Assembly (NCBI GenBank): GCA_030696085.1
Contig: JAUYNL010000034.1
Location: forward strand, 1-54,086
Origin: Luteolibacter sp.
GTDB taxonomy: Bacteria > Verrucomicrobiota > Verrucomicrobiia > Verrucomicrobiales > Akkermansiaceae
Reading direction: 5' to 3'
DNA length: 54,086 nucleotides
The notes beneath the pieces were generated by a model. The model saw only the letters and a list, made by a program, of their open reading frames with translations, was not told the origin of the DNA and ran no database searches. Below are positions 1 through 54,086 of this stretch, in pieces (the first letter of the stretch is position 1; every line of letters begins with the position of its first letter). A program made the position numbers and the translations under genes.

Positions 1-139
1 CGCTCCTCGTCGGCTCCACCGTCCCGTCCCAGCACGGGAGAACCTTCGGAGCTTGCAAGTGAGATCGGATTCTCCTATCGAATGTCCATCAGCCAGACCG
101 CTGAAATTCTAACGATTTAACGGAAAGAAAAATTTCCCC
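1..139. repeat. Left copy of 139-bp terminal inverted repeat
   Basis: Bases 1-139 are the exact reverse complement of 53947-54085; the match stops at base 140 (g here, where the other copy would need t). The inner edge reads GGGGAAATTTTTC when read outward. It forms the last 16 codons of the helicase ORF at 89-2278, which is cut off well before its expected C-terminus. That makes the inner edge look like the end of an inserted element. No transposase is visible because the window stops here. The two copies end within one base of each other at the outer side, so a contig broken at a multicopy repeat is also possible. Confidence 0.85.
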
Positions 140-2278
140 GATGCCCCGCGTCCGGTCAGCGATTGAAACCGACGCACCGATTTGCGCCGCTATACGCGTC
201 CGATCTAGGAGTATTGTCGCCAAAATTTTCCATGGCTGCGACTGGCGATCAAATCCCGCAAGCGCTGCGGAAAGTGCCGCCACACCGTGTAGTCCGTCGC
301 CGCTCAACTGCACTATTTGCTCCTTATTGCTAAGCCACTCCCCAGGAACTCCGTCGTTCTCGTGCAAATGCGCTAGCACAGCAGCAACATCCGCCATCGG
401 CATCTTAAATTCAGGCCAGCAGGCGACGCGAACCAGCCCCATCGCACGGGGATCGGTAAGAATGGTCAGCAGAGCGAATAGGTCCTTTACTTCTGAACGC
501 TCAAATAGACTTCCGAGAAACAGAACCGGAATCCCAACACGCTCTAGCTCCTGTGCTATCGTCGAAAGTTTTTCGTTTCCGGTGCAGATTACTGCCTGAT
601 CTCGATAGCAATAACCAATCTTTCGCATCTCCTCTATGGAATCCGCGATCGCGCCAGTTTGTTGGTCGCCTTCTGGCATGAAGCGAAGTTCGGGCCTGTT
701 TCCGGAGTTGCCTCGGTCAGACTCCAATCCGCTCTTTTCGTCGCCGACCTTCATGTCGGCAGCAAATGACGAGAACGCATTCACGATCTCACCCACAGAC
801 CGGTAGTTGATCTTTAAACGACCACGCACTCCACCTACAAAGTCCGCCACTCCGAAACGAGGCAGGTTGAAGGACGACGCTCCCCGGAATCGGTAAATCG
901 ATTGCTTTACGTCTCCGACAGCCCACAGATTCTCTCCATTTCTCCGTAATGTAGAGAGCAAGCGAATACTGCTTCGATTTACGTCTTGATATTCATCAAC
1001 CAGAACATGCTCATATAGGTTGCGAAAGTGCTCCCGAATCGAAGGCACTGATTCCAAAAGGCGCACTGGCAGACTGACAAGATCGCCGAAATCGATACAG
1101 CCAGCTTTGCGCTTTAATTTTTCGTACGCTGCGTAAACCCGACTAACTTCAAGGGCCTTTTCCGCGGCCTCAACTTCGTCTGCCGTATTTGCTTTTCGGC
1201 GCATTTCTGTCGCCAATGCCAGGTATTGGGTTTCATCGACAACCTCATCTTTTGCCCGAGAGATCGCGGCAAGCATGTTGGAAATGGTCTGGGTAGGATC
1301 GTAAATATTGCGATAGTGAACCAAGCCAAGTCGCGGAAATTCTTCCTCCAGAAGTTCAACCGCTTCCGTCCTGTCCATCATCCGCGGATCCTTCGGCAGT
1401 CCGAGCTCCGAATAGAAGCGCCTTACAATATCCAGACCGAAAGCGTGAAAAGTACCTATCCACATCGCCGCCGCAGCATCTTTGTAGTTCCGTCCAATTC
1501 GCTCAGCCATTTCACCGGCGGCCTTGTTGGAGAACGTAAGTACGAGAATCCGGCCCGGATCAACTCCGTCCGCCAGCAAGCTTTGGACCCGCAGGGTTAG
1601 CGTCTGCGTCTTACCAGTTCCGGGGCCAGCTTCGAGGAGGTAGGCCTTGCCACGATGATCTGCGGCAACCCGCTGTAAACAGTTTGGCGGGTGATCCTTT
1701 TTCGGAGGGTTCTCAATCTCAGACAGGTCGGGCAAAAGCAACGCATCGAGCAGTTGTTGGGCCACGACCTCAAAAGGAGCCCCAAGTCGCGTTGCAATAT
1801 CCGAGGCCGTCAGCCCGTCTTCGATGTGAAGTTTCCGAACCACGGGTCTCGGCAAAAGGAACTCGCGAGCGAACAGATCCATCTGCACTTCACGCCGCTG
1901 CTTCCGACCATAATCAACTACTCGATCAATCCCAACCAGAGAGGGCTCCGAAACCCGAGCAGGATCGATTTCAACGACACCTTCATCATTATCTGAATCA
2001 TCGCCCAATTCTACATGCCCAATTTCGTGTGCGATAAGGAACGCTTGGTCGAAAGAACTGCCAACATTCTCGTGAAGAATTAGTCGATCTCTCGGAATGA
2101 AGACCGCCCGTGCACCATCGAGTTGAACCGCGTCTGGTGCGGTAGATTCGACACCGATTTCACGTCGGTCCGCTTCGGCGCATGCGAATCTGTATGACTC
2201 CCAGGGATCATGACCGCGCGCGACTGCCTCCACATGCAGCTGTGCCCCTCTTTGTCGTGCGATTTCATTTGCATCCAT
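89..2278 (-). CDS. ImmA/IrrE metallopeptidase fused to UvrD-type helicase, 3'-truncated
   Basis: The N-terminal part (about residues 1-150) is an M78 (ImmA/IrrE) peptidase domain with the zinc motif HEIGH at 84-88. From about residue 200 follows a superfamily 1 UvrD/PcrA helicase core, with Walker A GPGTGKT at 218-224, the DEXX box as VDEYQD near 430 and a following VGDVKQSIYRFRG motif. At 729 residues it is too short for this architecture: the helicase stops after ADRTRGI, before the late motifs, and its last 16 residues are encoded by the terminal inverted repeat. It is therefore probably a broken gene that lacks helicase motifs IV-VI. The start lies 1 bp from the stop of the upstream HTH-like gene, so it is the last gene of a three-gene unit. 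ImmA-type peptidases usually cleave a repressor; the upstream small protein is the natural candidate substrate (inference). Confidence 0.85.
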   Translation of the reverse strand: MDANEIARQRGAQLHVEAVARGHDPWESYRFACAEADRREIGVESTAPDAVQLDGARAVFIPRDRLILHENVGSSFDQAFLIAHEIGHVELGDDSDNDEGVVEIDPARVSEPSLVGIDRVVDYGRKQRREVQMDLFAREFLLPRPVVRKLHIEDGLTASDIATRLGAPFEVVAQQLLDALLLPDLSEIENPPKKDHPPNCLQRVAADHRGKAYLLEAGPGTGKTQTLTLRVQSLLADGVDPGRILVLTFSNKAAGEMAERIGRNYKDAAAAMWIGTFHAFGLDIVRRFYSELGLPKDPRMMDRTEAVELLEEEFPRLGLVHYRNIYDPTQTISNMLAAISRAKDEVVDETQYLALATEMRRKANTADEVEAAEKALEVSRVYAAYEKLKRKAGCIDFGDLVSLPVRLLESVPSIREHFRNLYEHVLVDEYQDVNRSSIRLLSTLRRNGENLWAVGDVKQSIYRFRGASSFNLPRFGVADFVGGVRGRLKINYRSVGEIVNAFSSFAADMKVGDEKSGLESDRGNSGNRPELRFMPEGDQQTGAIADSIEEMRKIGYCYRDQAVICTGNEKLSTIAQELERVGIPVLFLGSLFERSEVKDLFALLTILTDPRAMGLVRVACWPEFKMPMADVAAVLAHLHENDGVPGEWLSNKEQIVQLSGDGLHGVAALSAALAGFDRQSQPWKILATILLDRTRIAAQIGASVSIADRTRGIGEIFLSVKSLEFQRSG

Positions 2279-2279
2279 C

Positions 2280-2855
2280 TCAGTCGTTTGACGTGAGTTT
2301 CTTCCGGTCTTCGGCAGGCACTCCTGCGTCCGTCAAGACCTGATCGAAAGTTTTACAGACTGCGATTTTTGGTTTGGTGTCGGACTTGCGGCTGCGGGCG
2401 ACGCTTAAAGTTGGAGGAGTATCCAGATACGCCATTAGGCTCTCAACATCGCTGTGAATTTCCGCGGCCAGTCGCTCTGCAAAGCGCTTCGGGATCGATG
2501 CCGTGACAATTGTGCGGTCTCGAAATGCGGTCAATACTTGCCTGGGTACCTCGAGGAGTTTCGCAACATTGGCCAATTGCACATGTGTCAGAACCACGAA
2601 TGGATCCACGACTGCTTTGGGAGCCGCTTCAACGTGCTTCCTCCACCCAATCTCGATCATATTAAGTTCGCGTTCCGACAGAGGCTCTTTCCTGGGCGCA
2701 ACCTCCCATGAGATCTCCGCTGCGAAATCAACAAGCGCTTCTGCGTATTCCGGGAAATCACGTAAATATTTTTCCAGCGTCGCTCTTCCGGTATTCGATT
2801 CGCATGCAAATGCTTCCAACACATCATCAAGTGAATTTCGTATCTCGCGTTTCAT
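2280..2855 (-). CDS. Small HTH-like protein of the sigma/ImmA-helicase unit
   Basis: This 191-residue protein belongs to no family I can name. Its N-terminus has a helical stretch (EKYLRDFPEYAEALVDF), and residues of roughly 100-150 (ANVAKLLEVPRQVLTAFRD, followed by IPKRFAERLAAEI) look like an XRE-type helix-turn-helix. The C-terminus is charged. The start overlaps the stop of the sigma-like gene by 4 bp (ATGA), and the stop lies 1 bp from the ImmA/helicase start, so the three are translationally coupled. The position between a sigma-like factor and an ImmA/IrrE protease suggests a repressor or anti-sigma that is cleaved to release the response. This is inference; no cleavage site can be identified from sequence. 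Confidence 0.65.
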   Translation of the reverse strand: MKREIRNSLDDVLEAFACESNTGRATLEKYLRDFPEYAEALVDFAAEISWEVAPRKEPLSERELNMIEIGWRKHVEAAPKAVVDPFVVLTHVQLANVAKLLEVPRQVLTAFRDRTIVTASIPKRFAERLAAEIHSDVESLMAYLDTPPTLSVARSRKSDTKPKIAVCKTFDQVLTDAGVPAEDRKKLTSND

Positions 2856-3676
2856 TGCTTGTCTCCTTTCTCGAGAAATTTTTTCAGAGCGGCCAATGCT
2901 TGTTTTCGTTTTGTTCTAACTGTCTTCTCAGACAGATTTAGAGCTTTTGAGATGGTAACGACATTGGGGTCGATGGAGTCGATGGGAAATCCCTCTTGGC
3001 ACATTTTGATGATTCTCCTCTTGTCTGGGGCTAAGCTACCAATCGCGGCAGGAAGCTGTTCCCGGTAATCTTTTCTAAATAATTCTTCAGCGCCGAATGG
3101 ATCGGACGTGCCTGCCGCCTCCACGACATGGGCCAAAATCTCGCCGGTCTCGGCGTGTTCCAACGGCTTGGAACGATTCGTGTCCCGCCAGACTTTGTCC
3201 TGAATCGTGACGGTGAGCTTCTTCAAAGCCCTTCCGAAGGCGACTTCCCAAAAGTCGAGACGTTCATCGTACATAGAGCGATCCAAAGCAAGGATCTCTT
3301 GAAAACTGTCGATTACCCCCTCCTGAATTCGACTCTCTTTGAGGTAAAGCCTCTTTCGATCCTTGCTTTCGGCTGGTGGCAGCCGCAAGAGGATACGCTT
3401 CATCAAAGCACCGTAGAGGCGTTCAAAATATGAAGTGGGCCGCTCGTTTCGACAAATACGAACGAGATGCACGAGGCATTCACTCGGCACAAAATTCACG
3501 TTGCTCTCATCATCTATCTCACATTTTTGAACAACAGCTTCTCGGGGCAAAGCGAGAAGCTGCTTTAGAACGGATTCAACGCTTTCAAAGCGGCGATAAA
3601 GCTCGCCTGTTTTGGCGTTCTTCTTACGCAATGGCGATAACACCGTTACGGGATGGGCATGTCGTGAGGAGTTCAC
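2852..3676 (-). CDS. Sigma-70-like (ECF-like) regulator
   Basis: This 274-residue protein has a C-terminal sigma region-4-like helix-turn-helix: LPAAIGSLAPDKRRIIKMC leads into ISKALNLSEKTVRTKRKQAL and a basic end. The middle part carries a helical region compatible with sigma region 2, but it is divergent (LDFWEVAFGRALKKL). The length exceeds that of a minimal ECF factor, so the N-terminal 100 residues may be a separate domain. It is the first gene of the sigma, HTH-like, ImmA-UvrD unit. It starts 57 bp downstream of hsdR, so it may also be read through from the restriction operon. A role as a dedicated activator of this module is inferred from gene order only. Confidence 0.7.
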   Translation of the reverse strand: MNSSRHAHPVTVLSPLRKKNAKTGELYRRFESVESVLKQLLALPREAVVQKCEIDDESNVNFVPSECLVHLVRICRNERPTSYFERLYGALMKRILLRLPPAESKDRKRLYLKESRIQEGVIDSFQEILALDRSMYDERLDFWEVAFGRALKKLTVTIQDKVWRDTNRSKPLEHAETGEILAHVVEAAGTSDPFGAEELFRKDYREQLPAAIGSLAPDKRRIIKMCQEGFPIDSIDPNVVTISKALNLSEKTVRTKRKQALAALKKFLEKGDKQ

Positions 3677-3733
3677 ACAAGTTTTGTTTGGATATTGTTC
3701 TTCGACGTCATTTTGTGCTCAGGGCTAAGGAAC

Positions 3734-6700
3734 CTACCCTGCCGCCGCGGCATTCATTCGAATGGATCGGATGACCTGGACGATCTTCGCCGCATCATCC
3801 TCGCTGAAAAGGGATGTCGGGCCGCCGGGGCTGAGATTGGTGAACGGGTGTTCGAAGAGCATCCGTGGATCCATCACGCCGTTCTGGGTCAGGTAGTCGA
3901 TCACCTGGTTGATGAACTCGATCTGCTTCGCATCGAAGGTGGTCGTGTCAAGATAGCTGTCGAACGCCTTCTTGGCTGCCTCTCGATCAAGGCCGACAAG
4001 CCCGCGAATGAAGAGTCCAAGGCTCTCTTGCGAGCCGTAGCATGCCACAAATTCTTCCCGGTTCCCAGGACCGCCGGATTCGAAGAGCATGCGCTCCAGC
4101 TCTTCCAGATCCAATTTCGTCAGGGGTTCGTTGTATTTGACCTTCTTGAGGGCGAGCTGATTCTCGTGTTGCTTCAGGAACTCCTGAAACTTCTTCTTGT
4201 ATTGGGCGCGGTCGACAGCGGCGCTAATGTTCGCTAGTTGAACCTCCGTGCCCTCGCCGATTTCGTCCTCGAAGTCGGTTGTGACGATTTTCCGCCTTCC
4301 GCGCTCAATATGCTTAACCAGATCGCGTATTCGGCGGCGGACGATGTCGAGCATCGGGAGCGTGACGTGCTCCCAATAATCGTCCGTTTGTAAAGCATGG
4401 ATCAGCGCGATCTGCTTCTTCACCGTCGGGATCCGTTCTAACTCCTCAAGCTGGGAAGCGATTTCCCGGACTTTTTGGATGAGTCCGGGCGTTGCCGGGT
4501 CAGGCTGGAGGGTCCCCAACTGAATGCGCAGAATGAGGAGATCGAAATACTTGGCGGTCGGGTGCTCCGGTTCCTGCTGGGTAGGCAGCAGTGCCAGTTC
4601 GTTGTGTAGCGTGGCAAAGTCTTCTACGGATAAATCTTTCCAACGATCCCGCTTCTGGAAGACTTCCACATGACGACGCTTTGGTCGCACGATGAAGTTC
4701 TCGACGTTCATCGAGAGGATTTCCCCGTGAAGGAGATCAACAACGTCCTCCTCAAACTCTTCGTTGCGCGAGCGAACTTCTTCGGCCACGCGTAGGGTCT
4801 CTTCATCAGGTGCAGACTGTCGCAGTGCCGCAATCAGATCGAGACGGGTGCGGAAGATTTTGGTTCCGATTGACTCCTGCACATTGCCTTCGACACCTTC
4901 GGGATTCTCGTTGAAGAACTCGAAATTGCCACAGTAGTCAAAAACGTAGAAGCACTCTTTGGGCAGTCCGGGACCATGCAGGTCCGGCTTGTTGGGGCAG
5001 AGTCTCGTCCCGCGACCGATCATCTGCCAGAACTTGGTTTTTGAGCGGACGATCTTGAAAAAGACGAGGTTCACGACGTCCGGGACATCGATCCCAGTAT
5101 CAAGCATGTCCACCGAAATTGCTATCTGAGGCGCATCTTTTGGCGCATTCTTTTGGGCAGAAAACTTATCGATCAGGTCCTGGGCGTAGGACTCTTTGTT
5201 GTCGATGACTCTGGCAAACTTGCCCTTGAGATGCGGATAGTTCGCATCGAACCGCTCTTGGATGAACATCGCGTGCTGGTGATTCTTCGCGAAGATGATC
5301 GTCTTACCGATCTTCTGCCCGGCCTCAACGCGGAGTCCGTTTTTCATCACGTGCTCCAGAACTTTATCGACGGTATCCTTATTAAAGAGCCATTTGTTCA
5401 CTGCGGTGGCATCGACCTGGTCGGGCACATTTCCCTCTTCGTCCCAGTCCAGCATGTCCCACTGCTCCTTTTCCTCTTCAGGCAGATCATCGTAACGAAT
5501 GCCTTCACGAGGAAAGCGAATTGGCACCGAAACGAGCTTCGGGGGGACGAGGTAGCCGTCCGCCACGGCTTGCTCCAATTCATACGCGTATGTGGGAACC
5601 CCGCGAGCCAACTCAAAGAGTGAATAAGTGTCGCGATCAACTTCGTCGCGGGGCGTTGCGGTTAATCCCACAAGGATAGAATCGAAATAATCAAAGATTG
5701 CGCGGTATTTTCGATAGACCGATCGATGCGCTTCGTCGATCACGATGAGATCGAAATGCCCGACGCCGAACCTCTTCTGACCGTTACTGGCTTCATCGAT
5801 CAGGCTCATCATCGTCGGGTAGGTGGACAGATAGACGCGTGAGGTCGCATCCTCCTTTTGTGTAACGAGATTGACGGGATTGCTGTGCGGGAGATGCGCC
5901 TTGAAGGCGTTGGTCGCCTGGCTCACAAGCGCCACTCGGTCCGCAAGGAAGAGCATGCGCTTCACCCAGTTGCAGCGTTGGAGCAAATCGCAGAGGGCAA
6001 TGACCGTCCGGGTCTTGCCCGAGCCAGTCGCCATCACGATGAGAACCTTGCGTTGGCCAAGCATCAACGCTTCCGTTGTGTGGCGGTTTCCCTGCTCCTG
6101 ATAATAGCGCCCGGCAATTTCCTTGTCGATGAGGGCTTTGGCGAGATCCTTCGCGGTCTCCCGCCGTTGGATCAACAACTCCAGCTCATCCTCTTTCAAA
6201 AACCCTTGAATCTGGCGGGGAGGGTAGCGCTGATCGTCCCAGATCCAGTGGTCGTATCCGTTAGTGTAAAAAATGATCGGTCGCACGCCATAGATTGTTT
6301 CAAGACAGTCCGCATAGAGCTTGGCCTGGTTCCGACCAATCCGTGCGTCTTTCCTCGTGCGCTTAGACTCCACGACAGCGAGTGGAATTCTGGATTCCTT
6401 GCCCCAGAGGACATTGTCCACGTAGCCGATTCCGCTCTCGTTCGGCATCCCCGATACCGGGAACTCACGAGATTTGTGCGTGCCGTCATCGAAGTCCGGG
6501 TCCCATCCCGCCTCCCGAAGCAGCACATCAATGTAGCGATCCCGGGTCTCGGCCTCGTTGTAGTCATGGTCGATCGGAATCGCCTCATTCCTTTTCTTGG
6601 CCTTGGCAATCTCAGCCCTGAGCTTTTTGATCTCGTCGTCGTAGTCTTCGACCGCCTTACGTTGCTGCTCAAGCTCCTTGTCCTTTTGTTCAAGCTCCTC

Positions 6701-7192
6701 TTCAAGTTTCTTCAGCCGTTCGATGGTGAGTTTCTCCAGCCCACCCGGAGACTGGGTGACGATCGCTTCGTCGAACACGACTCCTTCCAGCACCTTCGGG
6801 CTAAACCGGGTGTATTGGCTGACGAGCCAGAAGCAGCAATGAAAGACCTCTTTGACCGCTTGGAGTGAATCATACTGACGGATCGGCTTGCGGCTATGCA
6901 CCGCCTGGTTGCCCAGCGCCCGCACGAAGGACAGTTTCGCCCTGATCTCCGGAGCTACGACCTTGGCAAAGGTCGGTTCCTCCAACAGAGCAGCGAGCTT
7001 CGACGAGTAGGGGGGGCGCAACTTGGCGTCATGCTCGTAGAGCCATTTGACCACTTGCTCGATGGTTCTGCGGGCATAGAAGCAGCCAGCCCGGGCATCA
7101 GCCATGGCTTGCTTCTCCATGCGAACGGCGGATTCCCAGATCGGCTTGAACTCGCCCTCCAGAAACGAGAAGTTGGAAATCGTTGGTTTCAT
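3734..7192 (-). CDS. hsdR: Type I restriction enzyme R subunit (HsdR)
   Basis: This is the motor and nuclease subunit of a type I restriction-modification complex. The order from the N-terminus is: a helical DUF4145-like domain (about residues 20-130); a coiled coil rich in K and E; a PD-(D/E)XK nuclease region (EAGWDPDFDD, then GYVDNVLWG and AVVESKRTRKD); two RecA-like helicase domains with Walker A ATGSGKT and DEAH box IVIDEAHRS; a late motif IGRGTRLCP; and a C-terminal HsdR domain ending near FEHPFTNLSPGGP. I chose the ATG at 7192 (MKPTISNF, 1152 residues) because this opening is typical of the family and the upstream extension is basic and unlike it. It lies 28 bp from the end of the Hsp70-like gene. 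The matching HsdS and HsdM are more than 9 kb away in the same direction, which is unusual. Confidence 0.93.
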   Translation of the reverse strand: MKPTISNFSFLEGEFKPIWESAVRMEKQAMADARAGCFYARRTIEQVVKWLYEHDAKLRPPYSSKLAALLEEPTFAKVVAPEIRAKLSFVRALGNQAVHSRKPIRQYDSLQAVKEVFHCCFWLVSQYTRFSPKVLEGVVFDEAIVTQSPGGLEKLTIERLKKLEEELEQKDKELEQQRKAVEDYDDEIKKLRAEIAKAKKRNEAIPIDHDYNEAETRDRYIDVLLREAGWDPDFDDGTHKSREFPVSGMPNESGIGYVDNVLWGKESRIPLAVVESKRTRKDARIGRNQAKLYADCLETIYGVRPIIFYTNGYDHWIWDDQRYPPRQIQGFLKEDELELLIQRRETAKDLAKALIDKEIAGRYYQEQGNRHTTEALMLGQRKVLIVMATGSGKTRTVIALCDLLQRCNWVKRMLFLADRVALVSQATNAFKAHLPHSNPVNLVTQKEDATSRVYLSTYPTMMSLIDEASNGQKRFGVGHFDLIVIDEAHRSVYRKYRAIFDYFDSILVGLTATPRDEVDRDTYSLFELARGVPTYAYELEQAVADGYLVPPKLVSVPIRFPREGIRYDDLPEEEKEQWDMLDWDEEGNVPDQVDATAVNKWLFNKDTVDKVLEHVMKNGLRVEAGQKIGKTIIFAKNHQHAMFIQERFDANYPHLKGKFARVIDNKESYAQDLIDKFSAQKNAPKDAPQIAISVDMLDTGIDVPDVVNLVFFKIVRSKTKFWQMIGRGTRLCPNKPDLHGPGLPKECFYVFDYCGNFEFFNENPEGVEGNVQESIGTKIFRTRLDLIAALRQSAPDEETLRVAEEVRSRNEEFEEDVVDLLHGEILSMNVENFIVRPKRRHVEVFQKRDRWKDLSVEDFATLHNELALLPTQQEPEHPTAKYFDLLILRIQLGTLQPDPATPGLIQKVREIASQLEELERIPTVKKQIALIHALQTDDYWEHVTLPMLDIVRRRIRDLVKHIERGRRKIVTTDFEDEIGEGTEVQLANISAAVDRAQYKKKFQEFLKQHENQLALKKVKYNEPLTKLDLEELERMLFESGGPGNREEFVACYGSQESLGLFIRGLVGLDREAAKKAFDSYLDTTTFDAKQIEFINQVIDYLTQNGVMDPRMLFEHPFTNLSPGGPTSLFSEDDAAKIVQVIRSIRMNAAAAG

Positions 7193-7220
7193 GCCGGATA
7201 AAAACAGGATTTCAGCGATT

Positions 7221-8726
7221 TCAGCAATCGTCTTTGCTTGCCGCTCCCGCATGAACCCGGCGTGGCTTCCAGATTTCTTCGGCAGTCGGATGCCGCACCT
7301 GCTTCGGCAGCGTGAAATCCGCAAGCTGGCCTTGCTCGAAAGAAAGACCATAGGCCACCGTCAGACGATCAAGCCATCGGGTGCTTCCGTTGGGCAGCTC
7401 CAGATCTTTCGGAGCGGGCATCCCTACGTCGAACGGGTCACTTACACGCCTCCTGTTTTCGATTTTCTGGGAATCAAAAAAGCCGTTACCAAACTGCTCC
7501 ATGACTGCATCCCGGTATGGGACGCGGCAATGCCCGCCTCCACCGAAGATCACCTTGAGTTCATTGATCTGCTGCGGGCTTATCAATTTTAATTTGGCTT
7601 GTCCTACAGTGGCGTTGGAATCGGCGCTCAACTCTTTCTTTAATTCATCCCGCACGGCCGTCAGGATTGAGTTTGTGCGGCCCGATTCTTTCGCTTCGCG
7701 CCACTTCTCCAACTCCTGCCAGTTTGACTTGCCGGACCTATCTGCGGCACGCAGTTCAATGCGGCTGGAGCCGAGAGGTAGCACACGTGCGGCAAGATAG
7801 GTGAGACGCTCCTTGTTGCCCGCCCGTGAAAACAGGAACACGCTTTGGTCGACCGTGCCTGCCCCAGTATCGGAAAAGAGATACATTCCTTCCCGCGATA
7901 CCCTGGAACGCACGAAGGCTTGGACATTCGCGCTCACCTCTGGGTAGAGGAAGCAGGCCTCACGAACCTTGCTGCCATTGGCTTTCGAGGAGGCTTTGCG
8001 AATCATTTCCATGAGTTCGGCAACATTGGTCTTTGGGAATCCGGCTAACTCCTTCGACAAAACCCATGCTCTCCTCAACGCACGGTCGAACGCTACGCTT
8101 ACCTTGGGGTGGTCAATGTCAGCCACTGGCACGGCCATGTTGACGAAGATTTGGCCGTTGGTGGAAACGCCCTTGAAGCGCGTCTTTAGCTCCTTCAGGA
8201 CTCCCCCCAGTGCGCCGGCGATAAAGTAAACCGCACATGTTTCGACAAACTCAGAAAGCTCGATTCCGAGCTTTGTGGCGACCTTCTGATACGCAATCAG
8301 CTCGGGCGCGTCCCAATCATCTTTTCCTACTTTCTCCAGGGCCATCTTTACATGATAGAGGCCTCCCGCCTCGTATGCACCGCCTGCACTTTCAGGATGG
8401 CTCAGCGTGCCATTGTGATGATGCAGCACACTTGGCAAGAGGAATGGCATCTCCGATTCCTTGGTAGATGGAGGAAGATGGACCCAGGCCTTGTCCAATA
8501 GGATGTCCCGATAGACGCATTTCGAAAAGGCAGTCCCAAAGTCGAAGCCGATCTGAATGAAATGCTCAGAGCCACTAGTTTCCTCTGTCGCTGCCGGTGG
8601 GGCAGTCTTTCGTACAGTTTTCGACGGGGAAGTATTCACTGGCTCCGGGGCTTCCACGGCTTTCGGTTGCCCACTCTTGCCAAAAATCCGCTCCCGGATC
8701 CGCTTGAACACGTTTTTCTCCTTCAT
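7221..8726 (-). CDS. Hsp70/actin-fold ATPase
   Basis: This 501-residue protein has the three nucleotide-binding motifs of the actin/Hsp70 fold: phosphate-1 GFDFGTAFSK near residues 59-68, phosphate-2 SDTGAGTVDQS near 285, and an adenosine motif VIFGGGGHCRVPYRD near 400. There is a basic, low-complexity N-terminal tail (about 50 residues) and no substrate-binding domain of the DnaK type, so it is not a general chaperone. Its ATG overlaps the stop of the SNF2 helicase gene (ATGA), and hsdR begins 28 bp downstream. That ties it functionally to the helicase and to the restriction motor. A role as a regulatory ATPase or remodelling partner of the helicase is inference. Confidence 0.8.
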   Translation of the reverse strand: MKEKNVFKRIRERIFGKSGQPKAVEAPEPVNTSPSKTVRKTAPPAATEETSGSEHFIQIGFDFGTAFSKCVYRDILLDKAWVHLPPSTKESEMPFLLPSVLHHHNGTLSHPESAGGAYEAGGLYHVKMALEKVGKDDWDAPELIAYQKVATKLGIELSEFVETCAVYFIAGALGGVLKELKTRFKGVSTNGQIFVNMAVPVADIDHPKVSVAFDRALRRAWVLSKELAGFPKTNVAELMEMIRKASSKANGSKVREACFLYPEVSANVQAFVRSRVSREGMYLFSDTGAGTVDQSVFLFSRAGNKERLTYLAARVLPLGSSRIELRAADRSGKSNWQELEKWREAKESGRTNSILTAVRDELKKELSADSNATVGQAKLKLISPQQINELKVIFGGGGHCRVPYRDAVMEQFGNGFFDSQKIENRRRVSDPFDVGMPAPKDLELPNGSTRWLDRLTVAYGLSFEQGQLADFTLPKQVRHPTAEEIWKPRRVHAGAASKDDC

Positions 8727-11700
8727 GCTTTTGATTGTTTTTGATCCGCCCGGACCACCCGGAAAATACCTGCCGCGACTTCCTCCGTCTCGATGTCCAC
8801 ATGCTCCCCGCCTTGAAGCTCCCGGAGCCTTTGCTCCTTGTTATCCCGCTCGTTTTTCAGCCGGGTTTCCCGTCCACGGATCATGCTTTCTTTCCTTCCG
8901 GCGATCTTCATCGTTTGAACGGCCTTCTCGCTCTGTTGGATCAACCGGTCCCAGTGGTTCGCCGCCCGTTGAATCCGGATCTGAACGGTGGTGGCGTTCT
9001 CTGCCTCGTAGGTTTCCAGCGCGGACTCGAACCGGTCCATCAGCTCATCCCCCAATTCGATGTATCGCGAGGCGAGTTGCTCCCGGTCGCAGCTGACATA
9101 GTCCCAGTCCTTGCCGTCACGAAGCAGTTGTTGTAACACCCTTTCGGAGCGATCGGCATCAAGCAGCGCGGCGCCTTCTAGGGGCATGACGACTGCCGCC
9201 ATCGATTCCCGTGACGAAAGACCTCGGAACGTCCACCGCTCCACCTTGAAGCAGTAGTCGCCGGGATCCAGATCGCCACTTGGAACGATGACCGCCGAGA
9301 CGTTGTAGAACGAGTGGACGCCATCCCGGTTTCTTTGGGTGATCCAGCGGATCAGCGGAGAAAGGTGGTTCACGAACTGCACCGTCCGTCGCTGCGATGA
9401 GGGTAGTCGCTCCAATGCCTCGCGTCGGAAGGAGATCGCAAACTCCCTCTGCCTTAGCGACCTGGCGCTCAATGAGCGGTCATTGCGCACGAAGGTCGCC
9501 AGTGAAGCCTGTCCCTCCGGCGTCAGACGGACACGGATGCAGCCTTCGTAAGGCGTGTTGTAATTGATTTCGGTGCCAGGGAATTCGCGCTCGAAGAAGT
9601 CCGAAACGTAGTCCTCCAGCTCCTCCGCTTGGATGTAGCGGCCCTTGTCCCGGTTTTCCCGGATCTTCTTTTGGACGTAATCGGAAAGGGCCACCAGCGA
9701 ATCGCCCGACTCCTCCAGTTTCTGGATCGCCAGCAACTGGTTCTCAACGGCCCTTTCCGCATCGTCCATCCGGGCCAGTTCCTCCTCAGGAGTGAGTTCT
9801 TGGCTAAGCAGGGCCATCGTCAGCTTTTGGACTTCTTCGCCAATCACCGCCTCCAAGTCTCCAAGGCTGTTAGCAAAGCGCAGGAGCTTTTTGTGTAAAC
9901 GGTCGTAGAGGCGCTCCTCGACCGTGTCTTTGACCTTGAAGTTCACGATCGAAAGCACCTTGGCCTTCTGTCCGACCCGGTCGATACGGCCGATTCGCTG
10001 TTCGACGCGCATCGGGTTCCATGGCAGGTCGTAGTTCACCACTCTCCGGCAGAACTGGAGGTCGATGCCCTCACTGCCCACCTCGGAAGAAATCAGGACC
10101 CGTGGGCCAAGGGGATCCCTGAACCGGTCGAGTTCCTCCCATCGGGCCTCATGGTCGACGCCGCCGTGGATAACCGCCACATTGATCCCCATCTGGATCA
10201 ATCGCCGCCTGAGGTAGCTGATGGTGCCTCGATAGTAGGCGAAAATCACCACCTTCTCGTTCAAATCTTTTGTTTTGACCAGAAGGTCCTTGAGTCGCTT
10301 GAACTTGCTGTCGTTCTTCTCGAAGTCGTAGTCCATCAGTGCCTTGAAATCGGTGCTGCTAAAATCTTCGTCAACCTCGTCCTCGCCCCAGAAATCCTCG
10401 AATACCTCCTCGCCGAAACTCTCAGCCAGCAGGTCGGCCAAGTCGTCGAGGCCGCCGAGTCCCTTCAGCCGCCCCTCCCTGATGTCATTCGCAATCGCCG
10501 GGAGACAACTAGCAGCCCGCAGCTGGAGACCGAGTACCCGGAATACATGAAAGGCCTCCTTCTCGCGGCGGCACTTCTTGCGCACCAGCTTCAGAATCAT
10601 GTTGTAGAGGGTCATTTCCTCATCAGTGTATTTCACCGACAATACGTTCGCCCTTCGCCTCGGTCGGCCTTCCTCGACCTGCACCCGGCGGGTCCGGTTC
10701 ACATAGGCACCCAAGAGGTTCAGCTTCTCCGCCACATCCTGAGCCTTGGCGATCAGGGGTTTGTCGCCCGGTTTCGCCTCCAGTCCCTCCAGCAACTTCA
10801 GGAACTGCTCGAACAGGGGGGAGTTGTTGATGAATTCGCTTTCCGCCATCCCTTCGACGGCTTCCGTAAGCGTCTCAAGGTTGAGCGGTGTCCGGGAAAG
10901 GGCGTTCAACGCCTGAATGGCCGGGCGGTTCGCCTCTAGCAGTTCGTCGAACATCCCCTGCGTCTCGAAGAAATCCCGGTCGATCAAGCGCAGTAGGCTG
11001 TGAAGGTCCGTGTTGCTGTTGTTGACCGGGGTTGCGGAAACGCAGAGCACTCCGGTGTCATTGTGGCCCGAAAGGCTTTCCCCCAGGTGGAAGGTTGAGG
11101 TGCCGGCGTTCCGCATGTAGTGCGCCTCGTCGAAAACCACCAAGTCGAAGGGTGGATACGCGTAGCTCCAATGCCGGATTTCCCGGAGAAAGCGGGCTTT
11201 TGGGCCTCCCTCTTCATCGTCTTCCGGCGGCTTGTCGAGCAGCTTGAGGTCCTTTTTGGGCGGTCGGAGGCCCGAGTAGGAGGCGATCAGGATGAAGGGA
11301 TGTGCCGGCCCGACACTTTTCAGCTCCGCAAGCTCCTGTTGCAGGTCCCGGAAGTCCACGATACGGGCATCCAGGAGGAACTTGTTCCGCAGCTCGTCCC
11401 GCCACTTGTCGGTCAGGATCTTGGGACAAACCACGAGCATGCGCTGTGCCTGACGCCGGGCCTGCAACTCGGTCCACACCAGTGCCGACTCGATGGTTTT
11501 CCCGAGGCCGACCTCGTCCGCGATGATCAGACGCTCGGTCGGCGAATTGATGAACTTCAGGACCGGCTTGAACTGGTAGGGGTAAAAGTCGATTTGGGCC
11601 GCCTCCATCGAATAGACCACCTCGTGAAGGGTGCCCTTGAGCTTTTCGTAGGTGATCAGGCGCTGGAGGTCCCGGACTTTCCCGAACGGCCCGGACTTGA

Positions 11701-11917
11701 GCCGGTCGCGGATCGAAACCCCTCCCTCCTTGGGGACTGCCTGAAGAGCCGAGAGCGGCCGCCACTTGGGGCTGCCGTCCGGGTAGCGCAGCTCCACCAT
11801 GACGTGCGAGCCGGCCTTGCGGGAGCGGCCGGTATACTGGCCCCGCTGCCCCGCGTTGTGCTGGTCAATCACCCAGTCGTCGAGCTGGAAAGGAATCTGT
11901 GCTTCAAGGTCGGACAT
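8723..11917 (-). CDS. SNF2/HepA-type DNA helicase or translocase
   Basis: This 1064-residue superfamily 2 ATPase has an N-terminal SH3-like region (FQLDDWVIDQHNAGQ), then Walker A IIADEVGLGKTIES, DEAH box VVFDEAHYMRN, motif III VSATPVNN, and the SNF2/HepA signature PWNPMRVEQRIGRIDRVGQ. The C-terminal third is rich in coiled coil (RLKNERDNKEQRLREL). This is the layout of RapA/HepA-like and DISARM DrmD-like helicases, which move on double-stranded DNA. I prefer the ATG at 11917 (MSDLEAQIPFQ) over the in-frame ATG at 11980, whose extra 21 residues are proline-rich. It is coupled to the Hsp70-like gene. None of the other DISARM genes (DrmA, DrmB, DrmC) are present, so it is not a standard DISARM locus. 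Confidence 0.85.
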   Translation of the reverse strand: MSDLEAQIPFQLDDWVIDQHNAGQRGQYTGRSRKAGSHVMVELRYPDGSPKWRPLSALQAVPKEGGVSIRDRLKSGPFGKVRDLQRLITYEKLKGTLHEVVYSMEAAQIDFYPYQFKPVLKFINSPTERLIIADEVGLGKTIESALVWTELQARRQAQRMLVVCPKILTDKWRDELRNKFLLDARIVDFRDLQQELAELKSVGPAHPFILIASYSGLRPPKKDLKLLDKPPEDDEEGGPKARFLREIRHWSYAYPPFDLVVFDEAHYMRNAGTSTFHLGESLSGHNDTGVLCVSATPVNNSNTDLHSLLRLIDRDFFETQGMFDELLEANRPAIQALNALSRTPLNLETLTEAVEGMAESEFINNSPLFEQFLKLLEGLEAKPGDKPLIAKAQDVAEKLNLLGAYVNRTRRVQVEEGRPRRRANVLSVKYTDEEMTLYNMILKLVRKKCRREKEAFHVFRVLGLQLRAASCLPAIANDIREGRLKGLGGLDDLADLLAESFGEEVFEDFWGEDEVDEDFSSTDFKALMDYDFEKNDSKFKRLKDLLVKTKDLNEKVVIFAYYRGTISYLRRRLIQMGINVAVIHGGVDHEARWEELDRFRDPLGPRVLISSEVGSEGIDLQFCRRVVNYDLPWNPMRVEQRIGRIDRVGQKAKVLSIVNFKVKDTVEERLYDRLHKKLLRFANSLGDLEAVIGEEVQKLTMALLSQELTPEEELARMDDAERAVENQLLAIQKLEESGDSLVALSDYVQKKIRENRDKGRYIQAEELEDYVSDFFEREFPGTEINYNTPYEGCIRVRLTPEGQASLATFVRNDRSLSARSLRQREFAISFRREALERLPSSQRRTVQFVNHLSPLIRWITQRNRDGVHSFYNVSAVIVPSGDLDPGDYCFKVERWTFRGLSSRESMAAVVMPLEGAALLDADRSERVLQQLLRDGKDWDYVSCDREQLASRYIELGDELMDRFESALETYEAENATTVQIRIQRAANHWDRLIQQSEKAVQTMKIAGRKESMIRGRETRLKNERDNKEQRLRELQGGEHVDIETEEVAAGIFRVVRADQKQSKA

Positions 11918-12175
11918 GGGCGATGATAATTGCGGCGGATGATGGCTTGGAGTCTCTGAAAAACGGGGCGGATTGTCCACCCGCGTCTTCGGAAAGGAAA
12001 TTAGGCCCTAGCTGGTCAAAATGGAAACATCCTGACGTCCTCTGACATCTCGGACGTAGACTGGAGTCCAGCCAAGCCGCCGGCTGTCCGCCCAAATCGG
12101 CCCCCCCCAATTCCAACGAATTACGCAAAATCGACACCTCCCGTCGATCACCTCCTACGATTATGGCTGCCATGC

Positions 12176-13060
12176 TTACGTCGGAGGCTTGTCGCAAATT
12201 CTTACATCGATGATTGAGCGACCGGCAGCACCGGGTTCAGTTCTCAGAACATCGTGGAAAGCATGAGTGATCTTGAGGTCGATCACCGCAGGAAGTTCCG
12301 CGGTTTCGATTAGGAAGGTCTCTCCACCCTCCTCAACTTTGGCCTCTTGGAATCGATTGAAGTTTCTCGGATCAATCATCGCACCTTCCTTGTCCTCACC
12401 GATCACGTTGGACATGGGCAGCAGTGCCACCTTTACAAAGAAGGTTTTGCCGTCGCCGCGCATCTCATGCTCACTTTTCCACGCGCTGCAATTTCTGTCA
12501 GCGGGAACGAGAAGAAACAGGGAAATTCGCCAGATCTGGCTTTTGCCCTGTGCCGCGTGAATTTCGGAGAGGATGTCGAGCAGCGCTCTCGAACCATGAC
12601 CGCCCTCAGCCCCGTCCACGCAAGCAATGCGTAGCTCTTCTTCAAACTGAAAAGGCAGCAGTCCTCTCAGGATTGTTTCCCTAGTTTCGTCGCTACGCTT
12701 CTGGTTGCCAGTGAAAGGGAATACACAACCAGCGGTAATCGGCATGTCGCAGTATATTTGCAGGTGTCGCCACGGCCTCTCTGCCCCACGCAGCGGCACA
12801 AGCATGACGTGTGGATGCAACTGCTTGAGCTTGTCACCCACCCTCTGGAGAGCTTCTGCATACTCGATGAAATGCTCTTCCTTGTATACGTCTTTCTCGA
12901 TGGACATATCGAGCTGCAAAGAAGACTGACAGAACGCCGGCGTCTTCACGACGAAAGGATTGTAGAAGTCCACAGAGGGATCACTGTACTCGGATCTTCT
13001 CCAAATGCCCGAAAGGCCCAAGTAATTGGAATCCACTAAACCATGATTATTGATATTCAT
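12176..13060 (-). CDS. Phosphoribosyltransferase-like protein, unassigned
   Basis: This 294-residue protein is not recognised with certainty. Two segments resemble the type I PRTase fold: a strand-loop VMLVPLRGAERPW (about residues 85-97) and a PRPP-loop-like segment RIACVDGAEGGHGSRALLD (about 145-165), where hydrophobic residues precede D and a G/S-rich turn. The canonical double acidic pair is reduced to a single D, so activity may be altered. It lies 154 bp downstream of a helicase-nuclease gene and 258 bp upstream of the SNF2 gene, all in the same direction. PRTase-like proteins have been described in predicted prokaryotic conflict systems; the assignment here rests on two motifs only. 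It could equally be a novel fold. Confidence 0.5.
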   Translation of the reverse strand: MNINNHGLVDSNYLGLSGIWRRSEYSDPSVDFYNPFVVKTPAFCQSSLQLDMSIEKDVYKEEHFIEYAEALQRVGDKLKQLHPHVMLVPLRGAERPWRHLQIYCDMPITAGCVFPFTGNQKRSDETRETILRGLLPFQFEEELRIACVDGAEGGHGSRALLDILSEIHAAQGKSQIWRISLFLLVPADRNCSAWKSEHEMRGDGKTFFVKVALLPMSNVIGEDKEGAMIDPRNFNRFQEAKVEEGGETFLIETAELPAVIDLKITHAFHDVLRTEPGAAGRSIIDVRICDKPPT

Positions 13061-13214
13061 AAATGTATTTAGTGTTGGTTACACGTAATTCTCGAAATTT
13101 GCCGAAAAAACTTTTCTCACCTTCTCGCGGCCCGAATATTACCGGAAAATGCACAGTGCCAGACTACCTCTCTCAATCTGCAGCCAATAAAGATCCATTT
13201 GTAATGTAGATCTT

Positions 13215-16200
13215 TTATGAACACCAAACCATAAGAGGACAACCAGCTCGGACTCGCAGGAATGAATCCGCTGATCCGAAGATCGATCTCATTTGCTCGG
13301 TCAAGGCACTGAAGGCCACCCCGGGTTGAACCACGTAGACCTCGTTTTTCGTCTTTCGAAATTCCCTGTGCAGGCGCACTAGCTTCCTCAACATGATCGG
13401 GCTTCCTCGGTAGAACCTACTTGCCCCTCTCTGATTTCGGTCGTTGTGACGCTGCAGCATCCGTTCAGCCAATTTGTCCACGTGCCAAAGCCAATCGAAA
13501 TTCTTGACCGCTTGGGAAGTGACTTCCGTGATGTCCTTGACTCTCCCTCCTGGGTCATCACTGGAGGAGTATTTGCAATGCAGCAGACGGATCACCAAGC
13601 TGTCTTCTTCCTCGCGAATCGCAACGATGTCGGCGATTTCGTTGGCGCCGTCGTCGTCGAAAATGATGTCGAACCCCTCTTCTTCGCACCAGCGCATCGC
13701 TTGAGCTTGAATTGATTCTTCTCGAAACTCGTCCTTCTTCCAGCGCGACTCCATCCGCTGGTTTGTGGTGCCCCAATCACGAACCAAGCACTGCCTATCG
13801 ATGAACGAGGGAGCCATGAACGCCGGATCCACGAGTAGAGCACCCTCAAGTTCCGACTGGTCCACGTAGGTCAGTATGGGTGGATATTCGTTAAGGTAAT
13901 CCGGCAAGGAATCCTCACAGGAGCCGACTGTAATATTTAGTTCAGGCCCGTCCAAGTGTGATACTCGAAAGCCGTGATTCCCACCTACGATGCTCAGTCG
14001 GTATGCTGCTCGCAGATCCACCCGATCGGAATGGGAAATTGAGAAATCATAAGAGTTGGAAGCAGGATCGTAGTGTTCCAAAGAGATAGCCCAACGGTGG
14101 AAGGGATACTTTGACTCCCCCCGAATGATCGAGATTGAGGTCTCTTTGTAGCGCCTTAATCTTTCTGGCCACTCAAAGAACCAGGGGTCCTTTCCATCGG
14201 GGAGCCGTTCCACACGCTGGGGAATTAAGACTCTTTCCATAATGGCGGAAGTGTCGAAGCTTGTGTTCAGGAGTCTGGTTCCTATTGAGTCACACCACTC
14301 CATCCACTCGTTCAAACTGCCCGCCTCGCGACACCAGATCTTTCCTTTTCGCGAACACCCCAAATCAATCGGTCGACCGTCCCGATACCCGGTGCCGTAG
14401 ATATTGGATTTTGAAGATTGACTGGTGAGGATTTGCGCAATCGCATCCTTTACACTAGGACCGCTGAACATTGAGTAGCGAAGATTCCTAGCTCCGCCAC
14501 CTGTCAGTAACCCCACCTGCTGCAGATTCAAATGCTCAACACCCTCGAATGCCCTATAGGGGGCTTCATCAGAAAATCTCACAACTCCTGCGCCGCCCAT
14601 CGCCTCCGCGAGTCTTTGATGCCCCGTTTGGCTCTTGTGCGACGAACCGATGAAAAGAAGTTCGCGTTCCCGGTCATGGTAGACGACAAACAGATTGAGA
14701 ATCGAGTCCTCGATGTTCTTGTTTTTGGTCCAATCCGGGCGATCTACCAATCGGGTCACGAAAAAAACCACGCTGTTTTCATGATTCTCCCAAGCGCGGA
14801 CAAACCTGTGCTTGTTCTCTAGGCCATCCTTGATGCCATACTGATTGAAGCGCTTGGCATTGCTGTAGGCGACGGTGTTGAACTTGAAGACCAGGGTGTT
14901 TTTGTTCAGGCGGCCGGCAATGGTATCCTCCGAAATCTCCCCGTCGGAAAGATCCTGTGAGGAATGCAGGAACTCCTCGAATCGTTGGCTCTCAGCCACC
15001 TTCTCGAAACTGAGATCACGGAGAATCTCGTTCCAATTCGCGTCTTCGTCATATAGGTCCTGTAGGGATGCTGCGACTTCCTCAAAGCCTGTGTTCGCAA
15101 CGATCGTAGGCGTTCCGACGCTGTCGTCTCCCACTCTGGGAAATCTACCTGCAAACTGAAGTGTGACAGCAAGGCTCTTGAATACGTCATGCATCGCGGC
15201 AACCTTCAGTTCGGGCATGTCAAAGCCCTCTTTGAGCATGTCCACGGTCACTACGATCTTGTGATTCCCGATTCGGAGTTCCTCGATGCGCGTGGCAGGA
15301 TCTGCTTCCTTACTGTTGACGATGGTTGGATGTAGATCGGGTGCGATCCCTTCGTAGATCGATAGCACTTCCTCAGCACGCTGAATCGACTTGCAGCGGG
15401 CCAGCAAGCGGTGGTTCAAGCCGATTGCTAGATCCTGCCGTAGTTGTTCTATCGCCTTCTCCGCAATCGCCCTGTCTGCGGCATTTTTTTCAATCTCAAA
15501 AACTCCCAAAAATTTGATCTGTTTGAAGTATCCGTCATTCTGAGCATCCCGCAGAGGATAGTTGTAAATGACCTTTCCACCCAATGGAGACCGGTCCTCA
15601 CGAAATGGCGTTGCCGTGAACTGCAAGACCTTCTTCTTGGCAAAGGCTTCCTTCAGGCGGTTCCACGATGTTGATGGGACATGATGAGCCTCATCGAAGA
15701 CTAGGTGGCTGCAGCGATCGGCAACTCTGTCCAAAAATTGCACGGAGGTTCCTCCGGCTACAGAGTTGACGACGGCTATCACGACATTGCATCTATCGAA
15801 GATCTCGAGATCGGCCTCTTGCTTGAACTGATTCTCAATCACGCCGACAATAGGCGCTCTGGCGGCAGGATCGGCAATTCCATGATCAAAGAGAATCCCC
15901 AACGTAATGAATTTCTTGGCAATCTGGTCCCGCAGGGAGCGCGACGGGACCACGACCAGCACGCATTCGGGACGTGCAGCCAGAAGGAGAGAGAGCATAG
16001 TCTCGGTCTTTCCTGTTCCGGTAGGCATGACGATCGTAGCAGGCTCTGCGGAGTTGGACCAGTGTGCAAGCGTCGCATACAGCCCTCCCAGTTGGGGAGG
16101 CCGCAAGCCCAGATTATCGGGGCTGGAAGTGGCATCTTTGAACCTGAAACGGTTTACCCAGCTCAGTCTGATTGCATCGCGCAGCGCTGACGGATTCTCT

Positions 16201-16532
16201 CCCTGGAAGTCCGCCCTGAATGCATCTAGTGCATCGTGAGTCAGCCATCGCTCCTCATCACCTCGTTTGAGGTAGATCCCGTTGAACCCGGGTAAACTAT
16301 GATCCGCAGGGTTCGATGTTATCAGGTATTGTTCACCACCTATAGCCTCGAAGGCGGTGGCAGGGTTCGTTCGCCTACGAGGAATCGCTGATGCGGCCGA
16401 GTAGCGAATACAAGTGGCCTTCTGGAGCTGGCATTTAATTTGCCCGATCCCGTCACACTTTTGAGTATACCAAAGCGCAGGAAGCGAAAGTTCCTGTAAC
16501 GCGAGTTCGGTCTGTGTGTTTCTTAAAGGCAT
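13215..16532 (-). CDS. DEAD/DEAH helicase with C-terminal nuclease-like domain
   Basis: This 1105-residue superfamily 2 helicase has Walker A MPTGTGKTETML near residue 170, DEAH box LVFDEAHHVPS, motif III FTATPFRED and motif VI QFAGRFPRVG. The C-terminal 200 residues carry a PD-(D/E)XK-like arrangement: EIADIVAI, a short acidic spacer, then LLHCKYSSSDDPGGR and a helix TSQAVKNFDW. This HCKxS pattern recurs in large defence-associated helicases (recalled, not searched). It starts 17 bp after hsdS and so probably belongs to the hsdMS transcript. It is not an HsdR: the nuclease is C-terminal instead of N-terminal, and a genuine HsdR exists downstream. Together with the PRTase-like gene it may form a separate defence module. 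Confidence 0.85.
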   Translation of the reverse strand: MPLRNTQTELALQELSLPALWYTQKCDGIGQIKCQLQKATCIRYSAASAIPRRRTNPATAFEAIGGEQYLITSNPADHSLPGFNGIYLKRGDEERWLTHDALDAFRADFQGENPSALRDAIRLSWVNRFRFKDATSSPDNLGLRPPQLGGLYATLAHWSNSAEPATIVMPTGTGKTETMLSLLLAARPECVLVVVPSRSLRDQIAKKFITLGILFDHGIADPAARAPIVGVIENQFKQEADLEIFDRCNVVIAVVNSVAGGTSVQFLDRVADRCSHLVFDEAHHVPSTSWNRLKEAFAKKKVLQFTATPFREDRSPLGGKVIYNYPLRDAQNDGYFKQIKFLGVFEIEKNAADRAIAEKAIEQLRQDLAIGLNHRLLARCKSIQRAEEVLSIYEGIAPDLHPTIVNSKEADPATRIEELRIGNHKIVVTVDMLKEGFDMPELKVAAMHDVFKSLAVTLQFAGRFPRVGDDSVGTPTIVANTGFEEVAASLQDLYDEDANWNEILRDLSFEKVAESQRFEEFLHSSQDLSDGEISEDTIAGRLNKNTLVFKFNTVAYSNAKRFNQYGIKDGLENKHRFVRAWENHENSVVFFVTRLVDRPDWTKNKNIEDSILNLFVVYHDRERELLFIGSSHKSQTGHQRLAEAMGGAGVVRFSDEAPYRAFEGVEHLNLQQVGLLTGGGARNLRYSMFSGPSVKDAIAQILTSQSSKSNIYGTGYRDGRPIDLGCSRKGKIWCREAGSLNEWMEWCDSIGTRLLNTSFDTSAIMERVLIPQRVERLPDGKDPWFFEWPERLRRYKETSISIIRGESKYPFHRWAISLEHYDPASNSYDFSISHSDRVDLRAAYRLSIVGGNHGFRVSHLDGPELNITVGSCEDSLPDYLNEYPPILTYVDQSELEGALLVDPAFMAPSFIDRQCLVRDWGTTNQRMESRWKKDEFREESIQAQAMRWCEEEGFDIIFDDDGANEIADIVAIREEEDSLVIRLLHCKYSSSDDPGGRVKDITEVTSQAVKNFDWLWHVDKLAERMLQRHNDRNQRGASRFYRGSPIMLRKLVRLHREFRKTKNEVYVVQPGVAFSALTEQMRSIFGSADSFLRVRAGCPLMVWCS

Positions 16533-16549
16533 CGGAATAGAAATCCAAG

Positions 16550-17707
16550 TCAGAGTTCTCCCCGAAATGCGCGGGATTGTAGGGAGGCGAATAGATGATC
16601 CAACTCCTCAAGCTGGTTGCGTTCCAATAACCGACGTTCTTCGATCTGCGCCACAATCTCTCCGAATTTTTTTTGAATGGCGATGGGAGGTAAAAGAACT
16701 GGAAGTTCCCGAAGCCGACCGAGCGTGATCTCCTTGAAAGTGGCACCCTTGACTTGGCGTTGAATCCAACGTTGTGCTCCGTGAGATCGTAAGTAATGAA
16801 GCAGGAACGGGAGCAATGCATCCGGCCCAGGGGCTATCCGAGCGGTGCCTTGTGTGAGATTGGCACCATCCAAACTCGGAGGGACGACGGCGGTTGTACC
16901 AACGGTGGCACGAATACTCATCACGATGTCTCCCGCATCCACCCGCGAGCGTTCAAACTTGCTCGCAATCGCTGGGTTAGTATGACGAAGACCATTTTGC
17001 ACGATTTCGCCATCCACGATGTCGCCAGTTCGAATGTAAGGGATCCCCCCGGAAAACTCGTCTCCTGCTTGCACGATTCCATAAGTCACTATCGTGCCCG
17101 GTCGCACCACTTCTGAAAGTAACTTCTCTTCCCACTCCTTCGGATTGGTGACGGGGTCGCCGAAGAGATCGAGGAAGGTGGACTGGAGGAGAGTGTCGAG
17201 CTGGGCGAGGGACTCGCGGCGCTTCGTCCGCAGTTCGGCGGCAGCATCAAGAATCGCTGCGATGCGCTTCTGTTTTTCGAGGGGCGGGAGAGGAATTTGA
17301 TGCCCCCAGAAAACATTCATCGACACTCGTGGCATTTTTGCACCAGCAACCTCGTTGCTGATCCACCTGACGAATTGCGGAGAACGAAGATAGTGGGTCA
17401 AGAAACGTCTATCCAGTCGGGTCGGATCCGGTCTAAGCGGAACGAGTTCTGTAGTAGCGACACCCGAATCGTCCGGGCAAACTACCTTGTTCAGGTAAGG
17501 GCGTAGCTTCGAGTAGAGAACATTCTGAGTGTCGAACAACTGGGTTGAAGAACCGGATTTTGAATAAGGTCCAGTGACTTTCTTCAAGATGCGTCCGCTC
17601 TCCGACTCGATCTGATCGAGATTGAGCTGCCAAACCAGATCGGTAGACCGTAATGGCAACTTAGCAGCGCAGGCAGGCGCAACCTCCTTTAACGTAGCCA
17701 TCTTCAT
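16550..17707 (-). CDS. hsdS: Type I restriction specificity subunit (HsdS)
   Basis: This 385-residue DNA-recognition subunit has two target recognition domains separated by conserved helical regions. The first half-site domain ends in the typical IPLPPLEKQKRIAAILD helix, followed by the spacer LDTLLQSTFLDLFGDP. The second domain ends with LPVLLPPIAIQKKFGEIV and a second helix to FRGEL. The start at 17707 (MKMATLKE) overlaps the hsdM stop by 4 bp (ATGA); a longer in-frame reading upstream lies inside hsdM and is a shadow. Two unlike TRDs predict a bipartite asymmetric methylation motif. The helicase-nuclease gene follows 17 bp later. Confidence 0.93.
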   Translation of the reverse strand: MKMATLKEVAPACAAKLPLRSTDLVWQLNLDQIESESGRILKKVTGPYSKSGSSTQLFDTQNVLYSKLRPYLNKVVCPDDSGVATTELVPLRPDPTRLDRRFLTHYLRSPQFVRWISNEVAGAKMPRVSMNVFWGHQIPLPPLEKQKRIAAILDAAAELRTKRRESLAQLDTLLQSTFLDLFGDPVTNPKEWEEKLLSEVVRPGTIVTYGIVQAGDEFSGGIPYIRTGDIVDGEIVQNGLRHTNPAIASKFERSRVDAGDIVMSIRATVGTTAVVPPSLDGANLTQGTARIAPGPDALLPFLLHYLRSHGAQRWIQRQVKGATFKEITLGRLRELPVLLPPIAIQKKFGEIVAQIEERRLLERNQLEELDHLFASLQSRAFRGEL

Positions 17708-19263
17708 CCTAACATTTCCTCCAGTTTTTTTCGTCCTTCGGCGATCTCCGCATCCATCTTGGCAATCCGTTTCAAAATCTCTTTCGGCAAGTCGTGATCG
17801 ATTTCCTCGTAAACCGTCTCCTTGTAGCGGTTGAGCGATAGGTCGTAGTCGTTCGCCGCAATCTCCTCCTTCGGCACAAAGAAGCTCTGGTCCGTCCGCT
17901 TCCGTTTCGCCTCGGCTTTCAGGTTCTTCCACCGGGCCAATACATCGGGAAGGTTGTTCTTGGCGTGTTCCTCTTTGTTCAGCGGAGCCTGAACAAGCGG
18001 CCCCAGCTTCTCCTGCGGTAGCAAGGGGGTGCGCTTGTCATCTAGCGAGATTCCATCGGCCTGGATGTCGTAAAACCAGACCTTGTCGGTGCCGCCCGAG
18101 TTTGTCTTGGTGAAGATCAGGATGGCTGTGGCCACGCCAGCGTAGGGACGGAAGACGCCGGAGGGCAGTTTGATCACGGCATCAAGTTTCTGGTCCTCGA
18201 CCAGCATCTGCCTCAGCCCTTGGTGTGCCCGGCTGGAACCGAACAGCACGCCATCGGGCACGATGACCGCGGCGCGGCCGCCCGGTTTCATCAGGCGCAG
18301 GAACAGCGCGAGGAATAGCAGCTCGGTTTTCCGGGTCTTGACGATCTGGAGCAGGTCCTTGGCACAGGACTCATAGTCAAGACTGCCGGCAAAGGGCGGG
18401 TTGGCGAGGATGATGGAGTATTTTTCCTCTTCCCCCGCGTGGTCTTCGGAGAGCGAGTCTCGGTTTACGATTCCGGGGTTCTGCACGCCGTGGAGCAGCA
18501 TGTTCATCGAGCCGATCCGCAACATTGTCGAATCGAAGTCGAAGCCATGGAACATCCCGTTGTGGAAGTGCTGGCGGAATTTCGCGTTGTTGAAGAGTTT
18601 CAGGTTTTCCGGACGGTTGAAGTATTCCGAAACCGCCACCAGGAAACCGGCGGTGCCGCAGGCTGGGTCGCAGATGATGTCAGTGGGCTGCGGCTCGACG
18701 ATTTCGACCATCATCTGGATGAGGTGGCGCGGGGTGCGGAACTGGCCGCTGTCGCCGGCCTGACTGAGCTTGCCGAGCATGTATTCGTAGAGGTCGCCTT
18801 TGGTGTCGCGGTCCTCCATCGGGATCTCATCGAGCAGGTCCACCACCCGGGCCAGCAACCCGGCCTTCTCCGGCGGGATCATGAAGATGGCATCCTTCAT
18901 GTGGATGGCGAAGGCGGAGTCCTTGGCTCCCATGGTCTTGATAAACGGGAAGACGTCCTGGGCGATGCGGCTGTGCATGGCACGCGGCTCAAGGTTCTTG
19001 AACCGCGACCAACGGAGGTCGCGGTAAGGAATCTTCTCCTTGGTCACCGGATTGGAGAACTTGCCCTCCGGGAAGATCGGATCCTCCACCTGGCCGCCAA
19101 GCAACTGGGCCTGCTTCTCCTTCCTGGCCTGGGCCTCATCCAGCCCCTTGATGAAGAGCAGGTAGGTCATCTGCTCGATGACGGCGATGGGGCTGGCGAT
19201 GCCGCCAGACCAGAAGGTGTCCCAGATCTGATCGATCTTGTTGCGTATTTCTCCGGTAATCAT
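17704..19263 (-). CDS. hsdM: Type I DNA methyltransferase subunit (HsdM)
   Basis: This 519-residue N6-adenine methyltransferase begins with the helical N-terminal domain MITGEIRNKIDQIWDTFW. It then has the S-adenosylmethionine motif I DPACGTAGFLVAVSEYF near residues 200-215 and catalytic motif IV as ANPPFAGS near 285. The C-terminus is the usual helical tail (KMDAEIAEGRKKLEEMLG). Length and motif order fit HsdM. It is translationally coupled to hsdS and starts 108 bp downstream of the DUF2130 gene. No hsdR follows directly; the R subunit comes after four unrelated genes. Confidence 0.95.
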   Translation of the reverse strand: MITGEIRNKIDQIWDTFWSGGIASPIAVIEQMTYLLFIKGLDEAQARKEKQAQLLGGQVEDPIFPEGKFSNPVTKEKIPYRDLRWSRFKNLEPRAMHSRIAQDVFPFIKTMGAKDSAFAIHMKDAIFMIPPEKAGLLARVVDLLDEIPMEDRDTKGDLYEYMLGKLSQAGDSGQFRTPRHLIQMMVEIVEPQPTDIICDPACGTAGFLVAVSEYFNRPENLKLFNNAKFRQHFHNGMFHGFDFDSTMLRIGSMNMLLHGVQNPGIVNRDSLSEDHAGEEEKYSIILANPPFAGSLDYESCAKDLLQIVKTRKTELLFLALFLRLMKPGGRAAVIVPDGVLFGSSRAHQGLRQMLVEDQKLDAVIKLPSGVFRPYAGVATAILIFTKTNSGGTDKVWFYDIQADGISLDDKRTPLLPQEKLGPLVQAPLNKEEHAKNNLPDVLARWKNLKAEAKRKRTDQSFFVPKEEIAANDYDLSLNRYKETVYEEIDHDLPKEILKRIAKMDAEIAEGRKKLEEMLG

Positions 19264-19371
19264 GTGGTCAGTTGTCGATGGTCGTTGGGAAGGAGTAATC
19301 GGGTCGTGCCGGGTTTGACAGGCTTGATCCTTGGGAATCGTTGATTTCCTGTTGCTCAGAGGTGAATCTCT

Positions 19372-21186
19372 TCATGCGGCGGACTCCCCGGCGTCGTCTT
19401 CATTTTCCAGTTCATCATCGTCGGAGTCCTCCAGATTGAGGAGCGCGGCTGAACCCGAAAGCGCCTGCACATCGCCGACCATCCCGGCCATGCTCTCGAT
19501 GACGAGGTTGATCTGCTTTTCCCGCTTGTTCCACTTGGTGGTCAAGTAGGTCCGCTCCTTGTCGAGCTCGGTCTTCATGGAACGGAAGGCCTCGATCACG
19601 AGCTGCACCCGATGGCGGAACTCGTTTCCAGTGAGGTATTCGTAGAGCAGTTCCATCTTCTCCTTGGCTCCTTCACGGTGGCCCTTGGCGATCGTGACCT
19701 CTTGCAGGGTCACGCGGAGGGAATGGACAAGCGGAAGCGCCGAGGCGTAGTCCGTGATCCAGACGCCATCCTTCATCCCGAAACGGTCAATATCCTTCGG
19801 CAAGGTTTCAGTCACGATCAGGCCGATGTCTGCCCGGGCCGTGCGCATGTCACCGCGCAACTTGGAGGTCCAGGCGTCCTGCCACGCCTTGGTGCGCTTG
19901 GTTTCAATGAGAATAATTCCACAGCGCTGGCCGGTCCGACTGACGACCTCTTGGGCGATGTCCGCACCCCGTGTACCGGTCGAAACGGGCTCAATCTGGT
20001 CGATGGGGAACGCCTGACGAAGGCGCTGTTCGAAATCCTGCTCCAGCACTTCACCCTGAGTCTGCATCGAGCCTTGGGCGGCTTTGCGCTGGGCCTCCTG
20101 CAGCCTGGTGTTGAGATCGGAGATGACCTTTTCCTTCTCGGCAATCTTGAGGCGACTGGTATCGTCGGCTTGCTTCTGCAGGTCTTCGCGGAGCTTCTCC
20201 CGCTCCTCGTCGAGCTTCTTCTGGTTGTCGATGACAAGCTGATCTTTGTCTTCCAGCAGCTTACGCTTCTCCGCGAGGAGATCGAGTTGATCCTGCTGGG
20301 CCTTCTTGAGGGCGATGGTCTTCTCGTCGCGTTCCTGCTCAAGTGCCTTGAGGGTGAGCGCTTGATCTTCGTTCGCCTTTTTAAGCGCTGCTTCCCGCTC
20401 CGCCATCTTGGCTCGGCCTGCCTCTTCTACCTGCTGCTGTAGCTCCTGACGGATTTTTTCACGCTCCGCCTCAAGCGCCTTCTGGCTATCAATGGCGAGC
20501 TGATCCTTGTCTTCCTGCAGCTTGCGTTTCTCCGCGAGGAGATCGAGTTGCTCCTCCTGGGATTTCTTGAGGGCCACAATCTTTTCATCGCGTTCCTGTT
20601 CAAGTGCCTTGAGGGTGAGCGCTTGATCATCGTTTGCTTTTTTAAGCGCTGCCTCCCGCTCCGCCATCTTGACTCGGGATGCCTCTTCTACCTGCTGCTG
20701 TAGTTCCTGACGGATTTTTTCGCGCTCCGCCTCAAGCGCCTTCTGGCCATCAATGACGAGCTGGTCCTTCGCTTCCTGAAGTTTTCGTTTCTCGGCCAAC
20801 AGGGAGAGCTGGTCATCTTGGGCCTTTTTGAGGGCGGCGGTCTTCTCGTCGCGCTCCTGTTCAAGGGCCTTCATCGTGAGCGCCTGGTCTTCAGTGACTT
20901 TCTTGAAGGCCTTCTCCTCGGCCTTGGCACGGATCTCGGCCTCCTTCTTGCCGAGTTGCTCCTCGACGATGGCATCCACTTTCTCCTGGAGTTCATCTTT
21001 CTGCCGCTTCAGGCTGGCGAGTTCATCGCGGTAGGCTTTCTGGCGCTCTTCGAGCTGATTCTCACGTTGCGCGATGTCACCCTGAAGTTCGCGGGAAAGC
21101 CCCTCGCGGACGCTGGAAAGAACTCCCTCGTTGAGGGGGAAGATGTGGGAGCAGGACGGGCATTTGACGGTGATGGCTTCGCTCAT
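19372..21186 (-). CDS. DUF2130 coiled-coil protein with expanded repeats
   Basis: This 604-residue protein has an N-terminal CPSC knuckle (C9, C12), a very long coiled coil (about residues 30-375) and a C-terminal DUF2130 domain (GTRGADIAQEVV, then IILIETKRTKAWQ and IGLIVTETLPKDI). The IIxIExK pattern in that domain resembles a PD-(D/E)XK nuclease core. The family is often near 430 residues (from memory); the excess here comes from an 87-residue unit present about three times in the coiled coil. DUF2130 genes recur beside type I restriction genes (from memory), and this one lies 108 bp upstream of hsdM in the same direction. Its role is unknown; a DNA-end-sensing or tethering function is a guess. 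Confidence 0.85.
   Translation of the reverse strand: MSEAITVKCPSCSHIFPLNEGVLSSVREGLSRELQGDIAQRENQLEERQKAYRDELASLKRQKDELQEKVDAIVEEQLGKKEAEIRAKAEEKAFKKVTEDQALTMKALEQERDEKTAALKKAQDDQLSLLAEKRKLQEAKDQLVIDGQKALEAEREKIRQELQQQVEEASRVKMAEREAALKKANDDQALTLKALEQERDEKIVALKKSQEEQLDLLAEKRKLQEDKDQLAIDSQKALEAEREKIRQELQQQVEEAGRAKMAEREAALKKANEDQALTLKALEQERDEKTIALKKAQQDQLDLLAEKRKLLEDKDQLVIDNQKKLDEEREKLREDLQKQADDTSRLKIAEKEKVISDLNTRLQEAQRKAAQGSMQTQGEVLEQDFEQRLRQAFPIDQIEPVSTGTRGADIAQEVVSRTGQRCGIILIETKRTKAWQDAWTSKLRGDMRTARADIGLIVTETLPKDIDRFGMKDGVWITDYASALPLVHSLRVTLQEVTIAKGHREGAKEKMELLYEYLTGNEFRHRVQLVIEAFRSMKTELDKERTYLTTKWNKREKQINLVIESMAGMVGDVQALSGSAALLNLEDSDDDELENEDDAGESAA
20137..20889. repeat. Three tandem 261-bp coding repeats
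   Basis: Inside the DUF2130 gene, codons 100-350 consist of three units of 87 codons. They begin at residues 101, 188 and 275, each opening with DQALT(M/L)KALEQERDEK and containing LLAEKRKLQE. Units 1 and 2 are closest to one another at the DNA level; the last third of unit 3 is diverged. The period is a multiple of three and fits a heptad-based coiled coil, so unit gain or loss would change rod length without a frameshift. Confidence 0.85.
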
Positions 21187-21259
21187 AATTGGGAGGTTCT
21201 GTTTTTTGTTGGGGCGACCTTATGCGATTTCGGCAGGCCCGGGTGATTTCTGACTGTCT

Positions 21260-21283
21260 GCGGACGTCAGGGAAACCGTCCGC
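21260..21283. promoter_or_regulatory. Stem-loop between CARF and DUF2130 genes
   Basis: Arms GCGGACG (21260-21266) and CGTCCGC (21277-21283) form a perfect 7-bp stem with a 10-nt loop in the 118-bp gap between the CARF gene and the DUF2130 gene. No T-run follows on the transcribed strand, so it is not a classical terminator. It could attenuate or stabilise the transcript. Confidence 0.35.
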
Positions 21284-21304
21284 CACAGCCGGACACGCTT
21301 ACGC

Positions 21305-22420
21305 CTACCCGTCGATCTGGATCTTCTCCGGCGGTAAGTCGATGGCGAGATGGCCGCCCCGAGGGACGAGGCGATCGATCTGGAAGGAGTCGAATTCTGT
21401 GCGCTTCAGCTTGGCCCGGATGTTCGAGGCCCACTTGCGCAGATCCTCCCCGGCATCGAACTGGCTCCCCAGAGCCTGGTGACTCCAATGCCCGAAGTTA
21501 TCCGGGGCCAAATGCTCGGCCTTGAGGTCCTTCAGATCCTCACCGAGGGTGCCATAGGACTCAACAGGCGGTTTCCCGTCCTTGGCCCGGATGGCAAAAA
21601 ACAAGTAGAGAAGAAACTCGTTGGCCGAGAGGCTGATGTCACGCCCCGTCACAGAAAGGCCGCCCCGGCTGGTGTCCAGTTGAACGATGAGGTCATCATC
21701 GACATTGATGGTCCGGGTGCGAAGCTGGTTCATCAGTTCCACAAAGCTTCCGGCCGAACGCTCCAGGTCCCGCTTGAACAAGTAGCGGAGCGGCACGAAG
21801 GGAACTTCCACGAGTTCCAACCTGGCGTCGGAGCTTGAGAGGCGCAGTCCGGTCTCCCGATCGACAAACTCACCCGTGCAGCCCGGATAGAGGAAGTCCT
21901 TCTGATAGATCCACTCGTCATTGATCAGGATGTGATTGATCTGATCCTGTGCCCGGCCCAGGAGGGTCATGACGGAGTGCAATAGGGCGCTGGTGGTCTT
22001 GCGTCCTCCGGCGATGGATACGATGAGGCGGACGTTATCGTTTTCCGTGAAGCCCCGAATCAGCTCCATGAAAAACTCCGCGATCGCCTCGTTGTCTTCG
22101 AGGCTGCGGATGTCATCCAGCTCCCGAGCGCGGGTCAGGTCAGGGAATACCCGGATGGAGTCGGCGATGGGGCCAAACTTCAGCTTTCCGTCGAGCGGGA
22201 CTCCCTTTTTCCTCAGCTCAGCAAGCATCCGCTCCCAGTGACCATCCTTGAACAGCTTATCCTTGAGCTGTAGGGCACCAGGAGCGGTGGTCAGCGCGAT
22301 GATCCGGTCTGGGATCACTGGATCCGATTTGGTCGCGAGGCTCCACACTGTCTCCGCCAGGACAGCCGGGGTGGCCCCCACTAGGCTGATTAGGACTGTC
22401 TGGGTGATTTCGTTTTCCAT
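21305..22420 (-). CDS. CARF-domain protein, Cas_NE0113 (Csm6/ring-nuclease-like) family
   Basis: This 371-residue protein opens with the CARF-type strand VLISLVGATPAVLAETVW, then ALTTAPGA. Its diagnostic motif is VSIAGGRKTT at residues 134-143, followed by GRAQDQINHILI. This order matches the CRISPR-associated NE0113 family, whose CARF fold binds cyclic oligoadenylate in the relatives that have been studied. The C-terminal 150 residues include a winged-helix-like segment (ISLSANEFLLYLFFA, about 262-276), so it may act as a ligand-controlled regulator, not a nuclease. No HEPN motif (RxxxxH) stands out. The ATG at 22420 (MENEITQT) gives the family-like start. It is the first gene of the long minus-strand array. 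No CRISPR array or cas gene is in the window. Confidence 0.85.
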   Translation of the reverse strand: MENEITQTVLISLVGATPAVLAETVWSLATKSDPVIPDRIIALTTAPGALQLKDKLFKDGHWERMLAELRKKGVPLDGKLKFGPIADSIRVFPDLTRARELDDIRSLEDNEAIAEFFMELIRGFTENDNVRLIVSIAGGRKTTSALLHSVMTLLGRAQDQINHILINDEWIYQKDFLYPGCTGEFVDRETGLRLSSSDARLELVEVPFVPLRYLFKRDLERSAGSFVELMNQLRTRTINVDDDLIVQLDTSRGGLSVTGRDISLSANEFLLYLFFAIRAKDGKPPVESYGTLGEDLKDLKAEHLAPDNFGHWSHQALGSQFDAGEDLRKWASNIRAKLKRTEFDSFQIDRLVPRGGHLAIDLPPEKIQIDG

Positions 22421-22548
22421 ACGGGCCAATAGAAGCGGATGGGCGTCCATTTGGGAAGTCCGCTGACGTCATCGGACCCTCCGATCCGGGCTTTTTGGTC
22501 TGGCCACGGCGTTCTCGGAGCTCCATCGTTCGATCGATAACAATCGAG
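22421..22548. promoter_or_regulatory. Divergent promoter region with two palindromes
   Basis: These 128 bp separate the divergent CARF and AAA ATPase starts. They hold the palindrome TGACGTCA (22464-22471), directly followed by ATCGGA-CCC-TCCGAT (22471-22485, 6-bp arms). Such tight symmetric sites between divergent genes fit an operator. The candidate binder is the winged-helix-like C-terminus of the CARF protein. No convincing -35/-10 pair could be fixed by eye. Confidence 0.45.
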
Positions 22549-24525
22549 ATGATCCCGGCTACCTACACTGTTGGTAATTTCAAGGCGATAGGCGCCCCTC
22601 AAACCATCTTGCTCCGGCCAGTAACCCTGGTCTTCGGCCAAAACAGCGCCGGCAAGTCGAGCATCATCCAATCCCTGTTGCTCTCCCGGTTCGCCATGGA
22701 GAAAGGCAGCTTCGATTTCACTTCGGCAAAGCGCTGGGGGCAAACGGTCGATCTGGGTGGCTTCCGGCAGTATGTTCACCGCCATGAGACGGATAGGGAT
22801 CTGACTTTCCGTTTCGAGTTCCGACGCACCCCGATCGAGATGGGAAGCAGCGCCTTGGATTCACAGGTCAACCGGCAGGCGTCCGTCCGGGCAAAGGACC
22901 AACTCCCTCCGGACTGGTCGTTCTCCTTTTTGAACGATCTGGAGAGGATTTCGGTGAATTTCCTCGTCGGTCTTGCTCCTCCGGAGTGGCGGGACAAGCT
23001 CGGACAGGAACGGCCGGTCGTGAAAGAATTGGAGCTTGGAGGAGATGGCAAACCGCTCCTGAATTTTTCCCTCGATCGAAATGGAGGACTCCAACTGGCA
23101 AAGCTGTTCAACGACAGCCAAGCTCTGATCATTGCGATCGCTCAGCTGGTTCTCGACTACCGGAAGAAACTCACTGCTGATGGAGCCGAAGATGAGCAGG
23201 ATCTGGAAGAACTGGCAAAATCCCTGGGTTCCGTTCCGGTGGAAGAAAACGCGTTTCGAGAGGTCATGAGCCATGTGGCCGACGCTTACGAAGCTGCATG
23301 TGCAGTTGACGAGCCATCGCCCGAGCTTCTCGACTTGCTCGGAGCCAGCGAAGCAATGGGCCGCTTTGTTTGGATCGTCACAGCCCAGCTTGCTAATGAA
23401 CTGAAAACACCCGGACGTGCTTTGCTGCTCGAAGGAAGCGGACTCGATTACCGAATCAAACAAAGCGGCCGCCTCGATGCCACCAGACTTCAGGTCATTC
23501 CTTCACCAGGAGAAAAAGAGGCTTACGATACGGGGACGTCCTTGGGAAAAGCGGCAACCCTTGAGGCCATTGATGATCCTTTGTCCTTTTTCTGTGACGA
23601 CCCGGGAGAGACCGATGTGACCTCGGCACTCGCCAAGGCCTTGCGGTTCGACTTGCAAATGATGATCGATGCCACCTTCGATTCCCTGCGCTGGTGGCTG
23701 CTGGGCACCGAATACATCGGTCCCTACCGTTCGATTCCGGACCGGTATTTCCAAATCGCCAAGCCGGACACCTCGCAAGAGGTCGATCAGGGGTATCAGG
23801 CGCTCAGAAGGATCGCGGAGAACCCGAAACTCCTGCGCCGGATCTCCAATGCATTCCAGGAGATCATGGGTAGCCCCTACCGGCTGGAAGTCAGGAAGAT
23901 CGCCCCATCGGTGGACTTCGCCCAACTCGAAGAAAATGTGCAGCGCTATCTCGAAGTCGAGGCAGTGAAAAAGGACGCAGACGTCAAAGACGGCGTCCGC
24001 GAAGTCATGGCTTCCGCCACAGAGGGCCGGATCGTGAAGGGCGTCTATCTCGTGGACACCAGGAACGGCACCGACGTGGACTTCTGCGATGTTGGTTTCG
24101 GGATTGGGCAGGTGCTCCCCTTGCTTGCCGAGGTTGCTTCCGAGCGAAGCGGCCTGGTCTGCATCGAGCAACCGGAAGCGCATCTGCACCCGAAGATGCA
24201 GAGCGATCTTGCCGACGTCTTCCTTCAGGATTGGTCGAAAGATGAAGGATCCGCCGACAGCCCATTGGCAGGGGGGATTTTCATTCTTGAAACTCACAGT
24301 GAGCACCTGATTCTGCGCCTGCTTCGACGGATCAGGGAAACCACACGGAAAAAGTTGCCTAATGGAATGCGCCAGGTGAGTCCCGACGAAATTTCCGTGA
24401 TGTGGGTGGAAGCTGGGAAAGAGGGTTCTTTGGTAACTCCTCTTGCGATCAGTAAACAGGGGCAGTTCGTTGACGAGTGGCCGGCTGGCTTCTTCGAGGA
24501 GCGTCTTGACGAAATGTTTGACTAA
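22549..24525 (+). CDS. AAA ATPase with DUF3696-like C-terminus (OLD/SMC-like)
   Basis: This 658-residue ABC/SMC-type ATPase starts at the ATG of MIPATYTVGNFKAIG. Walker A GQNSAGKSS is at residues 30-38. The signature and Walker B region read GFGIGQVLPLLAEV, then LVCIEQPEAHLHPKMQ, and the switch histidine is in ILETHSEHL. The C-terminal end WPAGFFEERLDEMFD is typical of DUF3696. Such ATPases act as the sensor or motor component of two-gene defence systems such as Septu PtuA or the OLD-nuclease families. No Toprim domain is visible, so it is not GajA. The last 8 bp overlap the TTG start of the partner gene, indicating coupling. Confidence 0.85.
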   Translation: MIPATYTVGNFKAIGAPQTILLRPVTLVFGQNSAGKSSIIQSLLLSRFAMEKGSFDFTSAKRWGQTVDLGGFRQYVHRHETDRDLTFRFEFRRTPIEMGSSALDSQVNRQASVRAKDQLPPDWSFSFLNDLERISVNFLVGLAPPEWRDKLGQERPVVKELELGGDGKPLLNFSLDRNGGLQLAKLFNDSQALIIAIAQLVLDYRKKLTADGAEDEQDLEELAKSLGSVPVEENAFREVMSHVADAYEAACAVDEPSPELLDLLGASEAMGRFVWIVTAQLANELKTPGRALLLEGSGLDYRIKQSGRLDATRLQVIPSPGEKEAYDTGTSLGKAATLEAIDDPLSFFCDDPGETDVTSALAKALRFDLQMMIDATFDSLRWWLLGTEYIGPYRSIPDRYFQIAKPDTSQEVDQGYQALRRIAENPKLLRRISNAFQEIMGSPYRLEVRKIAPSVDFAQLEENVQRYLEVEAVKKDADVKDGVREVMASATEGRIVKGVYLVDTRNGTDVDFCDVGFGIGQVLPLLAEVASERSGLVCIEQPEAHLHPKMQSDLADVFLQDWSKDEGSADSPLAGGIFILETHSEHLILRLLRRIRETTRKKLPNGMRQVSPDEISVMWVEAGKEGSLVTPLAISKQGQFVDEWPAGFFEERLDEMFD

Positions 24526-25408
24526 AACCGTGTTCAAGTACGTTTTCATCGACCCGGAGACGATTGCGGCGGTGGCGCAGGATGAAGCCGGCCTCGGAAG
24601 ACTCGTGGATGTCCTCCGAAGCATGGATCGAGGTTGTTTGATGGCTGAGACGGATCTCTGGCGTCTGGGACGCGAACTGAAAGCCAAGGTGAAGACAATT
24701 CCGATAGAGAACGGGCGTTCGGTCGTGAGTGAACTGATCATCCAATTAGGCAAAAAGGGACCAAGGGTTGTCATGGATGGAGACGACGAAGAAATTTCCT
24801 TGATCGATTTCGGGGTCGCCAATGCCGAACGTGATTCTATCGACCTTTTCCTGACTCCATCCGAAATCAATCCCCCAAAAAATGCTTCATGGGAAGTTTG
24901 CTCTCTAATATCTCTTCACGCTTCGTCGTTCTCCAGCGATCGGCATAACGTCGGCCATGGACGAGCGTTCAAAAAAGGGGCAGCAACTGGTGACGCAATC
25001 TTTTGCCAATGCTTCGAGAAGCTAATTAAACACGCCTGCGAGATTGTGATCGTCGACTATGCTCTTGGCGAGTATTATGGCAATGATCACCCAATCAACC
25101 TTCGCCGCTGGGTTTTGTGGATCGACTCCCATCTTAAAAATCCGTCTGAGACGACGCTGACAATCCGGACTTGTGGCGATTTTTCAAATCCAGCCTTTCG
25201 TAGTCTGCAGCGCGACGTAAGCAGCCTCCAGCAGGAGGTTGATCTGACACTAAGACTGGATACAGGCCTATCGAAGGAGCAGCTGCCACACCGTCGATTT
25301 CTCATTGCAGACGGAAGTTGCCTTGACATCGACCGGGGCATCGACATCTGCGACTCTGGAGGTAACTGTAGGGAGGTAAGTATCACCTACGCCAATAAGC
25401 CTCGATAG
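24518..25408 (+). CDS. Unrecognised partner of the AAA ATPase
   Basis: This is a roughly 296-residue protein. The start is probably TTG at 24518, overlapping the ATPase stop; GTG at 24530 is an alternative, and the further in-frame upstream reading lies inside the ATPase gene. An N-terminal strand FKYVFIDPETIAAV and the stretches RVVMDGDDEEISLIDFG and VIVDYALGEYYGNDHP suggest an alpha/beta domain. The C-terminus has LPHRRFLIADGSCLDIDRG, an H-x-R-F/Y pattern like that of PLD-related or other effector domains, but the HxKxxxxD motif is absent. It has no HNH, so it is not a PtuB. By position it is the effector of the ATPase cassette (inference). The function is unknown. Confidence 0.7.
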   Translation: MTKTVFKYVFIDPETIAAVAQDEAGLGRLVDVLRSMDRGCLMAETDLWRLGRELKAKVKTIPIENGRSVVSELIIQLGKKGPRVVMDGDDEEISLIDFGVANAERDSIDLFLTPSEINPPKNASWEVCSLISLHASSFSSDRHNVGHGRAFKKGAATGDAIFCQCFEKLIKHACEIVIVDYALGEYYGNDHPINLRRWVLWIDSHLKNPSETTLTIRTCGDFSNPAFRSLQRDVSSLQQEVDLTLRLDTGLSKEQLPHRRFLIADGSCLDIDRGIDICDSGGNCREVSITYANKPR

Positions 25409-25730
25409 TGCTCTCAAAAGGGGATGCTTTTAAAGGTGTCCATAAATCCCTGGAATTCGAATGGTCGCGTGTCGCCGGTCGAAGGGTTGCATTGTGGCGA
25501 TGGGACAAATGTGGGGGTGGCCTCCGATTTTTGAATCCTCTCTCCTCGAGTCAGCTGCCCAATGCCCGACGGCCTATGTTCATGGTCCACCACTGAAAAG
25601 CTTCGTGTGGATGCGGATCTGGAAGATCGGGACAACGGCACAGGCGGACTTCCGGAAGGGCATTCCGGGCAGTGGGACGAGCGCTGATGTCGGCTTGATC
25701 ACCAGAGAGGGCTGCGGGAGCCGCTTAAAA
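25409..25730. other. Convergent intergenic region, nothing recognised
   Basis: These 322 bp lie between the stop of the ATPase partner (plus strand) and the stop of the XRE regulator (minus strand). Short open frames exist on both strands, but none has a recognisable motif, a good start or coupling to a neighbour. No strong terminator hairpin with a T-run was found. Confidence 0.5.
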
Positions 25731-26318
25731 TCAGCCTGGCTTTGAGCCGGGCAGCAAATTAGAACCGCCGCGTGTCTCCGCCCGTTTCAGGAGCCAGTCG
25801 AAAAGTTCTGTAAATGGGTTCGTTGCATCGCCGCCGGGATTTTGACAAAAGTTCGTGAGTTCTGATCGCACCATTTCCGTCAGATGATCGACCATTTGGG
25901 CCATGGACGGATTAAGGGGAGGACTTTCACCTTCAAGGGATACTGACTCCGAAACCTGTGCTGCGTCCCCCTGAACTTCAGATTGCCTGCGGAGGAGCTT
26001 CTTGGGATCCAGCTTTTCCGAACTAATTAACGGATTGACTGTGAAGCGAAGAGAACTCGTGTGCCTGAGTTCACCGCCCTCTGATGTGGGGATCGGCCCG
26101 GGAGTGACCGGATATTGAAGAAGCCAGTCTTCATCAACTCCCAGTAGGTAGCTAATGTGCTTGGCAAGCTTCCGACTGATGGGAGTGCGGTTTTTCTCGA
26201 TCGCTCTGATCATAGTTTCCGATCTGCCGACCAATTTTGCGAAGCCGGCCTGGGTGGATGCCGAGCGGCAGGTGGGATCCTGCTGAAGGAACATTCTGAG
26301 CAGTTGCAGTGGACTCAT
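25731..26318 (-). CDS. XRE-family regulator of the island end
   Basis: This 195-residue protein starts at MSPLQLLRMF (26318). The N-terminal helix-turn-helix spans AGFAKLVGRSETMIRAIEKN and continues to ISYLLGVDEDWLLQ, a typical Cro/CI-type fold followed by a short helical cap. The C-terminal 120 residues are not recognised. It lies divergent to the excisionase-like gene, with a hairpin-forming operator candidate between them. A role as repressor of excision or of the island promoters is inferred from this position. Confidence 0.75.
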   Translation of the reverse strand: MSPLQLLRMFLQQDPTCRSASTQAGFAKLVGRSETMIRAIEKNRTPISRKLAKHISYLLGVDEDWLLQYPVTPGPIPTSEGGELRHTSSLRFTVNPLISSEKLDPKKLLRRQSEVQGDAAQVSESVSLEGESPPLNPSMAQMVDHLTEMVRSELTNFCQNPGGDATNPFTELFDWLLKRAETRGGSNLLPGSKPG

Positions 26319-26421
26319 GTCGTAAATCTGCGCAATATCCCGACATTCGCAACAAAAAAATTGGAGGAAAGAGACTTCAATCCAAGCCAATTTAGAAAAC
26401 TTTCAAAACTTTCTTGACGAT

Positions 26422-26449
26422 TGCCGGTTTATTGCGCAGTAAACCGGCA
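26422..26449. promoter_or_regulatory. Perfect 10-bp inverted repeat at the excisionase start
   Basis: Arms TGCCGGTTTA (26422-26431) and TAAACCGGCA (26440-26449) are separated by 8 bp. The right arm includes the A of the ATG of the gene at 26449. Two short direct repeats AACTTTC lie just upstream (about 26398-26413), and a TTGACG hexamer lies at 26414-26419. The site could be an operator for the divergent XRE repressor or a hairpin that blocks translation initiation of the excisionase-like gene. Confidence 0.55.
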
Positions 26450-26688
26450 TGCGCAAGCCCAACAACAACCCTGACCAAGACGGGAACTCGGAGCCATCGG
26501 CCAACGAGTTCGTCACTCGCTCTTTCCTGACCCGGCGGTGGATTACTTCGATTTCCACCCTGAAGAGAATGGAAAAGGACCCGGACCCGAGGCAACGACT
26601 GGAGGCCCACCGCCTGACAAAGCGTGCCGTTCGGTATTTGATGGCGGACGTTTTGCGTCTGGAGAGGCTCGGGGGCAGTTCGGAGTAA
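26449..26688 (+). CDS. Excisionase-like small DNA-binding protein
   Basis: This 79-residue protein fits a MerR/HTH_17-type excisionase: FLTRRWITSISTLKRMEKD is the helix-turn-helix and wing start, and RLTKRAVRYLMADVLRLER resembles the closing strand-helix (usual form: IRYRxSDVE). It ends 50 bp before the convergent end of the integrase gene and is divergent to the XRE regulator. Small Xis proteins bend DNA to favour excision by tyrosine recombinases; that function is inferred from size, motif and neighbours. Confidence 0.65.
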   Translation: MRKPNNNPDQDGNSEPSANEFVTRSFLTRRWITSISTLKRMEKDPDPRQRLEAHRLTKRAVRYLMADVLRLERLGGSSE

Positions 26689-26738
26689 TGAGGGTCCCCC
26701 GCATACATGAGCCGGGGTTGTTACCGTTCTTGGCATCT

Positions 26739-28139
26739 TCAAACCTTTGATCGTTTCGAGAGCGCGGACCCAAGCCCAGATGTGACTTTCTTCCGGTCGT
26801 CGGTGTAAATTGCAGCGGTCATCGCAATGCTCGCATGCCTCAATAGGCGCGATGCCACATAAACTCCCGCTTTTTCACAAATAATTGAGCCGAACTCCTT
26901 TCGAAGCGAGTGAATCGGATTCCGGGCTTTGATGCCTTTCGATTTCAACCAAGTGAGCAACTCGACTTCTGCCCGATTCGCACGGTAGTGGGCCCTCTGG
27001 CTGTCAACTCGGGGTTCAACACCGGCAATCACGAAGCGAGATTCGGAGGACTCCTTCCACTGTCTGTATAATTCAAGTATTTCCGGATCAACCAGGATAC
27101 TGCCTTCCGAATCTGCCTTGGGTTGATGAACATCGGTGGTCTCAACATTGATTTGGCCGTTCTCAAAATCAATCTGGGTCCACAAGAGGTGATCAATCTC
27201 ACCGCGTCTCAAGCCTGCGGTCAAACCAATGATCAGCACTTTGAATGCCTCGCGTTTGCGCTCTGCACTCAATACCGCACGGACCGATTCGGAGGGGGTT
27301 GGAACGGGAGCTTTCCCGGTGCCTCCATCTGCCTCCCAGAACCTCTGGAGTTCGGACTCGGTCGTTGCGTCCGCGAGCTCCATGGCACCGCAAAGAAGCA
27401 GGGACTCAGGATCACGAATTTCAGAACGATAGCGGGTTATTTCTTCCCTCGCGGTTTTAATGCCTTCAAATGGACAAGGATCAGGAAGTATCAGGTGGGG
27501 GAGCAGCTTCTTGACTTCACCACTAAAAATCGCCTTGCCAGCCCTGATGCAGGAATTGGTTGTCTTCGTTGCCGATTTGTATTTGGCGGGATTATTATGA
27601 AAATTTTTGAGGTGGTTGGTTTGCCACTCTCGAATGCAAACAGGTGCGAGTTTTTGCAAAGGCACTTTGTCGACAAGGTTCTGCCACGCTTCTGCTCCAC
27701 CGTTGACGTGATCAAATTTTTTCACTTTGCCCGCTAGACGAACCTTGCCCACATCTGCCGCGATCCTGCGTACTTTTGTTTTGTAGATTCGGAGTGTTCT
27801 CGGCTGGAAATATCCTATCGCTTCAATTTCGGCGAAATACTCGCCGAGTGTAAGAAGGTTTCGGGGTTTCGGCGTTTCTCCGCGAAACTCCAACAATCCA
27901 CAATCCCATCCTTTCGCCTCAATGAGCTTCTCGAGCAGCATCGCCGATTTTGCCGCGTTCCGCTTGGTTGTGTCACGCAGGCTCACGCCCCTTCGTTCGC
28001 CATGCGCCTGGATCCGCACCGCAAAAGAGCCGGCTTCTTTTCCGAATTGATCACCGCGGCCGTAGCGAGGTCTATAAACCCGCTCTTCCCAATAGCGAAG
28101 GTCATTTCGTGAGAAATTAGTTGAGGATTTCTTTGCCAT
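26739..28139 (-). CDS. Tyrosine recombinase (site-specific integrase)
   Basis: This 466-residue integrase has the catalytic set of the family: first arginine in LTAGLRRGEIDHLLW, HSLRKEFG (HxxR), RHASI (second histidine) and YTDDR (nucleophile tyrosine). The N-terminal 100 residues form the arm-binding and start of the core-binding domain (SLRDTTKRNAAKSAMLLEKL). The start codon lies about 135 bp from a 3' tRNA fragment, so this is the enzyme that placed the island at a tRNA gene. It marks the right end of the island. Confidence 0.92.
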   Translation of the reverse strand: MAKKSSTNFSRNDLRYWEERVYRPRYGRGDQFGKEAGSFAVRIQAHGERRGVSLRDTTKRNAAKSAMLLEKLIEAKGWDCGLLEFRGETPKPRNLLTLGEYFAEIEAIGYFQPRTLRIYKTKVRRIAADVGKVRLAGKVKKFDHVNGGAEAWQNLVDKVPLQKLAPVCIREWQTNHLKNFHNNPAKYKSATKTTNSCIRAGKAIFSGEVKKLLPHLILPDPCPFEGIKTAREEITRYRSEIRDPESLLLCGAMELADATTESELQRFWEADGGTGKAPVPTPSESVRAVLSAERKREAFKVLIIGLTAGLRRGEIDHLLWTQIDFENGQINVETTDVHQPKADSEGSILVDPEILELYRQWKESSESRFVIAGVEPRVDSQRAHYRANRAEVELLTWLKSKGIKARNPIHSLRKEFGSIICEKAGVYVASRLLRHASIAMTAAIYTDDRKKVTSGLGSALSKRSKV

Positions 28140-28154
28140 TTCTTTGCCACTTTT
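28131..28154. repeat. Integrase-side copy of a TTTGCCA(C/T)TT double repeat
   Basis: CTTTGCCATTTCTTTGCCAC at 28131-28150, with TTTT after it, contains two tandem TTTGCCAYTT units at the integrase start. A diverged copy lies at 28388-28411 on the other side of the tRNA scar; 21 of the first 24 bases match by eye. Paired decamers beside an attachment site look like arm-type integrase binding sites. Confidence 0.55.
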
Positions 28155-28274
28155 AGCAGGGTCCGGAACGGATCACAAGAAAATATTTTCCAGATATTGC
28201 GCCATATACGACTTATATTAAGTCATTTATGAACCATTGTGGACCGTTATGATTTCTCTTGAATCTATCGTATG

Positions 28275-28326
28275 GAAAGGACTCATAAGCCTTTGGTCGG
28301 CGGTTCAAATCCGCCCTCTGCTACCA
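28275..28326 (+). other. 3' fragment of a tRNA(CAU): island attachment scar
   Basis: The sequence contains an anticodon loop CTCATAA (28282-28288), the 3' side of the anticodon stem, a variable loop, a perfect T arm GGCGG-TTCAAAT-CCGCC (28299-28315) and an acceptor end CTACCA (28321-28326). No D arm or 5' acceptor strand precedes it, so it is not a whole tRNA. The anticodon stem has one mismatch beside the loop, consistent with the crossover near the anticodon. The fragment points away from the island, so the intact tRNA-Met (or tRNA-Ile2) should lie beyond the left edge of the window. Confidence 0.8.
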
Positions 28327-28342
28327 GTTCGCGTTCAATGGC

Positions 28343-28966
28343 TTACGAAGCCAATGGAGCGTTCTGGTGGATGCCATTTTTCGTGAACTGTGCCACTTCT
28401 GTGCCACTTTTCGGTTGGTCCACACGGGTCCAGGTGAATCCACAAGGGTGGAATTTCCATGTTGGCTGCCATCCGTTGGAGCATTCAAGGGTAGATTGTC
28501 GGTCAAAAATATGCCTTGGACGCGCAAAAGCGGCAGTATTTTCGTGTGCTCTGGGAGCAGGTTGGAAGTGGGTTTTCACAGCACCGGCGGTCAGCTTCAG
28601 CTTCCGGGCCATGGCGCTCACCGGTTGACCGTCTTCCAGGACCATCAGGACAATGGCGGCGTTGGAGGTCGAGATGCGACCACGCTGGGTGGCTTGGTGG
28701 ATGGCTTGAATAGCCATGTGGATTGCGTGCGGCCTCCCGCTCATCGGCTTGGTATCGGGGTTCGGGAGAACCAGACTGATGGGCGTGGCTTCCTCATCCA
28801 ACTGGACGTGCGCGGGGTGCTTGGAGAGCCGACGGGCGTATCTCAGTTTGATAAAACGAAGGGCGTGGGCAATGGAGGCAGCAGGAACCCATTCTTCCTT
28901 ATTGGCGCATTTTCCGAACCATCGCAGTGCGAGTAGAATCGCATCCCTAACACACAAAATCAACAA
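28343..28966 (-). pseudogene. Decayed HTH (sigma region-4-like) gene next to the tRNA scar
   Basis: This 207-codon frame contains a convincing helix-turn-helix stretch, VLEDGQPVSAMARKLKLTAGA followed by VKTH, similar to sigma region 4 or LuxR-type helices. Upstream it has LRFIKLRYARRLSKHPAHVQ and a VQLDEEATP segment like the linker of sigma-like proteins. The last 50 codons run into AT-poor sequence, an integrase-arm-like repeat and the tRNA scar, and are probably not native. The plus-strand frame covering the same bases shows no motif. I regard it as a backbone gene whose 3' end was altered by island integration; a functional protein is not excluded. Confidence 0.4.
28388..28411. repeat. Backbone-side copy of the arm-like double repeat
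   Basis: CTGTGCCACTTCTGTGCCAC followed by TTTT matches the 28131-28154 element in order, spacing and orientation, with three differences in 24 bases. It lies 61 bp outside the tRNA 3' end, beyond the inferred island border. It may be the relic of the integrase start region of an earlier island at the same tRNA. Confidence 0.5.
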
Positions 28967-29172
28967 TAACCAGCCGCTTGAAATCAGCCTCCAAATCCAT
29001 CCTGAAAACTTTTACAGATAAAAAAGTTGCGCGGCCCATCGAGAAACCAGTCACGCGGATAAACCTCGGCCCCGAAGTCCCTCGCGCGGGTCTCCGGGGA
29101 CGTTGGGCTACGGCAACCTGCCCAGAGAATACGACACATTGTCATTCCCTTTTGCTGAAACTCTCGGTGAGT

Positions 29173-30465
29173 CTACTGGCTCGGTAGTGCCGCCTGTCGC
29201 TGTCGCCATGAAGTCAAGAATCCAATCAAGAAAGGCAGCCAAATCACAGCTCGCTCCCACCATGCGAATGTCCAAGCGCCGCCTGGTTGTTCAAGGGTAT
29301 AATGCACGAGAAAATACGCGATCCCGCTTGCGGCGAGGGCGATGAAACCGGCGTTCCTCGATTTCACGGCGAAGGGCAAGGCCCAGACGAAATACCAGGC
29401 GTGCAGCATGGGAGATAGAAGGTAGGTGGCCAGAAATCCCCACTGCGCGGCTTCGAGGAGGGTGCGGCTTTTCAGGCCCACCCAAAGCCATGAGATCAGC
29501 ATGGCCAGCATGAACCAGTGGTTTGCGATGCGCCCGTTTTGGAACATGACATCGGTTATGGCGGGGATGAACTCTGCGCTGCGGGCGGCACGGGAAAAAT
29601 CCGGAGGCATCAGTTGCAAGGTCCATTCACCGGTCCACAGACTCAGCGCGGTCCATGTGATAAACGCAGGCAGCGCCACGAGGATTCCCGTTAGGAAGGC
29701 CCGTTTGAATCCTTGGGTTTTCCATTGATGGATGACGAGCCAGAGTCCCAGCGGCGCGGCCATCCATTTCAAGGCGATGGATGCGCCGATCCAGAGCGCG
29801 GATTTCACGTAAAAAGATTCTTCTGGTTTGAATGAAAGCCATGCCAGCACCATGGCGAGCATGAATAGGCTGTCGTAATGGCCGCCACCGGCGAAGCTCA
29901 CAGCGGCCAGCGGATTCCATGCGTAGATTAGTGCGGGCTTTGCGCCGAAGCGTCTGCACAACAGGCCGCAAAGGGCCATGTCAGCGAGGGTGAACAGAAC
30001 CTTGAAGCCAAAAGGGCCTAAGCCAAATGAAGCCATGGCGGCGAACACCCATTGCGTGAGTGGCGGATAAATCGCGGTGGCTCCCGGATGACCCACGGAT
30101 TTCCAGATTTCATCCCGGAAAGGGGTGAGCAGTGGATCGTCAGGCGGATGGACATACGGGTTGAACCCTTCCAACAATATCCTTCCTTCCCAGACGTAGC
30201 GATACACATCGTAGCCGGTTGGCATGACCAGGAAGGCGATGCGGATGGCAAGAGCGGTGCCGAGCAGAAGGGCGGGCGAGATGGTTTTCGTGCGCAACGA
30301 AAGCAGCCAGACCAGAGTCAGCGCCGCGAGCGTGCCGAGCCATGGAAAGATGTGATCGCCTCCCGCCTCGCCGCCGATGGCAGTGAGGATGCATGATCCG
30401 AAGATCAATGCGGCCGCGCAGATGCGCGCGTATTGAGTCGAGGGAGTTGGCGCGGCTTCAGACAT
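29173..30465 (-). CDS. Polytopic GT-C glycosyltransferase (GT87/DUF2029-like)
   Basis: This 430-residue integral membrane protein has about ten hydrophobic segments. The first large loop carries GYDVYRYVWEGRILLEG and NPYVHPPDDP, the aspartate-containing loop of polyprenyl-phosphate-dependent sugar transferases. A later loop holds PLTQWVFAAM, and the end is a cytosolic basic tail. Its ATG overlaps the stop of the family-2 glycosyltransferase gene by 8 bp. It probably transfers a sugar from a polyprenyl phosphate donor made by that neighbour on the outer face of the inner membrane. The acceptor is unknown. Confidence 0.8.
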   Translation of the reverse strand: MSEAAPTPSTQYARICAAALIFGSCILTAIGGEAGGDHIFPWLGTLAALTLVWLLSLRTKTISPALLLGTALAIRIAFLVMPTGYDVYRYVWEGRILLEGFNPYVHPPDDPLLTPFRDEIWKSVGHPGATAIYPPLTQWVFAAMASFGLGPFGFKVLFTLADMALCGLLCRRFGAKPALIYAWNPLAAVSFAGGGHYDSLFMLAMVLAWLSFKPEESFYVKSALWIGASIALKWMAAPLGLWLVIHQWKTQGFKRAFLTGILVALPAFITWTALSLWTGEWTLQLMPPDFSRAARSAEFIPAITDVMFQNGRIANHWFMLAMLISWLWVGLKSRTLLEAAQWGFLATYLLSPMLHAWYFVWALPFAVKSRNAGFIALAASGIAYFLVHYTLEQPGGAWTFAWWERAVIWLPFLIGFLTSWRQRQAALPSQ

Positions 30466-31291
30466 GGGGCGTTTTCCTCAGCCAGAGTTTTGCCAGAGTC
30501 CCGAGGATCACCGAGCCAGCCTTGATGGTGCCGGATAGGGTGCCGGAAATCTTTGATTTTCCGCCGCGACGCGGGAAGTAGGAAACCGGGATTTCCCGAG
30601 TCTTGAGTTTCAGTGCCGCGGCCTTGGCCTGCATTTCGACAGTCCACCCGAAGCCACGGTCTTCCATTTGCAACTCTTCCATGCTGGTTCGGCGGACCAG
30701 GCGCAGCGGACCAAGGTCGCCGAATCTTGTGCCCCAGCGGAGCCAGATCAACCAACCTGCGAGGGCGTTGCCAAAACGCTGCGGCCAAGTGAGCGAGGCG
30801 CGGCTTTGCGGGAGCAAGTTGCGGTTGCCGAGTATGAGATCATTGCCCTCGGCTGCCGCAGAGAAGAAGGACGCGAGGCCCCATAGGTCGTCGCATCCAT
30901 CCGCGTCGCAAAATAGAATCCATTCGATGCTTTCCGGCAGGTGTTGCATGCCGGTCCAGCAGGCGGAACCGTAACCGCGAATGGATTCCCTGATGACTTC
31001 CGCTCCTTTGTCTTCGGCGATGGCGATGGTCTTGTCATTGCTTCCATTGTCCACCACCCGCACACCCGCAAGCGGCCAGGCGCGGAGCGTGGACAGCACA
31101 CCTGATATGGACGCCTCCTCATTGAGCGCGGGTATGATCACCATGGTGCGACGGCACACATGGTCAGCAGCGCTCCCGGCAATCTTGCACAGTTGCTCCA
31201 TGTGCGCGACCAAGCGGCTCCTGACATCGCCATCCGTTGGATGGCATGTGCGAGTAGTCACCGCATGTGACGGGCAGGCCGATTCAGCCAT
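30458..31291 (-). CDS. Family 2 glycosyltransferase (polyprenyl-phosphate sugar transferase-like)
   Basis: This GT-A fold enzyme has MVIIPALNEEASI as the nucleotide-binding opening and WILFCDADGCDD as the DxD motif. It continues with IRGYGSACWTGMQ and the acceptor part RRTSMEELQMEDRGFG. It resembles dolichyl-phosphate mannose/glucose synthases but lacks the C-terminal membrane helices. The longest reading starts at 31291, overlapping the DoxX stop by 8 bp (277 residues); the catalytic domain would already be complete from ATG 31144. The overlap with the GT-C gene downstream suggests a donor-transferase pair. Confidence 0.8.
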   Translation of the reverse strand: MAESACPSHAVTTRTCHPTDGDVRSRLVAHMEQLCKIAGSAADHVCRRTMVIIPALNEEASISGVLSTLRAWPLAGVRVVDNGSNDKTIAIAEDKGAEVIRESIRGYGSACWTGMQHLPESIEWILFCDADGCDDLWGLASFFSAAAEGNDLILGNRNLLPQSRASLTWPQRFGNALAGWLIWLRWGTRFGDLGPLRLVRRTSMEELQMEDRGFGWTVEMQAKAAALKLKTREIPVSYFPRRGGKSKISGTLSGTIKAGSVILGTLAKLWLRKTPHV

Positions 31292-31757
31292 GGTCCGGAG
31301 TTTTACAGAGCAGTTTCGCGGCCGGATTGTCCAGTGACACTCGTCCCGGACCGAAGGCGAGGATGATCAGGGAAACCAACAGGAATGCGAACGGGCTTTC
31401 CCCGGTGAACTCACGGATTCCCTTGAATGCCTCTTCCCGATGGGCGGTAAGGTATGCGACAGCCATGGCAATGGCGAGTGGCACGGCCGCCACGCGCGAA
31501 AGCAGCCCGAAGACCAATAACAACCCACCGGTCATTTCCACACCACCAACGAATGCGGCATGAAAACCCGGCGCGGGAATGCCCAGTGATTCGAAAAAGC
31601 CGGTGGTCCTTTCGAGATTGGCGAGCTTGCCTTTGCCAGTCAGGAAAAAGCTCCACCCAATGGTGATGCGGGCGAACAAGAGGACGATGTCGCGGGCGGC
31701 AGGCTGGATTTTCGAGAAAATCGAGGAGACAAGGCAAATGACTTCATTTGGTTTCAT
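31284..31757 (-). CDS. DoxX-family membrane protein (BufD-like)
   Basis: This 157-residue protein has four hydrophobic helices with the DoxX signature: DIVLLFARITIGWSFFLTGK, then GFFESLGIPAPGFHAAFVG and GGLLLVFGLLSR. Its ATG overlaps the DUF2063 stop (ATGA). A DoxX gene is a frequent fourth member of bufferin operons, so the role is probably in the inner membrane, supporting the modified peptide or redox chemistry. The family's exact activity is not established. Confidence 0.85.
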   Translation of the reverse strand: MKPNEVICLVSSIFSKIQPAARDIVLLFARITIGWSFFLTGKGKLANLERTTGFFESLGIPAPGFHAAFVGGVEMTGGLLLVFGLLSRVAAVPLAIAMAVAYLTAHREEAFKGIREFTGESPFAFLLVSLIILAFGPGRVSLDNPAAKLLCKTPDHG

Positions 31758-32596
31758 AGTGTGATTGGAGTTGAGTTGAATGCGGTTGGTGCGACAAACC
31801 ACTCCCTATCCCGCCAAGTGGAAAACCATTCGGTGAGTGTGGCGGGCTCGGGCACGTCGCTTGCGCAGACGGACAGCCATTCGTGGAGTGACATCGGATG
31901 CTCACGGATCTGGCTGAGCATGCGAAAGGCACCGTGTGGAACCACCGTGTGCCGCAAGTTGTGGGTGGGAGTTCGCCAGACGGCGCCGTGGAAATGCACC
32001 CCGGCATCGTCCAGCCACGAGGTGCTTTCGTCATGAAGCCAGTCCGAGGCGTTGGCTTGGTGCGCGAGTAGGATCACTGCGGGATGCAGGGTGATGGGAG
32101 TGCCGCCTGCAATGTGTTCAGGGGGAACAGGCACAGCATCCGGTGCCTCGAAGACCGCCATCATGGCACATTCGATTTCCGCCACAGCCACGGCGCGGCG
32201 TTGCATGACGGGATCGGCGAGGTGTTTTTTCAGGTATTCCGGCAGGCGGGTGCCCAGATGCCGGAGGGTGAAACCGCGCGAGGGATTTTCCAACAGGTAG
32301 TTCTCCGCGATTTCCCAGAAGGTTTCCTTGCCGATGAGGCGGATGAGGCCGGGGAAGTCCTCCTCCAGCGAATCGAGAATGCGGAACCAGTATTGGCGGT
32401 GGTAAAGTTCAAGGCATTCGGCGGGCAGCAATGAAGGCGAGTGACGCAGGAGACTGTCCGCAGTGGCCAAGAACACTGGATCGTGAGGTTCATCGCAGGC
32501 AGGGAGTTCGGTGGACCTCCGGCTGCGCCCTCGCAAGGGCTTGAGCAGCGCCCCGAAAAACTCGCGCTGGGTTTCAGCAAGCGGCGGCGCGTTCAT
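31754..32596 (-). CDS. DUF2063 partner protein (BufC/MbnC-like)
   Basis: This 280-residue protein belongs to the DUF2063 family: the N-terminal segment ETQREFFGALLKPL is typical, followed by LELYHRQYWFRILDSLEEDFPGL and IAENYLLENPSRGFTLRHLG. These proteins are partners of DUF692 enzymes and help position the precursor peptide, as MbnC does with MbnB. It overlaps the DUF692 gene by 23 bp and the DoxX gene by 4 bp. Confidence 0.9.
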   Translation of the reverse strand: MNAPPLAETQREFFGALLKPLRGRSRRSTELPACDEPHDPVFLATADSLLRHSPSLLPAECLELYHRQYWFRILDSLEEDFPGLIRLIGKETFWEIAENYLLENPSRGFTLRHLGTRLPEYLKKHLADPVMQRRAVAVAEIECAMMAVFEAPDAVPVPPEHIAGGTPITLHPAVILLAHQANASDWLHDESTSWLDDAGVHFHGAVWRTPTHNLRHTVVPHGAFRMLSQIREHPMSLHEWLSVCASDVPEPATLTEWFSTWRDREWFVAPTAFNSTPITL

Positions 32597-33440
32597 GACT
32601 TACGGGGGTGGGTTGTTCGTTATCAGACCAGTATTTTTTTGCCTTGAGAGCTTCGGCATGGACCTCCTCGAAGGATGGGATGTGCGCGTCCCATTCGAGC
32701 AGCGTGGGCGTGAGGCCGCAGCGTTCGATGGCACGGGCATAAAGTTTCCAGACCGGATCGATCACCGGATGGTCGTGGGTGTCGATGATGAAGCGCTCGT
32801 ATTTCGAGTGGCCGGCGATGTGCATCTGCATCACGCGCTCCGGTTGGATGAAATTGACGTAATCGAGCGGATCGAATCCGTGGTTCACGGAGGAGACGTA
32901 GATGTTGTTGACGTCGAGCAGGATGCCGACGTCCGCCATTTCGACGACCTCGGCGAGGAATTCCCACTCGGTCATCTCATCGGCATTGAATGCGGCGTAG
33001 GAGCTGACGTTTTCAACGGCGAGCGGGAGTTCGAGATAGTCCTGTGCGATTCGCAGATTGCCCGCGATCTTGCGCGCAGCCTCCATGGTGTAGGGCATGG
33101 GAAGCAGGTCGTGGCTGTATGTGCCATCGATGCTGCCCCAGCAAAGGTGATCGGAAATCCAAGGGGTTTTTGTGCGTTTTGTGAGATTCTTGAGCCGTTC
33201 GAGATGTGAAAAATCCAAGCCTTGGTCGTTGCCCGGATAGAGCCCCACGCCGTGTTGCACCACCTGGTATTGCTCCAGAATGCGGTCAAGCACGGCGAGG
33301 GGCCGTCCGCCATCTACCATGAAGTTTTCGGAAATGATTTCGAACCACGCGACATCGGGTTTTTCACTCAGGATGTGATCGTAGTGCGGCACGCGCAGCC
33401 CGATGCCGATGCCGAGGGACTTGTCGGTGGAAGGGATCAT
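32574..33440 (-). CDS. DUF692 multinuclear non-heme iron oxygenase (BufB/MbnB-like)
   Basis: This 288-residue TIM-barrel enzyme starts at MIPSTDKSLGIGIG. Family motifs are visible in order: GLRVPHYDHIL, WFEIISENF, LAVENVSSYAAF, LLDVNNIYVSSVNHGFDP, MHIAGHSKYERF, IDTHDHPV and LLEWDAHIPSFEEV. The His, Asp and Glu residues in these motifs form the iron centre in MNIO enzymes, which convert Cys in a precursor peptide into oxazolone/thioamide or thiooxazole groups. The in-frame upstream extension is arginine-rich and overlaps the precursor gene in another frame, so it is excluded. The precursor gene ends 79 bp upstream. Confidence 0.93.
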   Translation of the reverse strand: MIPSTDKSLGIGIGLRVPHYDHILSEKPDVAWFEIISENFMVDGGRPLAVLDRILEQYQVVQHGVGLYPGNDQGLDFSHLERLKNLTKRTKTPWISDHLCWGSIDGTYSHDLLPMPYTMEAARKIAGNLRIAQDYLELPLAVENVSSYAAFNADEMTEWEFLAEVVEMADVGILLDVNNIYVSSVNHGFDPLDYVNFIQPERVMQMHIAGHSKYERFIIDTHDHPVIDPVWKLYARAIERCGLTPTLLEWDAHIPSFEEVHAEALKAKKYWSDNEQPTPVSHERAAAC

Positions 33441-33519
33441 GATAAATGGAAGATAGTCGGGTTTTTGGCGGCCCGCCCGGACACGCGGGAAGCGCGTGCC
33501 CGGGTGGTTGCCGGGTGGA

Positions 33520-33840
33520 TCAAAGGATCGCGCCTTCCTTCTTCTTGTCCTTGCCTTCGCAACCTTCCTTGCCGGAGCACTTCTCCTTCTCCTTGTCCTT
33601 GTCTTTGCTGTTGCACTTGTCCTTGCCGGAGCATTTGGCTTTTTCCTCGGCGGTGACGGAAATGGTGTCTTCTTTCTTCTTCTCCTTGCCATCGCAGCCG
33701 TCCTTACCGGAGCACTTTTCCTTTTCTCCAGTGATGGAGGATGGGGTGGCGGAAGAGTCTTGCGCGGCGTTCGCGGCGGTGCCCACGGCGAAGAGTCCTG
33801 CAAGTGCGGCGGCGGCGAGTGTGGATTGATTCAGTTTCAT
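33520..33840 (-). CDS. Bufferin-like RiPP precursor (Cys/Lys-rich, secreted)
   Basis: This 106-residue precursor has a Sec signal peptide (MKLNQSTLAAAALAGLFAVG, then TAANA, likely cut after ANA at residue 25). The mature part is extremely rich in K, E and D and contains three repeats of the form KCSGK(D/E)xC. Cysteines are at 43/49, 70/76 and 88/94, each pair six residues apart. This fits a bufferin-type substrate of the DUF692 enzyme downstream, related to the EGKCG-type class but with CSGKxxC instead. Bufferins modified in this way bind copper in the periplasm and protect against excess metal; that role is inferred here. It is the first gene of the operon. Confidence 0.85.
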   Translation of the reverse strand: MKLNQSTLAAAALAGLFAVGTAANAAQDSSATPSSITGEKEKCSGKDGCDGKEKKKEDTISVTAEEKAKCSGKDKCNSKDKDKEKEKCSGKEGCEGKDKKKEGAIL

Positions 33841-33961
33841 TTTCGTTTTTGTTGGATTGTTTGTTCTTTAATTGCGCCGCTCGCCGCCATCGTGACAGCT
33901 TGCGGACATTGGGTGAGTCGTTGCGCGCTGGAATAGATTAACGATTATTTTGAATCGACCG

Positions 33962-34600
33962 TCATTGCCTTTCCTCAAGCAGCAAGACGTTGATCGCCTT
34001 TCCGAAGGATCCGGAGTGAAACCATCCCTGGCGCAGCGCGACACGGCCGTCGCGACCGATCAGATATGCGGCGTTCGGTGCGCGGCCGTATGCCTCCCAG
34101 TTATGGTTGTCCATTGTGTCCGGTAACATCGGAATTCGCAGGCCGAGGGCGTCCCGGCAAGCTCCTGCGAGCACCAGTCGTTCGGCGGTGGAAGCGGGCT
34201 GGGGCAGTCGGATGCCCTCGCGGATATTGAAAGAGGTCAGCCATTCCGCGTCCCGATAAGGGCTGGCGCTGCCGGCTGGATGGGCCTCGACGGTGTAGAG
34301 GATGAGGAATTGCACCTCGTCCCGATGGTTTTCCGCGAGCTCCTGAAGGGATGCAGACCAGCCGCGGAATGCGGGGCATGAGTAGCTGCCGAGGATCAGC
34401 GCGACGGGTTTGTCGTGCAGGCTTTCGGATAGTTTCCAGCGGGTGCCATCCAGCGCGCGGAGTTCGAAGTCCGGAGCGGTCTCCCCGGCGTGAGGCCCGC
34501 CCGCCCGATCCGGCGGCTGGATGCCCATCCGCGAAGCGATGGCGCAGCCGTTGGAAAGGAAAATGATCGCCAGATGGGCGCAAGCGATGGCGACTCTCAT
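33962..34600 (-). CDS. Deiodinase-like thioredoxin-fold protein, possible lipoprotein
   Basis: This is 212 residues from MRVAIACAHL. The N-terminal hydrophobic stretch ends in LSNGC at residue 19, a weak lipobox. The body is a redoxin/iodothyronine deiodinase-like domain: GETAPDFELRALDG, LILGSYSCPAFRGW, ILYTVEAHPAGSASPYRD and YLIGRDGRVALRQGW. Cys takes the place of the selenocysteine of animal deiodinases; there is no resolving cysteine in the CxxC position, so a peroxiredoxin-like one-Cys chemistry is more likely. A start at 34624 is possible but adds eight residues before the signal. Its stop lies 121 bp upstream of the bufferin precursor start, on the same strand. Confidence 0.75.
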   Translation of the reverse strand: MRVAIACAHLAIIFLSNGCAIASRMGIQPPDRAGGPHAGETAPDFELRALDGTRWKLSESLHDKPVALILGSYSCPAFRGWSASLQELAENHRDEVQFLILYTVEAHPAGSASPYRDAEWLTSFNIREGIRLPQPASTAERLVLAGACRDALGLRIPMLPDTMDNHNWEAYGRAPNAAYLIGRDGRVALRQGWFHSGSFGKAINVLLLEERQ

Positions 34601-34604
34601 TGTT

Positions 34605-34739
34605 TCAGGAGGCCGGCGTCGCATGTCCCGGATCGGTTTGACTCATTTCACCGGCGAGAAATCGGTGGGCTTGAGATAGACGGACTTCACGCCGTCCGGC
34701 ATGGTAAGCGGCGAGAGTGGTGGCGATGGTTTTGGTCAT
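34605..34739 (-). CDS. Possible 44-residue small ORF
   Basis: The frame starts MTKTIATTLAAYHAGR and ends with a stop 5 bp before the deiodinase ATG. There is no recognisable domain. An overlapping frame (MPDGVKSVYLKPTDFSPVK, ending TGA near 34650) looks at least as protein-like, so the region may hold a decayed gene end. Reported only because the position fits a leader peptide. Confidence 0.2.
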   Translation of the reverse strand: MTKTIATTLAAYHAGRREVRLSQAHRFLAGEMSQTDPGHATPAS

Positions 34740-34776
34740 GTTGATTCGGTTGTTCTGTCCTGTGATGGGATCAGGC

Positions 34777-36297
34777 CTATCTCTGCCATGCGATGAGCTT
34801 TTTCATGATGCCTGCGACGCGAGGGGTGAGACGGGTTTTGTTGTAGAGGTCGCCTACCTTGCGGATGGCTTCGCCTTGCGTGGGATAGGGGTGGATGCAG
34901 TTGGCGATGGAGCCGAGGCCGATTTTTTGAGTCATGGCGATGGAGATCGCGCCGATCATGTCGCCCGCGTTGGTGGCGACGATGGTGGCACCGACGATTT
35001 CATCGGTGCCTTTTTTCACATGCACCCGGACGAATCCGTCGGTTTCGCCTTCGAGAATGGCGCGGTCCACGCCGGACATCGGCTGGGTGAAGGTATTGAT
35101 TTCGATGCCGCGCTTCTCTGCTTCGGCTGGGTTGAGACCGACGTGGGCAAGTTCGGGCGAGGTATAGGTGGCCCAGGGGATGACTAGTGAGCTGTGTTTC
35201 GCGCGACCGAAAAACAAGGTGTTGCGGATCACGGCGCGGGCCATAAAATCGGCGGCGTGGGTGAACTGATAGGGCGAGCAGATGTCGCCAGCGGCGTAGA
35301 TGCGCTTGTTGGTGGTGCGGAAGTTGTCGTCGATGACCACACCGCGCTTGGAGAATTCGACTCCGACTTTTTCAAGTCCGAGGTCTTCCACGTTCGGCGC
35401 GCGGCCGACGGCGACGAGGATCTGATCGACGGTGAGATCGTAGCCTTTTCCCTCCGATTCGACATTCATGCGCACGCCGCCATCGGCGGGTGAGAGTTTC
35501 AGATCCTTGCCGCAGCAGAGGATGTTCACCCCATCGCGCAGGAGTTGTTCGCGCACCACCGCGGCGGCTTCCGGATCTTCCTTGACGAGGATTCCTGGAG
35601 CGGATTCGACGAGAAATACCTCCGATCCAAATCGGGCGAAGGATTGGGCCATTTCGCAGCCGATGGGTCCCGCACCAATGATGCCGATGCGCTTGGGCAG
35701 ATCAGTCAGTGAAAACAAGGTCTCGTTGGAGAGATAGGGAACGCTGTCGAGCCCCTCGATGGGTGGGGCGGAGGCGCGGGCACCGGTGCAGATCACGGCT
35801 TTGGCGAAGTTGAGTAATTTGCCGTCCACGGAAATGGTGGATGAGTCGATGAATTCGCCTTGGCCGAGGAAAACGTCGATGCCGAGCGAGGCGAAGCGTT
35901 TCACCGAATCATGCGGGGAAATGTTGCTGCGGAGTTTGCGCATGCGCTCCATGACTTTGCCGAAATCCACCTCGGTACCGGGTGGCACGTTCACGCCGAA
36001 TTCCCCCGCATCGCGAACGGCGGCTGCGGCGCGGGCGGCGCTGATGATGGCTTTGGAGGGAACGCAACCGACGTTGAGACAATCCCCTCCCATGAAGTGA
36101 CGCTCGATCAACGCGACCTTCGCGCCGAGTCCGGCTGCCGCTGCGGCTGTAACGAGGCCGGCGGTGCCCGCGCCGATGACGACGAGGTTGTATTTGCCGG
36201 AGGGCTTGGGATTGACCCAATCGGCGGGATGGACGTGGGAGACGAGCTTTTGGTTGTGCGCGTCTTCGGGGAGCATGGTGGGCGGATGATTTGGCAT
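34777..36297 (-). CDS. Mercuric-reductase-like FAD/NAD(P) disulfide oxidoreductase
   Basis: This 506-residue class I flavoprotein disulfide reductase has an FAD-binding strand NLVVIGAGTAGLVTAAAA, a redox-active pair GGDCLNVGCVPSK, an NAD(P)-binding motif IGIIGAGPIGCEMAQSF, a second FAD motif YAAGDICSPYQF and an interface histidine motif HPYPTQGEA. There is no N-terminal heavy-metal domain and no C-terminal vicinal cysteine pair, so true Hg(II) reduction is unlikely. These MerA-like proteins are common beside TVP38 membrane proteins; one is encoded 12 kb away at 48565-49203. The substrate is unknown. Confidence 0.88.
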   Translation of the reverse strand: MPNHPPTMLPEDAHNQKLVSHVHPADWVNPKPSGKYNLVVIGAGTAGLVTAAAAAGLGAKVALIERHFMGGDCLNVGCVPSKAIISAARAAAAVRDAGEFGVNVPPGTEVDFGKVMERMRKLRSNISPHDSVKRFASLGIDVFLGQGEFIDSSTISVDGKLLNFAKAVICTGARASAPPIEGLDSVPYLSNETLFSLTDLPKRIGIIGAGPIGCEMAQSFARFGSEVFLVESAPGILVKEDPEAAAVVREQLLRDGVNILCCGKDLKLSPADGGVRMNVESEGKGYDLTVDQILVAVGRAPNVEDLGLEKVGVEFSKRGVVIDDNFRTTNKRIYAAGDICSPYQFTHAADFMARAVIRNTLFFGRAKHSSLVIPWATYTSPELAHVGLNPAEAEKRGIEINTFTQPMSGVDRAILEGETDGFVRVHVKKGTDEIVGATIVATNAGDMIGAISIAMTQKIGLGSIANCIHPYPTQGEAIRKVGDLYNKTRLTPRVAGIMKKLIAWQR

Positions 36298-36609
36298 AGC
36301 GTGATGTCAGTGAGTCGGTCATCGGCCGGGATTCTTAACGCGGATTCTCCTCGGGGCCTGCCAATCCTCCGGTAATTTTGCAACCCGGACCCCTCACATT
36401 CACGGACATGGTATTCGTTTGAGCCGGTTGATGAAGATGTTGAATAGTGTCATCAAACGTGCGGGCCAATGCGTGGCATCGGACGACGTGGAGCGCATGC
36501 GTCCCCGCGTGCCGGCTCCACGCTTTCTCACGCCAACTCAAGACAGCGCTCCGTCTCAATCGGTTCCGTCAATGGTTCGGCGAATGATGACCCGCCGGGT
36601 GCGAGTGCC
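36298..36609. other. 312-bp intergenic region
   Basis: The region lies between the MerA-like start and the end of the PEP-CTERM gene. Short open frames on the plus strand have no motif. GGAGCGCATGCG-type GC-rich stretches do not form a good terminator. Nothing is supported here beyond the likely promoter of the MerA-like gene. Confidence 0.4.
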
Positions 36610-37317
36610 TTACCTCCGCCGCCGGCGGAGAGCGATGCCGGCCACGGTCACGGCGAGCAGCGCGGTCGATGGTTCGGGCACGGCGGTGGCTTGCACGTTG
36701 TCGAGAAATACGTGGTTGTAGTTACCGCCGCCGAACTCGAAGTCGTATCGGATTTCAATGGCCAGCGCACCTGCCGGAAGGGCTACGGTGTTGGCGGTGA
36801 GGGTGCCTTGCTGGTCGTCTTCGGTTAGAATTTCGATGTAGCCCGCATCATCGCCGCCGGGGACAAAGATCCTCATGGAAAGCAGTCCGAAGCCGCCGAC
36901 GGAGCTAAGATAGCTGCTATTATCCGCGAAGGTGCCTGACTGCCAGTCGAAGCTGAAATCATAGGACCCTGCTGCTGCGAGCGTGAAGGTCTGAACAAGG
37001 GTGGAGCTGGTTTCGCCATCACTGAAGTTGCCAAGGACGACGAACTGGGAGCTGTCGAAGCGGCTGCTGGATCCCCAAAAGCCGGAGCTGGCCCCTCCGG
37101 AGGCGAGGTAACCGGCCACGCCGGAGAAAGCCCAAGAGGGTGTTTCCAGCGAGGTTTCCTTTGACTCATAGTCGGCGCGTGTGATGGGGATGTTCGCGGC
37201 AGCGGCGAGGGCAAAGGCCTCGAAATCCGTGTTGTTCAGGATGCTGGCGGCGTGGGTGGTGGTGTTTGTTAGAGCGAGGGCTGCGGCGAGGCAGAACTTT
37301 GGTATGGATGGGTGCAT
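36610..37317 (-). CDS. PEP-CTERM sorted exported protein
   Basis: This 235-residue protein has an N-terminal signal peptide (IPKFCLAAALALTN to THA), a Ser/Gly-rich beta-sandwich-like body (FTLAAAGSYDFSFDWQSG) and a C-terminal PEP-CTERM signal: VPEPSTALLAVTVAGIALRR plus three more Arg. The tail directs processing by an exosortase and is typical of Verrucomicrobiota and other EPS-forming bacteria. The body resembles carbohydrate-binding-like modules. No exosortase gene is in the window. Confidence 0.85.
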   Translation of the reverse strand: MHPSIPKFCLAAALALTNTTTHAASILNNTDFEAFALAAAANIPITRADYESKETSLETPSWAFSGVAGYLASGGASSGFWGSSSRFDSSQFVVLGNFSDGETSSTLVQTFTLAAAGSYDFSFDWQSGTFADNSSYLSSVGGFGLLSMRIFVPGGDDAGYIEILTEDDQQGTLTANTVALPAGALAIEIRYDFEFGGGNYNHVFLDNVQATAVPEPSTALLAVTVAGIALRRRRR

Positions 37318-37353
37318 GGTGTGTGTCGGAGTTGAAGCGGTTTAAAGGGAGTT

Positions 37354-37432
37354 TCAAACAGGAGCGCGGCGGCGGCGGAGGAGGAGGAGGAGGAGAGCGG
37401 GTGGCCGAGCGCAGGATAGTTATTCCCGATAC
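37354..37432 (-). pseudogene. Decayed sorting-tail remnant after the repeat protein
   Basis: Read on the minus strand just after the stop at 37433, one frame encodes ARPPALLLLLLRRRRAPV and then TGA at 37354-37356. A run of hydrophobic residues followed by four Arg is the end of a PEP-CTERM-like tail, without the PEP motif. The DNA here (37366-37397) is a GGC/GGA simple repeat, so slippage is plausible. Confidence 0.35.
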
Positions 37433-40400
37433 CTACGGAGCGATTTCCACGCTAAGGCGGGCGAATTTTTTGGAGTCGGGCGCCATGGGCAAAGTGAGGC
37501 TTACGGTATCAAGCCCGGCACCCGGGTCGTTTTTACTCACGGTGACTCCGGCGGTGGAACCGGCGGTGTCCGTGCCCACGGTGTAACTGCCGGCCCAGGC
37601 GGCCAGAGTGGTGCCGATCTCGATCTTCACCCCCGTAACGCCATCCGCGGAAATCTGGTCGCGCACAAACGTGAAGACAAGGTTGCCGCCGCTGACGTTG
37701 GCGACGGGGAGTTTGCTGGCGTCGGCGGTGTTCTTGGTGCCGCCGAGCACAAACTCGAGGGCATTGCTCACGCCGTCGGCGTCAAAGTCGTCGCCGGGGC
37801 CGCCAGTGGGCGCGTTGATTGCGGCCCACGCGGCGAAAGCGGAGACGCTGGCGCTTTGAACCAGGCGCAGTTCGTTGCCGCCGAAAACCTCTAGCTGATA
37901 GCCGGGCACCGGGCTGGTCAGCACCGGGGTGCCGGTGATCGAGTTCGCGATGAGCAAGGTGTGGCTCGCGAGCGCGGGGGTGCCGGTAATTAAAACCGAG
38001 CCTGCGCCTAGGTTTACGTTCGCACTGGCGGCAGTGACCGGCGCGGAAACATCCAAGCCCAACACGCCGCCGGCTTGCACGGTGAGGGCGCTGGTGGACT
38101 GGGTGGCACCGCGCAGAACCAATGTGCCGCCTTGGATGGTGGTTGCGCCGGTGTAGGTGTTGGCGGCGGAGAGCGTCTGGGTGCCGGGGCCGGATTTGGT
38201 GAGGGCGAAGTTGGTGAAGCTGCTGCCGAGCGAGCCCGAGAAGGTGCGGGATTGGCCGGTGGGGACGGCGAGTTCCAGGCTGCCGGAGGCTCCGCCGAAA
38301 CTGTAAACGGTGCCGGCGCCGGCGAGGCCCGCGATGGTTTGGGTGCGGTTGGAAATATCGAGGACAGCGCCCGAGGCCAGGGTGACGAGGGCGGAGGCGG
38401 AGAGGCCGTTATCCACGGTGCTTGGGAGCACGAGGATGCCGGCGTTGATCTGGGTGGGGCCGGTATAGGTCTGGGCTTGGGTCAGGCGCAGGATGCCGTT
38501 GTTCAGGGTCAGTCCGCCCGTGCCGCTGATGACGCCGCCGAAGACGAAGTCGTCGTTGCGGTTAAAGGCGAGGGTGCCCTGGTTGGAGACGTTGCCGGAG
38601 AGCGAGCCGGTCGAGCCGCCGTTGCCGAGCTGGAGGGTGCCACCGGAGATGGTGGTGCCGCCGGAGTAGGTGTTGGCGGCGGAGAGCGTGAGGGTGCCGG
38701 CGCCAGACTTGGTGAGGCCACCGGAGCCGGAGAGAGCGGAGGAAAAGGCGATATTGTTGCCGTTGGTGTCGAAGATACCGCCGGAGGGGCCGAGGACGCG
38801 GTTGAATTGAACCTGGCCGGTGATGTCGAGGGTGTTGTTGCCGGTGGCCCACTGGAGGCCGCCGCCGTCGAGGGTGACGGTGCCGGTGCCGACGTTGGCG
38901 AGGCTGGAGAAATTAATCAGGCCACCGGTGACCGTGGTGGGGCCGGTGTAGGTGTTGGCGGCGGAGAGCGTGAGGGTGCCTGTGCCGGTTTTGGTGAGGC
39001 TGCCGGTGCCGGAGAGGACGCTGGAGAGGACGCTGGAGAGGGTGGCGTTGAAGCCGTTGGTATCGACGGTGGCGGTGTCGGTCAGCGTGATGGTGACGAA
39101 GTTGGTGGTCGTGAGGTCGGAGCCCGTGACCTGGAGGGTGCCGCCGGAGAGGTGGAGGGTGCCATCGCCAACGGATACAATGCCATTACTGCCCCCGACC
39201 TGAAGGGTGGCGCTGTCGGCGATGGAAAGCAAAGCGTTAATGACGAGCTGGAGGCTCCCGCCGACGTGGAGAATGGAGCCCGCGCCAGTGACCGTGAAGG
39301 TGGGGGTGGCGGTGTCGGCGTTTATCATGAGGTTGCCGCTGGTGGAGACGGTGCCGCCGTTGGTGATGGTGAAGGAGGAGGAGTTTAGACCGATACCTAG
39401 AGTGGTGAGGCTGGAGCCGGCGCCGTCCACGGAGACGGTGGATTGGGGGGTGAGACTATCGGACAAGTTAAGATGACCGCCGGTGGTGACGGCGATGGGG
39501 CCGGTGTTGAGCGCATTGCTAGCGCGGGAGTCGACGACTAGCGTGCCTTCGGCTACGGTGGTGCCGCCAGAGTAGGTGTTGGTGCCGCGGAGGGTAAAGG
39601 TGCCGGTGCCGGTCTTGAGGACGGAGCCGGTGCCGGTGATGTTGTTTTCAAAGGTGCCGGGGTTGTTCCGGTCGAAAATGATGGTCCCGTTGTTGATGGG
39701 ATTGTAGACGACGAAGCCGGTTGCGTCGGTAAAACGAATAGCGCCTGAGGCGATAGTTAAGGAGCTCTGGGCACCGACGGGGTTGTAGAGATCGCCGGTG
39801 AGCGTGGTGGTGCCAGTGCCGGACTTGGTGATGGGGCCGGAGCCTCTGATCCAGCCAGAGAAGGTGGAGTCGGCGCTGCCGCCGAAGACGAGCGCGGAGT
39901 TATTGATGATGTCGCCCGAGATGGAGTCGCCGCCGCCAAATTGGAGGGTGCCGGCGGAGATGGTGGTGGTGCCGGAGTAGGTGCTGCCCGCGCCAAGGGT
40001 GAGGGAGCCGGTGCCGACTTTGTTGATGCCGCCGGTTCCGGAGAGGGCGGAGGCGAAGGTGACGTTGTTGCCGTTGGTATCGAAGGTGCCGCCGGCCGAA
40101 CCGAGGGGCGTAAATTTGAAGGAGGGGTCGGCCGTGCTGCCGGTGGCCCATTGGAGGCCGCCGCCGTCGAGGGTGATGGTATTGGCGTTACCAAAATCCC
40201 AAGCATTGCTGAAATTGATCAGGCCGCCAGTGATTCGGGTATTGCCGTTGTAACCGTTTCTGGTGCCGGGATTAAAGGAAGAGGTGCCAGGAATAGAGAA
40301 AGAGAGCGTGCCGGTGCCGGTTTTGACCAAGGAGCCGGTGCCGTCGAGGGCACCGCTGAAGGTAGTGGAGGTGTTGTCGCCGCCGATGGTGAGGGAGCCG

Positions 40401-41341
40401 GAACCGAGGGTGACCAAGCCTGCGCCCGCGAGGGAGCCGATGGTGTCGGTGAAGTTGGCGAGATCGAAGATGGTGCCGGTCTGGACGGTGACGGCGGTGG
40501 CATCGGGCAGGACGTCGCTCGCACCGAGCGTGAGGATGCCGACAATGGGTGTGTCGCCGGAGAAGGCGTGGCCGATCGTGGTGGGGCCGGAGTAGGTGTT
40601 GGTCCCCGACAGGGTGACGGCGCGAAAGGTTACGGAGCCGGAGCCGGAGATCACGCCGCTGTAGTTATCGGCAGCTACGAGGGTCAGTGAGGCGTTATTT
40701 ACGATGTCGCCGATGGGGGAGTTTAAGACGAGAGTGCCGGCGGAGACCGTTGTGGTGCCGGTGTAGGTGTTCCTGAATAGGAGGGTGAGGGAGCCGGAGC
40801 CTGTTTTGGTAATGCCGCCGGTGCCGGAGACGAGGCCGGTGAAGATAGTGGAGGTGTTGTCACCGCCGGTAGTGAGGGTGCCGGAGCCGAGAGTGACCGA
40901 GCCGGCGCCAGCGAGGGAGCCGACGGTTTCGGAGAAGTTGGCGAAATCTAGCGTGGCACCGGAGCCGACGGTGAGGGCGGCGGTGTCGGAGAGGACGTTG
41001 GCCGCGCCAAGGGCGAGGGTGCCGTTAGAAATGGTGGTCGCGCCGGTGTAGGTGTTGGCGCCGGAGAGGGTGACGGTGCCTGATCCGGACTTGGTGAGGG
41101 AGCCGGTGCCGGAGATGGTGCCGGAGACGGTGGCGGTGCCGGTCGCGATCGTGAACGTGGTCGGAGAAGCGGGCGCGGTGGTGTCGTAGGCGTTTGTGTC
41201 GATCTGGCCGTCGGTCAACGTGATCGTAGTCTGGGCAAACGCCCACGGCGCGGCGTCGAGGAGGAGCATGGCCGCGAGGAGGGCGGCGGCGGGCCGACGA
41301 TAATTACGGGCAAAGCGGGACTGAGGACGGATTGATTTCAT
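37433..41341 (-). CDS. Giant exported protein of autotransporter-associated beta-strand repeats
   Basis: This is 1302 residues from MKSIRPQSRF, with a twin-basic start and a signal peptide ending DAAPWAFA. The body consists of about 15 or more copies of the autotransporter-associated repeat, typically GTGSLTKSGSGTVTLSGANT followed by YTGATTISNGTL. The C-terminal 140 residues (DDFDADGVSNALEFVLGG onward, ending RLSVEIAP) are the Ca-binding-like domain common in Verrucomicrobiota, not an autotransporter beta-barrel, so secretion must occur by another route. The upstream ATG at 41446 would place 35 proline-rich residues before the signal and is rejected. Long opposite-strand frames here are repeat shadows. 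Confidence 0.88.
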   Translation of the reverse strand: MKSIRPQSRFARNYRRPAAALLAAMLLLDAAPWAFAQTTITLTDGQIDTNAYDTTAPASPTTFTIATGTATVSGTISGTGSLTKSGSGTVTLSGANTYTGATTISNGTLALGAANVLSDTAALTVGSGATLDFANFSETVGSLAGAGSVTLGSGTLTTGGDNTSTIFTGLVSGTGGITKTGSGSLTLLFRNTYTGTTTVSAGTLVLNSPIGDIVNNASLTLVAADNYSGVISGSGSVTFRAVTLSGTNTYSGPTTIGHAFSGDTPIVGILTLGASDVLPDATAVTVQTGTIFDLANFTDTIGSLAGAGLVTLGSGSLTIGGDNTSTTFSGALDGTGSLVKTGTGTLSFSIPGTSSFNPGTRNGYNGNTRITGGLINFSNAWDFGNANTITLDGGGLQWATGSTADPSFKFTPLGSAGGTFDTNGNNVTFASALSGTGGINKVGTGSLTLGAGSTYSGTTTISAGTLQFGGGDSISGDIINNSALVFGGSADSTFSGWIRGSGPITKSGTGTTTLTGDLYNPVGAQSSLTIASGAIRFTDATGFVVYNPINNGTIIFDRNNPGTFENNITGTGSVLKTGTGTFTLRGTNTYSGGTTVAEGTLVVDSRASNALNTGPIAVTTGGHLNLSDSLTPQSTVSVDGAGSSLTTLGIGLNSSSFTITNGGTVSTSGNLMINADTATPTFTVTGAGSILHVGGSLQLVINALLSIADSATLQVGGSNGIVSVGDGTLHLSGGTLQVTGSDLTTTNFVTITLTDTATVDTNGFNATLSSVLSSVLSGTGSLTKTGTGTLTLSAANTYTGPTTVTGGLINFSSLANVGTGTVTLDGGGLQWATGNNTLDITGQVQFNRVLGPSGGIFDTNGNNIAFSSALSGSGGLTKSGAGTLTLSAANTYSGGTTISGGTLQLGNGGSTGSLSGNVSNQGTLAFNRNDDFVFGGVISGTGGLTLNNGILRLTQAQTYTGPTQINAGILVLPSTVDNGLSASALVTLASGAVLDISNRTQTIAGLAGAGTVYSFGGASGSLELAVPTGQSRTFSGSLGSSFTNFALTKSGPGTQTLSAANTYTGATTIQGGTLVLRGATQSTSALTVQAGGVLGLDVSAPVTAASANVNLGAGSVLITGTPALASHTLLIANSITGTPVLTSPVPGYQLEVFGGNELRLVQSASVSAFAAWAAINAPTGGPGDDFDADGVSNALEFVLGGTKNTADASKLPVANVSGGNLVFTFVRDQISADGVTGVKIEIGTTLAAWAGSYTVGTDTAGSTAGVTVSKNDPGAGLDTVSLTLPMAPDSKKFARLSVEIAP

Positions 41342-41476
41342 GTAGGTGGAGAGGTGGTCGAGAGTTGGGAGAAGAAAGGGAAAGATAGGCGGCGGCGGTG
41401 CGGTGCGATTGAGGCTATGTGTCCGGTTGCGGTTGAGGTGGCTCACTTGCTGAAGTTTATAAGCGACGTCCTGAGC

Positions 41477-41628
41477 TTATTGCGGAGAGAAGGTCCCGGT
41501 TGGCGGGAGACCAGCGCGCCGGCGGCGGAGGAGGAGAGCGGCTGGGCCTATCAGGGCAAGGAGGGCGGAAGAGGGTTCCGGGATGGTGGTGGTTCGGAGA
41601 AAGGTGAAGTGGCGGCGTGGGAGTGTGG
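41477..41628 (-). pseudogene. Orphan PEP-CTERM tail downstream of the RCC1 protein
   Basis: In the gap after the stop at 41629, one minus-strand frame reads TTTIPEPSSALLALIGPAAL and then LLRRRRAGLPP, ending with TAA at 41477-41479. It has the PEP motif (I codon at 41582-41584), a transmembrane run and an Arg cluster, a complete exosortase sorting signal, but no gene body of its own. It is out of frame with the giant protein upstream. It may be that protein's lost tail after a frameshift, or the remnant of a deleted gene. Confidence 0.55.
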
Positions 41629-44600
41629 TTAGGGCGAAGGCGTGGGCGTCACGCTGAGGCGCAGGAAGCGGCGAGTGCCGGTGGCGGGATCGGTGATGAT
41701 GACGGCGCGGGTGTTTCCAGTGCCGCTTTCATCAATGCCGGCGCCGCTCTCAATGAGTGCGAAGGGCTGGCCGGCGGTGCTACGGGCGAGATCGGTCCAT
41801 GCGGTGAGGTTAGGGCTGGCCTGAACGGTTAGATCGATGTCGTTGCGGTCCAGCAGGCGGTTGAAATGGAGTTGCAACTGGCTTCCCGGGCGTGATCCGG
41901 TGGGCAGGATGCCTTGGCCGGTGCTGTTGTCGGCGGGGTTTCCTCCGAGGGCGTATTCAAGGAGGTTGGGGATGCCGTTCTTGTTCGGGTCGGCATCGTC
42001 GGCCGCGTCGCCGGTGTTGGAGGTGATGCTGAAGTATTGGTCGCGCCAGCTTTGCTGCGGAGTGAGCGGGCCGTAGAGTTCGAGTTCGTCGATGCCGATC
42101 GGGAAGATGTCGCCGAGGGTTTTGAGGCGGATGCCGGTGGCGTTGACGGTGGCAAAGGCGAAGAGATTGCGAAGTATGGGATTGGTGACATCATTCGGAT
42201 AGAGGAGGGTGGCGATGGTTTGCCAGGCACCGTCAGGCGTGGTGGCATCGGGATTCGGCGTGGTGGTGAATTGCAACGTGTAGGTGCCGGTGGCGCGGGA
42301 GCTTTGAAGGCCGTTGTTGTCGCGACCAAAAGCGATGCGGTTGATTGGCCGCGGTGTGGCTCCGAGGTTGATGCCCACGTAGCTGTCGAGGCTGTTTGCG
42401 ATCCAGCTGTTGGGATTGCCGTAGATACCATCGTTCACTTTGGCGATAGTGTGCGGGGCGACTCCGACGACATCTTTGGCAAAGGCGGTTTTGCCGAGGG
42501 CAAGATTGTTTGGAACGGAGCCGCCGGTGGGAACATCCGGGGGCAAGGTGGTGGAGGTGACGGTAATGGTGAAGGTGGCGGTGTCCGTATTTCCCGCCGC
42601 GTCCGTGGCAGTGGTCGTGACGAGGGTGCTTCCCAGCGGGAAGAGGCTGCCGCTTGCGTGCGAGTAGCTCAGCGTCACGGGGAGGGCTAAATTGTCCGTG
42701 GCGGTGGCGGCTGGGAAAATGACGCGCACTCCCGAGGCACTGCTGGCAAGAACGCTGAAGTCAAGGGGTGCCGAGGTGATGACAGGTGGTTCAGTGTCCA
42801 CACCGCTGCCGTTCAGGCTGATGGCGTAATTCGGGGTGGTTGGATCATTGCTGGCGAGGTTCAGCGAGGTGCTGCGGATCCCAATGTTGGCAGGGGTAAA
42901 GGTGACGCTCAGGGTGGTGCTGGCATTGATCGCGAGGGGGCTGGCGGTGCCGGTGGTGTTCAGGCTGAACTCGGCTGCCTGACCACCGACGACATTGATA
43001 CTGTTGAGATTGAGCGGGACGAGACCGGTGTTTTTGAGAGTGAAGGTCCGTGATTCACTGCCGGGGAGAGTCACGCTGCCGAAAAAAACACTGGGGGGAG
43101 AGCCGGACAATGGGCTGCCGATGGGTTGCTCGACGATGAGGCGCGCGGCTGCATTGACGATGACCGAGAAGGTGGCGGTGGTGACCTGGCCTAACCCATC
43201 CGCGGCGGTGGCGGTCACGGTGGTGGAACCGAGCGGGAAATGGCTTCCGCTGGCGGGCGAATAGCTGATGAGGACCGTGCCGGAGTTGTCCGAGATGGAG
43301 CTACTTTTGTCAAAGTTGACGACGGTGCCTGCGGCATCTGCGGAGTAGGCAATGACATCGTCAAGAGGCTCGATCACGGGCGGCAGGGTATCGGTGCCTG
43401 TGCCGGTGAGAGTGATGGTGAAGTCCGGGGTGGCAGCATCGTTGCTGACGATGCGCAAGGTGGTGCTGCGTGGACCCAGTCCGGTGGGGCGGAAAAGGAC
43501 GCTGAAGGTGGTGTTACCGCTGGTATGCGGCACGGCCGTATTCGTGCCACTGGTATTGACAATGAAGTCGCCCGCCTCGCCGCCCGTGGTGGTGAGGCTG
43601 CTGATCGTGAGCGGGATGTTGCCGGTGTTGTTGATCGTGAAGGCTTTCTCGCTGCTGTCGGTGCCTAGGTTTTGACTGGGGAAATGGATGCTGGCTGCTC
43701 CTGCGGTGAGAGGCGCGCCCACAGGCTGCTCGACGGTGATCTGGGCAGCCAGATTCTCGTAGAGTTCGAGTTCATCGATGCCGATTTCGATGCTGTTGCT
43801 GGAGAGTTTCAAGCGCACACCGGTGGCTTCGATGGACGGAATGGAATAGACGTGCCTCCGCCCCGGACTGGGGATGGAGCCGGGATATTCGAGCGGAGGG
43901 AAACTGGCCCAACTGGAGTCAGGAGTGGCGGCGCCGGGGTTGGGCACGGTGGTGAATTCCAGGGTGTAGGTGCCTGCGACGCGGGTCGTTTGGATGCCAT
44001 CGTTATCCCGACCGAAGGCCACGTAGCGGACGGTCACGGGGGTGCTGCCGAGGTTGATGCCGATGAAGCTGTTCGCGCTGCCGGCGATCCAACTGTTGGC
44101 ATTGCCGTAGAGGCCGTCGTTCACCTTGGCGATCGTGTGAGGTGCCACGCCGATAACGTCTTTGGCTAAGGCGGTCTTGCCGATGGCGAGGTTGTCTGCG
44201 GCCATTTGACCGCCTGTCTCTACCAGCACAAGTGCGGGGAGGCTGACGGTGACGATGAAGCTGGCGGTAGCGGTGTTTCCCGAGCTGTCCGTGGCGGTGA
44301 TGGTGACGGTGGTTTCACCGATGGCGAAGTCGCTACCGCTGGGGATGGAGTAGGTGATATGGGTCGGCGCGCCTGAATCATCCACCGCGGCGACCGGTGG
44401 ATAGTTGATCTGAGTCCCGGCGGGGTTGGTCGTGTTGGCGAACAGGTTTTGCGGAGCGGGGAGGAAAATCGGCGCGCGCGTGTCGGCCAGGTTGCCCTTC
44501 AGGACGATGTCAAAGATCGGCTGTTCCACCGAATCGCTGGTGATGTGCAGGGTGGTCGTGCGGGGGGCGGTGCTGGCCGGCCCGTAGGAAACGGTAAAGG

Positions 44601-46281
44601 TGGTGCTGGCTCCCGGGGCGAGGGAGGAGGACATGCCGGCGGTATTGACGACGAAATCGGAGGCTTGCCCTCCTGCGGTGTGGACGCTGGCAATGTTCAA
44701 CTGGCTTCCGCCAGGGTTGGTCACGGTGAAGGTTTTAGTCGTCGTCGTCGCGAGTCCGGGATAGTTGAAAGCAACGACCGGGGCGTCTGCTCCGCGCTGG
44801 ATGACTGCGCTTGAGTTGAGGCCGCCAGCGATGGCCTCGACTCCGGTCAGGGTGCTGAAGGCCGCGGCCTGGCCATCGTCTTCTCCCCAGAAGACGACGG
44901 TGCCGTCATTCTTCAGTGCGATGGTTTGGCGAACTCCAGCCGCGATGCTTCTGACGTCACTCAACCCAACGGGCACGTTGGTCTGGCCATAATCATTGAA
45001 TCCCCAGGCGACGACGGTTCCGTCGCTCTTCAATGCCACAGCGTGGCCTCCTCCGGCTGCGATGGCAGTGACATTGGCCAAGCCAACTGGCACGCTTTTT
45101 AATACAGCACTAAAGCCGTCCGCTCCCCAGACGGCGACCGTGCCATCGTTCTTGAGCGTCATTGTGAAGGTTTGACCTGCAGCGACTGCCGTGACGCCGG
45201 TCAAGCCTGCTGGAACATTGAGTTGACCCCAGGAATTGTCGCCCCAGGCGACAACCGTACCGTCACTCTTGAGCGCTACCGAATGCCGGTCATAAGACGA
45301 GATCGCACGCACGCCGGCCAAGCCTGCGGGAACATTAAGCTCGTCAAATGTATTTCTGCCGCCCCAGGCAGTAATGGTCCCATTGCTTCGAAGCGCCAAG
45401 GTGTGTTCGTCGCCCGCCGCGATGGCTTGCACCTCCGTCAAGCCTGCCGGCGCATTGAGCTGTCCAAAGGAATTGCTCCCCCATGACACCACCGTGCGGT
45501 CGCTTTTCAACGCAACGACGTGGCGAATACCCATGGTGACGCTTACCACTCCTGCTAGGTCGGCGGGCACATTCCCTTCGCCATCACTGTTAGATCCCGC
45601 CACGAGGACCGAGTGCTCGCCGCTCCAGGTGACGCCGGGGGGATGTTCCACGCGGATGGCCGGAGGGGCGTAGATCTCCAGTTCATCGATGCCGATGAAG
45701 TCGGATGAGGTCACCGTTTTCAAACGGATGCCGGTGGCCATCACCGGGGTGAATGAGAATACGTGGCGCAGATGTGGATTGGCGAAGTTCGCGCCACCGG
45801 CGGATTGGTAATGGAGCGTGCCGATGGTGGTCCAGCTCTCGTCCGGAGTCGCCGCGTCCGGATCGGCCACGGTGGTGAATTGCAGCGTGTAGGTGCCGAG
45901 CGCTCGGTCCGGGGCCAGGCCGAGATTGTCCCGCCCGAACGCGATCTTGTGGATGGAGGTAGGAATGCTCCCGAGACTGATGCCGACGAAACCATTCCCG
46001 CTGGCCGCGATCCAACTGCTGCTGTTTCCATAGTTTCCATCGTTCACTGCGGCAATCGAGTGCGGCGGACCGATCACATCGTTGGCAAAGGCCGTTTTGC
46101 CTGCCGCCAGATTGTAGGGGAAGGCCGTGCCGCCCTCCGACTCCAAGGTCAGGCCGCCACCGAAAAGGACGAGCCCCGCTTTGACAGGGGCCAGGAAGGC
46201 AAAAGCCAGCAGGCCGATACGGATGGACGCCTTCAAGGCGGGACAAGAGGCAATTTGACGCAAGGGTGTGAACAGGACCAT
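41629..46281 (-). CDS. Giant exported RCC1/HYR multidomain protein
   Basis: This 1550-residue protein has a signal peptide (IRIGLLAFAFLAPVKA). A galactose-binding-like module with the phrase KVNDGxYGNxNSWIA occurs three times (about residues 57-200, 710-870 and 1270-1420). Between the first two lie six to seven RCC1-type repeats (ALKSDGTVVAWGxNxxGQ, about 230-500), a choice-of-anchor segment (FTVTNPGGSQLNI) and a HYR domain (ITATDSSGNTATASFIVTV). A second and third HYR/anchor pair follows. The end is NKNGIPNLLEYALGGNP and a beta domain finishing RRFLRLSVTPTPSP. It is an extracellular adhesin- or binding-type protein; the ligand is unknown. Confidence 0.88.
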   Translation of the reverse strand: MVLFTPLRQIASCPALKASIRIGLLAFAFLAPVKAGLVLFGGGLTLESEGGTAFPYNLAAGKTAFANDVIGPPHSIAAVNDGNYGNSSSWIAASGNGFVGISLGSIPTSIHKIAFGRDNLGLAPDRALGTYTLQFTTVADPDAATPDESWTTIGTLHYQSAGGANFANPHLRHVFSFTPVMATGIRLKTVTSSDFIGIDELEIYAPPAIRVEHPPGVTWSGEHSVLVAGSNSDGEGNVPADLAGVVSVTMGIRHVVALKSDRTVVSWGSNSFGQLNAPAGLTEVQAIAAGDEHTLALRSNGTITAWGGRNTFDELNVPAGLAGVRAISSYDRHSVALKSDGTVVAWGDNSWGQLNVPAGLTGVTAVAAGQTFTMTLKNDGTVAVWGADGFSAVLKSVPVGLANVTAIAAGGGHAVALKSDGTVVAWGFNDYGQTNVPVGLSDVRSIAAGVRQTIALKNDGTVVFWGEDDGQAAAFSTLTGVEAIAGGLNSSAVIQRGADAPVVAFNYPGLATTTTKTFTVTNPGGSQLNIASVHTAGGQASDFVVNTAGMSSSLAPGASTTFTVSYGPASTAPRTTTLHITSDSVEQPIFDIVLKGNLADTRAPIFLPAPQNLFANTTNPAGTQINYPPVAAVDDSGAPTHITYSIPSGSDFAIGETTVTITATDSSGNTATASFIVTVSLPALVLVETGGQMAADNLAIGKTALAKDVIGVAPHTIAKVNDGLYGNANSWIAGSANSFIGINLGSTPVTVRYVAFGRDNDGIQTTRVAGTYTLEFTTVPNPGAATPDSSWASFPPLEYPGSIPSPGRRHVYSIPSIEATGVRLKLSSNSIEIGIDELELYENLAAQITVEQPVGAPLTAGAASIHFPSQNLGTDSSEKAFTINNTGNIPLTISSLTTTGGEAGDFIVNTSGTNTAVPHTSGNTTFSVLFRPTGLGPRSTTLRIVSNDAATPDFTITLTGTGTDTLPPVIEPLDDVIAYSADAAGTVVNFDKSSSISDNSGTVLISYSPASGSHFPLGSTTVTATAADGLGQVTTATFSVIVNAAARLIVEQPIGSPLSGSPPSVFFGSVTLPGSESRTFTLKNTGLVPLNLNSINVVGGQAAEFSLNTTGTASPLAINASTTLSVTFTPANIGIRSTSLNLASNDPTTPNYAISLNGSGVDTEPPVITSAPLDFSVLASSASGVRVIFPAATATDNLALPVTLSYSHASGSLFPLGSTLVTTTATDAAGNTDTATFTITVTSTTLPPDVPTGGSVPNNLALGKTAFAKDVVGVAPHTIAKVNDGIYGNPNSWIANSLDSYVGINLGATPRPINRIAFGRDNNGLQSSRATGTYTLQFTTTPNPDATTPDGAWQTIATLLYPNDVTNPILRNLFAFATVNATGIRLKTLGDIFPIGIDELELYGPLTPQQSWRDQYFSITSNTGDAADDADPNKNGIPNLLEYALGGNPADNSTGQGILPTGSRPGSQLQLHFNRLLDRNDIDLTVQASPNLTAWTDLARSTAGQPFALIESGAGIDESGTGNTRAVIITDPATGTRRFLRLSVTPTPSP

Positions 46282-46330
46282 GGTTTTGCAGGGAAAGCCG
46301 CAAACCCTACTCTTAATCGTTCCTGATAAT

Positions 46331-46352
46331 AAACCCCCACGCGTGGGGGTTT
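46331..46352 (-). terminator. Rho-independent terminator after the LuxR gene
   Basis: AAACCCCCACGCGTGGGGGTTT is a perfect 11-bp inverted repeat, with a T-run on either strand. It lies 6 bp past the LuxR stop and about 50 bp upstream of the giant-protein start, so it separates the two transcripts. Confidence 0.8.
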
Positions 46353-46357
46353 TGGAT

Positions 46358-47128
46358 TCACTGCTTTTCCAGGCTCCGCAGCGCGAAAACCGTGGCCGCG
46401 TGGCGGTTTTCCTGCCCGAGCTTCGTGAGGATGTTCGCCACGTGTTCCTGCACCGTGCTTAGGCTGCGGCCCAGAATGGTGGCGATTTCGCGGTTCTGTT
46501 TTCCCTCCGTCATCCAGAACAGCACGTCGGCCTCGCGAATGGTCAGGCCGAGTTTTTGAAATTTTTCCCGCGCTGGCAGCACGGGTTCGTCCACCGATTT
46601 CCAAGGGTTCGGGTGGCGATTCCACGCCAGCAGGAAGTGCGGCGCGAAGGCATTGAGAAGCTCGCAGTGGTGCTTGGTAAAATCCGCGCCGGAGCGGTCC
46701 AAACTGAGTGCTCCCACCGTCTCGGCATCGATCCTCAATGGCAGTGCCAAGGTGTGGATGAAGCCCAACCGCTTCTGGCAATGGATGAAATGGGGCGTCT
46801 TGAGGTAGTCCCGAAGCCGCATCACATCCGAGCGGCGAACGGCCTTCGTGCAACCCGTCCGATCAAAATGACTGACCAAGGGGTCCCCTCCGGGATTGGC
46901 GGCGTAATATGCCATTTCCTCCTCGGTGTAGGGGTTTTCGGGAGAGGTCTTCACCACCATCCTCTGGTCTCTCCGATTGAGCACATGCACCACGCAGAGC
47001 TCCGCGGAGATCAGGCGACTCATTCCCGTGGCCACCGCCGACAGGAAATCGGCATGATCCTTCGCTGTGTTCATTTCATAGACCGAATCGAATAACGGCC
47101 GCCAGTGGTCGGGAGGGATCAAACTCAT
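46358..47128 (-). CDS. GAF-LuxR transcriptional regulator
   Basis: This is 256 residues from MSLIPPDHWRP. The N-terminal two thirds form a GAF-like sensor (LPLRIDAETVGALSLDRSG). The C-terminus is a LuxR/NarL helix-turn-helix: LTIREADVLFWMTEGKQNRE, then IATILGRSLSTVQEHVANIL. The effector ligand is not predictable. It lies between the lipase-like gene (stop at 47187) and a terminator, followed by the giant exported protein, which it might control (inference). The upstream ATG at 47206 extends into the neighbouring gene and is less likely. Confidence 0.85.
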   Translation of the reverse strand: MSLIPPDHWRPLFDSVYEMNTAKDHADFLSAVATGMSRLISAELCVVHVLNRRDQRMVVKTSPENPYTEEEMAYYAANPGGDPLVSHFDRTGCTKAVRRSDVMRLRDYLKTPHFIHCQKRLGFIHTLALPLRIDAETVGALSLDRSGADFTKHHCELLNAFAPHFLLAWNRHPNPWKSVDEPVLPAREKFQKLGLTIREADVLFWMTEGKQNREIATILGRSLSTVQEHVANILTKLGQENRHAATVFALRSLEKQ

Positions 47129-47186
47129 TTGGAAAAGTTTCCGTGGCGCGCGAGCAGGTTCTTGATCATCTGCCGACGGAGGAGGG

Positions 47187-48581
47187 CTAATTGCTCCCGG
47201 ATACATGGGCTGGATCCGTATCCAACAACAAGCCGAGAAGTTGACGGATGAACTCCGGCTGGGCCGGCATGGTCATGTGGGAGGCGTTGATGGTATGAAT
47301 GCTGGTCCAAGGGATGGGGCCAGGCTGATCATCTGGCGTACGCGACAGGGCGGATCGGACGGTGACCGTGTTGTCGCCGGGCAGGTGGGCGATGGGAACC
47401 AGCGAGCCGTCCGGAGAAATGCGCACCTGGCTGACGGTCGGCGATGCGTTGGCGACGAAGGCGTGCATAGTCACTCCGGGTGGCAGAGTGCAGCGGCAAT
47501 CGAGCGCGGCATGGAAGGTCTTGGCGGAAGCCAGCGATTTGCGCTGATGATCGAGGGCGATTTCCAGACGCTCTGTTTGGTCCGGGATGTCTGGCAGGAG
47601 TTGTTGGAGAAATTTGTCTTGGTCAGGATCGGCGAGGCCCCAGCGGTAGCGCTGCCAGACGGCGGGATCGAAGGGGTCGAGCGGCTTGCCTGTGGCATCG
47701 AGAAGCGGATGGTCGGCGGCGCGTGGCAGCAGTTCGTATGCGGAAGGCATGGTGCTGATCACTGCGGGTTGAAATCGGGGGACGAATGATGAGAGGCCCA
47801 TGCCATTCTTGAGTTGGAGCAGTGCCTGTGTGGACCCGGCGTTGGGCGTGCCGACCTGGATGAAGCGGCGCACATTTCTGGCACCGGCCCAAGTGACTTG
47901 CGGGTGGCGGCCATTCGTCGGAGGTGCGGCGGAACCATACATGAGATAGTATCGGGCCACGAGACCGCCCATCGAGTGGGCAACAATGTCGAATTTGATT
48001 TCGCGCGGCGGCAAGCCACGGCGTTTGCGTTCCGCGACAATGAACCGCCGTTTTTCCCCGATGAAGCGGCCGAGTTCGGCGGCGCTTTCGGCGTTGGAGC
48101 GTCGCCAATCGTAGCCGAATTCGAAGCAGGATGTGTGTTCGTTTTCTCCAGGTGGGCGGCGGTTTTCATCCCGGTAGCCACCGATGACGAGTGCTTGCAG
48201 GAGGTTGTGATAGGCCTTGATTCCCACTCCTCCGCCAAGTGTGAGACGGTCGAGAGTGCCATCCGGACGGACATCGTCAGTTAGGGAGACGAGATCCGCA
48301 TTCATCCTCATCGGCAAAGCAAGCGAGCGCCGTCCATCGGCGGAGCCATGATGAACGGCTCCCGGACCGTAGGCTCCCCATGCCACCCGTTCTGTGGAAT
48401 GATCGATCAAGCGGGTCCCGAGGATGCCGGGGATGACAATCACCGGGTTCGGTTCGCGACCGGCCCGGTAGGCGGCGTCGGTGTAGGATTCCAGGCCGCT
48501 GGTATCCGCGCAGCCCGCGATGAGCAGTGCGAGCGCCAAGAGCGGCAGTGGTTTCCGCAGGATGTCATGCTTCGTTGACAT
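47187..48581 (-). CDS. Lipoprotein alpha/beta hydrolase (LCAT/PGAP1-like lipase)
   Basis: This is 464 residues from MSTKHDILRK, with a strong lipobox LLIAGC near residue 23. The hydrolase core has NPVIVIPGILGTRLID (oxyanion strand), IVAHSMGGLVARYYLM (nucleophile elbow, Ser in AHSMGG) and a late NASHMTMPAQPEF with the catalytic histidine. This matches lecithin:cholesterol acyltransferase or PGAP1-like lipases. It acts in the envelope on lipid substrates. Its start overlaps the end of the TVP38 gene by 17 bp. Confidence 0.82.
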   Translation of the reverse strand: MSTKHDILRKPLPLLALALLIAGCADTSGLESYTDAAYRAGREPNPVIVIPGILGTRLIDHSTERVAWGAYGPGAVHHGSADGRRSLALPMRMNADLVSLTDDVRPDGTLDRLTLGGGVGIKAYHNLLQALVIGGYRDENRRPPGENEHTSCFEFGYDWRRSNAESAAELGRFIGEKRRFIVAERKRRGLPPREIKFDIVAHSMGGLVARYYLMYGSAAPPTNGRHPQVTWAGARNVRRFIQVGTPNAGSTQALLQLKNGMGLSSFVPRFQPAVISTMPSAYELLPRAADHPLLDATGKPLDPFDPAVWQRYRWGLADPDQDKFLQQLLPDIPDQTERLEIALDHQRKSLASAKTFHAALDCRCTLPPGVTMHAFVANASPTVSQVRISPDGSLVPIAHLPGDNTVTVRSALSRTPDDQPGPIPWTSIHTINASHMTMPAQPEFIRQLLGLLLDTDPAHVSGSN

Positions 48582-49203
48582 CGGAAACAGTGGGGCTGGC
48601 CGGCTCCGGTGCCTCCAATTTTCCGGAGAGTGCTTTTTTGGCGATTTTGGTGATCCAGACGGTGACCACCAGGGTGGCGAGGAGTCCGACGCCATAGAGG
48701 ATTTTCTGGGCGGTGGTGGTGCCACCGGCCGCAACCTGTGCGATGGAGCCGAGATAGACGTAAAGGATGGTGCCAGGCAGCATGCCGATCCATGAGGCGA
48801 GCACAGCGGGCCAGAAGCCGATGCGAGTGAGGCCGAGGCCGTAGTTGAGCAGGGTGAACGGGAACACCGGCGAAAGACGCAGCAACAGCACCATTTTCCA
48901 GCCCTCGCGGGCGACGGCTTCGTCGATGGCTTTGAAGGCGGGTTTGTGGGCGAGTTTCTTTTCGATCCACCCGCGAAGGGCGAAGCGCCCGAGCAGGAAG
49001 CTGATCGCGGCTGCGAGTGTCGAACCGAGTGAAACCAACGCCGCTCCCTTTACCACTCCGAACAGGGCTCCGGCGGACAGGGTGAGAATGCTGCCGGGTA
49101 TGAATGCGACTGCGGCCCCCGCATAGACGAAGATAAACAAGATGGGGGCCCAGATTCCCTGTGCGGCGACCCAATCGAGAACTTGCTGTAGTGTTTCCTG
49201 CAT
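48565..49203 (-). CDS. TVP38/TMEM64 (VTT-domain) inner membrane protein
   Basis: This is 212 residues from MQETLQQVLDW. About five to six hydrophobic segments include the VTT signature: AVAFIPGSILTLSAGALFG, then LGSTLAAAISFLLGR. VTT/DedA-like proteins are lipid scramblases or transporters in the inner membrane. The in-frame extension to 49407 is basic, without homology, and is rejected. It is coupled to the lipase-like gene. Confidence 0.85.
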   Translation of the reverse strand: MQETLQQVLDWVAAQGIWAPILFIFVYAGAAVAFIPGSILTLSAGALFGVVKGAALVSLGSTLAAAISFLLGRFALRGWIEKKLAHKPAFKAIDEAVAREGWKMVLLLRLSPVFPFTLLNYGLGLTRIGFWPAVLASWIGMLPGTILYVYLGSIAQVAAGGTTTAQKILYGVGLLATLVVTVWITKIAKKALSGKLEAPEPASPTVSDVNEA

Positions 49204-49577
49204 GCGTGTGAGTCGTCGGGGCACGCAAAGTCTTAACAGCATGGTTTTTGAAGCTGCTCCAAACATCGGCAAGCCAATCATCCCCATTTTATGAAGGCGT
49301 GCGTGATGCCGTGTCGAAAAGGGCCGCCGAAAAGGGCTTGTGTCCCGATCACTTTGTTGGAAGCATGTGCGCACCGAGTCCATGATTCTCCTTACAAACA
49401 ACGCCACTGGCGCATATCGAACGCCAACCGATCCCCCCTGAGTGGAGATCGCCAGCTTTGTTTCGCCTGCTTATGCAGCGCGTCGAATCTCAAGCCTCAG
49501 ACAAGAATCCGGATTAGGTGCGTTCCTGCGCCGCCGTGAATCGGGTCATTCTCTTTCGTAAATCTTTTCATTTTTTC
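49204..49577. other. Divergent intergenic region (374 bp)
   Basis: The region separates the divergent TVP38 (minus) and SulP (plus) genes and must hold both promoters. A plus-strand frame (49291-49539) is Arg/Cys-rich without motifs and is considered a chance ORF. No clear riboswitch or operator could be recognised. Confidence 0.4.
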
Positions 49578-51065
49578 ATGCCTTACTCCAATCTCTCCAA
49601 ATCCTGGTTTTCCAACATTCGCGGCGACCTGCTCGCCGGGATCGTCGTAGCCCTAGCCCTCATTCCTGAAGCCATCGCCTTCTCCATCATCGCGGGTGTT
49701 GATCCCAAGGTCGGGCTGTATGCCTCGTTTTGTATCGCCGTGGTCATCGCCTTCACCGGCGGAAGGCCCGGCATGATTTCCGCAGCCACCGGCGCGATGG
49801 CGCTGCTGATGGTGACCCTGGTAAAGCAGCACGGGTTGCAATACCTGCTGGCGGCAACCATATTGACCGGAGTGATTCAAATCATCTTCGGCCTGCTCAA
49901 GGTGGGCAACATCATGCGCTTTGTATCGAAGGCGGTGATGACCGGGTTCGTCAACGCGCTGGCGATCCTGATTTTTCTCGCGCAGTTGCCGGAACTCAAC
50001 CTCAAGCTCGATGGTGTGAGCTGGATCACCTACGCGATGGTCGCTGGGGGCCTGGGTATCATCTATCTGTTGCCGCGCATTACGAAAGCGATCCCCTCTC
50101 CGCTCGTCTGTATCATCGTGCTTACCGTTCTCGCCATCGTCTTGAAAATCGATGTCCGCCGCGTCGGCGACCTCGGACAGCTTCCCGACACGCTGCCGAT
50201 TTTCCTTTGGCCGCAGGTGCCGCTGAATTTCGAAACCCTCGCCATTATTTTCCCAATCTCCATGAGCATGGCGGTGGTGGGCCTGTTGGAGTCGCTCATG
50301 ACGGCGCAAATCGTCGATGAACTCACCGACACCACCAGCGACGGCAACCGCGAAGCGCGCGGCCAGGGCATCGCCAACATTGTTTCCGGTCTTTTTGGTG
50401 GAATGGCGGGCTGTGCGATGATCGGCCAATCGGTCATCAACGTGAAATCCGGCGGACGCACGAGGCTATCCACACTCACGGCGGGCGTCGTGCTCTTGAT
50501 CCTGCTGCTTGTGCTCGGTCCCTGGGTGAAGCAAATCCCCATGGCCGCGCTGGTGGCGGTGATGATCATGGTCTCCATCGGCACGTTCTCCTGGGCATCG
50601 TTCAAGAACCTCGCCGTGCATCCATCGACCACCAGCATGGTAATGATCGTCACGGTGGTAACGGTGGTGTGGACGCACAACCTCGCGCTGGGAGTGGGGG
50701 CGGGTGTGTTGCTGGCCTCCTTGTTCTTCGCACGCAAGGTCGCGCAGGTCATCCGTATCACCAGCGAACTCGACGGCGATACGCGCACCTACACCGTGCG
50801 CGGCCAGGTCTTCTTCGTCTCTGCTGACACCTTCACCTCCGCCTTCGACTTCAAGGAGGCCATCGACAAGGTGATCATCGATGTTTCGCACGCCCATTTC
50901 TGGGATCTCACCGCCGTCGGCGCACTCGACAAGATGGTGCTCAAGTTCCGCCGCGAAGGCACCGAGGTGGAAATCCTTGGCATGAACGAGGCAAGTGCCA
51001 CCATCGTCAACAAGCTCGCCATTCACGACAAACCGGATGCGCTCGAACGCATGCTGGAACACTGA
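49578..51065 (+). CDS. SulP (SLC26) anion permease
   Basis: This is 495 residues from [11 protein letters not shown]. The N-terminal segment [20 protein letters not shown] is the SulP signature, followed by [17 protein letters not shown] and about ten to twelve membrane helices. A C-terminal STAS domain ([20 protein letters not shown]) completes the family layout. The family moves sulfate, bicarbonate or other anions; the substrate cannot be read from sequence. UspA follows 19 bp later. Confidence 0.92.
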
Positions 51066-51084
51066 ACCCCAAACCCACATAAAC

Positions 51085-51927
51085 ATGTCCGCCATCCTTG
51101 CCTGCACCGACGGTTCCCTTTACGCGCCCAGCATCTATCAGCACGCCGCCTGGGCCGCATCGCGCGGCGGCGCATCCATCAATGTGCTGCATGTGATCGA
51201 ACGCGACGAGTCACTCGATAAACAGGATCTGAGCGGAAGCATAGGCTTCGATGCCAACGCCGAACTGCTGGAAGAACTCGCCAAGCACGACGAATCGCAC
51301 GCCCGTGTCGCCCGGCTTCGCGGCAAGGCGATCCTGGAAGACGCCACCAAACAACTCGCCGGATACGAAGTAAAAACCACCCAACGCCACGGCTCGGTGG
51401 TGGAGACGCTCGACGAATTCGAAGAGGGTGCTGAATTGGTGATTGTTGGGAAACGCGGCGAACACGCCGACTTCGCCAAAGGTCATCTTGGCAGCAATCT
51501 GGAACGAGTGGTGCGCAGCGCGAAAATCCCGGTGATGGTCGCAGCGCGCGAGTTCAAGCCGATTGAGCGTTTCCTCGTTGCCTTCGACGGCGGGTCGAGT
51601 TCGCTGAAAGCGGTGCATCACGTCGCCACCCAGCCATGGCTCAGAGGTCTGGAATGCCACCTTGTCATGTGCGGCAAGCAAGACCATGAACACGAACTTT
51701 CCCTCGAACACGCCGCCACCGGATTGCGTGGCGCGGGCTTCACCGTGACTGCCGACCTGCTCGCCGGAGACCCGGACGAAGTGATCGCCCGTGAAGTCAC
51801 CCAACGGAACATCGACCTTCTTGCCATGGGAGCCTACGGCCACTCACGGGTGCGGAGCCTTATCCTCGGCAGCACCACGACCCATTTGATCCGCACCTGC
51901 CAGATTCCGATCATCCTTTTCCGTTAG
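51085..51927 (+). CDS. Tandem universal stress protein (UspA-like)
   Basis: This is 280 residues from MSAILACTDGSLYAP, with two Usp domains. The first has GKRGEHADFAKGHLGSNLER and the second GAYGHSRVRSLILGSTTTHL, both close to the ATP-binding G-x2-G-x9-G-S/T pattern. It lies 19 bp after the SulP gene and is likely co-transcribed with it; SulP-UspA pairs are widespread. Confidence 0.9.
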   Translation: MSAILACTDGSLYAPSIYQHAAWAASRGGASINVLHVIERDESLDKQDLSGSIGFDANAELLEELAKHDESHARVARLRGKAILEDATKQLAGYEVKTTQRHGSVVETLDEFEEGAELVIVGKRGEHADFAKGHLGSNLERVVRSAKIPVMVAAREFKPIERFLVAFDGGSSSLKAVHHVATQPWLRGLECHLVMCGKQDHEHELSLEHAATGLRGAGFTVTADLLAGDPDEVIAREVTQRNIDLLAMGAYGHSRVRSLILGSTTTHLIRTCQIPIILFR

Positions 51928-51931
51928 GCCG

Positions 51932-52153
51932 ATGGACACCGAACTGGAGATCGAGTTGGAAATCCGGATGCGCGATGAAATCGAGCATCTCCTTGCCGGC
52001 ATCGAGGCCGGGAAAGAAGGAGCCGCGCCGCCGGAATCGCTGGACGGCACGATTGGCCGGCTTTCCCGCCAAGACTCGCTGATGCAGCAGGAAATGGCCC
52101 AGGACGCACAGCGCCGGAGAATGCTGCGTATCCAGCGGAGGGGACCGGCGTGA
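51932..52153 (+). pseudogene. DksA/TraR-like gene cut by an IS element
   Basis: This 73-codon frame starts 4 bp after the UspA stop. GTIGRLSRQDSLMQQEMAQD followed by AQRRR is the conserved coiled-coil segment of small TraR/DksA-like proteins. The expected C-terminal CxxC zinc finger is missing; the frame ends RIQRRGPA at the border of the IS remnant. The gene is therefore truncated by insertion. Confidence 0.7.
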
Positions 52154-53170
52154 GGAGTGGCCGCCCGAGGTCCTCGAATTCCTCAAAAGCTTCCTGCCCG
52201 TGCAAAGTCCGCCCAACTATCAACTCGTCGCAGACGAAATGGAGCGGCTGTGCGACTTCAAGCGAGCCCGCGCAACCGTCGAATCCTACGTCAAAACCAA
52301 CCTCTCCCACCTGGTTCCCTCGCCCGCCCCCAAGAAGCGCACCTACCGGCGCTTCCGCCGCGCCCATGTCGGCGAACTCTGGCAACACGACAGTTCGATC
52401 CACCAGTGGTGGCCGGCCCCTAACAAACAAACCCTGCTGCTTACCGTCGATGACTGCTCTGGCCTGTTTGTCGCAGGCCGTTTCGTCGAGCGGGACACTA
52501 CTTGGAATCACTTCCAGCACTTCCGCGAGGCCTTCGAACGCCACGGCCTTCCCGAGGCGATCTATACCGACGCCCTGAGCCTCTTCGGGCCGAGTTCCAG
52601 CAACCACCACGCCGATCCGCGCAGCGAGTTCCAGCGTGCCTTGCGGGCGCTCCACGTCGCGCACCTCGTGGCACCAACGCCACAAGCCAAAGGCAAGATC
52701 GAGCGTGCTTTTCAAACCTTTCAAAACCGCCTCGTCACCCTGCTGGCCCACGCCGGCGTCAGCGACTGGGAAAAGGCCGATTCCATTCTCCAGATGGAAA
52801 TCCAACGCCAAGGCGGAAAAACCCAGCGGACCACCGGCAAGATCCCGTCCGAAGTTTGGGAAGAACAGTTGCTCAAACGTAGCGCCCGGCTAAGTCCCGT
52901 GCCCGCGCCAACACTGTTGGATCTGCACTTCTCACTGCGCTCCACGCGCAAGGTTCACACAGGCCCCTACATCGAGTTCGACGGCCAGGACTATGAAATC
53001 GCACCCACTTCCCGGAAGGTGGTTACCGTGCTTTTTCACCCGTTCCGCAAGCTCTGGGTTCTCGAACATTCACCAAAGTTAACATGGCCGCCGATTCTCG
53101 GCCATTTCACGCTGAAATCTGTCTAGTTTTGATCCGGCAAAAAATCCAGTTTTGAACCAGCGCCGACAAG
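52150..53170 (+). mobile_element. IS remnant, 5'-truncated
   Basis: The region carries a DDE transposase frame without an N-terminal helix-turn-helix or a clear start, followed by two subterminal-like repeats AGTTTTGATCCGGC (53125-53138) and AGTTTTGAACCAGC (53148-53161). Its left edge cuts a TraR-like gene. No terminal inverted repeats pair with one another, so it is a fragment that cannot move on its own. Edges are approximate. Confidence 0.65.
52200..53126 (+). CDS. DDE (rve-core) transposase, N-terminally truncated
   Basis: This 308-residue frame starts from a GTG. The catalytic DDE set is visible as ELWQHDSSIHQWW (D), EAIYTDALSLFG (D) and PTPQAKGKIERAF (E), followed by a C-terminal Mu-type beta-barrel segment (YIEFDGQDYEIAP). 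The reading frame stays open upstream (EEWPPEVLEFLKSFLP) without a start, so the N-terminal DNA-binding domain has been lost. It resembles IS481/ISNCY-like transposases. Confidence 0.8.
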   Translation: MQSPPNYQLVADEMERLCDFKRARATVESYVKTNLSHLVPSPAPKKRTYRRFRRAHVGELWQHDSSIHQWWPAPNKQTLLLTVDDCSGLFVAGRFVERDTTWNHFQHFREAFERHGLPEAIYTDALSLFGPSSSNHHADPRSEFQRALRALHVAHLVAPTPQAKGKIERAFQTFQNRLVTLLAHAGVSDWEKADSILQMEIQRQGGKTQRTTGKIPSEVWEEQLLKRSARLSPVPAPTLLDLHFSLRSTRKVHTGPYIEFDGQDYEIAPTSRKVVTVLFHPFRKLWVLEHSPKLTWPPILGHFTLKSV

Positions 53171-53230
53171 AAACAAATTTCCGGTTGCATCCTTTCAATT
53201 TCGGTGCATCTTCCCTCCTCACAGCAAATT

Positions 53231-53588
53231 GGGGGCGTTCTGGTTTCGACGGAATGTCCGATGCGCTGGTTGCACGTGGAGGTTGATCGGTTGGCCTCCT
53301 AAAAAAGCCGCTCAAAACAAATAAATGCAGACTCTAACGAGCTCGCACTGGCTGCTTAATTGACAGTCACGTCAGAACCCCGACGCCTTCTGAGGGGGAT
53401 GGCGAAACCTAGAAGGCTGGGCATGGAATCGGGTGGCCGGGTTTCAAGCCGAGAAAAAACAGGTTCCTAGGAGAGGCAACGCCGCAAGCGGGCCCAGCCC
53501 TTCCGAAATTTCAGACCGCATGCTAAACGTGTAGATACCATCGTTGACGGCGTCCCGGACAGGGGTTCGACTCCCCTCGCCTCCACCA
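53231..53588 (+). ncRNA. ssrA: Transfer-messenger RNA (tmRNA)
   Basis: The 5' end GGGGGCGTTCTGGTTTCGAC and the 3' end with T arm GGGGTTCGACTCCCC and CGCCTCCACCA are typical. GGGGGCG pairs with CGCCTCC to close the tRNA-like acceptor. The tag reading frame is most simply GCA (53327) to TAA (53357-53359), giving ADSNELALAA. The LALAA end is the usual proteolysis signal. tmRNA rescues stalled ribosomes. It lies directly after the IS remnant, 100 bp past the transposase stop. Confidence 0.95.
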
Positions 53589-53946
53589 ATTTGATTTCCA
53601 ATGAGTTAAGTATGAAAATCGGCATTCTCATACTTCTGCTCATAGCAGCCGTGGGGGAAGGGGGTATTTTCCCCCCAACCCCTTCGGAATACCTCGCTTG
53701 AATTCCCGCGCGTCCTACTGGATTCCATCGCTAGCCTGCCGGCTCGCCGCACTGGAGCGTTGCAGGGGCGCGAGCCGAAATGGATCGAAAGGGCGGTGCC
53801 GCGACTTCCATCGTCCTCTCTCGGCGAGTGGTTGGGAGTTGGTCCGCCCCATCCAAGATCTCAGTGTCCGACCGAGCCGACGGGTGTGATCAGGAACGAC
53901 CACCTGTAGATCTTTCCGGGCTGTATGAGGTATCGCGGCAGGGCGA
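53589..53946. other. Region between ssrA and the right terminal repeat
   Basis: There is no supported gene in these 358 bp. It includes a G-run/C-run inverted repeat, GGGG-GAA-GGGGG-TATTTT-CCCCC-CAA-CCCC (53653-53682), which may terminate ssrA transcription although no T-run follows. Short frames at 53698-53977 have no motif. Confidence 0.45.
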
Positions 53947-54085
53947 GGGGAAATTTTTCTTTCCGTTAAATCGTTAGAATTTCAGCGGTCTGGCTGATGG
54001 ACATTCGATAGGAGAATCCGATCTCACTTGCAAGCTCCGAAGGTTCTCCCGTGCTGGGACGGGACGGTGGAGCCGACGAGGAGCG
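53947..54085. repeat. Right copy of 139-bp terminal inverted repeat
   Basis: Exact reverse complement of bases 1-139. The inner edge is GGGGAAATTTTTC at 53947. It lies 358 bp downstream of ssrA. The window ends within this repeat, one base past the end of the match. Confidence 0.85.
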
Positions 54086-54086
54086 G

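What the first reader, a model, noticed from the sequence alone, without database searches (positions are those of the whole stretch)
21305..22420. CARF (NE0113-family) protein heading a restriction array, without CRISPR
The VSIAGGRKT motif and overall layout match a CRISPR-associated family that senses cyclic oligoadenylate, but no array, Cas10 or other cas gene is present. The C-terminus looks like a winged helix. It could sense a cyclic nucleotide made elsewhere and control the whole array, linking second-messenger signalling to restriction.
Basis: partly seen in the sequence, partly recalled or inferred. Interest (0 to 1): 0.75.

Follow-up and report, generated by a model that had tools for sequence, protein, structure and literature searches.

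The report
CARF switch heading a restriction island
A protein of a kind known from CRISPR immunity, here without the CRISPR partner that would feed it a signal, looks like a DNA-binding switch with its own recurring binding box, placed to turn a set of restriction and other anti-virus genes on or off.

Summary
Observation confirmed. The gene at 21305-22450 (-) is a full-length NE0113/CARF5 protein (TIGR02584, 153 bits, cut-off 80.65), first in a minus-strand run CARF-DUF2130-HsdM-HsdS-helicase-?-DrmD-?-HsdR. Its C-terminus is predicted to be an OmpR/PhoB-type winged helix. Two models found no Cas10 in the genome, which does hold what I read as type I-E and V-B CRISPR loci.

(1) The closest full-length relative found (59% identity) is the first gene of a CBASS operon, although the sister proteins of this small clade sit beside cas10. 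(2) CARF5 loci of this bacterial group carry a recurring box, GACGTC-N4-GACGTC: 22 perfect copies in 1.99 Mb, against 0-2 for other spacers and 0-1 for nine control hexamers; 9 of the 22 lie 57-70 bp before a start codon. A matrix trained outside the window picks as its two best window sites the CARF/AAA divergent promoter and a gap 54 bp before drmD.

Best reading: a CARF-wHTH transcription factor controlling this island, working like CapW/BrxR. DNA binding, ligand and sign (repressor or activator) are inferred, not shown.

The parts
21305..22450 (-). CARF5/NE0113 gene, 381 aa (alternative start at 22420)
   Evidence: TIGR02584 153 bits, PF09623, PADLOC CARF5
21776..22402 (-). CARF domain, residues 17-225
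   Evidence: TIGR02584 match; model and PDB matches
21308..21685 (-). OmpR/PhoB-type winged helix, residues 256-381
   Evidence: separate model of residues 228-381 and PDB matches
22455..22470 (.). box O1 (11 of 12 of GACGTC-N4-GACGTC), between CARF and the divergent AAA gene; overlaps a 20-nt near-palindrome at 22458-22477
   Evidence: best window site of an outside-trained matrix, 19.8 bits
12034..12049 (.). box O3 (11 of 12), 54 bp before the called drmD start
   Evidence: second-best window site, 16.2 bits
21253..21268 (.). weak box O2 in the gap between CARF and DUF2130
   Evidence: 5.5 bits, fifth window site; L207 has a perfect box in the same place
19372..21186 (-). DUF2130 coiled-coil protein, 604 aa
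   Evidence: PF09903 211 bits
17704..19263 (-). HsdM
   Evidence: PF02384 and PF12161
16550..17932 (-). HsdS
   Evidence: PF01420, PADLOC Specificity_I
13215..16532 (-). ResIII/DEAD helicase, 1105 aa
   Evidence: PF04851
12176..13060 (-). unknown, 294 aa
   Evidence: no Pfam or NCBIfam match
8723..11980 (-). DrmD-like SNF2 helicase, 1085 aa
   Evidence: PADLOC DrmD 669 bits; below the NCBIfam DrmD cut-off (367.7 of 610)
7221..8726 (-). unknown, 501 aa
   Evidence: no Pfam or NCBIfam match
3734..7351 (-). HsdR, 1205 aa
   Evidence: PF04851, PF08463; PADLOC REase_I 549 bits
22495..24525 (+). divergent AAA ATPase with DUF3696-like end (likely ATG at 22549)
   Evidence: homologues beside CARF5 in L038 and L084
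24443..25408 (+). 321-aa partner of the AAA gene, function unknown
   Evidence: no Pfam, NCBIfam or PADLOC match

Best explanation
The protein is a ligand-controlled transcription factor: a CARF sensor joined to an OmpR/PhoB-type winged helix. It binds boxes of the form GACGTC-N4-GACGTC and through them sets the expression of the defence island that it heads. Box O1 would control the gene itself with its downstream run (DUF2130, HsdM, HsdS) and the divergent AAA pair. Box O3 would control DrmD-?-HsdR, the cutting half of the array, so that restriction could be raised apart from methylation. A nucleotide ligand formed during infection (a cyclic oligonucleotide, or RNA ends as proposed for RtcR) would bind the CARF pocket and change DNA binding. 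Shown by computation: family, predicted fold, pocket residues, gene order, the box and its positions, the CBASS-heading relative. Inferred: that this protein binds the box, the ligand, and whether it represses or activates. It works like CapW/BrxR, with CARF in place of WYL.
For: Family and fold; OmpR/PhoB-type C-terminus, a type that binds tandem repeats of about 10 bp (recalled), as the box is. Box: 22 perfect copies in 1.99 Mb of CARF5 loci, other spacers 0-2, nine control hexamers 0-1; 0 sites at 11 of 12 or better in 400 kb of control stretches. Of the 22, 16 have a called gene start within 200 bp and 9 of those lie at 57-70 bp, before cas10, cas1, AAA or CARF genes. A matrix from the 22 sites, all outside the window, ranks O1 and O3 first and second in the window. 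The same palindrome type stands before the CARF gene of all three clade members, and is the only match at up to 1 mismatch in each whole genome. L207 heads a CBASS operon with boxes before CARF and before the effector.
Against: No binding data. Family membership does not need the box: 30 of 91 distinct CARF loci have a site at 11 of 12 or better, 13 a perfect one (many loci are short), and no named proteobacterial locus does (list). 19 of the 52 sites lie inside called ORFs with no start near. CARF-gene upstreams alone are only mildly enriched (10 of 61 against 28 of 543 at 10 of 12, p 0.0026; at 9 of 12, p 0.14). In the window O1 and O3 are imperfect, O2 is weak, one of 60 shuffled windows held a score above O3 (largest 16.58), and three other 20-mers in the window are as palindromic as the O1 palindrome. 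One 11-of-12 site lies in 305 kb of other own contigs. No ligand maker is known in this genome. The clade has three members, one cut by a contig end.
Confidence: 0.66

Rival explanations
1. [quoted passage not shown]
For: 24 of 36 genomes of the phylum with this family have a Cas10 match, 20 on the same contig; the sister proteins are Cas10-linked; NCBI names the family a ring nuclease; R150 and K151 are kept.
Against: The C-terminal domain is kept at 49% identity between P0001 and L207; the clade heads a CBASS operon in L207; boxes stand at two island promoters.
Confidence: 0.15
2. It acts at the protein level: a sensor or ring nuclease paired with the DUF2130 protein, which would be the effector.
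For: DUF2130 lies directly downstream in the window; CARF5 and DUF2130 are near each other in L113, L114 (with Cas10) and L120 (with Cas1 and Card1). The DUF2130 end looks to me like a PD-(D/E)xK nuclease (own reading of the sequence).
Against: Only 3 of the 80 scan loci show the pair, and 0 of 21 other DUF2130 matches in the class have a CARF called within 1.5 kb; L207 has no DUF2130 called.
Confidence: 0.12
3. The box is real but belongs to another regulator or element shared by these loci; the CARF protein is only one of its targets.
For: The box also stands before cas10, cas1 and card1 genes, where other regulators could act; no binding has been measured.
Against: Its 10-bp period fits an OmpR-type domain (recalled). 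Control stretches and the genome's own other CRISPR loci lack it. CARF5 is the gene shared by these loci, although they were chosen for it.
Confidence: 0.06

Closest known systems
NE0113 / TIGR02584 / CARF5 proteins of type III CRISPR loci
   Same: Same family over its cut-off, same CARF-plus-winged-helix layout; the box is shared with several type III-linked loci.
   Different: No Cas10 in the genome by two models; heads restriction genes; clade signature GRKTT where 80 of 86 rows have Met at the last place.
Csa3 (CARF-wHTH transcription factor, cA4; PMC8844856 and PMC8699464, search listing only) and MM_0565 (PMC7465815, outline and abstract)
   Same: CARF joined to a winged helix; regulators of transcription.
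   Different: Those are CRISPR-associated; here restriction and CBASS genes. The winged helix here is of OmpR/PhoB type; I did not compare the helix types of Csa3.
CapW / BrxR (WYL-domain regulators; PMC9122588, passages; PMC9122589 and PMC9122601, search listing)
   Same: Regulator gene beside diverse defence operons, dimer on a palindrome of about 20 bp in the promoter, ligand-switched in the proposed mechanism.
   Different: WYL sensor and N-terminal helix in CapW; CARF sensor and C-terminal OmpR-type helix here. capW lies on the opposite strand from its operon; here the gene is first in the run.
RtcR-like CARF proteins heading CoCoNuT and type I RM superoperons (PMC11090510, passages)
   Same: CARF gene at the head of a long defence array with type I RM next.
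   Different: RtcR-like proteins have a sigma54-type AAA+ domain; none was found here.
Ring nuclease Crn1/Sso2081 and Cad1 CARF
   Same: Nearest solved CARF folds (Cad1 Z 15.7, Sso2081 Z 13.7).
   Different: Sso2081 has no winged helix and Cad1 has a deaminase in its place (entry titles and lengths).

Membership tests
NE0113 / TIGR02584 (PF09623) | score over the curated cut-offs | tested here: met
   153 against 80.65 bits; 85.7 against 23 bits
NE0113 / TIGR02584 (PF09623) | conserved CARF residues (GxSP, GGRK, D169, H173) | tested here: met
   GGRK, D169, H173 kept; Thr27 for Ser as in 15 of 86 rows; Thr153 for Met in this row alone of 86, shared by L207 and L208
type III CRISPR accessory protein | cas10 in the locus or genome | tested here: not met
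   no PF22335 match, no TIGR02578 match at E 1; genome 96% complete
Csm6 effector | HEPN RNase domain | tested here: not met
   no HEPN match; residues 228-381 match OmpR/PhoB-type domains
ring nuclease (Crn1 type) | binding and catalytic residues of Sso2081 (Ser11, Arg105, Lys106) | tested here: inconclusive
   R150 and K151 align with Arg105 and Lys106; Thr27 with Ser11 (profile alignment)
ring nuclease (Crn1 type) | cleavage of cyclic oligoadenylate | not testable with these tools
   needs an assay
Csa3-like CARF-wHTH transcription factor | CARF followed by a winged helix | tested here: met
   models and PDB matches
Csa3-like CARF-wHTH transcription factor | sequence-specific DNA binding changed by a ligand | not testable with these tools
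   box predicted only
CapW / BrxR | WYL domain | tested here: not met
   no WYL match in Pfam; a PADLOC model named WYL/Csx1 matched residues 17-297, 99.8 bits, with profile positions 3-215 of 279
RtcR-like | sigma54-type AAA+ domain | tested here: not met
   no such match; the 381 aa are taken up by CARF and winged helix

The most novel reading that the evidence does not exclude
A CARF5 clade has been released from type III CRISPR and become an interchangeable, ligand-controlled commander of other defence systems, CBASS in one genome and a type I restriction/DrmD array in another. It acts through a GACGTC-N4-GACGTC box inherited from its CRISPR past and so links a nucleotide second messenger directly to restriction.
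Probability: 0.5. Interest if true: 0.87.

Novelty: new variant of a known kind. Interest (0 to 1): 0.78.

Why it matters
Few defence islands have a known switch. If this is right, a family that NCBI names after a ring nuclease is a set of transcription factors with a readable box, so its regulons can be mapped by sequence. It would also mean that a sensor thought to serve type III CRISPR can command restriction and CBASS, making the question 'can a second messenger turn on restriction?' testable with one protein and two promoters. The ten paper searches listed no title or abstract start that reports an NE0113 operator or a CARF-wHTH protein heading a CBASS operon. The library holds open-licence papers only, and the 2020 CARF classification (gkaa635) is not held and was not read.

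Tried and rejected
Loss of the ring-nuclease Ser as a mark of the CRISPR-free clade: rejected; Thr27 is in 15 of 86 rows, five of them with Cas10 in the locus. DUF2130 as a usual RM partner in this class: not seen; 0 of 21 other matches have HsdM or CARF called within about 1.5 kb (phmmer with the window's proteins and short flanks, so distant partners are missed). The AAA gene's partner (24443-25408) as a homologue of the L038 and L084 partners: not shown (blastp E above 2, hhalign probability 0.4%). A 10- or 11-bp hexamer repeat shared by 11 gammaproteobacterial loci: none in more than 2 of them (that script then stopped with an error before its last print). Relatives in phages: none. Plasmids: 9 records, all under 60% identity. 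Viral contigs: none by P0001 or A3. The first genome-contig scan found nothing; the second used one motif, S[IV][AS]GGRK[TS]M, that this clade (GRKTT) does not fit, so its best 80 of 553 loci do not hold the nearest kin. SMODS (PF18144) has no match in G000 and one in 1 of 14 genomes, but the CD-NTase of L207 was found by another Pfam model (PF21654), so a CD-NTase in G000 is not excluded.

Rows dropped: the upstream tests (62, 61 and 61 upstreams) and the tree (45 of 62 rows) used only CARF rows whose N-terminus fits a regular expression; many proteobacterial rows fell out that way. Sites were made unique by their 66-bp context, so near-identical relatives may still count twice.

Full report
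WHAT WAS CLAIMED.

THE GENE. The ORF 21305-22450 (-) gives 381 aa (P0001). It passes the curated cut-offs of TIGR02584 (153 against 80.65 bits) and PF09623 (85.7 against 23) and matches the PADLOC CARF5--CARF model along residues 17-379 (209 bits). The model (pLDDT 86.3, pTM 0.66) matches the CARF of Cad1 (Z 15.7, 189 aligned, 3.3 A) and the ring nucleases Sis0455 (Z 14.9) and Sso2081 (Z 13.7). R150 and K151 of the GGRK motif are kept, as in 83 and 84 of 86 family rows. By profile alignment they stand where Sso2081 has Arg105 and Lys106; Arg105Ala abolishes cA4 binding there (PMC10018336: passages; section 16). Thr27 replaces the Ser11 equivalent, but 15 of 86 rows have Thr, five of them with Cas10 in the locus, so this is no sign of lost activity.

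THE C-TERMINUS. Residues 228-381, predicted alone with 30 sequences (pLDDT 88.7, pTM 0.80), match domains of OmpR/PhoB type in the 50 rows shown (BaeR Z 10.7, 98 aligned, 2.5 A; VicR 9.5; PhoB 8.8; that all 50 are of this type is my reading of the titles). Foldseek's own E-values are weak (best 5.3e-3). A profile of the family also touches SaeR and ArlR (E 0.07-0.14). The NCBIfam name 'ring nuclease Csm6' may mislead for this protein: no HEPN domain was found.

THE ISLAND. On the minus strand from the CARF gene: DUF2130, HsdM, HsdS, a ResIII helicase, an unknown, a DrmD-like SNF2 helicase, an unknown 501-aa protein, HsdR, a protein with a sigma-r4-like end, an unknown, and a UvrD-like helicase with an IrrE-type N-terminus. 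Divergent from CARF: an AAA ATPase with a DUF3696-like end and a 321-aa partner. An integrase lies at 26739-28139.

NO KNOWN SIGNAL MAKER. PF22335 finds no Cas10 in the own genome, nor does TIGR02578 at E 1. Cas1 is there at two places: C71 holds a 1461-aa protein that I read as Cas12b, a Cas4-Cas1-like protein and an array; C11 holds proteins that I read as Cas7, Cas5, Cas6 and Cas1 of type I-E, with arrays. The genome is 96% complete in 110 contigs, so a missed Cas10 is possible. SMODS cyclases were not found, but that model can miss CD-NTases.

THE FAMILY IS MOSTLY TYPE III-LINKED IN THIS PHYLUM. TIGR02584 has a match in 36 of 387 genomes (32 over the cut-off). Of these 36, 24 have a Cas10 match at E 0.001 (23 over the cut-off); reading the two tables together, 20 of the 24 have it on the same contig and 17 within 10 kb. 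Of the 12 without, three are CRISPR-linked by neighbours on short contigs (L032 Cas1 and Card1, L035 a Cas10-like protein, L037 Card1). Two, G227 and G159, have a CARF gene overlapping a Fic gene by 4 bp and no cas gene called nearby. One is the window.

THE CLOSEST KIN HEADS CBASS. In the order 21 of 386 genomes have the family. Two proteins are much closer than the rest: L207 (G412, 59% over 363 aa) and L208 (G493, 70% over 218 aa, cut by the contig end). In L207 the CARF gene is followed on the same strand by a SAVED-HNH effector (452 bits), a CD-NTase (382 bits) and an E2 protein (210 bits) (Pfam): a CBASS operon. Among 74 genomes of G412's family and 260 of the own family no further clade member was found (the second at E 1e-50). 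The tree joins window and L208 (97), then L207 (99), then the Cas10-linked L055 and L067 (99; SH-aLRT, quick tree of 45 rows). The clade looks derived from type III-linked ancestors.

THE BOX. A 20-nt near-palindrome (9 of 10 pairs) lies between CARF and AAA at 22458-22477; the window holds three other 20-mers as palindromic. A related one stands before the CARF genes of L207 and L208. The pattern GTCN3TGACGTCAN3GAC at up to one mismatch occurs in each of the three whole genomes only there (the pattern read backwards gave 0, 0 and 1). It was drawn from these sites, so this shows uniqueness, not independent discovery. More widely, the common element is GACGTC-N4-GACGTC, a 10-bp repeat. In 1.99 Mb of 136 CARF5 loci there are 22 unique perfect copies and 52 at 11 of 12 or better. 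Other spacers from 0 to 20 give 0-2 perfect and 0-14 at 11 of 12; nine control hexamers give 0-1 and 1-10. Controls: 0 sites at 11 of 12 or better in 400 kb of the same group away from these loci; 1 in 305 kb of other own contigs; none at 10 of 12 or better in the own I-E and V-B stretches.

WHERE THE BOX LIES. Of the 22 perfect sites 16 have a called gene start within 200 bp, 9 of them at 57-70 bp: cas10 (L047, L057, L085, L094, L099), cas1 (L057), AAA (L038) and CARF (L066, L207; CARF starts set by a motif). In L207 a second perfect box lies 18 bp before the called effector start, which is 62 or 68 bp before in-frame GTG and ATG codons nearer to the domain (my reading). Against this: 19 of the 52 sites lie inside called ORFs with no start near, some of which look called too early; 30 of 91 distinct CARF loci have a site at 11 of 12 or better and 13 a perfect one; no named proteobacterial locus is in the list. 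CARF-gene upstreams alone are mildly enriched (10 of 61 against 28 of 543 at 10 of 12, p 0.0026; p 0.14 at 9 of 12), as the box also sits before cas and other genes.

THE WINDOW'S BOXES. A matrix from the 22 perfect sites, all outside the window, gives as best window positions 22455 (19.8 bits, O1) and 12034 (16.2 bits, O3, 54 bp before the called drmD start). Sixty block-shuffled windows reach these scores 0 and 0.017 times on average (largest shuffle score 16.6). The third position, 45697 (9.8 bits), lies outside the island and at the level of the shuffle maxima (mean 10.5). The fourth, 12053, is next to O3. The fifth, 21253 (5.5 bits), lies in the CARF-DUF2130 gap; it is weak on its own, but L207 has its second box in the same place. 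O3 stands before DrmD-?-HsdR, the cutting half, apart from HsdM and HsdS.

OTHER CRISPR-FREE CARF5 GENES. In Vibrionaceae and allies CARF5 genes stand near changing defence genes: 12 bp behind Druantia III genes (L128), 53 bp behind LeoBC-LeoA (L132), about 100 bp behind a PDC-M16A-like gene (L136), and within 10 kb of HsdRMS (L107, L131) or a HerA-like gene (L126); L133 and L135 hold relatives of the L128 helicase; for L109, L121 and L140 I identified no system. Of these 11 genomes one has a strong Cas10 match (L107, 117.6 bits), one has none, and nine have only matches of 24-31 bits, which I take for GGDEF proteins, E. coli among the controls matching too.

HOW IT MOST LIKELY WORKS. See Best explanation. 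The working model is CapW: a homodimer on a palindrome of about 20 bp in the CBASS promoter, thought to be switched by a ligand (PMC9122588, passages). That NE0113 may regulate transcription was predicted in 2014 (PMC4012209, passages). CARF genes heading superoperons with type I RM were described for RtcR-like proteins (PMC11090510, passages). New here are the box, the CBASS-heading relative and the boxes of this island.

VERDICT. Observation confirmed; interpretation partly supported and sharpened; a new variant of a known kind.

Noticed in passing
window 1-139 and 53947-54085: A perfect 139-bp inverted repeat at the two ends of the contig, perhaps a repeat at which the assembly broke.
   Followed up: no
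window 20131-20913: Three tandem 261-bp repeats (69-79% alike) inside the coiled-coil part of the DUF2130 gene.
   Followed up: no
window 26426-26445: A 20-nt near-palindrome just before the HTH gene at 25731-26390, beside the integrase; a possible operator of that gene.
   Followed up: no
L149 and L150 (own genome, contigs C71 and C11): What I read as type V-B (Cas12b-like, 1461 aa) and type I-E CRISPR loci with arrays in the same genome.
   Followed up: partly
L033, L038, L082, L084: CARF5 gene followed by a Fic protein gene, and in L038 and L084 by an AAA gene related to the window's, without cas genes called nearby.
   Followed up: partly
L107, L126, L128, L131, L132, L136: CARF5 genes near changing defence genes (Druantia III, Leo, HerA-like, type I RM) in Vibrionaceae and allies.
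   Followed up: partly
L207 6254-9100 and window 2852-3676: Defence-island proteins with sigma-70 region 4-like stretches, in L207 also an RNA polymerase alpha-CTD-like one.
   Followed up: no
L113, L114, L120: DUF2130 gene near a CARF5 gene, in L114 with Cas10 and in L120 with Cas1 and Card1: a possible effector pair.
   Followed up: no
L090, L093, L100, L101, L106: A well-supported CARF5 group (100) from Kiritimatiellae-like bacteria with no cas gene called within the flanks held.
   Followed up: no
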